NCBI RefSeq assembly: GCF_964355755.1
Contig: NC_092671.1
Span: 36,969,304-37,033,303 of the forward strand
Origin: Antedon mediterranea
Taxonomy: Eukaryota; Echinodermata; Crinoidea; Comatulida; Antedonidae
Length of the DNA: 64,000 bases
Reading direction: 5' to 3'
This document shows, piece by piece, positions 1 through 64,000 of this stretch (the first letter of the stretch is position 1; every line of letters starts with the position of its first letter). Position numbers and translations under genes: made by a program. A model generated the notes under the pieces. The model was not told where the DNA came from, did not search any database, and saw only the letters and a program-made list of their open reading frames with translations.

Positions 1-63
1 GGACTTCATAGTATATGAAAATATTTAAGTAAAATGATTGTGTTCAATAATGTTTTTTTATAG

Positions 64-213
64 GCTAAAAATAACGAGTTGGTTACGAGTATTCATCTTG
101 AACGTGAACGATGCGTAGATCTACGAGTGAAAATGACTACGATGATACTAAAGGAAGATTTACAAAAAAGGAGGTCTTTTAGTGGTCCGGCACCATTGGA
201 AACAGATCTATAG
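64..213 (+). CDS. 3'-terminal coding exon of an unidentified, probably coiled-coil protein
   Basis: A pyrimidine tract and acceptor (ttttttatag) at 54-63 are followed by a 49-codon open frame that ends in TAG at 211-213. The peptide is highly charged and heptad-like, with the motifs HLERERCVDLRVKM and EDLQKRRSFSGP, as in the C-terminal end of a coiled-coil protein. The rest of the gene lies left of the window. I do not recognise the family. Base use is more codon-like than the flanking AT-rich DNA, and the acceptor sits exactly at the frame boundary, so I regard it as real. It is transcribed toward the 3' end of the TMEM232-like gene. Confidence 0.55.
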   Translation, partial: AKNNELVTSIHLERERCVDLRVKMTTMILKEDLQKRRSFSGPAPLETDL

Positions 214-805
214 TATAGAGAAATAGACACTAGTCAGTGCGCTGTTTGTCTAGTACAACTAAGAATCAATAATCATAGTGGCACATATCTAGATTGGTAG
301 GTTACATATTTACTTACAAATAACAGAATTTCTCTCTAAATACCAGAATTTCTTTCTTCCTTTTGATTTGCAACCTGACTTATCACCTATGACCCACATA
401 TATTGTATAATTTCTCGCACTGTAGAATCCAAAATGCTGTAAATTGAGCTAGGAAGTATGTGCCAATGTCCCTGGGACAAGTTCTTACGTCATCTAAGAT
501 CAAAATCTCTCTATTATCTACAAAAAAACTTAAAACTCAATATTCGTATAAAGTAAAGTTTGCCATAATTTTTCTGCATTTATAATTATTAGCAGCGCTA
601 TTGAATATCTAAACTATTTATTATTTAATTATAGATGCATAATTTATCAATTAATATAAATGTTATATTGGTGCTTTGTAAATGTAAAACAGGGTAGGGA
701 ATGTTCCACATTCATGTTTTTGACAAGATTAATGGAATGATTTGTCTATTAATAAATTAAATTACATTTGGAAAAAATTAATAAATCTGTCCCAAATTTA
801 CAGTA
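214..805. other. AT-rich 3' flank, no gene seen
   Basis: After the TAG at 213 there is only AT-rich sequence with AATAAA-like words and no open frame with splice signals. It probably contains the 3' UTR of the upstream gene. Confidence 0.4.
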
Positions 806-1279
806 ATAGGGAGGTTTCACAACCTTTCATAACGAAAACGGATACGTCATACATTTGTGAAACTTTTGAGCTGATCCCCATTTCATATTCGTAAAGCGTA
901 TTCGTGTTGACGAATATCACGAGTATAGTTTTTGATCTATTTTGTACATTTTGCATTTGAATCAGGAATGATTCATGATTATAATATAATTATAGATTTA
1001 TTGAAAGTAATTTACTAAAGTAATTTACTAAAATGCCAGGTCAATTTAGATAAATAGCAGTTTTTAAAGTCCTCACTCGCTTTGATGTTACGCTAGGCCT
1101 AGGCAGCCAAGCAACACGTACCTTCGCTTCGCTCAAATTTACCACAGTCATATTTTGGACGCGCCTCGATATTTCGTTGCCATGCGAAACAGATTTTTTT
1201 ATGGCTTACGAAAACGAATACGTGTGCATGACGTATCCGTTTTCGTTATCGTATTCGTAAGATTGCGAAACCTCTCTAT
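806..1279. mobile_element. TIR element (MITE-like), about 474 bp
   Basis: Inverted termini: ATAGGGAGGTTTCAC at 806-820 is matched by GCGAAACCTCTCTAT at 1265-1279. Subterminal sequence also pairs: AACGAAAACGGATACGTCAT near 831-850 against ATGACGTATCCGTTTTCGTT near 1228-1247. There is no coding potential, so this looks like a non-autonomous DNA transposon. Target duplications were not resolved. Confidence 0.6.
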
Positions 1280-1768
1280 TTTTTGTTGAATAAAGGTATA
1301 GACCAAACTTAACTCAGATATGTATTTTTGTACACTTTTACAAAATACAAAAACAATTTTAAGCAGAAGATGAATTTATTTTCAAGTCAATATATATACA
1401 GTATTTACTATTTAAAAAATACTTGTGTATAATCTTTATTTACAGATATTTAACAATATTTGCACCGAATTTAAAATAAATAACATTTTATTATTCCAGA
1501 AGAAATTGAGTTATTTTTTGTTACTTTCATTGTTGTTAAAAGATCATATTAGCTTGATATGATACTGATCTTGTAAATGGAGCTGGTAAGGATTCTGAGA
1601 TTGTTAAAAACATGTAAATGCTACAACTCTACACTTGACAGCATTGGGAATTGATGGAAATGTAAAGACATATTGGAATGTTGGTACAAGTTTATAAAAT
1701 AATGGTATTGTGTAGCAGAAGCCATCTTATGACACAAAGAATATATTTGTTTTGTTTTTTTAATTCTT
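1280..1768. other. Intergenic/3' UTR of the TMEM232-like gene, with an unoccupied target-site paralogue
   Basis: AT-rich. Positions 1468-1531 contain a sequence repeated on both sides of the foldback element at 3589-4813, here uninterrupted and with a single copy of GAAGAAAT. It serves as a natural empty site for that element. No other features seen. Confidence 0.5.
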
Positions 1769-4700
1769 TTAAACCATACTCAGACTTGATGGAGTTTTCT
1801 TTTCTTCCGCCTCTTTCTGCTTCTCTTTCTCCTCATCTTCAAGCATTTCTTGGAGCTCCTTTCGCCACTTAAAAAGTAGAAAAAATGGTTACTTGGAGTG
1901 AGTCAAACTTATTATTGTTAGAATACTACTTATTTAATACAAAAACTATCTTAAGCTCAGTCTACACTATCAAAAAAATGTTACAGTAGTAATATGCCCA
2001 AATATGGTAGTGATATGACATCATCATGTCCATAGGCACATCACATTTTTTTGTCACATAAAGTTTGATAGTGTAGACAGAGCTTAAGAACTGATAAGTA
2101 CGAAAGCCCATTAATGCCATTTTAAGTATATGTTTTTCGAACGTAATCCGTTATAACGAATTAGTAATTCGTTTGAACGGATTAATAATCTGTTCAAACG
2201 AATTAGTAATCCGTTCAAACGAATTGCAACATATACAACAAGTGCCATTTAAAGTATATGTTGTAATTCGTTTAAACGGATTACTAATCCGTTCAAACGA
2301 ATTACTAATTTGTTTAAACGGATTACTAATTTGTTTAAACAAATTAATAATTTGTTTAAACGGATTACTAATTCGTTCAAACGAATTAGTAATCCGTTTA
2401 AACAAATTAATAATTTGTTTAAACAAATTAATAATTTGTTTAAACGGATTACTAATCTGTTTGAACGAATTAGTAATTCGTTTGAACGGATTAGTAATCT
2501 GTTCAAACGAATTAGTAATCCGTTCAAACCAATTGCAACATATACAACAAGTGCCATTTAAAGAATATGTTGTAATTCGTTTGAACGGATTACTAATCTG
2601 TTCAAACGAATTACTAATTTGTTTAAACAGATTAATAATCTGTTAAAACGAATTAGGAATCCGTTCAAACGGATTAGTAATTTGTTTAAACGGATTACTA
2701 ATTTGTTCAAACGAATTACTAATTCGTTCTAACGAATTAGTAATCCGTTTGAACAAATTATTAATTTGTTTAAACAAATTAATAATTTGTTTAAACGGAT
2801 TACTAATTCGTTCAAACGAATTACTAATTTGTTCAAACAGATTAATAATCCGTTTAAACAAATTATTAATTTGTTTAAACAAATTATTAATTCGTTTAAA
2901 CGGATTACTAATTCGTTTGAATGAATTAGTAATTCGTTTGAACGGATTACTAATCCGTTTAAACAAATTAGTAATTCGTTTGAACGAATTAGTAATCCGT
3001 TTAAACAAATTAGTAATTCGTTTGAACGAATTAGTAATCCGTTTAAACAAATTAGTAATTCGTTTGAACGGATTAGTAATCCGTTTGAACAAATTAGTAA
3101 TCCGTTTAAACAAATTAGTAATTAACAGATTATTAATCCGTTCAAACGAATTATTAATCCGTTCAAACGAATTACTAATTCGTTATAACGGATTACGTTC
3201 GAAAAACATATACTTAAAATGGCATTAATGGGCTTTCGTAGATAAGCAATCTAAAGTTTTGACAAGTTTACAGAAAAGTTTCTTACTTGATCTTCCACTA
3301 TTCGTTTCAAGTCCAGACTTGTTCTGGTTGTGAAACTTGGTTGTTTCTCTACTAAAGCTGAAGACATCATTAATTCTTCCCTGCGGAAATACAAACAGTA
3401 TGTAAATACTTTTGATTTTTCATAACATTTAATTACAAACTCTGACTCTGGTAGCAAAGTAATTTATTAAAACAGAGAATGAAGGAAGATGCCTGAAGAT
3501 GATCTTGTGTTGGGGCAAGTCTTAAATAAAGAAATGAAAAGGAATAGAAAATTTAAAATAAATAACATTTTATTATTCCAGAAGAAATGAGTCGGGTTGG
3601 TGAACATCAGTCCAAAATACGCAGATTTTTTTCCAAAATACGTCAAGTTGAGGGCGCTATACTAATCCAAAATACGTGAGTCTTTCCAAAATACGTCGAC
3701 TTGAGGGCGCTATTCATTTTCCAAAATACGTGAATTGTTCAAAATACGTCAAGTTGAGGGCGCTATAAATTATCCCAAATACATGAATTGTCCAAAATAC
3801 GTCAAATTGAGGGCGCTATTTATTTCCAAAATACGTGATTTGTCCAAAATACGTCAATTTGCAATTTGGGACCGCTAGTAATTTTCCAAAATACGTCAAC
3901 TTGAGGGCGGCAAACTTTTTTTCCAAAATACGAGAGCCTTTCCAAATGTATCATATTGAGAGTGTAAGGTAAAATTACAGTTTAATGTATTCAAAAAAAG
4001 TTTCTTGGAATAAAACAAACAAGTACATTTTAGTTATAAATGAAAGTATTAGAAGGCAGAATTTTTTGTAAATAAAATGTCAGAGTAGCCAATTATTATT
4101 TTTCAATGTAATCATTTATTACTGAAAAACAACAAATATGTGCCAACATCAGTCAATAGACATAGACAGTGCCTATAATATACGTTAATAATGTCTGAAC
4201 GATGTACGATTGCATTGCCAGACGTAGCTAGTTTAAATGCGGCATAAACCGGCTACAAAACCAGCATGTACGTATATAGTATTTAAGTATAGTGATAGGT
4301 ATGTGTTATATATTTGGTGATCTACAAAATCGATATTTTTCCCGAGCTCGACAGACCAACATCGCTTTCAATTTAATGTACAGTACTTATGGTCTAATAA
4401 GTTACCTAATCTGAAATCTAACATAATAATTATTTCATATAATATATAATAATAAAAAGCATATGGTATTGTGATTAAAATAATAGCAATAATTAATTGG
4501 TTAGAAGAAGTAAAGGAGTTATTTAAATTGCGTATTTTGGAAAATGAATAGCGCTCTCAAGTTGACGTATTTTGGAAAATTACAAGCGGTTCCAAATTGA
4601 CGTATTTTGGACAAATTGCGTATTTTGGAAAATGACTAGGGCCTTCAACTTGACGTATTTTGGACAATTCGCGTATTTTGGAAAATGAATAGCGCCCCCA

Positions 4701-7700
4701 AGTCGACGTATTTTGGAAAGACTCGCGTATTTTGGATTAGTATAGCGCCCTCAACTTGACGTATTTTGGAAAAAATTCTGCGTATTTTGGACTGAATTTC
4801 ACCAACCCTATTGGAAGAAATTGAGTTATTTTTTGTTACTTTCATGATAATGGTTCTTTTATGATGATCTTTTATAGTGTTGTCAGTATGTTTACTTACT
4901 TTAAAGATGGTCGATTTGGACCCTTTCTCACTGGTTGACTTGGCTTTGGTAATTCAACTTTTCTTCTGGGTGATCGTTTTGTGACTGTGACTGGAGGTGC
5001 AAGTGGAGGAAGATAAAGAGCTGACAGACTTGCAGCCAGACGTCCATCTAACGAATGCACGACATCAATCTTCATAGCTTCTTTCTCTATTTGGGCATTC
5101 ACCTGGAAAAATTAAATGACCCACATGGAATTTTTGCAATTTTAATTTTTGTTTAAATGTCTTCAAGCATATGTGGCCAAGGATTACCAATAGTAAATGA
5201 ATCACTGTCCTAGCAGATGTGGTGGTAAACTCCCTGATACAGATATTCAGATATGAACTTACAACACACATGGAATTATGCAAATTCTTTTGTGCAACAT
5301 AGATGCATCCAGATGTGAACTTACCTGGCCAACTCTTATCGCTTCTAAAACACGATCATCTTTTTCCCTGGTGTGACATTTCATAAGCATATTCCACGCC
5401 ACAGTTCGCATTCCATCATTTGTCTTGTCTCCTTCAGTACAACGGCATATCTTAACTAAACCCTGGACAGCCCCATATCGAATACGCCAACTCCAATCCT
5501 CAAAACCTGTAAAGTAAACCACTATTCTATGAACAGATACCATAATGTTGGTTTCCATTTTTAAGCCCTGTCTACACTATCAAACTAGTTTTACAAAGAA
5601 AGTGTGATGTGCCCAAATATGGTAGTGATATCGTGTGCACATCACATTTGTTGTTACATAAAGTTTGATAGTGTAGATAGAGCTTAAAAGTTCTACTTTT
5701 TTTAAATATAGAACTTTTAAACAACCCAGACATAAAGTGTGAAAAGAATTCCCAATCCCAAGACTTTAAAGTATACATACTCAACTGAATCTTGGCAGAA
5801 ATACATACCTGTATCATTGACATCAGTTTCCAAATCCAGTGTAAAGGTAACAAGGTCAAGTAACCCAGCACTGACAATGCCGAGTGATCCATTCATTTTC
5901 CCAGAGTATAGAGACCCCTTGTGCTTTTCATTTCCAACAAGAGCAACTTTCCTGATGTTTGAGGTGTTCCCATGTAGACACAGGTTCGCCATCAACTCAG
6001 TGTATGTAAACGCTACTTCCCAACGCCAACCAATCAGGCCTAGCATGTTTGGTAGCTGAAGGTAAAGAATGATGACCAACAGAAGTGACGTTATGTTTCA
6101 TTGGGATTTTTTTATTTCATACGCATCCAACAGCGAGTAACTCGCCAATTACAGGATATATAAACTGTTTATTAATTTATCATGCTTATAAACTAAGTCT
6201 CATTTGAGGCTTAGGGAGTGGAGTTGAAAGAGAGTGAGTTACAAGCCTGGCACTAGGATTGAACCCAGGACCTTGGAATTGGAAGGCAAGTATGTTAACC
6301 ACCAAGTTACAGCTCCACTGGTTAAAAGGATGATGATTATGGAGTATACAACCTCTAATATTCTCAGGTACACTATTATTGAACAGAAGAAGAAGCATAA
6401 TCTTACCCGATTTCTACTGGAAAACTTAGGTGTACTGGGTAGGGATGCAAATACAGGCCGTGAACCGGGCTGTACTATTCTTCCTGTTTTAGACGAAGAT
6501 TCCGTTGACTTTCCACTGGCTTTCTTAGAACTACCATCAGTACCTTTCCTTTGCTCTGGAACAACTTTATCGTCATCTTTACCTCTGTCAGCTGAAGCAT
6601 CAAAGCTGACTTCTCTTTTCATCTTAGGACCTTGAGCTAATTTTAAGGCTGTCTTTGGTCCTTTGGTAACATCCACCTGGTTAGGGTACACCTGGCTGTC
6701 ATCACCTGGTAACATGTCGCTGTTAATGCTTGGCGATCGATCTTGGTTGATACCATAACCGGACATCTCACCAGCCGAGTCTAAACTTTCATGACTGCTT
6801 ATATTTGGAAGAGTTGCTGGGGTGCTTAGCATTCTGGAATCTTTATTGAAGAAACTACTGTGATCTGTTAGAGATTCTGCATGTTTGTCCTGCAGAGTGT
6901 CTATCGTAGCTGCCATAGAGACATTCATCAATTTTCTTAATGATTGACTACTATATTCTTCAAAGCTTGTTTTCTTTTTCTGTTTCTCCTTGGACCAGTG
7001 CTTAGGTGAAAGGTCAAACTTAAGTTCACTAGTTTCTAAATCACTAAAGCTGGATTTTGTACTGGTAAGACTTGTTGCTGAATCATGATCATCAACATAT
7101 ATGTCACTCATAGTATCATTCTTGTCGTCTCTTGGCGGGAGTGGTGTTTTTGGAGGAACAATACCTTTCGCAAGGTTCTGCAGCGCCCTCAATACTGTTA
7201 TGTTAGACTTTGCTGCCTCAGAAAGCACCTTAAAAGTGCATAATGCATCAATCCTAATAAAATGCAGAAAATTATTATCTATTTCAGTTTTAATTAATTT
7301 TATTCCGCTTTTTTAGTGAAATACATTTTATAAACATCAACAGGAGATAGAACAATTTGAAAATTGCATCATACAAAAACAGATTTTTTTAAAGTGTAAA
7401 ACTTATACATACACCTGAAAGCAACTACCTTGGTCAAAATACTGTACATAATGCTGAAAACATATAAATAAATAACTCTACCAATTTTCAGTAGCAAGGC
7501 CTGTTCCACATAGTGTCAATGCTTTGACCGCTTCCTGGAAGCCATCGCTAAGGTGAACGGTGCACCTCCAAACATCTAGGCTATGCCAGAGGCTAGGGCT
7601 AAGATCATGTATGGTTGTCTCACTCAGTGCCTTTGAACGACTTGTGTGTCTAACTGTTTCTATATTATCTGTTGTAGAGTTTCTTCCACTAGTATTTATC

Positions 7701-10567
7701 ATCTGCTTGGAAAATAAAAACATGTTTAAGTACAAATATACCATATTGAAGTGAACATTTCCATTCATCCCTGGGTTTAAATGAATACACTATAATTACA
7801 ATATTATTAACTATTGATTCGCCATCACACAATACACTTTAACTTAATAAAATAAGTTCAGGTTAGTTGAGCTTCCATATCCAGTCTTAAATACCTTTCA
7901 GACCGCACATTCTAATAATGAATTAATTTTAGTTTTAAACAGTTCTTGCACATAAGAATTCCTTTAAATTTGGAATGATAAAGCTTCAGGCTATGACCAC
8001 AGGTTCTGTTGTTGGCTGTATGTTGTAAGGTTTATTTTTCATGCTTAAAAGCTCTGTCTACACTATCAAACTTTATGTGATGTGCCCATATATGGACATG
8101 ATGATGTCATATCACTCTTCCATATTTGGGCATATCACTACCATATTTGGGCAAGGATATAATTACCGTTTCTCTAGTAGACTCATTCTTTAAAATGTTG
8201 TCACTTTCCTTGATCTCTCCAGCATCTCCTGCATCGTCTCCAACAATCATGGCTCCGACCTCTGCAATGTACCTCAAGGCTAGGTGGGCACTTGGGTAGG
8301 GGTAGTATGCATCTTCAAATTCTGTAAAACCTATACAAAATAGCAACTAGTGTCAATTCTGATGCATAATATTGGTCACTATTATCATTTTGGCATAATC
8401 CCACCCACCAAGAAAACAAATTTGGGCCGACTTTGAGAGGGGTGGGACTACCCTGGAAAACTCTAGTTCAGAAAAAATGATTGATAAGCATTTCTGGTAA
8501 AGTCAGACCAAAAGTCAATACAGGGACTATGCCCAGGGATATGCCTGTTTGTGAAATCAGAAATAGGGTGTTGGATTAGACCTGAAGTGGAATTATACCC
8601 AAGGATATAGGGTAACAAACTCACAACTTTGCAAATGGATTTCCTCTAAAAATTAATGCACTTTAAAAATATCAAATAACTCTTGTGATTTAAACTATAC
8701 TGATTATGCAAATGAGGATTTTATTCTCAAAATGTTGTAATTATTATTCTATTATACAAGCTGACAGAAAATGCTACAAACACATACAGCATGCACATTT
8801 CACAATGAAAAATCTATGTAAACTCAACCATAAAATGAACATGTTGATGAAATACATCAGGGTGACAGAAATTAGCTGCGTATACAAAAATACTTTATAT
8901 AAAGATCCAAATATTAAATGGAATAATTAATATCATCATATACTGAAAACTGATAAAATGTTTCATAAATTATGTATTAAAACTACTGTACTAAATAACA
9001 TGCTGTATAAATAAAATGTAAATATACTATACTTTAATCAACAACATGGGAGGGAGGGGGTGTTAGGGTTGGCGGAGGGGAGGGGGATGCAATGGGGCAC
9101 CTTATACTTACATCATGAACCAGTAACCAATACAAAAATAAATATGAGCTCCATAGATGCATATAAACATAGAATTAATAGATACACTGATTATGTTTAA
9201 ATAACATAGAATTATGAGTAAAAAGTTACAAATCTCTATTCTACACTGATGACAAGATAAAAAATACTATAAACTAAAAATACATGTTATCCTAATAGCG
9301 AATGGAATTGAGCGTACGATTTGAATGACATCATGCACATTATAAACTATTAACATGTGTAATGTGCGGATGCTATGCTATCCTGCAATATAGGAAATGG
9401 ATGCACTGACATGTGGGATTTGTTTTTTATGTAGGTCATCACATGATAGACAGCACATTTGGACTTTACTTACCACTAATCAAAGCTTTAATAAAAAACG
9501 AGATAAAACTAAATGATAAATGGAAGAACATATTCATATCATAAATGGAAGAACATATTTATATCATAATAGAAATCAAAATATAATATGAATATTAGAT
9601 AAACAAATGTAGATGATACTAAAGAGACAAGAAACTTGTGTTTTGCATATTAAAGTGTTGTTTTATATATAATACTAACATCTTTACCTTCTAAATATGT
9701 AATCAACCTATCTTTGTATTCTCTGTAGCCATGGAGATGACCTGCCATGTGATGAAAGAACAACCTACTGAACACAAGCTGACCCATCTATATTAACAAC
9801 AAAATAAGAATTGAATTAAGATTACAGTGATACTCTGTTTTCATTGTATATAATTGATGTTGTATAGAAGGTTTACATTTGTTGGTGTTTTAAGGCAATC
9901 TAAGAACAGGATGCTGAGCTCCGGAGATCAAATGGTTTATCTGTGGATGCGCTCCTTAACAGACATTGCTCTCTGCGGGGGATATATACATAGTACAGTA
10001 CTGTTGGTATTTGTCGCAGCCAGACATAAAATCAAAGGACTGTTACAAGTTCCCATCTTGGCAAGGCGAGCTCAGTGTCCTGTTGTTAGATTGCCTAGAC
10101 TCAACATGACACCAATGGATTGAAACTATTTTACCTTCAATAATTTGATCTCTCCTATTCTGAGGAATGGCTGATCCATAGCGTCTGTCCGCAACCAGTA
10201 GAGTGTGGTCTCACCCAAGTAAAATAAACTGTTAATGTTATTTGGTGACAGTGGTGCTTGGTTGAGAGATATAATCATCACATCTAGACACTCTAGGGTA
10301 TAGTGATACAGTAATGTATTCATTCATACAGAATTATAAAAACAATAACAAGATCAGCGCTATTGAAATGAGTGATCCACTCAAATGGCAACATAAAAGG
10401 AATTTGAATTGAATTTCTTATTTATTTATACTGGGCAAACTCTTCAGTCAAAGACTAGTTTCCCAGAGGGCCCAGTTATGATCAGTGGCTGTGTGTGTAC
10501 TAGTACACCGGGGTAACCGATGTAAAAGGTTCTTTAAAGTGCACACGAGCAATGTGCATACACTGGA

Positions 10568-10601
<34 letters not shown>

Positions 10602-11812
10602 TTCTACCACCAGAACCATGGAGCGAGTGACCCTTGCCGATGTTATGGCTACGTAATTACAGTTCCACTGTCTTAGCCGCTCGGCCAGTCACTACCCTAA
10701 CACACACAGAAAACTAATTTATAATCCCAATCCAGTGACCCAATACAGAACTGGACGACATTTTATTGGTATTTAGATTAATACTTTTAAATTCTTAAAA
10801 ACCAAATCAAATTCTTGCAATCAAAAATTGACAACAAAAGTAATGTTTGTAAACCTTCTTGAACCCTGCCGCGACATTGTGCCAGCATTGAGAGTTCTGA
10901 CCAGGCCTTGGGAAGATCAACATGGCTTCCTCGACTCGCATCTACCAAACCAACTCTTCGCTGTAACATTAATGAAACATTTAAAAATGTTTTAACTGTA
11001 TAGTACAAATATTAATCATTTAAAATAACATCCATAATTAACTAATCTAGATTAATGCTCTATCTACACTATCAAACTGGTTTGACAAAAAAAATGTGAT
11101 GTGCCCAAATATGGTAGGGATATATCCAGATATGGTAGTGATATGACATCATCATGTCCATATATGGACACACCATATTTTTTTACACATAAAGTTTGAT
11201 AGTGTAGACAGAGCTGATGTCACATCACTACCATATTTAAGCATATCACTACCATATTTGGGCACATCACACTAGTTTGATAGTGTAGACAGAGCTTTAG
11301 TGAGTGGAGTACAGTTAATCCCTGGTACTATTGAACAAGGGACATTGAAATGCAAGTACGCCAACCACCAAGCTACAGCTCCAATACATCCACTCATGTT
11401 TTCATATATTCAAAAGTTTGATTTGCATTTATATTAAAATGTTAGCACAAATGACCTTTGCCCTTGCCAGCATCTTGAAGGCAAACTCTTCCAATTCTTC
11501 TTTAACTTCAAAATCAGTTGCATCATTGAAATTACGGATAAATTCTTCTGATAATTCAAATGGATTCCTTCAATTAAAAATAAACAGTAAATTAAACGTG
11601 TATATAAATATCACTACCAATCAAAATGCAGCGCTTTGAATAGAATATTTAACAAGTAGTAGTACACCAACGAACCTTGTGGTTGGAATTTCCCTGTTGC
11701 TTTTTGGAAATCCTAAGAATTTCTGTTTCATCAGCCTTTCTTGCAACTCTTCTCGTTGACTATGGGATATTATCCCAAATTTATGGACAATGGGAACTTT
11801 AGTTATAGGCAT
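1769..11812 (-). CDS. TMEM232: TMEM232-like protein, 13 coding exons, 890 aa
   Basis: Coding exons on the minus strand: 11812-11676, 11567-11456, 10960-10855, 10292-10135, 9787-9688, 8330-8167, 7705-7482, 7253-6407, 6055-5809, 5506-5325, 5102-4900, 3380-3287, 1867-1769. All have GT-AG borders, phases match at every junction, and the total of 2,673 nt gives 890 codons plus TAA. The N-terminus MPITKVPIVHKFGIISHSQR and the blocks LFYLGETTLYWLRTDAM, LFFHHMAGHLHGYREYKDRL and WSWRIRYGAVQGLVKICR resemble the TMEM232 family, from memory and without alignment. TMEM232 is linked to sperm flagella in mammals. The 847-bp exon 8 encodes a Ser/Lys-rich, low-complexity insertion that makes this protein longer than the roughly 660-aa human one. 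The C-terminus is a Glu/Lys-rich helix. An acceptor just before the ATG (caaatag|aagatg) implies an upstream non-coding exon. Structure is near certain; the family name is less so. Confidence 0.72.
1951..2087. mobile_element. MITE family A copy 1 (TTAA-flanked)
   Basis: Starts TTAAGCTCAGTCTACACTAT and ends AGTGTAGACAGAGCTTAA, with the internal CCATAGGCACATCAC-type motif. It lies in the last TMEM232 intron, 11 bp from the element at 2099. Family A ends read (TTAA)GCTCTGTCTACACTATC with the inverse at the other end. There is no coding capacity. Confidence 0.75.
2099..3240. mobile_element. TIR element filled with palindromic tandem repeats; 6-bp target duplication
   Basis: The left terminus TACGAAAGCCCATTAATGCC (2099 onward) is repeated inverted at the right end, finishing GGGCTTTCGTA at 3240. 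The two arms match for roughly 90 bp. GATAAG occurs directly before (2093-2098) and after (3241-3246), a probable 6-bp target-site duplication. The interior is almost wholly about 20-24-bp units of the form AATTAGTAATCCGTTTAAAC in both orientations, each near-palindromic. Two internal copies (about 2219-2272 and 2527-2580) carry a GCAACATATACAACAAGTGC segment echoing the termini. Long frames inside are by-products of the repeat period. It lies in the last TMEM232 intron. Confidence 0.7.
3589..4813. mobile_element. Foldback-type element A, long TIRs of tandem units, 8-bp TSD
   Basis: It begins GAGTCGGGTTGGTGAA (3589) and ends TTCACCAACCCTATTG (4813). The arms (about 3589-3950 and 4530-4813) are made of repeats of TCCAAAATACGTCAAGTTGA plus GGGCGCTAT. 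GAAGAAAT flanks both sides (3581-3588, 4814-4821). The flanks joined without one duplication match an uninterrupted copy at 1468-1531. There is no transposase frame, so it is non-autonomous. The 8-bp duplication is compatible with hAT-like or P-like integration (inference). It lies in the TMEM232 intron 4899-3381. Confidence 0.78.
5571..5687. mobile_element. MITE family A copy 2
   Basis: TTAAGCCCTGTCTACACTAT to AGTGTAGATAGAGCTTAA, in a TMEM232 intron. About 117 bp, with the central CCAAATATGG motif. Confidence 0.7.
6127..6326 (-). mobile_element. tRNA-derived SINE, family S1
   Basis: On the minus strand the head has a pol III A-box-like segment (AACTTGGTGGTTAACATAC) and a B-box-like segment (GGGTTCAATCCTAG). 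A body shared with 28077-27895 follows, ending near the GGCGAGTTAC motif. It lies in the TMEM232 intron 6406-6056. Confidence 0.6.
8047..8153. mobile_element. MITE family A copy 3, one end lost
   Basis: AAAGCTCTGTCTACACTATC at the left; the CCATATTTGGGC motifs are intact, but the right terminus is missing. The break lies about 13 bp from the splice donor of the exon at 8330-8167. Confidence 0.6.
8346..9680. other. TMEM232 intron, mostly featureless AT-rich DNA
   Basis: The intron between exons 9787-9688 and 8330-8167. It contains a G-rich patch (9049-9090) and two direct copies of an AAATGGAAGAACATATT word (around 9520-9560). No coding or transposon structure recognised. Confidence 0.4.
9893..10096. 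mobile_element. MITE family C copy 1, about 205 bp
   Basis: Termini AGGCAATCTAA and TTAGATTGCCT are perfectly inverted. The interior (GGATGCTGAGCTCCGGAGATC, CAGCCAGACATAA) is shared with 41555-41767. It lies in a TMEM232 intron. The open frame crossing it is incidental. Confidence 0.65.
10421..10693 (-). mobile_element. tRNA-derived SINE, family S2
   Basis: Reads from about 10693 downward: a tRNA-Leu/Ser-like head TGGCCGAGCGGCTAAGAC, then a conserved body (TTCTGGTGGTAGAACAAGTC, GATAAGGACTTTAAACCGTA) shared with 32690-33052 and 46550-46850. Such conserved central domains are common in marine-invertebrate SINEs. Confidence 0.6.
11052..11299. mobile_element. MITE family A compound copy (1.5-2 units)
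   Basis: One full unit (11052-11214) runs directly into a second half-unit ending AGTGTAGACAGAGCTTTA at 11299, sharing the middle terminus. This is consistent with nested insertion or a tandem duplication. Confidence 0.6.
11300..11390 (-). mobile_element. SINE family S1 fragment
   Basis: The minus strand has the head-region words TAGCTTGGTGGTTGGCGTAC and the GGGATTAACTGTACTC body, as in the copies near 6326 and 28077. Degenerate and abutting the compound MITE. Confidence 0.45.
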
Positions 11813-12732
11813 CTTCTATTTGAAAAGAAAAAAAAACAACAATATTTTAGCAAGAGTTTTCTGAGAATAGATTTTTATATAGCATTTTTTTTTTCACTTT
11901 GAGTAATGACAATGTATTTTGGAAGAATATTATGCCGAGATTTGATTGCTGTACCAGCCAGGTCCTCTTAGTTAGGTCACATGATTCTGAATTAAGCATT
12001 TATGATTTAAATATTTTTTTATATAGGGCCTACTTCTAGCCTAGGAGGCACGCGCCAAGATTAATTTGGCTAGCCTATTATTTAGGCCTAGCTAGATATA
12101 GCCTAGGCCTCTCTAGCCTAGGTAGGGCCCTAAAGAGAGAGTAAACTAGTAGTAGTAGTAGTAGGTAGGCTAGTAACCTGTAGTAGGCCTAGTTAGGCCT
12201 ACCTAGTAGCTAGCCTGGCCCTAGGAAGTGGTATTCATTCATTATTAATAAGTTTTGTATGGTCGCCAGCTTTGTTTGTAGCGCCAATTATTGTTATGGT
12301 TTATATTTTACTTACAAACTACTGTATTATAAGGTAGATAGAACCGTTCCAACAATAAGGATTACAAACATTCTCAATTGAAAATGTCCAAGCCTAACAA
12401 ATTGTTTACAGGTACCTAGCGATAAAAAGTCTTCTGCTAGAAGATTGACCAATCAATTTCAGGATAGGCTCCTGTGTACAGCCGAGACGTTCACGGTCCA
12501 GTAATTTGATCACACACAGTACTTAGGCTAGGCCGATCCTTTCTATAATTACACACAAAAACGCACAGAGTACACACGGCAGCAGCAGTCCAGTGTGGTA
12601 CTCTAAAATCATAACAAATCACAACGGGCAAGGCCTAGCTAGCTAGAGGTATGGCCTAAAGACTAGATCAAAAACAGAACAGAATAATAACTTTGTTCGT
12701 TCAATTCACTTTTCTAATTTTAATTGGCAAGT
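11813..12732. promoter_or_regulatory. Probable bidirectional promoter region TMEM232 / LYRM7
   Basis: The two genes start head-to-head 920 bp apart (coding start to coding start). The region is rich in the word AGGCCTA, with a TAGTAG run near 12150. An acceptor just 5' of the TMEM232 ATG implies an upstream non-coding exon inside this region. No TATA element stands out. Shared promoter activity is inferred from geometry only. Confidence 0.4.
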
Positions 12733-14885
12733 ATGAGAGAAAAGGTAAGATTAAATGAAAATATTGAATATTATTATTATTATTTATTTTAATATTAAAT
12801 ATTAATTATTAAATTCAAAAATTAATTAGGCCTAGAGGGGCCTCCAAGGCCTAGCTAGGCTAGGCCTAAACTAATATTTATCATATAGATTATAGGCCTC
12901 CGTGCGTGTACGTGCTCTGTCTGTGTGTTTCCCTAGACTAGCCAACTAGGCCTAGAATAGATTATTTTGAATGCTTTTAATTGATAATTATAATAGGCCT
13001 ATTTATTATAATTATATATATATGTTATGCGCGATTTGAACGATTTGCGCAATTTGAAATTGCGCAAAAAAATCCTTGCGCAATTTGAAATTGCGCAAAG
13101 AATTCTTGCGCAATTTAAAATTGCGCAAGGATTTTTTTGCGCAATTTAAAATTGCGCAATCAACTTGCGCAATTTCAAATTGCGCAAGAAAATCTTTGCG
13201 CAATTTTAAATTGCGCTGCACAATTTGTAAATTGCGCAAGATAGTTCTTGCGCAATATGACACCTTTGCGCAATTTGAAACGAACTGTAAATTTTCCCAT
13301 ACATGGCTAGGCTAGGCCTAGGCAGAGGAGTTTAAAATTTAGTATTTTATTATATAAATAAGACCATTTCAATGAAGATAATGTTTAATACTCACTTTTT
13401 AAGTTTTTAATATTAGTTTAAGCTAGGCCATGTAACCTAGTCAGTATCAGTAGTCCAGACCCTAGCTAGGCTAGAGTAGTATAGCCGGCCGCCCGCACCG
13501 CGCCCGCCTGGTGGAACACCACCGCTTCGTTTTCCTTCGTCGGTTCTTCGACGGTATGCTAACTTATAACAATATTTGCACTACTAAAATAAGGAAATGC
13601 GATATTTATGTTTAATTTTGAATCATTCTTAGAAATTACTATAAAAATATGGGTGTGCATGATTTCACAATCTGTCGAAAAACCTTGCGCAATTTGCAGA
13701 TTACTTGCGCAATTTAATACGTTGCTTGCGCAATTTGAAACACATGTTTCAATTCAAATTGCGCAAGGATTTTTTTTGCGCAATTTCAAATTGCGCAAAT
13801 CGTTCAAATCGCGCATAACATATATATAGCTAGCTAGCTAGGTAGTAGTAGAGTAGCAATATAATAGGTGCCTAGAACTATTAAAATAGCCTCAGCCTGT
13901 TATTAATTAGAAATTCAATTAAGTTGTTGACTAAATAAAATGAATGTCTGATGATGTCTGGTAAATATTAAATTTATTTTTTCAAATAAAGGTACTTGCA
14001 ACATTTCGTGCTCTTCATCGAACAAGACAAATGGTATTTAAAAATGATGACCATGTTTTAAATGGTAAGCTTATTTTTTAATAATAAAGAGTAAATTTAA
14101 GATATTATAGGCCTACTGAAGTATAACTACTTAATTGGTTTGATTTTTAAATGTTATTTCTTATTGTATGTACAGTTGAAAGGCCAAGAGAGTCTCCCTA
14201 TATTGGATAATAATGTTTTAATGTTTAATTTTTATTATTGTAGTTTTGGTGTTTACTTAGTAACTGGCAATTTATGTTGCAAATAATGAACTTTATAGCT
14301 TTAACTTATTACTTATTTTTTACAGCTGCAAGGTTAAAAATAAATGAAGAATTTAAAAAGAACAAATTTGTGGAAGATGGTGAAGAAATTGAAAGGGTAT
14401 AAAGAAAAAAACTTTTTTTAGGAATTACATAAGTACTTGAAACATTCACACTAGTTTAATTTTTTTTTTTATCAAAAAAAATTATTTGCCGTCTATATTA
14501 TAAAGAAGCAATAATGTCGTTTGTTTTTATGTAGTTGGTGAAGATTGGCCAGGATGCAGAATTGTTTCTTAGGAAGAGAGTTGTACAAGCAGAGCATAAA
14601 TCAGATGGTGTGGCCGGTAAGATGATTTTAAATTTAGATTTCAGACTCCAGGCCTAGGCCATGCCTATGCTTTTTAAATTTTATCTGGATCATGAGAGTC
14701 CCAAAAAAGAGTGAGTCGAGTACAGTACAAGGTCTGACTTTCAATTTAATGCTTTAAAGGACATAATATTTTTTTAGTAAAGTATTAACACCATAAAATT
14801 TCTTTTTTTAGAGCTTCAATTAAGAAATGAAGTGTTATCAGAAAACGCAAAACAGCGAGTGTGTGATCAAGAAACAGTTCACTGA
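12733..14885 (+). CDS. LYRM7: LYRM7 (MZM1-like), complex III assembly factor, 5 coding exons, 103 aa
   Basis: Exons 12733-12744, 13992-14064, 14326-14396, 14535-14616 and 14812-14885 have GT-AG borders and matched phases; 312 nt give 103 codons plus TGA. The first exon codes only MREK. The blocks VLATFRALHRTRQMVFKNDD, ARLKINEEFKKNKF and LVKIGQDAELFLRKRVVQ match LYRM7, a mitochondrial-matrix LYR-family protein that stabilises the Rieske Fe-S protein before its insertion into respiratory complex III. The human protein is 104 aa, so this copy is full length. Intron 1 (1.25 kb) carries the GCGCAA-palindrome element at 13013-13828. A poly(A) signal AATAAA at 15336 is a plausible 3' end. Confidence 0.9.
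13013..13828. mobile_element. TIR element with TTGCGCAATTT palindrome arms
   Basis: Inverted ends ATATATGTTATGCGCGATTT (about 13018) and AAATCGCGCATAACATATAT (about 13806-13825) border arms of repeated palindromes such as TTGCGCAATTTGAAATTGCG. The arms (about 13020-13290 and 13685-13825) flank a unique middle containing a GC-rich patch (13480-13555). It sits inside LYRM7 intron 1. Exact borders are blurred by the TATATA flank. No transposase. Confidence 0.6.
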
Positions 14886-15361
14886 GCTTGTATTCGATTG
14901 GTCTGTTGCAGCAGTTATTTGAATACTGAACTTTAACATGTGGAATTTAAGCGTGTACAACCTAGGCATAGATATGCTTAGGCCTATACCTACTCTTAAC
15001 TAGCCCAACATGGTTTGTGGCTTTGAAGTGGAGAGATGTTGATAGGCCTGCTGGAGTGTGGTAGATTTAACATGTGGTCAACAAGAAAGCCTAGAGGCAG
15101 ACCTATCTGTTGTTTTATAGTGTTGTACTAGGCTAGTAAAGTGGTGTTATGTAGGCCTATTAAAATTGTGGAAAAGAAAAGGGCATGATGACAATATATT
15201 TGCATGTTTAGGAACGCCTCATGTTATGTTTTATTGTTTTTATATATAGGAATAGGCCTAGCCTAGCCTTTACCCCACACATATCACACAATCACCTGTT
15301 TTTATTTCTGTATTAAAAAAAAGAGTTAAAAAGCAAATAAAATCTCTTTTGTTAAGTTGGG

Positions 15362-15377
15362 GGCTCTGAAAAGAGCC
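15362..15377 (-). terminator. Histone 3' stem-loop (H2B)
   Basis: On the minus strand GGCTCTTTTCAGAGCC, the canonical histone mRNA stem-loop bound by SLBP, lies 38 nt after the H2B stop. A possible AATAAA on the same strand lies at 15306-15301. Confidence 0.9.
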
Positions 15378-15414
15378 GTTTGGTTTGAGAAAATAGGTTT
15401 GTCGAAAATTAAAT

Positions 15415-15813
15415 CTACTTCGAGCTGGTGTATTTGGTTACAGCCTTGGTTCCCTCACTCACTGCATGTTTGGCAAGTTCGCCTGGCAGGAGAAGACGGA
15501 CTGCAGTTTGCACCTCACGACTGCTGATTGTAGACCTCTTGTTGTAATGAGCCAAACGGGATGCTTCTCCAGCAATACGTTCAAAGACATCATTGACGAA
15601 GCTGTTCATGATTGACATGGCACGGCTAGAAATGCCAGTGTCTGGATGTACTTGCTTCAGGACTTTGTAAACATAGATGCTGTAGCTTTCCTTTCGTTTG
15701 CGTCGGCGTTTTGTTACAGCACTTCGTCCACGACCTTTCCCTGCCTTCTTCATGCCTTTACCAGCCTTCACTGGGCTCTTCTTAGGACTCTTTTTTGGAC
15801 TCCTTGGTGGCAT
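15415..15813 (-). CDS. Histone H2B, SPKK-type N-terminus (sperm-like), 132 aa
   Basis: Intronless. The core fold is complete: [20 protein letters not shown], the [20 protein letters not shown] helix, [20 protein letters not shown], and a C-terminus ending KYTSSK. The N-tail carries repeated SPKK-type motifs (S5-P-K-K, S9-P-K-K, S13-P-V-K). Known sea-urchin sperm H2B variants have such N-terminal SPKK repeats, which bind linker DNA and are regulated by phosphorylation. The 132-aa length exceeds the usual 122-125 aa because of that tail. It is divergent from H2A with a shared promoter, and the 3' stem-loop is present. Germ-line expression is an inference from the tail. Confidence 0.93.
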
Positions 15814-16155
15814 CTTGAATTTATTACACTCAAAATTGAATGATGATCATTTCATTCAATTTGGCTGGTATTTATAGGCACGGTATGCAAATTAGGTTTC
15901 TAATTTGGGCTATCCTGCAAACACTCTTAGCCAATCAAACTATTTAAAAGATAGCCAATCATCGTTTTCCTTGTAGGTTATTGGCTAAAAAGTTTTACAG
16001 CTTGAGCCCATCTGTAATTGGTTGGCGCGCGCGTAACATTTCGATTGGATGTTGATAAACCGAACTACGAGCCTCCAAAAACCTATAAAAATAGCGGTGT
16101 ACATTTATTTTCCGTTTATTTCATAGTTGAAAATATTTGGAGTGTAAATCATATA
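15814..16155. promoter_or_regulatory. Divergent H2B/H2A promoter
   Basis: 342 bp between the two ATGs. For H2B (minus): TATAAATA at 15876-15869 and the octamer ATTTGCAT at 15892-15885, the classical H2B promoter element. For H2A (plus): TATAAAAA at 16084-16091. Five CCAAT boxes lie between: forward at 15931 and 15955, reverse (ATTGG) at 15980, 16017 and 16044. This is a complete bidirectional histone promoter. Confidence 0.85.
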
Positions 16156-16524
16156 ATGTCTGGACGAGGTAAAGGAAAAGGAGGAAAGAGAAAGGGTGCG
16201 AGGACCAGGTCAAGCCGTGCTGGACTTCAGTTTCCAGTAGGACGTGTACATCGTTTTCTTCGCAAGGGCAATTATGCCAATCGTATTGGTGCTGGTGCAC
16301 CAGTTTACATGGCGGCTGTTCTCGAATATCTGACTGCTGAAATCTTGGAGTTGGCTGGAAACGCAGCGAGAGACAACAAGAAATCAAGAATAAATCCACG
16401 TCATCTTCAACTAGCTATTCGCAACGATGAAGAGCTGAACAAATTACTCGGAGGCGTAACAATTGCTCAGGGCGGTGTTCTACCCAACATTCAGGCTGTG
16501 CTTTTGCCAAAGAAAAAGAAATAG
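16156..16524 (+). CDS. Histone H2A, 122 aa
   Basis: Intronless. The ATG at 16156 gives the canonical [14 protein letters not shown] start; an in-frame extension back to 16018 crosses the TATA box and is not used. Core motifs are [60 protein letters not shown] and [20 protein letters not shown], ending PKKKK. Odd points: ANRIGAG where YAQRVGAG is usual, INPRH where IIPRH is usual, and a short all-lysine tail. With the SPKK-type H2B it forms one nucleosomal dimer pair. No H3, H4 or H1 gene is in the window, so this is an isolated pair. Confidence 0.94.
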
Positions 16525-16586
16525 GCTAGGCCTAGGTAGGCCTAGTAGATACCTAACAAAATAGGCACTCTCAACTCAAAACAAAC

Positions 16587-16602
16587 GGCTCTTTTCAGAG
16601 CC
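16587..16602 (+). terminator. Histone 3' stem-loop (H2A), followed by a poly(A) signal
   Basis: GGCTCTTTTCAGAGCC lies 62 nt after the H2A stop and is identical to the H2B stem-loop. AATAAA follows at 16610-16615, so the transcript could be processed either way. Confidence 0.9.
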
Positions 16603-17681
16603 ACCAAACAATAAAAAGTGATTTAATAAGTTTTGCTTGTCTTGTTTATTTTCTTATATTAAAAAGCCAATCTATCTAGGAGGGCCTCTTTATATAATGA
16701 ATCAATATAGGCTACCGGAATCCAAACCACGGCGATCAATATAGGGCCTGTAGTAGGCCTATTCTATAATACAAGAAAGGGAAGAGTGACAATAATTATT
16801 TCACTATTCAATTCCCTGCCAGGAGCTATTATACTCGACGACTCTGATATCTCTACATTCATTTTTTTTACTAAACTGAATGCCGCCCCCTCTGTGTTGC
16901 ATTATTGCGGCGCGCAATACTCTCTGTTGTAGCCTACTCTTCTCTTTCGCGCCACGTGTAGTGGTGGCCGCGCTACGGTGGTTCTTTCAATTTTCAATAA
17001 TAGTCAATAGAAACATGGATTAAAGATATACCTGATAGAAAGTTCAAATGCACTCTCGCACCCAAAAAATATATACAATAGAGTAGGCCTAATAATAGTG
17101 AGTGGGTAGGTGTTGGCCCGAAAGCAACATACAAATAAGACTGATGCTAAAAATCGATCAAACATCAATTAGGCAACATTTATGTTATATTAAAAATAAC
17201 TTTAAAGCTAAGCTTGGGTTCTCATTACTCATTAGAAGTACGTAGGAACGCGCAGCGCAAGCACACGTACGTAAACGCAACAAGCGACTGTAAAACAAAT
17301 CCATTTTTTCTCCGGATTTTAAGGAGCGACTTTAGATTTTGATGTATTGCCCCATAAAAGGTCAACCAACAATTATACAAATCTCCTCATATCGAATGTT
17401 TATAAACATTTTCGAAACACCCCGAAGTTGAAGGTCAAAGGAGAGTCGATTTATTGATAGTGCACACTCCTGAGTAGATTTTTATTTATATTTGTGGAAA
17501 TTCGTGTGTGGCACGCATTCAGTCCGTTGTACTGTACAAAAAGGAAGAGCGTGAATGAAAGCTGCATTAATTTTATTTATAGTTGAATGTTGTAGCCCCT
17601 TTGTTCTCTGGTAGGCTAAAATGTACAGCGGCTCTTCAGATAACCAGGTCAGTATTATTTTGCGCATTGCATCAGTGTGAA

Positions 17682-17705
17682 CATAGTCAATAGCTATTGA
17701 CTATG
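17682..17705. repeat. Perfect 24-bp palindrome
   Basis: CATAGTCAATAGCTATTGAC followed by TATG is its own reverse complement with no spacer. It lies 40 bp before a second inverted repeat. Confidence 0.8.
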
Positions 17706-17744
17706 GTGTGAAAGACGAATTTGCGGCGCGTACAGTGTATCAAG

Positions 17745-17803
17745 ATTTAAACGTGCTCGACTAGACTATATAATATATAGTCGATCGTGCACGTTTAAAT
17801 CTT
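17745..17803. repeat. Imperfect hairpin, about 29-bp arms
   Basis: AGATTTAAACGTGC at the left pairs with GCACGTTTAAATCT at the right. The inner TATATAGTC segments also pair. Arms differ by a few bases. Confidence 0.7.
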
Positions 17804-18705
17804 TACTGTATAATGAAATATTATTGGTGATCCACTCTCAGGATGGCCAGCAGGCCTACGTGTGATGATTTAATTTTAAATGTAAATATGTATATGTTTG
17901 TATGATGGCATTTGCAGCAGCAATAAAGAAATTAAATTGAATTAAATTGAATACCCTATATGTCCTATCCCCCGCACTGGGCCATTCCTGCCCGTACGTG
18001 TTTACGATTGGATCTCATCATCATCACATCATGTGTAGGCTATATAGGCCTAACTCATGTACAAAAAAAGAAAATTATACCTATTTTTATCATAATCAGC
18101 GCTTTCACTCTTTAGTCTCTTTGTATTTTATATCTTTCTTTTAGAATGGCACGCACCCACCACTCCGTATAAGAATTCCAATTAACTCGTTTGTCCATTG
18201 GTGGTTAATAGCCGATACTTTATCCGGTATTATTATTGGTTGAAACAAGTTGTTACGTCATATCCACTTTTACTTCTTATGCAAACAAGTTTGTGAGACA
18301 CAAGGTGTTTAAAAGTGATCTTGATGTCTTATTTTGATCTTTATAGCTCATCTTGACTTGGACATAGCCTTTTATTGAAGTTATCAACACTCGAATACTC
18401 GACAATTTTTAAAAGTTACTGGTAGCTGTCTAGCAAGACATTTTTGTACTGTTGTGAGGTGGATATATCATATCGTGTGAAGATAAAATTAGTCATATAT
18501 GTTTCTTCTGTAAGCATTAAACCTTAAGCGAGATGAAGGTTGAAAACTCATAATAATACACCATAAATATGCTGATTTATCCAAAGGAACATTTTTACTA
18601 CGAGTGGATTTAAATATTGTGCTATACAGAGATTGTTGACTATACGATCACACCGAGATATTTTCGGTTGTTTGTGTGTGCGTATTTCGTTCGATATAAT
18701 TTATA

Positions 18706-18794
18706 ATGGCGATGACAATAATGGCGAAATTCAGAGTTTCTGTTTTTGTTTTAATATCTCTTTGCTGTTTCTGCACACGCGCAAATGCGAATAG
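18706..18794 (+). other. CPAMD8: CPAMD8 exon 1: signal peptide
   Basis: Codes [20 protein letters not shown] then [10 protein letters not shown]: a basic n-region, a hydrophobic core and an ANA-type cleavage site. The donor is AATAG|gtaagt. It is followed by a 5.4-kb intron that holds the second foldback element. M1 and M6 are both possible starts. Confidence 0.85.
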
Positions 18795-21700
18795 GTAAGT
18801 CTTAATTTCAACACTTGACTATGTTTGACAAGAGCTTTTTATTTTGGAGTATACAATGTTTTAAACCTTACAATAATATAGGTGACAAGTATTAGGCCTA
18901 CTATAATGGCAGGCCTCGTTGTACTTAAACATATAATTTCTAGTATCTTAATCGATGACTGAAACGCATGCATCTAACCTTTAACATCCGTTTAAGTCTA
19001 ATCATTTTGAAGTTTTTTTTATACAGAAGGAAGCCGTTAATACGGTTCAGTCACTAAGGAATTTGTAACTTATCCCAGGGCATGTGGCCTCGACGTTATA
19101 GCATTGTTTCCATGTGATAGGACAACTACATTGCTCAAATCTATAGCTTTACTTTATTTTCCACCACATAATAAAACTGTTTTTTTTATGATCTTCTTTG
19201 TTAACGAATGAAAAAATTTGACTTTTATATACCTTTTTAATATTGAAAATATTCATATTAATGTTTGGATTGCTTTTATAGTTGCCCTTTTACAATTCAT
19301 CTTTAGGTTGAGTGTCTTGAAAGAATGGAGCGTAAATTTTGTCCTCTTCCGATTTCAAAATTCCGTTAAAAACGATGTGCAGTTTCTCCTGCCCTGAAAA
19401 CGTTTTATATAAATAAAATGTTTCAATCTTTAAGACTTAAAACAAGGCCATATACATGGCTGCAGGTCGCACGTGCACAGATTTGAGTTTACCGACCCAC
19501 CGACCAACCGACCGACATAGTGAGCTGTGAGTCGCGTGCACGCGACTAAAAATGTTTAAAACATCTCGAGTTATATAATTTTCAAAAATAAACTTTAATC
19601 GATTGATGTGCTAAGAATATAAAAATTAGCATTTGCTTTCTAAGAGGACAGTAATAAATGTTAATGTTGTTGTTTGAAATGTCTCAAACATTACAATTTA
19701 AACAGCTATTTTCTCGTTTATTTTCACTTTTTTTTAGCTTGCCTAATACTCCCACTACACAACTTTCCGGTCTTAAATTCGATTATAAATATTGCGAAAA
19801 CTTAAAGAACTGGCTGTAATATACTGCGGGAAGTACCCATTAAGAAAAGCCGTCTATACCAAAACACGTTTGGTTGATTTCATAATTATGCTTTTAAAAT
19901 CAGCAGCTCGATAAACTTACTTGACCTTAAATAATATCGTTAATTTGTATTAGTCTGTAAATGAATCCCAATGTTACATTGTATTATTCTGCGACTCATT
20001 CAGGCCTTAAATTTGTCGCTGAATTAACAAGTCTACCAAGTTTATTTATCATAAAATTACCTCTTTACAATTTACTGGACTCAGTATTATCGATATTCTT
20101 TATTAAACCAATACAATACACTTTGTGATGGAAATAAGTAGACCCACACAGAAATGTTACCGCTGCCATATACGTTGCGATTAAGTGGAAACGTTAGAGT
20201 GGGGTTGGTGAAATCTGTCCATAATAGGTTACTTTTCTGTCCATAATAGGTTACTTTCTGTCCATAATAGGGACTAGAGGGCGATGTTGTTTGTCCATAA
20301 TAGGTGACTTTCATAATTGGCTGTCCAAAATAGGTGACTTTTTGTCCACAATAGGCGAGTTTATTGGAGTAGTGCGCCATCCATTGTGTTGTCCATAATA
20401 GGTGATTTTTTTGGCGTACTCGTACATACGTAGTTTATTTCGCGAGTAGAAGTAATACTAATTTGCTTTCTGTTCAGACTTCGAGGCTACCTAGGAGGCC
20501 TAATTAGTATATAAATATTTAAGTCTTTCTAGCCTAGGCCTAGCTAGGCTAGTCCTGTTAGTTAGGCTACCTCTATAGGCCTACTAGTACTACTAGCCTA
20601 GGCCTAGGCCTAGTCCATTTGTTATTGTCCACTAATAATAATGAAATGTGAAATTTATTCAGCAACAAATAATTTAATTTGAACTTCATTTTAGGTTTGA
20701 TAGTACGGACAGACATTACGCAACTTACCATACTATTGCAAGTTTAAATAAACGCCGTTGCTAAAGATACGGTACCGTATCCATGCTTTTAAAAACTAAA
20801 GATACGGTAATTATAGAGGGCGCTTCCGTTTGGTAAAAGTACGGTAAAATTGCATTCCTAAAACTCGTACCTAAATATAAAACTCCTTCCTAAATATAAA
20901 ACTCCTTCCTAAATATTAAACTCCTTCCTAAATATTAAAAACCTAACCCTCTAAATAATCTCTCTTAAATTAAAAACTAAAAAAAAAAAAAAAAAAAAGA
21001 CGTCAAGAAGAGTATCGAACCCCCAACCCCTTAAGCCAAAGCCTCATCACATGCCCACTAGGCTACACAGCTGGCTTGCAGAAAACCAATGCAATAACCT
21101 ATTTGATTAACATCCACATTACATAGCGCCCTCTATAATTACCGTACCTTTAGTTTTTAAAAGTATGGATACGGTACCGTATCTTTAGACATAACGTTAA
21201 ATAAATCACCAAACCCACACGTTCTTTTACAAAAATAAAAAATACCCCATAATACTCTAATGATAATATTGATAAAGTTTTATTTTTTTAAGATAATGAA
21301 AATGTAAACTGTTATTTTTATAAATGCATTGGTGTTTCAATGTAATTGTTGTATTTTTTTTTTCTTTGGACTTATTTTGTTTTGTTAACAGTAATAATAA
21401 AAATCAATTTAATATTGAAAAAGACATCACAGTTCAGCACTTCATTTCGTCATTTTAGGTCCTCCCCTATTTCAAAATTCTGGATCCACATAGCTCAATG
21501 ACAAACCATCCCAGTCTAAAGTGTATCAACAGCAGCACATCTCATCCATTTATTATATTGTTTAATTAAATGAATCAATTTTAATGTTTAATAATAAGAA
21601 ATACGACAATAAATCAAGTTTACATACACGCAGTGTACAAGCAACACCTTTGTTCTGTATTCAGAACAGTTTATTCAAAATCTAAATCACATTAAAAAAA

Positions 21701-24700
21701 TACTGAATTATATTAATTTTAAAAGTGTAAAAACATGGTTAAACTACAATTTAAAAAATAGCAAGGATAAATAAAATGCACCATAATTATTATGTTTATT
21801 ACTACAGTATAATTATTGATCGATGATTATGATCAAAAATAATATGTTGAAGTGATGTACTTTTTCTTTTGAGCAGCATACTGTATATGAGCAGAATATC
21901 AAACATCTGTATGCCTATAATAAAAAAAAAGGAAGCATTTAAATACTATAATAATGTTTAAGTATTTTATAATGCAAGTAACTTCAATCTTAGTAATGCT
22001 GAGACAAATTTTCATGTTGTATGGTGGGAAACAGTATGGTGGGAAACAGTTATGTTTAAATATTTTATTGCATTTAAAAAAAGATATGTAGGATTGTTTT
22101 ACTAAATTTAAGTTTATACCAGTTGTTAGAGTCAATTATTACCATACTCACTATATGAAAACTGATATTAAATGTTTTAAAGACAAATGCTTTATTGAAT
22201 GAATGCTTTAATAATATAACATTCAATTAAATTTTGAAATATTTTCTGCATGAATTTGTTAGTGGATTTATCTATTCTTTGTACTGTGATTGTAATGTTT
22301 ATAATGAATGAAAAAAAAAATATCTACTTTTAATTTCTTAGCAATTCAAATGAATAGAATATTTCAAATCAGAATGTTAAAAATTAATTTTCATGTATTG
22401 TCAGTTTTTCTACTACGGTACTGATAAAATTCAGTTTGTCTCTCTAAAAATGTTTGACTAAATTGTATCCTTCTTTTCCGAAGATTACTTTTGCAAACAA
22501 ATACTTTTTCTAAATAGGTTTCTTCTTGGGATTTTACAGTATCTTGGTCATATTGAAAAATGTCCTAAAAGATGTAGGCCTAGTGGGTTGTATGTAAAGT
22601 ATTATTCTTCAATTGTAAGTTGGGCCTATCTGTTACTTACCCTGGTTAATGTCCATGCTACTGTACTATAACATTGATCAGAAGATACACTGTACACAAT
22701 CTTTGATACATGCAAAAAATATGGAAAAATTGAGATTTAAATAGATGACATAATTAATAACATACAGTAACAATAGCTCTAGCTCTACTATACTGCCAAC
22801 CTACTAACTGTCCGAACTGTCTGGATAAGACTCATTCATTCAAAAAATAATTTAAAAAAACAAAAATTTAAATAGGTCAATCTAGCAATCTAGATGTCTG
22901 TGATTTGAAGACAAACTACCAATAGGTCTAGTAGACTAGGCTAGTAGTAGCTGATTTCGGTCTTCAAAGTATAGTAGTGGGCGGTGGTGGCAGTGGTATT
23001 AGTAAAAGACTGTATAGTGACTAGTCCGCCAGACCTGACCTGCAGTTAGGCAGTATAGTTACGAGTAGGCCTAGCCTAGGCCCTAGTCTGTAAAATATTC
23101 ATATTAAAAAAATAAAATAATAAAAAAACAGATAATGAGGATAGGCCTAGTTGTTTGTAGTAGGAAACCTATCTACCTAATATGAGCCCATGTCATTTGT
23201 ATTCCTTCCCTGCTGTAAGGTAGGCCTACTAATTAGGCCTAGGCCTCCTACTAGCTAGGCCTAGGTAGCCTCGAAGTCTGAAGAGAAAGCAAATTAGTAT
23301 TAACTAATAATACTATTACTTCTACTCGCGAAATAAACTACGTATGTACGAGTACGCCAAAAAAATCACCTATTATGGACAACACAATGGATGGCGCACT
23401 ACTCCAATAAACTCGCCTATTGTGGACAAAAAGTCGCCTATTTTGGACAGCCAATTATGAAAGTTACCTATTATGGACAAACAACAGCGCCCTCTAGTCC
23501 CTATTATGGACAGAAAGTCCCCTATTATGGACAGAAAAGTAACCTATTATGGACAGATTTCACCAACCCTATTGAAACGTTAGCACTGTAACTGTAAAGT
23601 TTGCGATTAAGTGGAAACGTTAGGTCTTAAATTGCGGCGAGTAGGTGGAACAAATTAGGACTGTAACTTGCGATTAAGTGGAAACGTTAGCATTGCAACT
23701 TGCGATTAAGTGGAAAAGTTAGCACCGTAACTTTACGATTAAGTGGAAAAGTTAGCACTGTAACTTTGTGATTAAGTGGAAAAATTAGCACTGTAACTTT
23801 ACGATTAAGTAGAAAAGTTAGCACTGTAACTTTGCGATTTAGTGGAAAAATTAGCACTGTAACTTTACGATTAAGTGGAAAAGTAGCACTGGATGGAAGT
23901 TTGAGATTAAGAACGTTAATACTATACTGCGAAAGTGAGAATAAAGAATGAGACACTTTTCCAGACATTCAATTCAAAAGACTTTTAAATACGTCCAACA
24001 TAGGCCTACAAACAATAAGAAAGTAATAAAGATAACCTGTATTTACAATGTAAAAGGTAAAATGGACGAAGACATATTCCCAAAAAGATCAAACTTTTGT
24101 GGCGGGATTACAAGTTTAGTTAATATCTTTCTGTAATTATATTAATTTGAAGATATCACTTTTTAGGGGTTATCTAGTGACATGCCCATCAGTATTAAGA
24201 TCGACCACAACTGAAACGATTAGTGTTACAATATTCCAACCATCTGAACCTGTTTTAGTAAATGTGTCACTTATTTACGATGGGAAGGAAGTTTCATCAA
24301 CACAAGAAGAAATTTTAGGTAAGTTTCTTGTTTAATCTTTGAGTTAAAACAACACCAAAATAATTATTTTTATATTCAATACTGTGTCAGTGAAACCCAT
24401 AATTTTGTAACGTGCGCGCCGTCCAATTTTAAGTTGGCCATGCACCTGTACCTGCAGCCATCACGTTTGTACAACTGTCCCATCGTTTTGACCTTTTTAT
24501 TTATTTTTGTACCTAATAACATTACGATTCAATAAATTCAGTTTATGTTAACAGTTTGAATCTATACCGCATAATCAGGTGTATACAGATATCCGATTGC
24601 CATAATCTGAAACTTCCTATGTTGTAGTAGTAGAGAACCTCAAAAATAAAAACACATACACTTATTTAATGCCAATATGCAACGTTGATAATGACAGAGT

Positions 24701-27700
24701 ATTTCAATGAAATGGACCCTATGAAATTGTTTAAATTAAAAACAGTATTGCAGTGTATAGTTCATACTTCATCACATTCCGTGAGTTTTAGGCTAACTGG
24801 TTTAATATCATTTTATTTTTACAGGAAAGGGGAACATTGATTTTAAGGTAGGAATACATAATCAAATAATATGAAACTGATTTAAAGACCTAAACACATT
24901 ATACTTATGCCTAAAATATGGCTGCAGTTCCATGCTCACGTTAGTGTTTACTGATCGACCAACCAACCAACCGACCGACCGACATAGTAAGCTGTAATGC
25001 ATGTTGGAACAATACATCAATAATGTGCAACAACAGCAGCCTAAACACATGAAAAAAGTAGAAACATGGACATGGAACCACCATGATTTCCAATCGCTCG
25101 GTTTGGTACCTAAACAAACAACTATGTAATTTACCGTTCAGGTTTGATATTCTCTTTAATTGTATAGGTCTCAGCAAGTTTCCACAAACAACTTGTTCTT
25201 GTCTGACCCCAGCGCTCAACTTTTCCAGCTTATACCCATCTAACACGATATAAAATATACACAAGCTGTATTTATCAATGTCATGCAATATTTATCAGCT
25301 TACAATTATAGACAAATTCCAAGAATGTGAAGAGTTTTTTTAAATATATCAGATTGTCTAAACGGAGCAAGTCGCGTTTTTGTCATTAGCAGCTTTTTAT
25401 TTAGGGTTTCCGTGTAAATATTGTGAGTACTCTGCAATTATTCGCGACGTTATGTTTGTTTAAACACACAACCTTAATGTGATCACTACTCACGTTCAGC
25501 CAATTTACACTAACCTTTCCATCACCTGACAATTTCTTCTCTTATATAATGTCTATTTCGCAAGCGATTAAAAGTAGGTTTTGTGTATATTATAAACATT
25601 CCATGATTGGGTTTATTTAGTTTGTTCACCGACTGGTGCAGTTCATTGCATCTGGAGAAGGATATTGTATGGCAGGGGCGTTTACCAAATAAATCAATTT
25701 TGGCCTAGTTTGGAGTAGCCTATCAAGCCTAGCCAGTCAAGCACATATCCCTCTTGACGTCGAAAATAAATGTGTTCAAATGTTTAAAGAACTTCTAATA
25801 ATAAATTTGTAATTACTCACAAAAATGGAGAAAACCATGAAGTTATAAAATTGTCATACCTCCTCCATGGAGAAAACGATAACTTTTCGTAGGCCCATTG
25901 GATTATGGTATAAACACCGAGTATAGCTTAAAATAGGTCTAATTGTGTTTGATAAAATTACAATCATGTTTGCATAGGCCTACTATAAATGATATTTTCG
26001 TTGATTAAATTTTGAAGAAAAAACTAACGTTATTTTTAAAATTTAGGTACCGAATCTACTACGAGGTGAAGCCATATTAAAAGTATGCGGTAACTGCGTT
26101 CCTGGAAACACTAAAGAGTATACATTTTTTAATTCAAGTCTTGTTCGTATTGAAGAAAAGGGGTCTTCTGTATTTCTTCAAACTGATAGACCAATTTATA
26201 AGCCCGGCCAAACAGGTTAGTGACATTGGGAAATAGCGTGCTCGTGCAAAAACTCCCGAATGTGATTGAGTTTTAAAAGTTTGTAAAAGTTTAAAAAAAG
26301 TTAAAATACAGTAGGCGGCGTCCTGTATTATTGTTCCCGTTTTGTGTATATTTTCTGCTTGTGGAAAAATGTTGTGAAAAGAGGAAAAAAATACAACAAA
26401 ATAAAAAGATTAATGAATACATATATTCCCCATTTGATTATCCAGTATACAGTGTAATGTTTCCAGAATACAATAAGTGTGACTGTGTCTAAGAATTCAT
26501 GTTAATTATTTTGTGATAGTAGTAGTAGTAGTCTTCAGTTTAAGAATTCGGTAAGTCAGGCTCAAAATCACTGACACTAACTAGGCTAGGCAGGCCTAGA
26601 AATAACCTACACCCAAGCACACCACCTGTATGCGACATATATTTCCTGCTAGGCCTACACTTGGTTGGGGTTGGAAAATGTTTACCAGATATTTATGCAT
26701 TTGTCACACGTGTCATCTCCATAAAAAAAATGTCATAATATCTTTGTTTTTTTACAGTACTTATCCGAGCCTTTTTGGTGGATCCAGATTTGAGACCAAA
26801 AGATGCAGAGGTGAGGAGAAATAAAAACTTGTTTGGAAAAATGATTAAAAAAATAATAAAATAAGATTTAATATACCTAAATCATACATATAATGTTAAC
26901 CAATACACAGTGATTTTCAAACATTTGGTGTATTTGATTGGGGTCTTTACTTTTGAGTTTTTTTGTTGAGTATTATTAACGGAGTATTTTCAACATTGGG
27001 TTTAAACCAGCTTTGGTTACTTTGATAGTAAACAAACAAATTATTTATTAACATTAATTAGCATTTAAATAAAAAAAGTACTTTTCTCTGAGCACAAAAG
27101 TTTTCCAATTAAATATGCCAATTGTTACATTTACCTAGTTGTTTACATGATGATACAACTAAGGATAATGTTCCTTTCTAATGAATATTATTATCTTTTC
27201 TATTATTATTAAAGCAGCAATTGTTAATGTTTAGTATCCATAAAGTAGGATATATTTGCATCAAGGTCAATAACTCTGTCAGTAGGCCTAACTCCCTAAG
27301 TGCTGGAAATTATCAAATCATTTTTGTGAAGTTTAATCAATCAATATAACCTATACATAACCCAGCCACCATTAATTTCTCCTAAACTGACCAGGGTGCC
27401 CGTTAAATTGTAAATCCAGTGCACTGTGTTAAGGTATAAAAAGATTTTATTTTAAGAAAACCCAGCCGGGCTAGTGGGTGTCCTACTAAGTATAGTAAAA
27501 AAGACCATTACCTTGAATCATACTTATCGAGATTTAGAAATTTAAAATTAGAAACATAGTTATTTGTCCAGTGGTGTATAATTGGCCTAAAAATCCAATA
27601 TAAAAAAAGCTACCGTAGTTGAAGTAACATAATTTATTTCAATAATTTAATTTTTAAAATAAAATTAACCAAAGCATTCATAAAAATAACAATCAGTGAC

Positions 27701-30700
27701 ACTTTACATTGTTGCATCTCATGAGTTCTTTAACTAATATGGTCTAATGTTATTTGTATCTAGATATTTGCTTATGTGGTTGACCCTCGGGGGTCACGGA
27801 TGATACAGTGGGAAAATGTGGAACCAATGTGTTGTGGTAAGAACTTTTGTTTGTTTCATATACAAATATTTTCATTTTTGTTAAATTTCATTTCTGACTC
27901 GCCAATTACAGGATGGATAAACTATTTAAAATAAACTAAGTCTCATTTGAGGCTTATTAGGGAGTGGAGTCGAAAGAGTTGTGAGTTACTTTGGCACTAG
28001 GTCAGGATTGAACCCTGGACCTTTGGATTGGAAGGCAAGAATGTTAACCACCAAGCCACATCTCCACTATTCTAGACATAACTTATTAAATATAATAATA
28101 TTTGTTTGGAAACTTTTAAAAAAGTACGTAGTTTACCAAGGGGGCAAGTAATAAGCATTAGCAAAACACTTCCCTTATTTAATCTTGTGAACTTTCGTCT
28201 CTGGACGGCAGATGGTAATTTAACACTGACGGTTGTGGAACATTGACAGTATGCAAGTACCACTCGTCAAGGCCTGTTCAGCTCTGTCTACACTATCAAA
28301 CTTTATGTGACAAAAAAATGTGATGTGTCCATGGACATGACGATGTCATATCACCACATTATTTTGGCATAGCACTACCATATTTGGGCACATCATACTT
28401 TTTTTTGGTCAAAATAGTTTGATAGTGTAGACAGAGCTTTAAATTGCGGTCCTGAAATGAATGCTTGTTATTGACACCGATAAAATATAGTATACAAAAT
28501 AAATTAAAAATGTGGGCGAGGAGGGATAGAGTCAGATAAGTCAGAAAGACATTAAGTTCAACCCACCCCAATATATAACATTTACACACATGAAAAAAAC
28601 AAAAATTACGTAAACTATTAAAATATTTAAAAAAACAAAGCTACGATCTTATTTCAGCAGTTAATTATTTTAGTAATAATAATTTAATTAGATAATTCAG
28701 ATATTCAAATATTTAAAGCAACCAAGAATATTTAGTAGAATCAAAATTTACAATACAGAATTAAGTAGAGCATAACTGAAATAATATCGTTAGTGTTTCA
28801 TATCTGACTATTAAAAATGGCTGACAACATCACGACTTCCTTTTAAACTCTTATCTACAGTGTTTCATTGACTCAGGTTTATCAATGTTTTCTTTTCAAA
28901 TATCTTTGTTTTTTTTGTTACAGGAATCTTTAACTTAACCTTTCCCTTGTCGGATCAACCTATTTTCGGAGAATGGTTTATTTATGCTGAAGAACAAGGC
29001 CAAGTGTACAACGTCAGCTTTGAAGTCAAAGAATATGGTAAATTTAAATACTATTTTAAAGATATATTGTCCCCCTGAAAACAAAATTTTTTAAAATTTT
29101 TTTTGTGGATTCTGCTATTTAAATTTAATTTTTAATCACATAATAGTTATTCACTTTGACCAAAAACTGGATCGAAAAAAAAATGTAATTGAAAGCAAAA
29201 AATTAAATTAAAATTAAACGTTTCTTTTGTCTTTTAATAAATAAGTGAAATAATTTTTTTTTAGCAGAAGTGAATAACTTTATTAAAACTGCAAAATGGC
29301 GTATTAAAAGTCTGATTTTATTCATCTTCATTTTTTTAAACGTTTTTGGGGGACAATACATCTTTAACTTTTTGTCTAATTTTTGATTAAAAAAATATAT
29401 TCCGAAAGTACACAATTTTTTCATACATTTTATGATGTATTCTGAAAATCAGATGCAGAGGATACAACCAATTATGGATTTGTCACTGCACACACTTTTA
29501 CTTTATAAATGAAAAATTCAAAAAAATAGTGTAAAAGCCTTCCATTTGGTTGTGTCAATATATTTAGGTCATATCAACAATTGTTCAATCTTCCCTAGTT
29601 ATTCATACGTACTTCCTTCACTCCATAGGGTCACATTTTATCAGCTGTTGTAGTTAAGTAGGCCAGAAACGTGATGTCTGTAATGCTGTTCTAAAGCTCT
29701 GTCCACACTATCAAACTAGTGTGATGTGTCCAAATATGGTAGTGATATGCCCAAATATGGTACTGATATGGCATCATCATTTCCATATATGGGCATATCC
29801 CATTTTTTTGTTCACATAAAGTTGATAGTTTAGACAGAGCTTAATTATTAGTTTGAGTTGATAATTCTCTATTAATATTATTTATATTAAACTCAACATC
29901 ATAATAATGAATAAAAATGTTTGTTTGTTTCCGCCATGTTTTCGAAATGTAATTATAATTTGACATGTCCACTAATGTTATGCCAACATTGTCTGAATGT
30001 CAATTGAGATACTAAACTAAACAAAGCAAAGAGAGATATAACTTAATGTAAATCTTTCAGAGAATATTCTATATTGGTGAGAAATTATATAAAAAAAAAT
30101 AATTATAAAATGAATAATGATTACTTTTACAATTTCTTTAGTACTGCCTCGATTTCACATTGACGTGGAACCTCCAAAGTATATTGTTGGATTTGAAGAT
30201 TGTTATCCAATTGTTATAAGTGCAAGGTAAGTCAATTAAAATTATGTGGCTGAATATAGTCCCATGTTCGCATATAATCTCACGCCTAAAATAAGTTTTA
30301 TATCAGGCCCTAAAATGAAAGGTTGAACTTAATTTGATGTCCTATCTTTTGCATTACAATTTGCGAAGTTTAGGGAGGGCTCGGGCTGACTAGGGCTCCC
30401 CTTGGATCCCCCCCCCCCCTGGTCATTGGTAATTGTTATTTATATGTTGCTAAGATACTATATTTTCACCTGACAATGACCGACGATGAAAGTTGGAAAC
30501 TGTAGTGGTACTTTTTTGGCTTAGAAAAAAAGGAACTTCATCAAAAAAATACTATATTTTGGTAAATCAACTGTTATCAAAGCTGCATTTAGCCCGTTTT
30601 TCAACTACAAAAATATTATTTTGTGAAAGAGAGGATTTAAAATGGAAGTTATCAGTGTCAGAAAAGTAATTACTTGAATTAATTCCTTCCTTTTTGGCTC

Positions 30701-33700
30701 ACTTTGAAACCAAAATAATTCATCAACACGGCGTATCCTTAAAGATCACTAGCCTGCTCGTGTCAAACATTTGTACAGGATGTATTCGGGATGTCAATTA
30801 TATAAATGTTTTCCTGTTTTGAAGAAAATGGGGATGTAGACAATTTTTTTTAATTTTAAAATAAGTTCAAGAATTAAATGAATGCAAATTATTTGAAATT
30901 TTAGAGATAATTAGCGTTTATTTCTGAAATAAAAAAAATACATTGATATTGGCAGTATTTAGGAAAGCCCAAATTGCCACATTCAATTGCATACCAAACT
31001 GGTCCCTTCTGTCATTTGCATAAACTATGCCAAAATGTGTACAGTGTACCTTTTTCTTTAAAACAATCATAAATAAGGTAAAATAATTGTGATCTTAATG
31101 ACTAATTTATACTGTTTGCATTTACATGAGAATTGGCATTTTAAAAAGAAAGGTAGACAGGAATTAGTAAGTTGCAACACTGTCTATAATCTAAAGCTCT
31201 GTCTACACTATCAAACTTTATGTGACAAAAAAAATGTGATGTGCACATATACTGTATGGACACGATGATGTCATATCACTACCATATTTGGGAATATCAT
31301 ACCATAGGTTGGCACATCAAACTTTTTTTGTCAAACTAGTTTGATAGTGTAGACAGAGATTTATTTATTTACCATTTCCTGTTGCAGCTATGTATATGGG
31401 CAACCAGTTCAGGGCAAGTTGATGGTGACCAGTAACGTCCATGGTGTTGGCTACTTTGAAGACCGTAGGGGACACCCACAAGAAAATACTGTGAACGTTA
31501 GTGTGCCAAGTTTTTAATTTCAATAATGCATTTCCGTCAAAAAATAATTTTAAAAATTTAAGACAGAAACAAAAGCAAAACTTTGAATAAAAATAAGGAT
31601 TATTTATACTATAAACTAATTTAAAAATCACTACTGAAACTAGTATTGGTAATAATATATTCTACAATAAAACTTTAAGAAAATAAACAATTTTACAGAT
31701 TGATGGTTCTGCAACTGTACGTGTTTGTCCAGAAAAGTATGTTGACGGTCTTTATGGTGACTACTTTCGAGGTGTCCTTCACATAGAAGCCAAAGTGGTT
31801 GCATCCGATGGGAACACTTTTTCTGTGATTGATGAATCGTGTCCAATCTACAAACAACAGTTGATACATATTAAGTTTTCCCAGGGCACAAAGCAACATT
31901 TTAAGCCAGGGTTACCATATAAAGGAAAGGTATGAACACAAAGAACACTAAACAACACTAAAACGTAAGAACACTAAAACACTAAACAACACTAATGTAA
32001 GAACACTAAACAACACTAAAACAGCAATTTTTATCATTAGATAACACCATAGAGAATCTCTATGATTTACACCAGTTTCCAGCAAGCTATGTTATTATTG
32101 TAAATTTTTCGTGACAAAAAGGGGATAAATAACAGATTCAACATGTTGTGGGAGGTAAAGATGATACAGTGAAAAACAAAGTATGGCGGGAATTATAATG
32201 ATTATATTTAGGAAGCCGCTGTCATTAAGAAAAGAAATGATCATTGTTTTGAGGAAAATATTTGCACAACTGATGGAAAAAGTGAGCAGCTTTGACATGA
32301 TGCAGGAAGTATTGTCTGGTAATAGGAAGCTTGTTGATTGGACGCTAGTGCTGTCTGAATAACCTCCCCAGCTGGGTGTTTTAAAGTCATTAGGCCTAAT
32401 AATTTGTTGGTAATTACTCTTGATGCTGAGATAAAGAACGCCCCACCTTTCATATACAAGAAGCAGATGTCTAAATTTTGTGTCTGCAAGATTGTTAAAT
32501 TTACGAATAAAAAACAAATGTTTTTAATTTGTTGTTATGATATCAATTATAATACTTCCTGTGATTTTGAATAGTTCAACTTTATAGCTAAATTAATTTT
32601 GTTTCGGTTAATTAGTCTGGAGCACTTTTATTATGCCATAAAGAATATGAAAACTAGCTTTGTAATGCTTTTATAACAAACCAAATTTTATGACAGTGGA
32701 ACAGTAATTAAATAGCCATCACATTGGCAAGGGTTGGATGCTCACTCGCTCCATGGTTCTGGTGGTAAAACAAGTCTTTTCTGATAAGGACTATAAACCG
32801 TAGGTCCGGTGTACACATGTAGCTCATGTGCACTTTAAAGAACCTAGTACATATTTAGAGACGAGTAAGGGGTTACCCCGGTGTACTAGTTCACACACAC
32901 ACTGTCGTGGACAGACGTAATGGCGCCGTAGTTGGCTGCCGATGACACGATGTGACCCTTAGGGGAGAAGAATGTTTTTGAAAAGGTGTAACATCTAAGT
33001 CCACAGCGCTCTGATCTTATTGAAATAGGGCTATATAAATGTCGCATTACATTACATGCCTTTTGGATGTGTTTTCTACTACTTTTACCTTCTTCTTATT
33101 TCAAGTGTTTTATATGTGTTGTCTTGTTTTGTCCTGCATATTCTTGCTCCTCCAAGCTGTCACCTGGGATGTTTGTTACATTCTTATGTTTTTATTTGAA
33201 ATAAAGGATGATTTTAAGTATTTATAATTTAACATAAAGTGTTTATTCAAGAATTCTAACAATATGTAAGTTGTTTAATGGGGAATAATTTTAATATGCT
33301 CTCTGAAGTAAAATTTATTTCTTGAACCATAACCGAATTCAGACCTATCTTATAGACACTGTACCTTTATCATAACAAATTTGTAAACCCTATTTTAATC
33401 CAAATGCCAACTCGATGTCAATGGCTACCAGATGTCTCTATGAAGTTGGTTACTTGAACCATTACTAAATATACTGTACATGTTTATTCAACATTCCATT
33501 CAATAAGGTTGATTCAATTGAAATAACATAGAATTTTTACTATGCTTACTTATACAGATTTTAGTTACCTACCCAGATGGATCACCAGCAGATGGCGTCA
33601 CTATCAGAGTCAAGACAGCAGCAGTCCAGGAGGAGGCAGCTTTTAATGAGGAATTTGTTTCAAGGAATGGCGCTGTCTCGTTTCAAATCCCAGTAATTGA

Positions 33701-36700
33701 GATTTCAACACAAATGCTTTGGCTTGAGGTGAGTAAGCTTTCAAAATAGTGATATTATAAGCATATAAATAATTTTGCTCAATATTTTATTTATTTTATT
33801 GTTTATTGTTTTTATATTTCTTTTTATGTATTACACATTGTCGGGGCCCTCATAAGGCAAGCCTTTGCTTCAAGTGCGGGGCCCCAGTTATTATTGTTCT
33901 AAAAATGCATTTTTCACATCCATAGATGTAGATGCAGGTCACTTCTAAATGTCACCTTTTCAATAATTCTTGTTGTTCTTTTAGCGCTATGAGACATCAG
34001 TAAATAGCGCTTTATAAAAGTTTATTATTATTAATTATTATTATTTACTATATAATTTATAATTACAGGCTTTAGTGACGGCCATTGATGGTAAACCAGT
34101 AAAAGAATTCACTTACTCTTCAGAATACCTAACAATTTACAGTTGGTTCTCGCCATCAAAGAGCCATCTTCTGCTAAGCAATCTCAATGAAGGGGAGGTT
34201 GAGGTAAGAAATGCATTTTTGCCCTGTAGCTTGGTGGTGATCAGCTATACTGTAGTTCAATAATCTTGCCTCAATTCTGCACTTCTCTAGTTTTCTGTCT
34301 ACACACTACTACTACTACTACTTTCTATACACTATCAAACTAGTTTGACAAAAAAAGGGTGATGTACACAAAGATCATCATGTCCATATATGGGCACATC
34401 ACATTTTTTTTGTCACATAAAGTTTGAAAGTGTAGACAGAGCTGTATGAGATACTGTATATGAGATAATGCACATGAGATACTGCACATGAGATACTTCA
34501 CATAAGATACTACATATGAGATACTGCACATGAGATACCGTACATGAGATGCGGCACGTGAGATACTGCACGTGAGGTACTGCACATGTGATACTGCACG
34601 TGTGATACTGTACATGAGATACTGCACATGAGATGTAAATATTATGACCTTTAATATCTGTATCTTTGTGTACCATCAAACCAGTATCCAATTTAAAGAC
34701 TTGTAGAATGAATTGTTTTATTTCCATTAGGTTGGCAGCATGGCAAGAATTGGACTCATGTCAACGATGCCATGTAACTTTACTTTAAATTACGATATCA
34801 TTTCAAGAGGGCGCATAGTTACCTCCAACAGTCGCATGATTACTGAGCAACGGTCGGAAGAATTCACCTCACAAGGTCAGTAACTTCACAACTCCCATTG
34901 AAGTGCAAGATTTATTTGTTAATCTCTGTCTACACTATCAAACTAGTTTGACAAAAAAGTGTGATGTGCCCAAATATGGTAGTGATATGCCCAGATATGG
35001 TTATATGACATCATCATGTCCATATATGAGCACATCAATTTTTAATTAACGTTATTATATACCTATAACAATGTATTATTGTAGTACTCGGTATACTATG
35101 CTATCCTATTTTTTTAATGTGTTTTATGAATGTTTCATTATTTTTCTTAAAATAATAAGTAGGATATATGTACATACATTTTTGTTACAGATACTTTGAA
35201 CACAACAATGTTAAATGTTGGATGCCACGTAACTTTTGATGTTGAAGTGACCCACGCTATGGCTCCTGGATTCCAGGTCGTTGGTTATATGGTCAAGCAG
35301 GACCGAGAGGGTGTGACCGACACAGTGACCATTCCAGTTGCACACAATCTGCAGAATAAAGTACATTTTTTTTTCTTAAAAATAAATTCTAAAGAATGAA
35401 TTAACTTAATTCAAAAAATAATCTTCATAAAAAACTATGTAGCTTTTCTTATGTAAAAAATATGACTTTCTTATCTGAATTATAAAGTTTTATGAAAGTC
35501 TTATATTTGTTTCCCTAGGTAACTGTGACATCATCAGTAAATGAGACTTATCCTGGTAGGAAAGTTGACATTACCATCAACTCCACACCTGGATCATGTG
35601 TGTGTATTTTGTCAGTGGACAGAAGTGTACATTTAATGAAGCCAAATTACCATCTAACCATTGACAAGGTATATATGTACAAAGATAGGCATAGTATAAT
35701 GAGTTCTTAAGCTTGGTTCGCACTAGAGACGCAGGTATGTGTACAAAGATAGGCATAGTATGATGAGTTCTTAAGCTTGGTTCCCACTAGAGACGCAGGT
35801 ATGTGTACAAAGATAGGCATAGTATAATGAGTTCTTAAGCTTGGTTCGCACTAGAGACGCAGGTATTACAAAGATAGGCATAGTATAATGAATTCTTAAA
35901 GCTTGGTTCCCACTAGAGACGCAGGTATATTTACAAAGATAGGCATAGTATAATGAGTTCTTAAGCTTGGTTCCCACTTGAGACGCAGGTATATGTACAA
36001 AGATAGGCATAGTATAATGAGTTCTTAAGCTTGGTTCCCACTTGAGACGCAGGTATTACAAAGATAGGCATAGTATAATGAGTTCTTAAAGCTTGGTTCC
36101 CACTAGAGACGCAGGTATATTTACAAAGATAGGCATAGTATAATGAGTTCTTAAGCTTGGTTCCCACTTGAGACGCAGGTATATGTACAAAGATAGGCAT
36201 AGTATAATGAGTTCTTAAGCTTGGTTCCCACTAGAGACGCAGGTATATGTACAAAGATAGGCATAGTATAATGAGTTCTTAAGCTTGGTTCCCACTAGAG
36301 ACGCAGGTATATTTACAAAGATAGGCATAGTATAATGAGTTCTTAAGCTTGGTTCCCACTTGAGACGCAGGTATATGTACAAAGATAGGCATAGTATAAT
36401 GAGTTCTTAAGCTTGGTTCCCACTAGAGACGCAGGTATATGTACAAAGATAGGCATAGTATAATGAGTTCTTAAGCTTGGTTCGCACTAGAGACGCAGGT
36501 ATATGTACAAAGATAGGCATAGTATGATGAGTTCTTAAGCTTGGTTCGCACTAGAGACGCAACGCAAGGACGTAGACGCAATGCAAGAAAGTTGATCAAT
36601 CACAAGCGATTGCTTGAATAGTCCATCGCTTGTGATTGGTCAAATCACTTGCGTTATGCTCTGAGTCTCTAGTGCGTACCATGCTTTATCACTATCTCAA

Positions 36701-39700
36701 TTTCTATTCCTATTATAAATGCATGCTTAAAACTTTCGATTTGCGATGATTTATGTTCCATAGGTCGTTTTACATTTGTTCTTTACTCTCCCGAAACAAA
36801 AGCTCTCTAATGTCATTGCTAGTGAGTTGTCGTGCATGTAAATGTCAAGTCATGCTTCTAATAGAAATGGTTCTATTTAGCTTCACCATGGCCGCACTAA
36901 TCCAATTTACCCATACTTCCTGATGCACATTGATAAAGTTACATGAATGAAAATGTTTATTTTTTGAAGGAAATTTGCAATTGCCATAGTGGTCGTTTGT
37001 AAACTACTATTATATATTTCATACAATATGGAACATATTTAAAGTTTAAATATAATTTTATAATTTAAAATTTTTTATAATATAGATTGATAGATTTTAA
37101 TGTCTTAAAGATAAAAAAATAATTTTTTTAAATGTTTTTGTTGAATATGCCATTTTAATGTCACATAATAGTTTGACCAAAAATTGGATCGAAAAAAAAA
37201 TTATTTACCTGAAAAAACTGTAATTTAGAGCAAAAAAATTGGTTCAATTTATACAATTTATTTTGTTTTTGTTTTTTTTCTAATTAATTCTGTTAAAACT
37301 ACAAAAATGGCATAATCAAAGTCTGATTTTAATAATCTTCCTTGTTCGTGTTTTTGGTTGACAATACATCTTTAAAAGAAAAGGACTTTTTAGTTACTGA
37401 ATTTATAAATTGAACATTTTAATTTCAAAAACATGTTTTTACCAAACTTTGTTCACTGCTAAGTTTCTAGGAATCATAAATGGGTTAATTGGTTTGACAG
37501 AAGGTATCAGCTTATCACATAATAAGTGACACAGCATATTGTATAATACCAGATTGACGAGCTGTAAAAATAGCATTTGACTAACTTTCCCCATTGTATG
37601 AACTATTGGTTGTTGAACTTTTAATTCATAAAAGGTGTTTTTCTAATTTAAATATAAAGTAATATTGCAATATCATTCTTTCATTTATTTATTACCCATA
37701 AATAACAACAAATCAAATAACACAATGTCTCTTTATTCATCTCATAAACAAAAACAAAACACAAAACAAACAAGGAGTGAAAAATATTTTTAAAGATAGG
37801 GGGACCTCCAGGAAACCCCAAATCCCTGTACTATATAGTACAGGGAAATTTTCGAAAAATCGCCATTTTTTCGACCCTTTTATTTTATGATATAAATAGT
37901 TACTATAGCATAATAAACATGCGCAGAGTCGAATATTAGGTTCTGCGCATGTCAAAAGGGGCTTGTGATAGGAGGCCCAGTACAATCTACTACTGTAGTT
38001 ACATTGATTAAGATACTGTAAAAAGAACAATAAATAGACCATAAAAGGATTAACAGATACCAGATGAGGTTCAAAACAGAAGCAGAAAGGTTACTGTACA
38101 TATAATTAGTTACAGGCTAACCATATTTCATAGCTGTACTTTTCGCTTTGTGATAAAAATGCATTGTAATTGTATTGTAGTAATAGCATACAGAAGTCTC
38201 AAAACAATTATGATTCATATAATAAATTGTACGTAGCGATTATCTTTTTTTTTTCAAAATTATTTCACTCAGATTTTTTTTTCTTTACCAATTTATATTA
38301 CTGTAATAATATGTGTCTGTTGCTAATTATGTACATCTTTTTTTTTTTTCAGGTTTTTAATGAGATGGAAAGTTATTCATCTCATGATGAATATTCATAT
38401 GAGAATGTTTGGTTTAGTGAGGGTAAAAGAAAAAAGAGATCTTTATGGAATTATATTGGAGGAAGAGACGCAGGACTTGCATTCACTGTGAGTGGGTCAC
38501 ACTTTATTTGGTTACCAGATTAGACCGATGTCACACTTATTAGTTAAAGGCCAACTCAGACAGCGTCGTACGACAAGGCGCGTCGGGAGCAAATAAAACA
38601 TGTTTAATGTTCTCCCGACGACCTTAAAACTAAGCCTGGCTACTGTATAATATCTCTGGATTATATCTCCAATTGCATCCAAGTTTCAATTTGTGTTAAT
38701 TGTCAATTTTCATCTTAATTTTTCTGTATTTGAAAATTTAAAGAATAAATGTTTAGTTGAATTGAATTGAATTTCATACATTGTGAATCATTGTTGTTGT
38801 ATAATTAATGTTGCTTGTTGTTTTAAAGTTTAATGTTTGTTTTCCTTTATGTTTTGACATTCAGGAAGCTGGTCTGAAGGTAATGACAGATGTTGTGTTG
38901 CTGAGGTTTCATCAAAATGGTGCTATAGATGGTAATAATTATAATAATATACAGGTGAAACTGTGAAGGGGAGGGGTGAACCTTAAAGGTGTATTATGTA
39001 AATAGGGATTTCACTTATAAAAAGACAAAAGAAATTGTAACCATTGTTTGACAGAATTTAAGTATTTCTTGCTTTAGAGTACATTTTTTCCAGGTAAATA
39101 ATTTATTTTTTTGTTCAATCCAGTTTTTGGTCAAAGTAAATTTGGTTATTTGAAATTAAAATGGCATTCAACAAAAACATTTAAAACATTTTTTTTTTTT
39201 ATTATTAGGAACAATATATCTTAAAAGATCATTAATATTATAATATACAGTCAAAAGGCCCAAAACGTCACCTCTTTGTAAAAATCATTTTGGAACCCCA
39301 GGAACCTAAAACAAAATTATGGTTTTTAACAGTGTTACAAAACAAAAACAATAACAACAGAGTATTTTTGTAATAGTATATATTTTTGTCCTTTTTTTTG
39401 TGTAAATTAGAAAGAGTTGAAGTGGTCACAACACTAAACAAAAAGAAAGAGGAGTCTCGACTTCCAAAGCGGGAAACACAAAAAAGATCATACTTCCCAG
39501 ACACTTGGATTTGGCATTGTTTTAACATGAGGTAAACTTACAATTAATACTAATAATAATTTTTGTGGAAGCTATTTTTTTATTTTAAATACCATCATGG
39601 ATAAATTGATGGATAAAAAGGGGTAAAATTTAAAAAAAATGTTTTTAGAATGTTTTTAAAGTCTTAAGCTCTGCCTACACTATCAAACTTTATGTGACAA

Positions 39701-42700
39701 AAAACTTTGTGATGTGCCCACTACCATATTTGGGCATATCCCTACCATATTTGGGCATATTCCTACCATACTTGGGCAGATTATCACACTTTTTTTGTCA
39801 AACTAGTTTGATAGTGTAGACAGAGCTTAATCGAAGTACTATCCATTGTATGCTTCATGGAGAAAGAAAGTTGGGAGAATTTTGTATTTTTTTCTCTTGA
39901 TAACATGTTTGCATGCTTGGAACTTTCATCCTTTTTAAAACTTTAGTTCAACAAGGAAACAAGAAACATTTAGTGTCCACATTCCAGACACAATCACAAC
40001 ATGGGTGACAGATGTAGTGTCAATGTCGAAGCATACAGGTCTGGGCATAGCAAGACAGTCAACTATTAAGACGTATAAACCGTTCTTTGTTGAATTTGCT
40101 CTGCCTTACTCGGTGATAAGAGGAGAAAAGGTGAAAATACCTATCACAGTGTATAACTACTTGGATACGTGTGTACAGGTAGGTAGCATTGTATTATGCT
40201 TAATATTAAATTGTTTAATTTTCTTGTATAAAGATTTATTTTAACTGTTTGTATTGTATGGAGTGAGTGCAGAATCTGTTTGGGCTATAGCCTATTCACA
40301 CTCCTGGTCATTTTTCATTGGTGACCGAATAAATATTAATATTATCTACTATATGGGCGGTTGGGTTGGAATTTTGGAAGGGACATCAAAGCTGTAAAAG
40401 AAATTTCATAATACTGTAATCAGGGAGGAATAAATAATTATTTTTATACCTCTCTGTTGTAATGTCATCAGGAGAGACAATTGTTCCATATTTATATTTA
40501 AGTATATTTTTTGAACTATAGTTATAAAAATAAAGAAATTCTGTTTTCTTTTACATTCTTGGCATTTACAGACATTTTTAAATCTCCAATTTGATATATA
40601 ATCTTGTTTTATTTAGGATTTCCAGTTAAGTTGAGAAATTTTTTTTTTTACTAATTTGATTCATAATTTAATGACCGGCTGTTAAATAAGTTCTTTTAGG
40701 GAGAATTTTAGGAAAATTGTGGTTTTAAACTAAGTTGTTTGGAGTTAAAATATTAAAGGTCGTTAGGGGAATAAAGTTTAGTTGGCAAAAATCCAATATA
40801 AAAATATTGTATACATTTATTGTATAATATTATGTTTATAAATCTAGGTGTCAAATTTGAAGATATTGAAAATATGAGAGAGATTGTTGTGTATATGACG
40901 GTTTTGTCTGTACTGTATTATAAAGCTCTGTCTACACTATCAAACTAGTTTGACAAAAAAACGTGTTATGTACCCAAATATGGTACTGTAGTTATGTTTC
41001 TAAATATTGTAGTGATATGACATCATCATGTCTATATTTGGGCACATCACATTTTTTTTCACATAAAGTTTAATAAATTTCTCTTCCAACAAAAAAAAAA
41101 CCTTTTTAGGCATCAGTGACTTTGCACCTGTCAGATGGTATTCATTTCGTGGACCATCCTGGAAAACGTCATGAAATTTTAAAATATTGTATGGAACCAA
41201 ATGAACTGAAAACGGTTGAACATTTGTTGACCTTTGACCAGCTAGGGACAGGAAAAATACAGGGTATGCATGTTATTGTGTTTTTTTTTTTACAAATGTC
41301 AACAATTGTACAGAAATAAATAGCAATGTTGATACTCCTCCCCCCCCCCCCCCCCCTTCCCACTACATAGATTTGATAACAATTTAACATTTGATGACAT
41401 TTCTTGCAGCTAAAGTTGTGGCAACAAGGTCAATGTTATGCTGTGGTGATACTTCTGCAACTGAAACACCTCTAGCCATTGACAGACTGTCAAAGCAGAT
41501 AGAAGTAGAGGTAGAACCTTCTTAACATTGCATTTTTTGATGTTCCTTATACCAAGGCAATCTAAAAACCGGATGCTGAGCTCCGGAGATCAAAGGGTTT
41601 ATCTGTGGCTGCGACACGATTAGTCAACAGAAACCACGTTCCACAGAGAATATGAATAGTACTAACAGTACTGTTGGTATTTGTTGCAGCCAGACATAAG
41701 ATAAAAGGACTGTTACAAGTTCCTATCTTGACAAGGCGAGCTCAGTGTCCTGTTGTTAGATTAGATTATATAGATTTAGATACTCTTTAAAAAAAGTTCT
41801 AGCAAAATGTGTGACGTATTTATTTTACTTTATGTAATATTTATTTCATGTTTTTATATTGACAGGCAGAAGGAATACTTCGCTATTATACACACAGTGT
41901 ATTCTTCTGTCCTAACGGTAAAGTCACTTATTGATATCTTTTGAATCATTTCTTCATTATTTATACTATAGAGAAATACATTTTTTTTGTATACAGCAAT
42001 TTAGATATTATTTTCTCATATAGCTTTTGAATAAAGACATGTCATAACCATTATTAGTTAGTTAATTGTTCAAATTTATTTTTTTAAATGTTTTTCAATT
42101 CACAACCAACATAGATAAAAAAAACCTCCATTAACAGGCTGAGAAAAATTTCTTTACAATTTTAGATCTAAAAATGATAAACTATTACTAAAGCTGTTTA
42201 TTATTTAAAAATTTTAGTATCATAAATATTCCAAGCATTAAGATTTTGAGCAAATCTCTGAAATAAACCTCTTTGTAACGTCTACTCGCCCAAAAGGGCT
42301 ATAAGGTATTTAAACAAAAAAAATTTTTAAATCTTAAATGATTAAATGTATTATTTTAAAATGTATTATTTATTTCAGAGCGCATCACAATTTCAACTCC
42401 TAACACATATGATTACAAGTATGTGAAAAAGCCCTCCAATCTGCAAGTGTTTTCATTTGCATGCAAAGCAGAGAACGACGCACACATCGCATTAGCTGTC
42501 GACCCAACTGGCATGGATCTTTATGAGATTGTTCTTGGAGGATGGCAGAATACAAAGTCGTGGATCACAGCCTCTAAACAAGGTAATCATTGTTGGATTA
42601 TTGTCACTCAAGTTCAACACCTCTTTACAATCAAGTATTCTTAGTGTATGATTTGATTTCAATTTATTTGGAAAATCATCATAAAAAATACATATAAATT

Positions 42701-45700
42701 ACTGACATTACAAAAAAAACATTTATAAAAGATTTTCCAGGATAGCCCAAAAAGCTTATTCAGATTCAGATTTATTTGGTCCTTGCGGAAATTCTTGACA
42801 GGCACAAGCGCACACATAGAAATACAATGACTTACAAAATATATAAGTAAAAGTAAAGATAAACAAGTGAAGAGTTGTAAGAAAGACACACTATACAAAA
42901 TAAACTACAAGGTGGTTCAACAGTATTTGTCATTGAAAGCATGGATGGAAAAAGGGATGTGAATGAATTTAGATATCTGTTATTTCAACATAGTAGCTTA
43001 TTAGCTTATTTCCAATGAGATCCTGTATGTGTGAAAGTGAAAGTGCGACAAGATAAATAAATTGATGTTACTATCATATTAAGGAAATAAAGAATTTTGC
43101 TAAAAAAAAAAATTTCAAATCAACCTTAATTTTCCATCATAAAACCTTACAAATTAAGATGAAGGACATATAAAAAAATGCGAAGCCTAAAAATGTTTTA
43201 CCGTTACCTAGACAATCACAACACAATCATACAACAAACGTTTTTTTGTATTTATTAGGAGAACATCTAGTAACAGTTTCAACTCCTGGAATTGTATCCT
43301 GGGATGAATTTAGAGCGTTCTGGATCACCTTTGAGAATGGTCTCATTGTGGTAAGATACTTGTTATTGTTAAAGATATTTTGTCCCCCAAATACATGAAA
43401 AATGAAGATTAATAAATTCAGACTTTATATAGGACATTTTTAATGAAATTATTCACTTCTTTCAAAAAAAAAACCAAAAAAAAAATTATTATTTCACTTA
43501 TAAAAAGTCAAAAGAAACAGTTAATTTTAACCAAAAACCAAAAAGTATTTTTTGCTTTAAATTACATTTTTTTCAGGTAACTAATTTTTTTTTTCAATCA
43601 AGTTTTTGGTCAAAGTGAATAACTATTATGTGACATTAAAGTGGCATATTCAACAAAAAATGTGAAAACAAAAATGTTTAGGGGGATAATATATCTAACT
43701 ATAGTAACATTTGAGCCTTTATTGATTTGGTAGAATATGAACTATTTAATGATGACAATATAGAGTAATGTCCACATTTTTTATTAAATACTTTAATTGT
43801 TTAATTTTTAGGTTGGCCATGGTGAAATCCCAAGTAATACCTCTACTATCATGAGTTGGCAGTTGGAATCTGAAATCAATGTAGATTATTTAGGATTTTC
43901 AACAGGATGGGGATCAATGGGGGAGTTTAGAATTTGGAGAAAAGAGGGTAAGTAGACATTGTAATGTTTATTTGTAGTATAACTCTGTCTTCACTATCAA
44001 ACTTTGTGACAAACAAAATGTGATGTGCATATATACAGACATGATGATGTCATATCACTATTTGGGCATATCACTACCATATTTGGGCACATCACAGTTT
44101 TTTTGTCAAACTAGTTTGTGTAGACAGAGCTTAATATGCATAGAGAATGTTAGTTGAGATCCTTTTTTTATTTCATTTTATTCGTTCGTCTCAAAACAAT
44201 AAACAAAACAATAAAATACACCAACGTAATAAATAACACATTTTTTTAATGAATGAACTTGTACTTTAGATTCTCAGAATCGTTTCTTGGAAGTGTTCAA
44301 CTTGGGTTTACCGTTAAACTACATTCCTGGATCAGAGTATGCAGTGGCGTCCATGGTGGGAGACGTCATGGGTCCCACACTGACAAACTTACACAACCTA
44401 ATCAGATTACCGTTTGGATGTGGCGAACAGAACATGATTCATTTTGCACCGAATGTGTATGTGATGGGTTACTTGGAACGTACGCATCAGCTCCATGAAG
44501 GAACACAGAAAGAATTGGTCACGTTTCTTGTACAAGGTGAGTGATAACAATCATTTTATTTTCTTTAAGCTCTGTCTACAATATCAAACTAGTTTGCCAA
44601 AAAGAGTGATGTGATGTGCCCAAATAGGGTAGTGATATTCTTAAATATTGTAGTGATATGATATCATCATGTCCATATTTGTCCATTTTTTTGTTTGGTA
44701 ATGTAGACAAGGCTTTAAAACTAATTTTTGTTATTAATGTGTTTTGTATGATCTAATCAATTTATAAGTACTTAATGTTTGTATTTTTAGACATTTTATC
44801 ATCATCTGAGGTGTCAATTGAATTTAGATGCAAAAAATAATTTATGATCATTCAAATGTACTGTAATTTTGTTTTAAACTATTGATTGTTCATTGGTGTC
44901 AATTTAATTTGTTAGGCTATCAAAGACAGCTGACCTACAAGCACAATGATGGGTCATTCAGTGCCTTTGGTCAACGAGATTCCTCTGGAAGTATGTGGCT
45001 TACGGCATTCGTCCTCAAGTCCTTTGCTCAATCACGACCGTTCATCTTTATTGACTCAAAGTTGTTGGATGGCAGCAAACGCTGGATCATAGGCCAGCAG
45101 CTTCCTGATGGGTCATTTCCTCCTGTTGGAAGAGTTCTTAACAAAGACATTCAAGTAAGTAACCTACGTGGAGTAAGTGAACTTAGTTGAGTAAGTGACC
45201 TAAGTTGAGTAAGTGACTTAATTCAGTTGAGTAAAGTGAGTAAAGTGACCAAAGTTGAGTAAGTGACCTAAGTTGAGTAAGTGACAAGTGGGGTAAGTGA
45301 CCTTAGTGGAGTAAGTGACCTAATTTGAGTAAGTGACCTAAGTTGAGTAAGTGACCTCAGTTGAGTAAGTGACAAGTGGGGTAAGTGACCTTAGTGGAGT
45401 AAGTGACCTAATTTGAGTAAGTGACCTAAGTTGAGTAAGTGACCTCAGTTGAGTAAGTGGCCTGGTTGATCATACTGTTAAATTAATTTAAGTAAGAATA
45501 ATTTTTACAAAATAGCATAGCTACAGATATTAAAAGTCTCTTAGAAATGACTTTAAATCAATTTTGATTGCTCTTGTAACTTGCACAGATTCATTGCGAA
45601 CATTTTAGTAGAGATACTGTACCTCTGCACTGCACTGATAGAAGTAGAACCAACAACCACTGATGATACAGATTTAAATAAATGTTGAATATTAATTAAT

Positions 45701-48700
45701 TAATATGAATATTCATTACAGGGTGGAGTTAAAGGAAAAGTGTCTCTGACAGCATATGTAGTGATTGCATTACTGGAAGCTGGAGTTGAGTCTGTGAAAG
45801 AACTTGCATCGATTGATAATGGAAAGAAATTCCTTGAAGATAACATACAGAATATAGATGACCCATACACTGCTGCCCTTACAGCTTATGCATTGGTTAA
45901 ACTTGACAGTCAGGAGTCAAACAGAGCTGTGAGAATATTAAGAAATATGGCCATTACACAAAGTAAGGATTTTTTTTTTTAAAGTCAATATAGTATTGCT
46001 AAATCAATTTTTCAGTCCTCACTAAACTTTAAATATCCCTACAAACTAGAGCAATATTTAAATCATTTCATTTGGAAAAGGAAATGTTCATGTGTTAGCG
46101 TTATTTATACAATGTATAAATAACTTTATAAATAATTTAACTTTCTATGGATCAGAGATTCCGAAATAAAATGAATGAATGAAAACACTTTTTTTTAGAT
46201 GGATACACATCTTGGCGTCTAAACGGCAATCCAGTTGAGACTGTGGCGAGGTTTGGTGGATTTGAAGACCTGAAGCAGACTATCAACTCAGCAGAAGTGG
46301 AAATGACAGCGTATGGTTTACTGACGTACACGGCATTAGGCGATATTGCATCATCATTACCAATTGTAAAATGGCTTTCACAGCAGAGGAACACACTTGG
46401 GGGCTTTACATCAACACAGGTATAAAAATCTATATATATTAGGAGTATCAGTGGTTAGATCTCAATGGAGATACAAATAAAATGATCAAAAAGCTAAATC
46501 AAAATGGTATAGTAAAAACAGCCAGAAAGCTTTTGTAAAACACTAGCAAGTGATTGGCCGAGCAGTTAAGACAGTGGAACCGTAATTACGTGGCCATAAC
46601 ATTGGCAAGGTTAGTCGAGGCTCACTCGCTCCATTGTTCTGGTGGTAGAACAAGTCTTCTCGGATAAGGACTATAAACCGTAGGTCCAGTGTACACATCT
46701 AGCTCATTTTAAAGAGATCAGTACACTTTTGAGACGAGTAGGGAGTTACCCCGGTGTATTAGTACATAACAGTCACTGATCATAAACGGGTCCTCTGGGA
46801 GACCAATCTTTGACTGAAGAGGTTGCCAAGTATAAATACATATTATTTCAATTATATTTCATCATCAGGGCTAATTCTAAAATGTTTCTACTTATCTTCA
46901 TATAGGATACTTGTATAGCTCTGCAGGCTTTGTCCGAATATGCTTCCTTGGCATATGTTGGCGGTGTTAACTTGACCATTGCCCTGGCCACTGGTAGCTT
47001 AGATCAGAGCTTTGAACAGACCTTTGAACTTAACAATGATAACAGCAAAGTATTACAGCGAGTTTCGGTAAGTGAATTATAATATATCATTATTGTTTTG
47101 TTTGTTATACATACCATACATACATACCATAGCCAACTGTTTCAATGTTAAGCTCTATCTACACTATCAAACTGTATGTGACAAAAAAATGTGCCCATAT
47201 ATGGACATGATGATGTTATATCACTACTATATTTGGGCATATCACTACCATTTTTGTCACATAAAGTGTGATAGTGTAGACAGAGCTTTATATAGTTTAT
47301 TTACTTTATATACATTGAATTGAATTGAATGGACCAGAGTTTGTTCTCTCAGTATACTTTTTATTATGAAATGTTTGTATGGTCGAATTGATCTTAATAT
47401 TCATGATTTTGTTGATTTTAATACAAGTTATTCCGAATCAGTTATTTTTAAACACAAATATGCCAGAACCAATTCTTTTAAATATTCATTGTACACTAAT
47501 TTTCCCCGTGTATGGCAAGAGATTCCTAATTATATTAGAGAACATTCTTTATTTAGTTTTAACACATTTGTGACAGCTCTCCGGTCTTATGTCAGGCAAC
47601 TTTAAACTTTTTATTTTTTTTTATCTTTAAACAATCATTTTTATTTGTACATAATATTTATATTTATAAATTTTTTAGATTCAATTTTAACGATTGTTCA
47701 ATTTGATGCCTCGCAATTTTTAAATTTTTATATCTTTGTATTTTTATTGTTTACTTATATGTCCAAGTGCAGTATATGGAGAGCCATCTCGATAGTGCTT
47801 TGCACTCATGGCAATTCTCAGGGTGCTGCACCGCTGTCTTGTCATGTATTTTTGTGCCTGAAAATTGAATAAAATAAAATAAATAAATAAAATAAATGTG
47901 AATTTAGCAACTTTAACCCATGTATAAAATGCTACACATTTAAAATGATATACAAAAAAATACAATACAGAACTAGACTGCTTACTTGGACTTGAATATC
48001 AATTATCACTTCTTGCTAATCGAACGAAAATTTCCCCTGACACTTGTTTTATTTTTCCAGATTCCCCAGATTCCAATTGTGATGTTTGTGAAAGCTGAAG
48101 GAGAAGGCTGTGGCTTGCTACAGGTAAGAACAAAAATGTGATAAAAAGCCGCTTGTAATCTTTGTTTTTTGCATTACATTGACAGATCCAGGATTTTGAA
48201 ATAGGCTGGCATAAGGAAACCTAAATGTTGTGCTGCAACAGCCTATGCCATAATTTGTAATTCATCCTATTTTCCTACCACTGTATTCCGACACTTTTTC
48301 TTCCATTTTCCAATATGTAATTATCTTTGAAGTCTATTATATTAAAATTATATTACATTTACACATAGATCGATGTCAAATATAACATACCTGATCCATC
48401 CACCAAACAAGCTTTCAAACTCAGTGTTAAAATGAGAGATGCAAAGAAGACTGCAAATTCCATTCGTAGGAGGCGCTCTACTGATGGCCAGGAGGAGTTG
48501 CAACAAAACTCTTCTGAAGAACAAGACATGGTATTGATCCAGGCTTGTGCACGCTGGCTGCACCCAGGCTCATCCAACATGGCTGTGTTAGAAGTGTCAC
48601 TCCATACCGGTCTTACTGCAGATTTAGACAGTCTTGATCAGGTAATATTGCTTTTAGATTTCCAAAGACTTTGTCTAAAAATCTTGAAGAGGGCATTCCA

Positions 48701-51700
48701 TGTTAGTAAGCGTATTTTTATTTATGCATAATGAAGACGATAAATGAATATGTATGTTTTGTTTAGTTGATTTATGATCGTTCAACTGGTGTAAAACGTT
48801 TTGAGGTTGACGGCCGAAAGGTGTTGTTCTATTTCAATGAGATTCCTAGTCAATGCCAGACGTGTATTAACTTCACCGCGTACAGAGATTATGTTGTTGG
48901 AAATCTCAAATCTGTGCCAGCAAGAATTTATGACTACTATGAGCCAAGTAAGTCAAATTACATTATCATATTGTTTTTTCCAATTCAATTCAATTCAATA
49001 AAAAAGAATGTATCTGTTATTGCATTTGTATTTTGCAATGTAGACTGGGTTACCTCGTATTATGTTGTCTTGCTTTTGTACTCTTTTCATAGAAAACCAG
49101 GCTCACCAACCCTTTTCAAGCACCTACCAAGCACACCATTCTAGATCTCTCTGCATTTATCAATTATGCCACACATGTATATACATATCCCACTCACAGT
49201 GATGACTGTATTATTTTCTCAGGTTTTGAAGCTACCCAATTTTACAACGTAAGCAGAAGTAGTTTTATTGCAAGAGACCCATGTGATGGGGATGAATGTA
49301 ATAAGCTACCAGACGATACACCAGACATGGCACAAGAACAAGGTAAATGTGTGTTACAATGTAGCTTGGTCTGATATCAGAATTGTTCCTGGCAGTGCTC
49401 TACTACTTAAACCTCCACATAAATCAAATTAGGTTTAGTATTGTTCTTCCTGTATTGTTGATGGTATTCATATCTAACCATTATGAAACTAAGAGTATCA
49501 AAGATCGTTTCTCTGCCTCTGAAAGGAGACTTCTTTATGAAAAGTCCAGATATGATAAATTTGTTTAGATATGCCAATTTCATATGTGCTACGTTTGAAC
49601 TTCAGTATGTCAATCGCTGTTGCCCAGTTCTGTTTACACTATCAAAATTTATTTGACAACAAAATGTGATGTGCCCATATATGGACATGATGATGGCCAT
49701 CACTACCATATTTGGGTATATCACTACCATATTTAGGCACATCAAACTTCTTTTGTCAAACTATAAGTTTGATAGTGTAGACTAACTAAACTTTTTACTA
49801 GTTCTAGACAATGATTGCAATACATTATCCAATGATTGTGATGATAATGATGTGGATGTGTGCGGTTGTGACCGTACATGCATTAGCACTGGAACTCAGA
49901 TCTGTGGTAGTGACAACAACTGGTATAATAGTGTCTGCCAAATGGAGGTTGCAGCTTGCAAGTCATCGTATTCTGTCTATGCAGTTCCTCCTACTTCCTG
50001 CCCAGGTACTCTTAACTTTATTTTCCAAGTTGTCTGTAATTTTTTATAGTGGGTTCAGAGTTCAAATCAAGTTTAGTTCTTAATTTGTATTTAACCCTAT
50101 TGAATTTCCATTGAAATAAGCATGAAAATAGTTAACATTTTAACGTATGAGCCATAGTGGCTTTAGAGCTAGTTATTATTGACATTTTTTAGAGCAACTT
50201 GTAATTCCGACTCCAGAACAACCGATAATCTCAACCAGTCGACCAGTGGATGTCAATTTTGCAGGTTAGAAATAGTTTGGCTCACTTTCTCTCTTACAAA
50301 TAGTATCTTATCCAGTTTTAAATTAGATTAATATCAGCAGTCTTGTGCACTGTATTTCTAGTTTATACAATACCAAATGAAAATATTAGCAGTTAATAAT
50401 GAAAACTTAAAATATTCCATTTCCATTTTCCAAACTTGGTTAAAGCATCATGTTTTTTATTCTCAATGTGAAGAATACGGTAGCTCTGGAGACATAGGAG
50501 CAGTGTACCAACCTGAGATGGTAGACTATAGCAGCAGGTTAGGTTCTATGTATGAACTGATTTCCTCCAAATTACAACCTAATGCTGATATCGTTGAAGA
50601 TGCAGGTGAGAAAGCTTTGGTATGGTTACTTGGTACCTTACTTAATTTAAGATCCATGGATTGCATTAGTTACCCTACTCTCCCCATTTTAATAACTGGC
50701 CCGTTGCCATTGCTGAATTTTGAATAACCATCTGTTCTGGAAATCTTTTTAAATCTGCCAGAGATAGGCTGAGCATAGTGAAACTTATGGTGCTGAGTTG
50801 TACATTCTATAAAAAGCTTCTTTGAATTTTCTTTTTTTGGTATCAAGAATGTAAGTGTAATTTTATTTATTGATAATAGAATGATATTAATTTATAGTAA
50901 ACGTTGATGGAGATATTGATTATGAAGAAGACCTGATTGACTTGACAGAAGAAACATTATCTGGAGAGAAAGTTGGAAATGATTATTTTGACTTGGCAGA
51001 AGAAAAATTACCAATAGAGGAAGTTGAAAAAGAGTTGATTGACTTAACAGAAGGAATATTACCCAGAGAAGAAGTTGAAAAAGATTATTTTGACTTAGCA
51101 GATGAAAAATTACCTGAAGAACTAGAAAAAGAGGAAATTGACTTAACAGAAGGAACTTTACCAGGAGAGGAAGTTGAAAAAGAGGAGATTGGCTTAACAG
51201 AAGAAACATTACCTGAAGAAGAACTAGAAAAAGAGGAAATTGGCTTAACAGAAGGACCTTTACAAGGAGAGGAAGTTGAAAAAGAAGTTGAAAATGATTA
51301 TTTTGACTTAACAGAAGGAACATTACCTGAAAAAGAACTAGAAAAACAGGAAATTGACTTAACAGAAGGAACTTTACCAGCAGAGGAAGTTGAAAAAGAG
51401 GAGATTAGCTTAACAGAAGAAACATTACTTGAAGAAGAACTAGAAAAAGAGGAAATTGACTTAACAGAAGGAACATTACCAGGAGAGGAAGTTGAAGACG
51501 ATTATTTTGACTTAGCAGATGAAAAATTACCCAAAGAAAAACTAGAAAAAGAGGAAATTGACTTAACAGAAGGAACATTACCAGGAGAGGAAGTTGAAAA
51601 AGAGGAGGTTGGTTTAACAGAAGGAGCATTACTTGAAAAAGAACTAGAAAAAAAGGAAATTGACTTAACAGAAGGAACATTAACAGAAGAGGAAGTTAAA

Positions 51701-54277
51701 AAAGAGGAGGATGTCTTAACAAAAGGAACATTACTAAGAAAAGAAGTTGAAAATGATTACTTTCACTTAGCAGAGGAAAAAGTACCTAGAGAGGAAGTTG
51801 AAAAAGAGATTGGCTTACCAGAAGGAACATTACCCAAAGAAGAACTTGAAAAACAGGAGATTGAATTTACTGAAGAAAAAGTACCTAGAGAGGAAGTTGA
51901 ACAAGATTATTTTTACTTAGCAGAAGAAAAAGACAAATTACCCAGAGAGGAAGTTGAAAAAGACTATTTTGACTTAGCAGAAGAAAAATTACCTAGAGTG
52001 GAAGTTGAAAAAGAGGAGGTTGGTTTAACAAATGGATCGTTACCTGAAGAAGAACTTGAAAAAGACGAAACTGAACTAAAAGAAGTGATTTTAACTAGAG
52101 AGGAAGTTGAACAAGATTATTTTGACTTAGCAGATGAAAAATTACCTAGATATGAAGTTGAAAAAGAAGAGGTTGACTTAACAGAAGGAATATTAGTGGA
52201 AGAAGAACTAGAAAAAGAGGAGATTGAATTAACAGAAGGAACTTCACCTGAAGAACTTGAAAAGGAGCAAATTGAATTAAGAGAAGAAACATTACCTGAA
52301 GGAGAACTTGAAAAAGAGGAAATTAGAAATGATTATTTTTACTTAGCAGAAGGAAAATTACCAGGAGAAGAAGTTGAGAAAGAGGAGGTTGGCTTAACAA
52401 ATGGAACATTATCTAAAGAAGAGCTTAAAAAAGAGGAGGTTGGCTTAACAGAAGCATTGCTCGAGGAAGAGGAAGTATCAACTGTCCTTGTTGAGCTCCA
52501 AACCGATGTTAGCGATATCCTTCTACAATCTTCAAACTATATGTCCTATCTGGCTGAATCCTTCTATACAGTTGACATTGATCAGCAAGACCCTTTTCCT
52601 GAAATGGTTACCCCTCATAAAGATCCAAGTCATGAAATTGACCAAACTCAAGCGCAAGAACCCACTCCCAAACTTGACCCCACCCATGAGGAAGAACTTG
52701 TCCATAAAATACTATCCTTTCAACAGCAGGAACCTACTGAAAAGAACTCCACCCATCAACAACAGAACTCTACCCAAGTTGTTGGAAATCAGCAAGAACC
52801 AGTATCTGAAGTTGTTGCAACCCATGTGCAGGAATCGCTTAATAAACTAGATACCACTCGCCAACCAGCAGTAACAGACGGTTCTACCCAAGAACCGACA
52901 GTTATTGTTGAGCAGACAACTGAGATTGTAGAGGTTGAGGAAGAGAAGGATACAAAGGTACTGGAATAGAAATACATAGAAAGTAATAAAAAGAATTAAA
53001 ACATTTAAGATATAAAGTTACACTAATCAGTTTTTTAAATTAATACATTGTTGAGTCAATTATATATATATATACGATATAAAAATATATACAGTACATA
53101 GAAATCAATAAAAAGTTAAAAACATTATAATAAAAAAGTTAGTTAAAAGTATTTAAAACAATTTCTACATTTTAATAATAATTCTTCAGTTGCTAGAATT
53201 AGTGGAGTCATCAACCGTTACGCCGATGGTGCCATCGACAGACCACTTCCCAACTGATAGTGCTTCCACAGAAGAAATTGTTAAAAAACCAACACAAATA
53301 TCCTTACAGAAGGAAGAAATTGTTGGTGAAACAGAGGTCGAATATAAGGTAATCACATCATCATTTTTAAAACTTTAGTTTTACATTTTAGACTCTGCCT
53401 CCCTAAATGTATTTTAAAAAAAAATCTCTTCTCTTATTATTAGCCTGTCATGTTTTGACCTTTACCTGTCTTTTCTATACTGTATCTTTATTTTAAGGCT
53501 CGCCCAACACAAGATGTTTATCTTCATCTGTCCGGGCATCTGCCTTTGACCTATTATTATATATATATGCATTGTATTTTTATTTTTATTTTTTGTCAGA
53601 GTTTGTAAATAAATGTTATGAAATGAAACGAATACTGGTAGTTAGGTTGATGTTTTATTTAATAATACTAGTATTATATTATGTAACACCATAATTGAGA
53701 AAAGTTCTAATAAGATTATTGGTAATATATTAGTAGTAGTAATTTGTAGTATGTTTAAAGTTGTTTTTTATCACCTCTAATTCCGAAAATTACGATACAA
53801 AAGAATGATAAAACTTTAGGTTAAGTTGAGCACAATTGTACACTTTCAAAATCTTAGATCCACCAGTCGTTTCCCTTTTGTAATAGAATTGAGATTTGTA
53901 ATTGAGATTTAATAGAAAAAATAAGATGTATTATTCATTCATTAATTTTAATCAAACTGTTACAACTGTTTTGAATTATAATTTACTTGTTTATTATTTC
54001 ATTTTAGATATCAAATGTCAGTAACTCGACATTAGTAGAACATGCAGATGTGATCTTTGACAAAATAGTGCACTATCTTGACAGGCCTGCTTCTGATGAT
54101 CCATCAAGATCAGCTGATACAACCGCAGAAAAAGAAAACAACACAAAAGAACAACTCGAACAACATCACAAAGATAAAAAACATCACAAAGTGAATGTCA
54201 GTCCAAGAAGCAATCCGTCAGAGCAGACAAGTCTTCTTCAATTAGGTAAAGTTAATCACGAATTAAGGGGAGAATAA
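18706..54277 (+). CDS. CPAMD8: CPAMD8-type thioester protein (alpha-2-macroglobulin family), 40 exons, 2,608 aa
   Basis: Exons: 18706-18794, 24167-24318, 24825-24847, 26047-26215, 26758-26810, 27764-27836, 28924-29037, 30142-30226, 31388-31496, 31699-31929, 33558-33728, 34069-34203, 34731-34875, 35191-35360, 35519-35668, 38353-38487, 38865-38931, 39411-39531, 39947-40178, 41110-41263, 41410-41510, 41866-41917, 42379-42582, 43259-43350, 43812-43947, 44270-44536, 44916-45154, 45722-45962, 46199-46419, 46906-47067, 48061-48123, 48369-48641, 48767-48947, 49223-49342, 49802-50005, 50193-50264, 50474-50605, 50898-52957, 53190-53348, 54008-54277. All phases agree (7,827 nt). Signal peptide 1-28; [10 protein letters not shown] in MG2 (134-143); polybasic KRKKR 648-652; SYFPDTWIW; FAMeT-like domain about 914-1053; thioester GCGEQ 1104-1108; receptor-binding domain about 1432-1640; Kazal-like 1664-1710; acidic repeats about 1780-2300. 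FAMeT insert plus C-terminal Kazal is, as I recall it, the CPAMD8 arrangement. No GPI or TM segment, so secreted. Confidence 0.88.
19443..19552. repeat. Dispersed repeat R1 (CATATACATGGCTGCAG ... GACCGACCGACATAG)
   Basis: The words AAGGCCATATACATGGCTGC and CCGACCGACATAGT-AGCTGT recur at 24909-25000, and the first half recurs at 60415-60465. Class unknown. Confidence 0.5.
20197..23574. mobile_element. Foldback-type element B, 3.4 kb, 8-bp TSD, in CPAMD8 intron 1
   Basis: Starts GAGTGGGGTTGGTGAA and ends TTCACCAACCCTATTG, the same ends as the element at 3589-4813. Arms of about 310 bp (20197-20510 and 23260-23574) are repeats of GTCCATAATAGGTGACTTT. AAACGTTA flanks both sides (20189-20196, 23575-23582). 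It is inserted in a 33-bp minisatellite. The interior holds a nested inverted-repeat element (20760-21193), AGGCCTA-rich DNA and AT-rich filler. No transposase frame seen. Confidence 0.78.
20760..21193. mobile_element. Nested TIR element inside foldback B, carrying a tRNA-like pol III head
   Basis: CTAAAGATACGGTACCGTAT at the left mirrors ATACGGTACCGTATCTTTAG at the right, and the adjacent arms (AACTAAAGATACGGTAATTA, GAGGGCGC) also pair. Inside are four copies of an 18-19-bp CTTCCTAAATATAAAACTC-type unit (20870-20940), an A-tract (20981-20998), and on the minus strand TAGCCTAGTGG (A-box) and GGTTCGATACT (B-box). Confidence 0.6.
23583..23890. repeat. 33-bp minisatellite (GCGATTAAGTGGAAAAGTTA)
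   Basis: About nine tandem units of TTAGCACTGTAACTTTGCGA plus TTAAGTGGAAAAG. One further unit lies left of the foldback element (20172-20196), so the element split the array. Confidence 0.75.
24909..25000. repeat. Dispersed repeat R1 copy
   Basis: AAATATGGCTGCAGTTCCAT then CCAACCAACCGACCGACCGA and CATAGTAAGCTGTAA. Compare 19443-19552. Confidence 0.5.
25001..26046 (+). other. CPAMD8 intron 3, no internal feature recognised
   Basis: AT-rich. No MITE termini, SINE boxes or conserved frame were seen apart from the R1 repeat at its 5' side. Confidence 0.4.
27895..28077 (-). mobile_element. tRNA-derived SINE, family S1 (best copy)
   Basis: The minus strand starts GTGGAGATGTGGCTTGGTGG TTAAC (A-box-like), then GGTCCAGGGTTCAATCCTGA (B-box). 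The body runs to GGCGAGTC. It lies in CPAMD8 intron 6. Confidence 0.65.
28280..28443. mobile_element. MITE family A copy
   Basis: AGCTCTGTCTACACTATCAA to TTGATAGTGTAGACAGAGCT, about 164 bp, in CPAMD8 intron 6. Confidence 0.75.
29056..29367. mobile_element. MITE family B copy 1
   Basis: Begins TTAAAGATATATTGTCCCCC and ends GGGGGACAATACATCTTTAA. The interior is A/T-rich with CTTTGACCAAAAACTGGATC. In CPAMD8 intron 7. Confidence 0.75.
29692..29844. mobile_element. MITE family A copy
   Basis: AAAGCTCTGTCCACACTATC to AGTTTAGACAGAGCTTAA, in CPAMD8 intron 7. Confidence 0.7.
31192..31362. mobile_element. MITE family A copy
   Basis: AAAGCTCTGTCTACACTATC to TTTGATAGTGTAGACAGAG. Its right end is about 25 bp from the exon 9 acceptor at 31387. 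Confidence 0.72.
31930..32025 (+). repeat. Donor-proximal tandem repeat in CPAMD8 intron 10
   Basis: Starts at the 5' splice site and repeats GTAAGAACACTAAACAACAC-type units about three times. Each has a GTAAGA or GTATGA donor-like start. Confidence 0.6.
32690..33052 (+). mobile_element. SINE family S2 copy
   Basis: GACAGTGGAACAGTAATTAA, then TTCTGGTGGTAAAACAAGTC, GATAAGGACTATAAACCGTA and GGTTACCCCGGTGTACTAGT. Ends near CTATATAAATGTC. The 5' head is shortened. Confidence 0.6.
33840..34035 (+). repeat. Retroposon-like 3' tail
   Basis: GCGCTTTATAAAAGTTTATTATTATTA resembles the tail of marine-invertebrate SINEs or LINEs. The upstream GGGGCCCTCATAAGGC hairpin may belong to it. Just upstream of CPAMD8 exon 12. 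Confidence 0.35.
34322..34443. mobile_element. MITE family A copy
   Basis: TTCTATACACTATCAAACTA to AAAGTGTAGACAGAGCT, CPAMD8 intron 12. A 14-bp minisatellite starts immediately at its right end. Confidence 0.65.
34441..34636. repeat. 14-bp minisatellite (ATGAGATACTGCAC)
   Basis: About 14 units directly abutting the MITE, in CPAMD8 intron 12. Confidence 0.75.
34923..35045. mobile_element. MITE family A copy, right end lost
   Basis: ATCTCTGTCTACACTATCAA at the left; the central motifs are kept and the right TIR is missing. CPAMD8 intron 13. Confidence 0.6.
35669..36560 (+). repeat. 14-copy ~63-bp tandem array starting at the exon 15 splice donor
   Basis: The unit is GTATATGTACAAAGATAGGC, then ATAGTATAATGAGTTCTTAA, then GCTTGGTTCGCACTAGAGAC GCAG. 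The first half of unit 1 is the natural start of CPAMD8 intron 15. The second half is the end of the MITE at 36538-36686. Each later unit begins after GCAG, so each recreates CAG|GTATRT. A few units are 5 bp shorter. Confidence 0.85.
36538..36686. mobile_element. MITE family D (GCTTGGTTCGCACTAGAGAC)
   Basis: GCTTGGTTCGCACTAGAGAC at the left and GTCTCTAGTGCGTACCATGC at the right are inverted. Inside, AATCACAAGCGATTG and CATCGCTTGTGATTGG also pair. Confidence 0.7.
36690..38352 (+). other. Remainder of CPAMD8 intron 15
   Basis: AT-rich. It contains a MITE family B copy (37105-37375) and AT-rich filler. A short inverted word TATATAGTACAGGG near 37830 is minor. No gene seen. Confidence 0.4.
37105..37375. 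mobile_element. MITE family B copy 2 (degenerate)
   Basis: TTAAAGATAAAA to GGTTGACAATACATCTTTAA, with the interior TTTGACCAAAAATTGGATCG shared with copy 1. Confidence 0.65.
38353..38487 (+). other. CPAMD8: CPAMD8 exon 16: polybasic processing site
   Basis: Codes [10 protein letters not shown] (KRKKR at residues 648-652), a furin-type site in the position where C3/C4-like proteins are cut into chains. Glu/Asp/Tyr-rich sequence lies upstream. Confidence 0.7.
38983..39224. mobile_element. MITE family B copy 3 (degenerate)
   Basis: TTAAAGGTGTATTATG to GGAACAATATATCTTAA. The interior CAATCCAGTTTTTGGTCAAA is the reverse of copies 1 and 2. Confidence 0.6.
39664..39830. mobile_element. MITE family A copy
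   Basis: TTAAGCTCTGCCTACACTAT to AGTGTAGACAGAGCTTAA, perfect TTAA ends, CPAMD8 intron 18. Confidence 0.78.
40920..41073. mobile_element. MITE family A copy, right end truncated
   Basis: AAAGCTCTGTCTACACTATC at the left; the right end stops at CACATAAAGTTTAA, about 36 bp before the exon 20 acceptor. Confidence 0.65.
41555..41767. mobile_element. MITE family C copy 2
   Basis: Shares AAGGCAATCTAAAAACCGGA, TGCTGAGCTCCGGAGATCAA and CAAGGCGAGCTCAGTGTCCT with 9893-10096. Right TIR TTAGATT is decayed. CPAMD8 intron 21. Confidence 0.65.
42655..42905 (-). repeat. Possible LINE/SINE 3' tail
   Basis: TTTATTTGGTCCTTGCGGAAATTC-like sequence and AATTTATTT duplicates, reading as a retroposon end on the minus strand. 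Weak. Confidence 0.3.
43369..43698. mobile_element. MITE family B copy 4
   Basis: TTAAAGATATTTTGTCCCCC to GGGGGATAATATATCTAA; the interior TCAAGTTTTTGGTCAAAGTG is shared. CPAMD8 intron 24. Confidence 0.72.
43979..44134. mobile_element. MITE family A copy
   Basis: ATAACTCTGTCTTCACTATC to TTTGTGTAGACAGAGCTTAA, CPAMD8 intron 25. Confidence 0.7.
44270..44536 (+). other. CPAMD8: CPAMD8 exon 26: thioester site GCGEQ
   Basis: Codes [20 protein letters not shown], with Cys1105 and Gln1108 forming the internal thioester. In exon 27 the position that is the catalytic His in C3 (in VIHQEMIGG) appears to be Asn1219 (VLNKDIQGG), as in A2M. By analogy the thioester would favour amine targets (inference). 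Confidence 0.9.
44565..44718. mobile_element. MITE family A copy (decayed)
   Basis: TTAAGCTCTGTCTACAATAT to AATGTAGACAAGGCTTTAA, CPAMD8 intron 26. Confidence 0.65.
45155..45460 (+). repeat. 18-bp tandem array starting at the exon 27 splice donor
   Basis: CPAMD8 intron 27 opens directly with about 16 units of GTAAGTGACCTAAGTTGA. Each contains the consensus donor GTAAGT. The true donor is the first unit (ATTCAA|GTAAGT). Confidence 0.85.
46550..46850 (+). mobile_element. SINE family S2 (most complete head)
   Basis: Head TGGCCGAGCAGTTAAGAC (A-box) and GGTTAGTCGAGGCTC (B-box-like), then the conserved body and TTTGACTGAAGAGGTTGCCA. CPAMD8 intron 29. Confidence 0.65.
47148..47291. mobile_element. 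MITE family A copy
   Basis: TTAAGCTCTATCTACACTAT to GATAGTGTAGACAGAGCTTT, CPAMD8 intron 30. Confidence 0.72.
47325..47895 (+). mobile_element. 5'-truncated LINE 3' end (reverse-transcriptase C-terminus remnant)
   Basis: An 80-codon frame (47366-47605) has the tail pattern of non-LTR retrotransposon ORF2 proteins: [40 protein letters not shown], then LRSYVRQL and stop. The 3' UTR ends in AATAAAATAAAATAAATAAA, as in CR1/L2-like LINEs. It lies in CPAMD8 intron 30 and is non-functional. Confidence 0.65.
49626..49785. mobile_element. MITE family A copy next to the exon 35 acceptor
   Basis: GTTCTGTTTACACTATCAAA to TTTGATAGTGTAGAC. It ends about 16 bp upstream of the acceptor at 49801, so it supplies much of the acceptor-side intron. 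Confidence 0.68.
49802..50005 (+). other. CPAMD8: CPAMD8 exon 35: Kazal-like domain
   Basis: Cys at 1664, 1666, 1670, 1678, 1689, 1696 and 1710, with C-x7-C-x10-C spacing around [20 protein letters not shown]. This matches Kazal/follistatin-type modules. A C-terminal Kazal-like module is a known CPAMD8 trait and rare in other A2M proteins. Confidence 0.8.
50898..52957 (+). other. CPAMD8: CPAMD8 exon 38: giant acidic repeat exon
   Basis: A 2,060-bp exon. Roughly 50900-52470 is an imperfect 48-54-bp coding minisatellite encoding about 30 units such as [18 protein letters not shown] and [15 protein letters not shown]. Glu dominates, with recurring Leu. Tyr sits in D-Y-F-D or N-D-Y-F contexts typical of tyrosine-sulfation substrates (inference). 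It is followed by a Gln/Pro/Thr-rich stretch with repeats of QQQEPT and THEEE type. The antisense open frames across it are by-products. The frame is preserved despite heavy repetition. Confidence 0.85.
53420..53640 (+). repeat. Probable LINE-like 3' end
   Basis: A unique-looking stretch ending GTAAATAAATGTTATGAAAT in CPAMD8 intron 39; resembles a non-LTR 3' UTR. Weak. Confidence 0.3.
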
Positions 54278-54589
54278 TTAATCATATTTATATAATTTTA
54301 TTGTATAGAATTGCTGTCAACAATGTAAATGTTATTCTTTGTTTTTCGTTTACATTTTATAAGAACAATGATAAAATAGGGAAATTATGTGAGATTATAC
54401 CATCTCGTATTATAATAATATAGTAATATTGTATTATATACTGAGGATTACCTCAATGATCTATATATAGTTAGACCAATACGTAATGTGTGTGAAGTGA
54501 CACAAAAAATTTTGAAGAAGAAAATGTGATACTGTATTTGAATCGTGTTTTTTTTTGTTAATCTTAAAATGTACACAGTAATCAGTCAC

Positions 54590-54815
54590 TGCCATTTTAG
54601 TTACGCCTATAGCATTGCTTTTATCCTTAGGCAAGACACTTTACTTACATTTGCCTCTCTCCACCCAGGTGTATAAATGGGTACCTTTGCGATTACTAGC
54701 TGCATTATGGGAGTTTGTTCCATACATGTTTGATCCAAAAAAATGACCGGGGTAATAATGTGCAGCGCATTGAGAGCTTGATTATGCGCTATATAAGAAT
54801 GAATTATTATTGTAC
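54590..54815 (+). mobile_element. SINE-like element S3
   Basis: Contains TAGGCAAGACACTTTACTTA, CCACCCAGGTGTATAAATGG GTACC and GCGCTATATAAGAATGAATT. This is the widespread central and tail pattern of marine-deuterostome SINEs. It lies 3' of CPAMD8. Confidence 0.6.
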
Positions 54816-56754
54816 AGTAAAATTACTATGAATACATGTTTGATATTCATGATACATTTGACGCTTAAAACTTTCACTTTCTCTGAAAATGTTTATAAAT
54901 GGCCGCTGATGTCAGTCGTCAATTTTTCGGAATAGTCTACACAGACTCAATTGTGCCCGCGATGTGTCACTGATTAATTATGATGATCGCATGATATGAC
55001 GTAGATACGATTACGTCAAGGAAACTAGTACTGACGTCATAAATTGACCATCATTACTTTGAACCAATCAGAAGAGAGAATACCACGACATCTATTCCGA
55101 AAAGTCATATATTGTAGTAAAGAATATCGAAATTAATGTAAATATAGCGTAAGTGTATTGGACAAAAAAGTCGTACATTTTTGCCCTCTTTAAAATTTAA
55201 ATGTATTATTGTTGCAACATTAATACTAATATTCGCGCTCTATACGTAGTTTGTAAGAATTATTTTAAAATAAAGTTCGTAAATGTTTGCTCTCTTTTAT
55301 AGTTAACTATTGTAGCCACGTAAATACTACAGTATATAATCGCTGTACACGTTTCTATATATCTATATCTGCTGTAACAATGATACACATTCTAATATAC
55401 ACAACGGTTTTTAATGGTTTTTTAACATTCTAATATATACAATCTCCCTCATATTTAATGGTTTTTTAAATCAACTTTTGTCAAAATATCATATCAAAAA
55501 AAACATGCGGTTACCCAGCAAACAATGTTTATTTTGTGACCAATTTCTTTTTTCTTTTATTTACATAAAATATAACAACAGTCTATTGCGAAGCACAAAA
55601 ATGATAACTGAGTCTAAATTTAGCCCAGTGACAAAATAAAAGTGATTATAACATTACATTTGTACACAAATTGAACGCTGTTGTGTTGAGTATAGTTATA
55701 CATACAAGTATATTACAGTATCTTACACACTGGAGAATGGTTTATTTTGTATACACGTGTACAATATTATTTGATTACCTACAGTGGCCTTAAAAATGTT
55801 TGATTCGTGTGTGTATATGCTGTTATTTTTGTATCATTTTTTTTTTGTGTTATAACGTGGTGTTTTACGCGCTGTCTACACTTATATCAAACTTTATTTG
55901 ACAAAAAAAATGTGACGTTCCCATATATGGACATGATGACGTCATATCACTACCATATTTGGGTACATCACACTTTTTTGTCAAACTAGTTTAATAGTGT
56001 AGATAGAGCTTAAGGGTCGCTTCGTCTTTCGAAACAATTACACTAGAGGTTTTTATTAAACCGCATTAAATGTACATAACAATAGGTACTATATTCTTTT
56101 CTATAACACTGTAAAACGTTTTTCTTAGCTTAAGTCCGAGACATAATTATTACCAATATATGTCTCTGTTTCAGTGAAGTTTTATGTGCTATATAAACTT
56201 TTGACATTATAATCTTTATCATTGTCTCACGGTGTTTTCTTCAACAATACAATGCAACAATTGAAACTTTGGTTTTCGAAACAAGTGACGCATTACTCAA
56301 GTGTCAATATAATCCCGGTGAACATTTCCGTTTTAAGAACAGGTCGAGCATACATACCCTACACAGAAACTCACTCGCATACATCAACTCGGTAATTACT
56401 TATAATGAAAACTATCCTATTTTTTACCTTCGTCGTATACAGTTTCGAATTAATTTACAATTAACAGATTATCACCTTTGATTGTATTTCTCACTGGACT
56501 TTGTCCTATACATGGTATTTCGCTTTTACGAGCTTTGTATAACGAAAGTCGAAAACAGGTGTATGTTACAAATTATAGTCTTATCATTATAATCTACCAT
56601 ATTAATTATTTAACATGTTCTTGTATATTATAAATGATTACGTTAATTACGAATTATTATCGACGATGAAATTTAAACCATTTAAATATTTAATAGTCAC
56701 CGATTTAATGAATATCTAAATCAACGTTACGTCATTCGGGATTAAATTGCGTCA
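54816..56754. other. Intergenic between CPAMD8 and the Ig receptor (convergent 3' ends)
   Basis: No supported gene. It holds a CRE-like palindrome TGACGTCA near 55033, a MITE family A copy (55869-56013) and AT-rich DNA. Confidence 0.45.
55869..56013. mobile_element. MITE family A copy
   Basis: GCGCTGTCTACACTTATATC to AATAGTGTAGATAGAGCTTAA, about 145 bp. Confidence 0.7.
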
Positions 56755-58656
56755 TCAGATATTATCAATTGCGTCACTTGGTTGTGCAAGTTTTGCATAT
56801 TGCGTTTTCATCGATATATCGGAGTGTATTTCAGAAGAACAGTTTTGGTTAATTTCCAGATCTGCATACTTCAATCCCTCGGCGTTTAATTTCCGCGGAT
56901 CAACGACAGCAACAGGCGACTGTATTAAAACCTCTTCGTATTTATTTTTTCCTACGTAATTTTGTGACGGTGACGCCGCTACGTTTGTTAGTTCCGCGTA
57001 TTCGTTATTCTTTCTTTGTTCACATGACGTCGGTGGTGAGTTGCCATTAGTTGGTGACCTTGTAACATCCTCCAGGGATAAATGAAAGTCGCGTTTTATC
57101 GGCATGGCGTATTCGGGAGGTGGGTTTTTGGGGGTTCCTTTCATAGGTTTCGCGTATTTTGGGATCGATTGTTTATTAAATGAGGCCGGTAATGTGGCGC
57201 AGGATTTTTTGGAAATTTCGGTAGGGGAGTGCTTAGACGTCGGCAGTATTGGAGAATGCTTCGGGGAAGGGGGTTGTGACCGTGTAGGGCTTGCTGCTGG
57301 AGTAACCAGTGGACTTCTGTTGATAAGCTCTTGTGTTTTTTCATCTTTCATTTTATCAGTTTCTGATACAAGGTTACCATTATTCATTTTAGTAACTTCA
57401 ATCTTGGCATAAGGCGCGTAATTCATTCCAACTAATTCGTCATCGTCAACGCTATCGGAGATGTTATACGATTTTCGCTTCCGTCTACACACAATAATAA
57501 GAGCTACCATTGAGAGTAAAACGATAAAAAGTCCAGCAACACATACGGCCAAAATTAGAACATTGTTTTGGAAGAAATCTATTGCCGTATGTTTAACTCT
57601 GGGTTTTGCCGGTATAAACGGTAGCTCGGTGGCTCCAGGGGCAATAGTAGTTACTAAATCGGCATCTTTTTGAGTTATCCTAAGCCCAATTTTATCTTCT
57701 ACTATTAAAATAGCTTGCTCGCTGGCAACCTTATCTCCATTTGCTCCTCTGGCTACGCACATTATTTTAGACGCATTGTCGGCTAATGTAGGTCCCCGTA
57801 TCGTTAGCGACACCGTTTCCGAGTCCGATAAAAATCGTTTTGTGAGAATCAAATTCGGTGATGCCATCCATTCGTACGTCGGATTTTCTAAGCCGTGTGA
57901 ACTACAGTTAAATTTTATCTCGCCATCTTCCACAACTCTTCCTATTTTTGGCGTAATACGAACAATAGCCAGTAACGGTGTCAATGAACACGTTTTTGGA
58001 GTTTGTAAAGCTTGGCTGTTTAAAATACATGTGAAGGTAACTCCTCTGTGGATCTCCGTTAATTTGATCCTTATAAAGGTATTATGACCGTTAACTTCTG
58101 ATTGTATGTTAAGCCTGGTGTTATCTGCGTTGAGTTGAAGTGTTGGCGTTGGGTTCCCGCCTTCAGATGAACATTCGAATTCGACGTCTCCAGTTGGAAG
58201 TGCGTTTATAAGACATACTGGAGAGCTCGGAGTCGGCGCTGTCAACACAACCAGCTCCACTGGATGTCCAACGTTGGTGTAGTACGACTTCTGCAATGGT
58301 TCATCTTGGTACGCGTACATACAGGAAAACAGTCCAGCGTCAATCAATCTAACATTTTCTATTTTCAAATCGAATCGGTGATTCGATGATCTTATTATAG
58401 AATATCGATGTTTGAATTCTGTTTGTTGTGCGCGTATCACCTGTAAGTTTGTACTTAAGAAAACGTTACGACTATCGGAAAACCAGGCGATATCGTAACT
58501 TTCCCGTACTTGTTGGCTGACGTGGCAATGGAATATTGCCGTTCCACCCTCAACTACTGCTAAACTTTCAGGTTTTTCTGTTGTCAAAAAGTTCGAAAAA
58601 ACTGGACTTACAAATGTAAATAATGTACACGAGATAAATATTCTGGAAATGCTCAT
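56755..58656 (-). CDS. Type I membrane protein with three Ig-like domains and multiple YxxI/L/V-type motifs, 633 aa
   Basis: The ATG at 58656 opens a signal peptide (MSISRIFISCTLFTFVSPVF). The frame extends upstream only through non-ATG codons and reaches a splice acceptor at 58701. Ig1 Cys44-Cys112 (V-like, DAGLFSC), Ig2 Cys162-Cys210, Ig3 Cys251-Cys300; TM about 366-390 (NVLILAVCVAGLFIVLLSMV) followed by stop-transfer RRKRK. The tail has Tyr motifs Y416-AKI, Y501-AKP, Y516-AMP, Y553-AEL, Y573-EEV, Y597-ADL and Y620-AKL. LKYADL fits the ITIM consensus; TQYAKL is similar. Pro/Ser-rich SPxx repeats lie between. The overall plan recalls Siglec/nectin-like or inhibitory immune receptors; I cannot assign an orthologue. 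The coding region is intronless, unusual for an Ig protein. Donor 59070 and acceptor 58701 suggest one 5' UTR intron. Confidence 0.82.
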   Translation of the reverse strand: MSISRIFISCTLFTFVSPVFSNFLTTEKPESLAVVEGGTAIFHCHVSQQVRESYDIAWFSDSRNVFLSTNLQVIRAQQTEFKHRYSIIRSSNHRFDLKIENVRLIDAGLFSCMYAYQDEPLQKSYYTNVGHPVELVVLTAPTPSSPVCLINALPTGDVEFECSSEGGNPTPTLQLNADNTRLNIQSEVNGHNTFIRIKLTEIHRGVTFTCILNSQALQTPKTCSLTPLLAIVRITPKIGRVVEDGEIKFNCSSHGLENPTYEWMASPNLILTKRFLSDSETVSLTIRGPTLADNASKIMCVARGANGDKVASEQAILIVEDKIGLRITQKDADLVTTIAPGATELPFIPAKPRVKHTAIDFFQNNVLILAVCVAGLFIVLLSMVALIIVCRRKRKSYNISDSVDDDELVGMNYAPYAKIEVTKMNNGNLVSETDKMKDEKTQELINRSPLVTPAASPTRSQPPSPKHSPILPTSKHSPTEISKKSCATLPASFNKQSIPKYAKPMKGTPKNPPPEYAMPIKRDFHLSLEDVTRSPTNGNSPPTSCEQRKNNEYAELTNVAASPSQNYVGKNKYEEVLIQSPVAVVDPRKLNAEGLKYADLEINQNCSSEIHSDISMKTQYAKLAQPSDAIDNI

Positions 58657-58700
58657 TTTCGTGACGTCAATTCCGAAACTGTTTGTATTTTTTGTCAATT

Positions 58701-59070
58701 CTGTGAGAATAGAATAAAATAAATTACGATGTCATAATATTTGTTTTTTAAATAAAATTTGTTTAGATTAAATAAGTGAAATAAATTAATGCGGACGAAT
58801 TTTAAAAATAAAACCCCATTTTTTTAGATTAAATAAAATAATGACAGTTAACAACCATATATTTTCACACTACAGACTGCTTCATGAAGGTAATGAAATC
58901 AGTCTTCAATCATCAGGTTAAACTTTTTTTTTAAATTTTGTTTACACATCGCAATCTACAGAAGCGTTAATAATAATATAATGATGAAATATTTATAACA
59001 AAAATATCCATAAAAAAGTTCTCACGGTACTAACAACAAACAAATATTTAAACAAGAATATATAACCTAC
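58701..59070 (-). other. Predicted 5' UTR intron of the Ig receptor gene
   Basis: On the minus strand a donor GTGACAG|gtaggt ends an upstream exon at 59071. An acceptor ttctattctcacag is followed by the coding exon at 58700. The non-coding first exon would lie near 59071-59330. Confidence 0.5.
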
Positions 59071-59743
59071 CTGTCACAACAGAACGGCTTTGGAAAATGT
59101 TATTTCAATAATAATGTTTCGTCTAATTGAACACAAAATGCCAGGTAGCTTTCCTGACCACATCAACTTGTCTATCTGTCTGTCTCTTAAAGTATACTTA
59201 ATATTTCGCGTGACTGCTTCGACACAAGCAACAATAGACAAGAAATGAGCCAGCATCCTGTAGGGCACTTTCGATAGCTGTCACAACTCGATTCAACCAT
59301 AGATATATAACAACGCCTCCACAAATACTTACTTATAAGTAATCCACGTGAAAGTCTCTCGCTATTATTTAAACAGGCTGTATTAAATAAATTTTCCTGT
59401 TTTTCAAAGTAGGCTTACTCTAGGCTATATACTATGAAAGTACATATGGAGTGTACCTTATAGACACCAAGGACATCACATTACATGATGCTGACTTGAT
59501 AGTCAGTGATAATGGTGTATATATAGGCCTAAGTATAATCCTCAAATCGAATAATTGGAGCAATTGTGTGCAATGGTTAAACTGAAAAGCAATTTCTACA
59601 CCATTCAGGTGAAGAATAATAACAAGTTTGTGAAGTACAATACTGACAATATGCGTGTATAATTTTAACTTTAGTAGAAAAGTTGAAACAGCCAAGTATT
59701 GAAATGCTTGAGTATAAAACCGCCTTTAAATGTATTCTTATAC

Positions 59744-60013
59744 CTAAAGATGTATTGTCCCCCAAAAATATGAAAAATGAAGATTAATTAAATCAGTCTT
59801 TGAATAGGTTATTTTGTAGTTTTAATAAAGTTAATCCCTTCCGTTAAAAAAAAAAGAAAAATAATAATGTTTTCTCATATAAAATGACAAAATAAATAGT
59901 CAAATTCAACCAAAAACACATTGGCTGGCCGCCAATTTGACTATTTTTTTCTTTAAATTACAGTTTTTTTAGGTAAATCATTTTTTGGCATATTGAAAAA
60001 ATAACATCTTTAA
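59744..60013. mobile_element. MITE family B copy 5
   Basis: CTAAAGATGTATTGTCCCCC to AATAACATCTTTAA; the right end is decayed. Confidence 0.6.
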
Positions 60014-61605
60014 TACAATAAATTTGTTTTTTTTCTTTTTATTTATTCAAATTCTCATAAAAATGTACATACAAAGAAAGAAAAAGACATAACATGAAAA
60101 AAACAGAGTACATTCAGTCAAGGATGGGACCAACAGGTGGTAAACACCTCTAGGACGGTCCAATCCCAAATTGCACAATGAGTAATGAAAATGTTTATAA
60201 CATTATAATAAATATTGAAATATAATAGTAATTTATACATTTGTATGATTGTATAATTGATTTTAATACAACTGTCATGTGAAGAAGGCCGATGATGAAC
60301 GATTCAAACTCTTGTATTTTTTTTTATTCATTTAGCATCCAAGACAATCCATTCAACAATACATTTAAAATACATAAACAAAGAATAAATACACATACAC
60401 ATACATATTATTAACAAGGCCATATACATGGCTGCAGTCACTGACGTGCGCAAATTTGAGTTAGTGTGTGGATGGAAGAACGACCCATAAAATCGACATG
60501 TCAATTTATTTCCAATGCGGTCCATTAAGAAGAAAACGGAGATGTGAAAGTGATGTATTAAGTATCTTCTCTTAATTGACTTAGTGTGTTTTATTTTGAT
60601 GTTATGTTAAGCAACTGTATGCAGGCGGCAGTGGTATAATGAGTGTGACTATCAGTCAACGTCACCCATAGGCCTATTTAATCAAAATAGGCGCTTTTTT
60701 CTTTTTGGTTTCACTTCATTAAAACGTTTACCTTTACGTCATGCACGATTCATCCAGCGTTTTGGAAAGTTCCATCGCATGGGTGTTCTTCTTTCATAAT
60801 AATTATCAGTAATAATAATTAACAGTATCAACGTGTGACTGGCTTTGGTTTAAATAAAGCGATAACTTACAAACACACACACGATCCACTACATAGGGCC
60901 GGCCTCCGATTGGCGAAACAGTGTTATTTTATTTTACGAGCCACAAAAATATACGAAAGGTTTCCCAGAGTAGTTCCGGCCTCCAAAACGGTAACCACAA
61001 ACCCAGTAATCAGCGCACCTGGATAAATTTTAGTTTAGTACGCCTTTATAATTCACGAATGAAACGGTGTCCATTTTAACTTAAATGTTAAAGTTTTATG
61101 CAATATACAGCATGCTTATCTTGTAGCTATACCGGTATTGCTTTGTAATTTGTACTGGTTTTTGTATGTTTCCGCAATAAAATATTTGAAATATATTATC
61201 ATCTATTAAAGCAGTTTGTAAAGCATTGGTATCTGTTTCTCCCAACTTTGTCTACATTCCGCTCTTCTTTCGGCTTCTACACAAATCAAACGAGTGACCA
61301 ATTAAACACAATTCAACAACAGCCTATGACAAATTTCAGAGTAGTAAAAGAGTGACAAAGTAAGCAATCAAAAAGCCGTTAAAATTTAGGCCTAGATCAT
61401 TTAAAACGACGTTACAAGGGGGGGGGGGGGAGAATGTCACATAGGCATACAGAACACGGAAAGTTGTGGAATTGGGAATTCCAAGATATTCACAAATAGG
61501 TACCATAGGAAGTAAACCTATATAGTATATCGTGATTTAAATCTGGTTCTGTTCAGTTTGTTGTCTACTTTTCGGACTTACATTATTGCTTTTAAGAACA
61601 TAGTT
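60014..61605. other. Intergenic between the divergent Ig receptor and the multipass gene
   Basis: Contains an R1-type fragment (60415-60465), a G10 run near 61421 and AT-rich DNA. A minus-strand retroposon-like tail (TTTATTTATTCAAATTCTCA, near 60040) is possible. The short frame 60835-61026 has no support. The promoter of the gene at 61606 should lie near the right edge. Confidence 0.4.
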
Positions 61606-63804
61606 ATGGCGTCAAAATGGATTTGTTTTACCATGTACATGATGGTAGGTACGATTGTTCGTGGAAACTATGTAATTCAGGATTTTTCAAAAACTCGACC
61701 TTACATTAAGGTGAACAACAGTCCATGTTGGCCAATACAAAATACAACTTATTGTGATCTAATGCCGACAATATATGGGGATATTGGTAATAACAAAACT
61801 ATGAACATCAGCGAACTGGTTGACCGTTCTAGAAATGTTTCTGTTGTGAAATTTAACATACATAGAGGCTCAGAGTCTGATACACTTGCATGGGTTGACG
61901 ACAAAGTAGGAGCAACTATAATGTCATATCCCGCCAACTATGAAATATTGTCTTTAGGAACATTGACATTTGAAGAGATCACAGTGAATCTAAGATTTAA
62001 CAACGTTACAGACAAAGAATGTATGGAAAAACTCACCGCTGAAGACATTATGGTGATAATGAGCAGGATAATAGGAAATTATTCCAGTGAAACAAATCTT
62101 TTTTGTTTAAGAAATTATACTACGAAGAATTCAAGTTCCTCAGTTGTTGATCTTGTGTACAACTATATCTACACTGCAATGCATGGAAATACTCATTACT
62201 CGTGCTACATGATTTCAGAGAAACAACGTTGCAAAGCAGCTTTGTATAAATTTTACTGGAATGTACCTATTACTGTAATTGGCTTAGTGGTGATGTTATT
62301 TAGTCCATTGGTAATTGGGGTGTTATTAGAGAACCCTTATCGTAAATCTTCAGATGACAATACGTGTCCACGAACCACAGAGGATGTAGCTCTTTTGGAA
62401 ACAGACGATACTAAACAACCGCCAAGATTGGCTCTAAATTCTCCGTTACCTTTGGGTGCAAGGTACGCCATATTTCATTGGGGTAACAAACATGTATACC
62501 TACTAAGCCTCCGGGTTTTCTGCATTTGCATGGTAATAATTGTTTTGATTCCTGTGGCTAAATATTTGGAAGTCCATTTTCATGTTAACTTTAAACGGCA
62601 GAATGGTAACTATTTAAAAAAGTGTATTATTCTACAAAATGTTCTATCATCATGCCAGTTGTTAGCACTTCTGATCATCACAATTCACCCGGCATCGCTT
62701 TCTTATTTCGACGATGGATCAGAATGTAGACTTGACTTCGACAGCAACCGATACACATGTCTTTATCGTCAGATATTGAATCGATTTAAACTGGTGACCA
62801 GTTGGGAAGTTTGGCAAGATAGACCATTTATTGGTTTTACCTCACACATGCCAACGATATTTCGCAGAATGTTTTTGATCGTAGATGTTTTCATAGCTAT
62901 ATGTCGCATATTAATGTTTCTATTTCCATTCCTTTATTTCATATCAGCACCAATAATATCTATCTTCAAGTCTCTCTTTCAATTTTTTAAATCACGAGGT
63001 CCGCCTTTCCGTATAAAGTCTCTTCCATTTTATATGGTATTGATTGTCATACGGTCCGCGTTGTTAACCATATTTGTTGCATCTCTCTCAATGCAAATGA
63101 TGACCATTGCAATTTCCATTATGCAGATGATTGTTCTGACCACTATAGGTATCGTGACGGAATATAACGATATCGTTGTAATACGAGTAATTACAATCCT
63201 CTCCTTTGGTTGGTACATTCTTAATGGCTTTAAAGAATACTACAACTGCTATGCTTCAGTTTGGCGTACCATAATTGATGCAGCAGAATCGTGGCAAGCC
63301 GGTTGTAACGAAGAAGCTTACAATGAGATTAACAACGACCCGAATTATCAAAGAGAAAATGTTCTTAAGGTTCGAAAATCTCCTAAATTAACAAAACCGC
63401 TTGTTGTTTATACAGAATTGATTCCATATTTACCAGAAGAGGTGTTGAATCACGTTATCAATAGATGCAAAAAGAAGAGTTTTCAGATTGCAAAAATGGT
63501 TTTGTGGAACGCCATTGTTGCCATCTTTTTGACAATCACATATTCAACGATCGTTTCAACTCATAAATTTACCGAATTCACACAAGTTACTAAATCGATG
63601 CTAACCTTGGCAATGGCACCTTTTCCAAAATTAGCATCAATTGCTTTCACCACACAAGAATATGCTTCGAGAAAAGAAGCCAAACAACGTCGAATTTGGT
63701 TTGAGGTGTTTAAGTACGCAGAGGAAAACGGATACAATAGAATTGGAGACGTTCAAGACGGTCTGCAATATGGCGAAGAAAATAATGACAGTGAGAGTAA
63801 CTAA
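61606..63804 (+). CDS. Multipass membrane protein of unknown family, 732 aa
   Basis: Single open coding exon. The ATG at 61606 gives MASKWICFTMYMMVGTIVRG, a signal-like start; an upstream extension to 61558 has only non-ATG starts. An N-terminal ectodomain (about 21-213) has many N-glycosylation sequons (QNTT, NKT, NIS, NVS, NVT, NYS, NYT, NSS) and several Cys. Hydrophobic segments follow: about 216-241, 297-320, 339-361, 422-455, 475-518, 523-546, 629-650 and 664-682, probably 7-9 TM helices. A 250-290 loop is cytosolic or luminal. The C-terminus is charged (SRKEAKQRRIW, GEENNDSESN). I do not recognise the family, and no enzymatic motif is evident. A channel- or receptor-like role is speculation. 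Confidence 0.75.
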   Translation: MASKWICFTMYMMVGTIVRGNYVIQDFSKTRPYIKVNNSPCWPIQNTTYCDLMPTIYGDIGNNKTMNISELVDRSRNVSVVKFNIHRGSESDTLAWVDDKVGATIMSYPANYEILSLGTLTFEEITVNLRFNNVTDKECMEKLTAEDIMVIMSRIIGNYSSETNLFCLRNYTTKNSSSSVVDLVYNYIYTAMHGNTHYSCYMISEKQRCKAALYKFYWNVPITVIGLVVMLFSPLVIGVLLENPYRKSSDDNTCPRTTEDVALLETDDTKQPPRLALNSPLPLGARYAIFHWGNKHVYLLSLRVFCICMVIIVLIPVAKYLEVHFHVNFKRQNGNYLKKCIILQNVLSSCQLLALLIITIHPASLSYFDDGSECRLDFDSNRYTCLYRQILNRFKLVTSWEVWQDRPFIGFTSHMPTIFRRMFLIVDVFIAICRILMFLFPFLYFISAPIISIFKSLFQFFKSRGPPFRIKSLPFYMVLIVIRSALLTIFVASLSMQMMTIAISIMQMIVLTTIGIVTEYNDIVVIRVITILSFGWYILNGFKEYYNCYASVWRTIIDAAESWQAGCNEEAYNEINNDPNYQRENVLKVRKSPKLTKPLVVYTELIPYLPEEVLNHVINRCKKKSFQIAKMVLWNAIVAIFLTITYSTIVSTHKFTEFTQVTKSMLTLAMAPFPKLASIAFTTQEYASRKEAKQRRIWFEVFKYAEENGYNRIGDVQDGLQYGEENNDSESN

Positions 63805-64000
63805 CAGACAAATGTATTGATGCTATACAAAATTAATTTTACCAACTCTGAATGGAGAGAACTTGATCTACAAATCAGAACGTTACGTAACTTATACTCA
63901 GACAAATGTGTAGGGCCTATTATTTTATAGCAGTATGAAAAGCTTAAGTTTTAATGAATACTGATGAGGTAATTGAAAAGTGTGGCTTTACAATGTTTAT
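63805..64000. other. 3' flank of the multipass gene
   Basis: AT-rich, no second gene visible before the window ends. Confidence 0.4.

Follow-up and report, generated by a model that had tools for sequence, protein, structure and literature searches.

A predicted acidic, tyrosine-bearing repeat tail on a CPAMD8-type gene of the crinoid Antedon mediterranea

A CPAMD8-type gene on the plus strand

The window, that is, the whole stretch of 64,000 nucleotides of the Antedon mediterranea genome that was analysed, carries on its plus strand a gene for a CPAMD8-type protein, of the kind that serves immunity or protease control (positions are counted from the first letter of the window). A splice-chain gene model was built from codon scores and from rewarded seed peptides, which were picked by hand out of the upstream exons and of which none lies within 50100-54300. 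It comprises 41 rows, of which two or more are doubtful: the initial exon 23457-23587, with a model score of -3.4 and overlapping a tandem repeat, and the 16-nt row 39078-39093. The initial annotation had called a complete 39-exon gene, a description that we could not uphold, since the signal-peptide exon was not resolved at the 5' end of the model.

The upstream exons, from MG1-like to Kazal, extend over 24167-50005 (+). Pfam searches on the spliced product found TED_complement (5.4e-101), Methyltransf_FA (1.8e-40), A2M (2.9e-30), A2M_recep (1.1e-27) and A2M_BRD (1.1e-23), with MG2, MG3 and MG4 also above the cut-off, and MG1 below it (16.0 bits; cut-off 23.6). The family-library scan of the gene ran as far as the tail exon, ahead of the exons starting at 53190 and 54008. 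The Methyltransf_FA domain is encoded by three exons (42379-43947, +), where the genome search also gave three matches; it scored 138.4 bits at residues 903-1036, between A2M (705-796) and TED (from 1065). The next exon described here (44270-44536, +) contains the intact thioester motif GCGEQ, as seen in the model and in a motif check. Exon 49802-50005 (+) is putatively of Kazal type: Kazal_2 matched residues 1649-1682, after A2M_recep (1503-1595), below the cut-off (18.2 bits, E 0.0027; cut-off 22.8), and we take its cysteine positions to resemble Kazal spacing. Among at least 19 A2M and at least 44 Methyltransf_FA genome matches listed, only this locus has the two close together on one strand. 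Elsewhere in the genome, Methyltransf_FA matches are densely clustered on one strand over about 22 kb (G000 C2:23935012-23956686, -).

In the available text of two reports, the domain lists of CPAMD8 include A2M-family domains, Methyltransf_FA and Kazal (PMC9363628, PMC9358689), and the A2M-family, Methyltransf_FA, thioester and A2M_recep domains are common to CPAMD8 and the protein predicted here, which also has a putative Kazal-like domain. The CPAMD8-type assignment proposed before is supported in its domain set, namely the A2M core, Methyltransf_FA and thioester domains found by Pfam, with Kazal below the Pfam cut-off. Human CPAMD8 has about 1,900 aa and ends soon after the Kazal module, whereas the gene model here runs about 897 residues past the Kazal exon, acidic array included; we do not take an early end after Kazal as defining CPAMD8.

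Two furin-type R-x-K/R-R sites, KRKKR in exon 38353-38487 and RRRR in exon 48369-48641, each followed by S, are present in the model protein. The second precedes the receptor-binding domain, and cleavage there would release a part made up of the receptor-binding domain, the Kazal module and the tail.

The predicted tail exon and its flanking exons

After the Kazal exon, two linker exons, 50193-50264 and 50474-50605 (both +, phase 1-1), and the tail exon, 50898-52957 (+, phase 1 in and phase 0 out), all join in phase 1. The tail exon was delimited by the model, the open reading frame, the repeat analysis and the coding scores; it lies in an open frame of 692 codons (50891-52969, +) and consists of a leader (50898-50968), the repeat array (50969 to about 52480) and a Q/T/P-rich end reaching 52957. 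Two coding-like exons follow in the model, one of phase 0-0 at 53190-53348 (+) and a last one with the stop codon at 54008-54277 (+). The coding score of the first linker was reached by 0.9% of 3000 open intron segments, that of the second linker and of exon 53190-53348 by 0/3000, and that of the last exon by 0/61, and the leader scored above each of 3000 open intron segments sampled at similar length; these fractions are rough because the sampled segments overlap each other. For segment 52490-52957, no open intron segment of equal length was found for the same comparison.

If the donor at 52957 is unused, the frame reads through V, L and E codons into a TAG (52958-52969, +). The best model scored 1839.2, the model ending at 52969 scored 1820.7, and the best one without the tail exon 1684.1. 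The length after the Kazal exon is about 897 residues in the model, in agreement with the roughly 900 C-terminal residues annotated at the outset, and about 758 if the stop at 52969 ends translation. AATAAA occurs at 52985, 53107 and 53129, soon after this in-frame stop.

The splice sites of the tail exon are weak (acceptor -0.9; donor aag|GTACTG 1.1). Other phase-1 acceptors lie nearby at 50928 (-1.8), 50949 (-0.2) and 51000 (1.6, above the modelled site), so the leader and its tyrosine are less certain than the array. Met codons occur in the tail frame only at 52541 and 52604, both past the array; as the first ATG thus comes after the repeats, a stand-alone, ATG-started single-exon gene was rejected. 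We also observed that 31 of the 35 CAG trinucleotides in the array (50949-52452) are in phase 1, with 3' splice-site scores of at most 1.7, so that splicing to any of these would give a shorter tail with the reading frame kept.

Units, composition and history of the repeat array

Tandem Repeats Finder reported a period of 51 nt at 50935-52318 (27 copies, 71% matches) and a period of 102 nt at 50936-52317 (13.5 copies, 75% matches). By hand division, 50969-52480 (+) was resolved into 29 tandem units, mostly of 17 aa, of which 9 are of the Tyr type and carry DYF and 20 are of the Ile/Val type and lack it. In this division 23 units have exactly 17 aa and three have 16, with one each of 19, 20 and 22 aa and one additional 4-aa insertion; the 20-aa unit is the last of the array and its end is arbitrary. 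These counts match the about 30 imperfect 16-18-aa units in one exon that had been read from the sequence at first sight. The array slice of 508 aa contains 161 E and 30 D (191 acidic residues, 38%), with a net charge of -134 and a pI of 4.05.

Synonymous differences between units were 0.19 at lag 2 and 0.21 at lag 4, versus 0.34 at lag 1 and 0.33 at lag 3. The low values at lags 2 and 4 make duplication in two-unit blocks likely, and together with the 102-bp period they indicate that the array likely grew by in-frame duplication of dimers, as judged from the lag pattern of the units.

When 240 residues of the array were searched as protein against the whole genome, at least four matches were listed, all inside the array; a genome-wide repeat family or mobile element was not supported by this search. 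Three other matches of the tail were judged to reflect low complexity: DUF1639 (30.2 bits against a cut-off of 22.2, 20 residues only), PyocinActivator (below the cut-off) and the single PDB match, an ISWI chain (E 0.028). Two further satellites were seen in the window, a 64-bp unit repeated 14 times with 95% match within an intron of the model (35672-36561) and a 21-bp unit repeated 51 times upstream of the model gene (2143-3195).

Coding constraint on the array

A neutral simulation at the observed 17% divergence from the unit consensus gave a mean of 20.4 stops, with 0 of 5000 runs stop-free, whereas the array has 0 stops; the simulation treats units as independent, yet they share history, so the expected number is overstated. 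By our own estimate, zero stops would stay unlikely even at a five-fold smaller mean. The survival of the frame through repeat expansion, which the initial annotation had brought forward as a sign of selection, hence exceeds the neutral expectation. Within unit types, the dN/dS ratio was estimated at 0.48 (Ile/Val type, 20 units) and 0.62 (Tyr type, nine units); over all pairs it was 0.81. Read from the aligned units, the within-type values and the retained unit types suggest constraint on residues, beyond the frame alone. Six internal length changes were found, every one of whole codons, and no unit was scrambled by a shifted frame, although this pattern arises partly by construction because the division into units was made on the translated frame.

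The longest open stretch of the array is 508 codons, versus 41-183 in eight other tandem arrays of the window, seven of which have fewer than 100. Two short control arrays (172 and 189 bp) each have a stop-free frame, and the control array at 2143-3195 (21-nt period) has one frame interrupted by only one stop over its 1053 bp, indicating that a period divisible by three can by itself leave a long frame nearly open.

Tyrosines and predicted structure of the tail

In the leader and array, 10 of the 13 tyrosines have Asp at -1, against a mean of 0.85 and a maximum of 5 in shuffles, a comparison affected by the copying of units, which makes the Asp-Tyr sites non-independent. The earlier description of tyrosines in D/E-rich surroundings is consistent with these counts. 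In the nine units of the Tyr type, the tyrosine is followed by Phe (+1); the leader tyrosine at 50921 lies between D (-1) and E (+1). According to the accessible part of one source, TPST prefers an acidic residue at +1 as well as at -1 (PMC5562738). The genome contains a TPST gene, found as a 287-codon frame matching Protein-tyrosine sulfotransferase 1 chain 5wri_A (PDB) with E 8.2e-109. This gene and the Asp at -1 of 10/13 tyrosines make sulfation possible, and the host TPST may act on some of the Asp-Tyr sites.

The hirudin-like motif was coded as an 8-mer from its description in PMC9372746, with the aromatic-acidic pair at positions 2-3. Six sites reached 7 or 8 of 8 positions versus 4.21 in shuffles (fraction reaching this number 0.23), and the strict motif occurred once versus 1.30 in shuffles; the motif was thus not enriched in the tail.

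AF2 of the whole exon as a single sequence gave a mean pLDDT of 37.9, with weak strands spaced by about 17 aa in the first part, and a second run on five units, supplied with a 13-row alignment made from the repeats, gave a mean pLDDT of 56.7 and no secondary structure. As both runs were of low confidence, a defined fold for the tail was not accepted. Low AF2 confidence is compatible with disorder, for which it is weak evidence, and a disordered polyanion would be the cautious reading of these models.

Comparison with known acidic tails

Complement C4 belongs to the A2M/C3 superfamily. C4 and the protein predicted here have this superfamily in common, and both have Tyr among acidic residues, as far as the available parts of the sources describe C4 (PMC9372746, PMC5562738). 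The sulfated C4 segment is placed there in the hirudin-like motif class (PMC9372746). The tail here differs in being a long tandem array in which the 8-residue motif is not enriched over shuffles. Of the resemblance to the sulfated C4 tail that had been proposed, the acidic context of the tyrosines therefore stands, whereas the hirudin-like motif of the C4 class remained at shuffle level.

Heparin cofactor II is described, in the text available to us, with a 75-residue N-terminal extension that has two repeated acidic regions with sulfated tyrosines (PMC3601010). It resembles the present protein in joining a repeated, acidic, Tyr-bearing segment to a protease inhibitor, a likeness that we treat as analogy and for which homology is not claimed; it differs in being a serpin and in having its acidic extension at the N-terminus. 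Fibromodulin, in the part of the source available, has an extended acidic tract with several sulfated tyrosines, through which it binds collagen and heparin-binding proteins (PMC9372746). An extended acidic tract bearing several tyrosines is common to both, the sulfation being that of fibromodulin. The fibromodulin tract is N-terminal and belongs to another family, and the portion seen of the same source does not describe a tandem 17-aa unit for it (PMC9372746). For CPAMD8, a repeat tail was not found among the papers listed in the literature searches, and as far as those papers show, the acidic tail on a CPAMD8-type gene is new as a variant.

Interpretation of the tail

Taken together, these results lead us tentatively to favour, at somewhat less than even confidence, the view that a CPAMD8-type protein of the A2M family truly has a coding, constrained extension at its C-terminus, which would have grown by dimers and would act as a polyanionic docking tether. 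Both neutral expansion and optional splicing are serious alternatives to this view.

The tail may instead be a translated in-frame minisatellite in a permissive, disordered C-terminus, kept open only for the downstream frame or for protein quality, which we regard as a real, if rather doubtful, possibility. It would agree with the single-locus array (240 residues queried, among the matches listed), with the dimer-wise duplication pattern and the modest dN/dS of 0.81 over all pairs, and with a window rich in minisatellites, where the 21-nt-period array has a single-stop frame in 1053 bp; however, the within-type dN/dS (0.48 and 0.62) and the fact that unit types are retained point the other way, and a protein ending at the stop at 52967-52969 would leave no frame downstream in need of protection. 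Somewhat unlikely, in our judgement, is an optional exon, with transcripts that stop earlier, splice into the array at a phase-1 CAG or end at 52969, so that the full tail is rare. The weak acceptor and donor, the 31/35 array CAGs in phase 1, the AATAAA shortly past 52969 and an acceptor at 53197 that would permit in-frame skipping are what such an exon would be expected to have, but its length of 2060 nt is not a multiple of three, so a direct jump to 53190 would change the frame, the score of the model drops by 155 without the tail exon, and the internal CAG acceptors score at most 1.7. We consider it very improbable that the array is a separate gene or noncoding and that the CPAMD8 join is a prediction artefact. 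The join does rest on gene prediction and on weak splice sites, yet the tail frame has no Met codon ahead of the array, exons on both flanks have coding-like scores and join in phase, and the frame is stop-free where about 20 stops are expected under the neutral model.

On the favoured reading of a constrained coding extension, the tail is probably a lineage-specific, disordered polyanion and perhaps a docking tether. It would be disordered and secreted, and a number of its Asp-Tyr sites may receive sulfate from the host TPST. Being a long, multivalent polyanion, it could tether the protease-trap and Kazal body to basic partners, for which matrix, basic exosites of proteases and cationic surfaces are candidates. 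The proposals of sulfation and of docking on basic partners draw on analogy with heparin cofactor II, C4 and fibromodulin. A bolder version, which we consider improbable, is a thioester protease trap with its own multivalent sulfotyrosine polyanion of at most 10 Asp-Tyr sites, which would serve as a heparin-like template to bring basic proteases or cationic microbes to the A2M/Kazal body and whose length would be tunable by repeat number or in-frame splicing.

To our knowledge, the role of the CPAMD8 protein is unclear. In the available text of one report, eye disease in humans is linked to variants of CPAMD8 (PMC9358689). If a lineage bears a long constrained acidic tail, the CPAMD8 C-terminus would be able to acquire binding functions, and nature would provide an experiment on whether an A2M-family protein docks by way of a polyanion, possibly a Tyr-sulfated one. 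Should the tail be optional or neutral, it would be another case of minisatellite growth inside a coding exon.

Neighbouring features of the window

An open frame of 658 codons at 56758-58731 (-) encodes an Ig-domain protein, with Ig_3 and V-set above the cut-off. By eye, it has a hydrophobic, membrane-span-like stretch followed by several Tyr motifs, which we take to be ITIM-like. Another open frame, of 762 codons at 61516-63801 (+), looks by eye like a multi-pass membrane protein; Pfam gave none above the cut-off for it, the best being Pho86 with 15.9 bits. Sea urchin sperm H2B carries SPKK-like N-terminal repeats, and at 15418-16521 we observed by eye a divergent histone H2B/H2A pair in which the H2B N-terminus has SPKK-like repeats.
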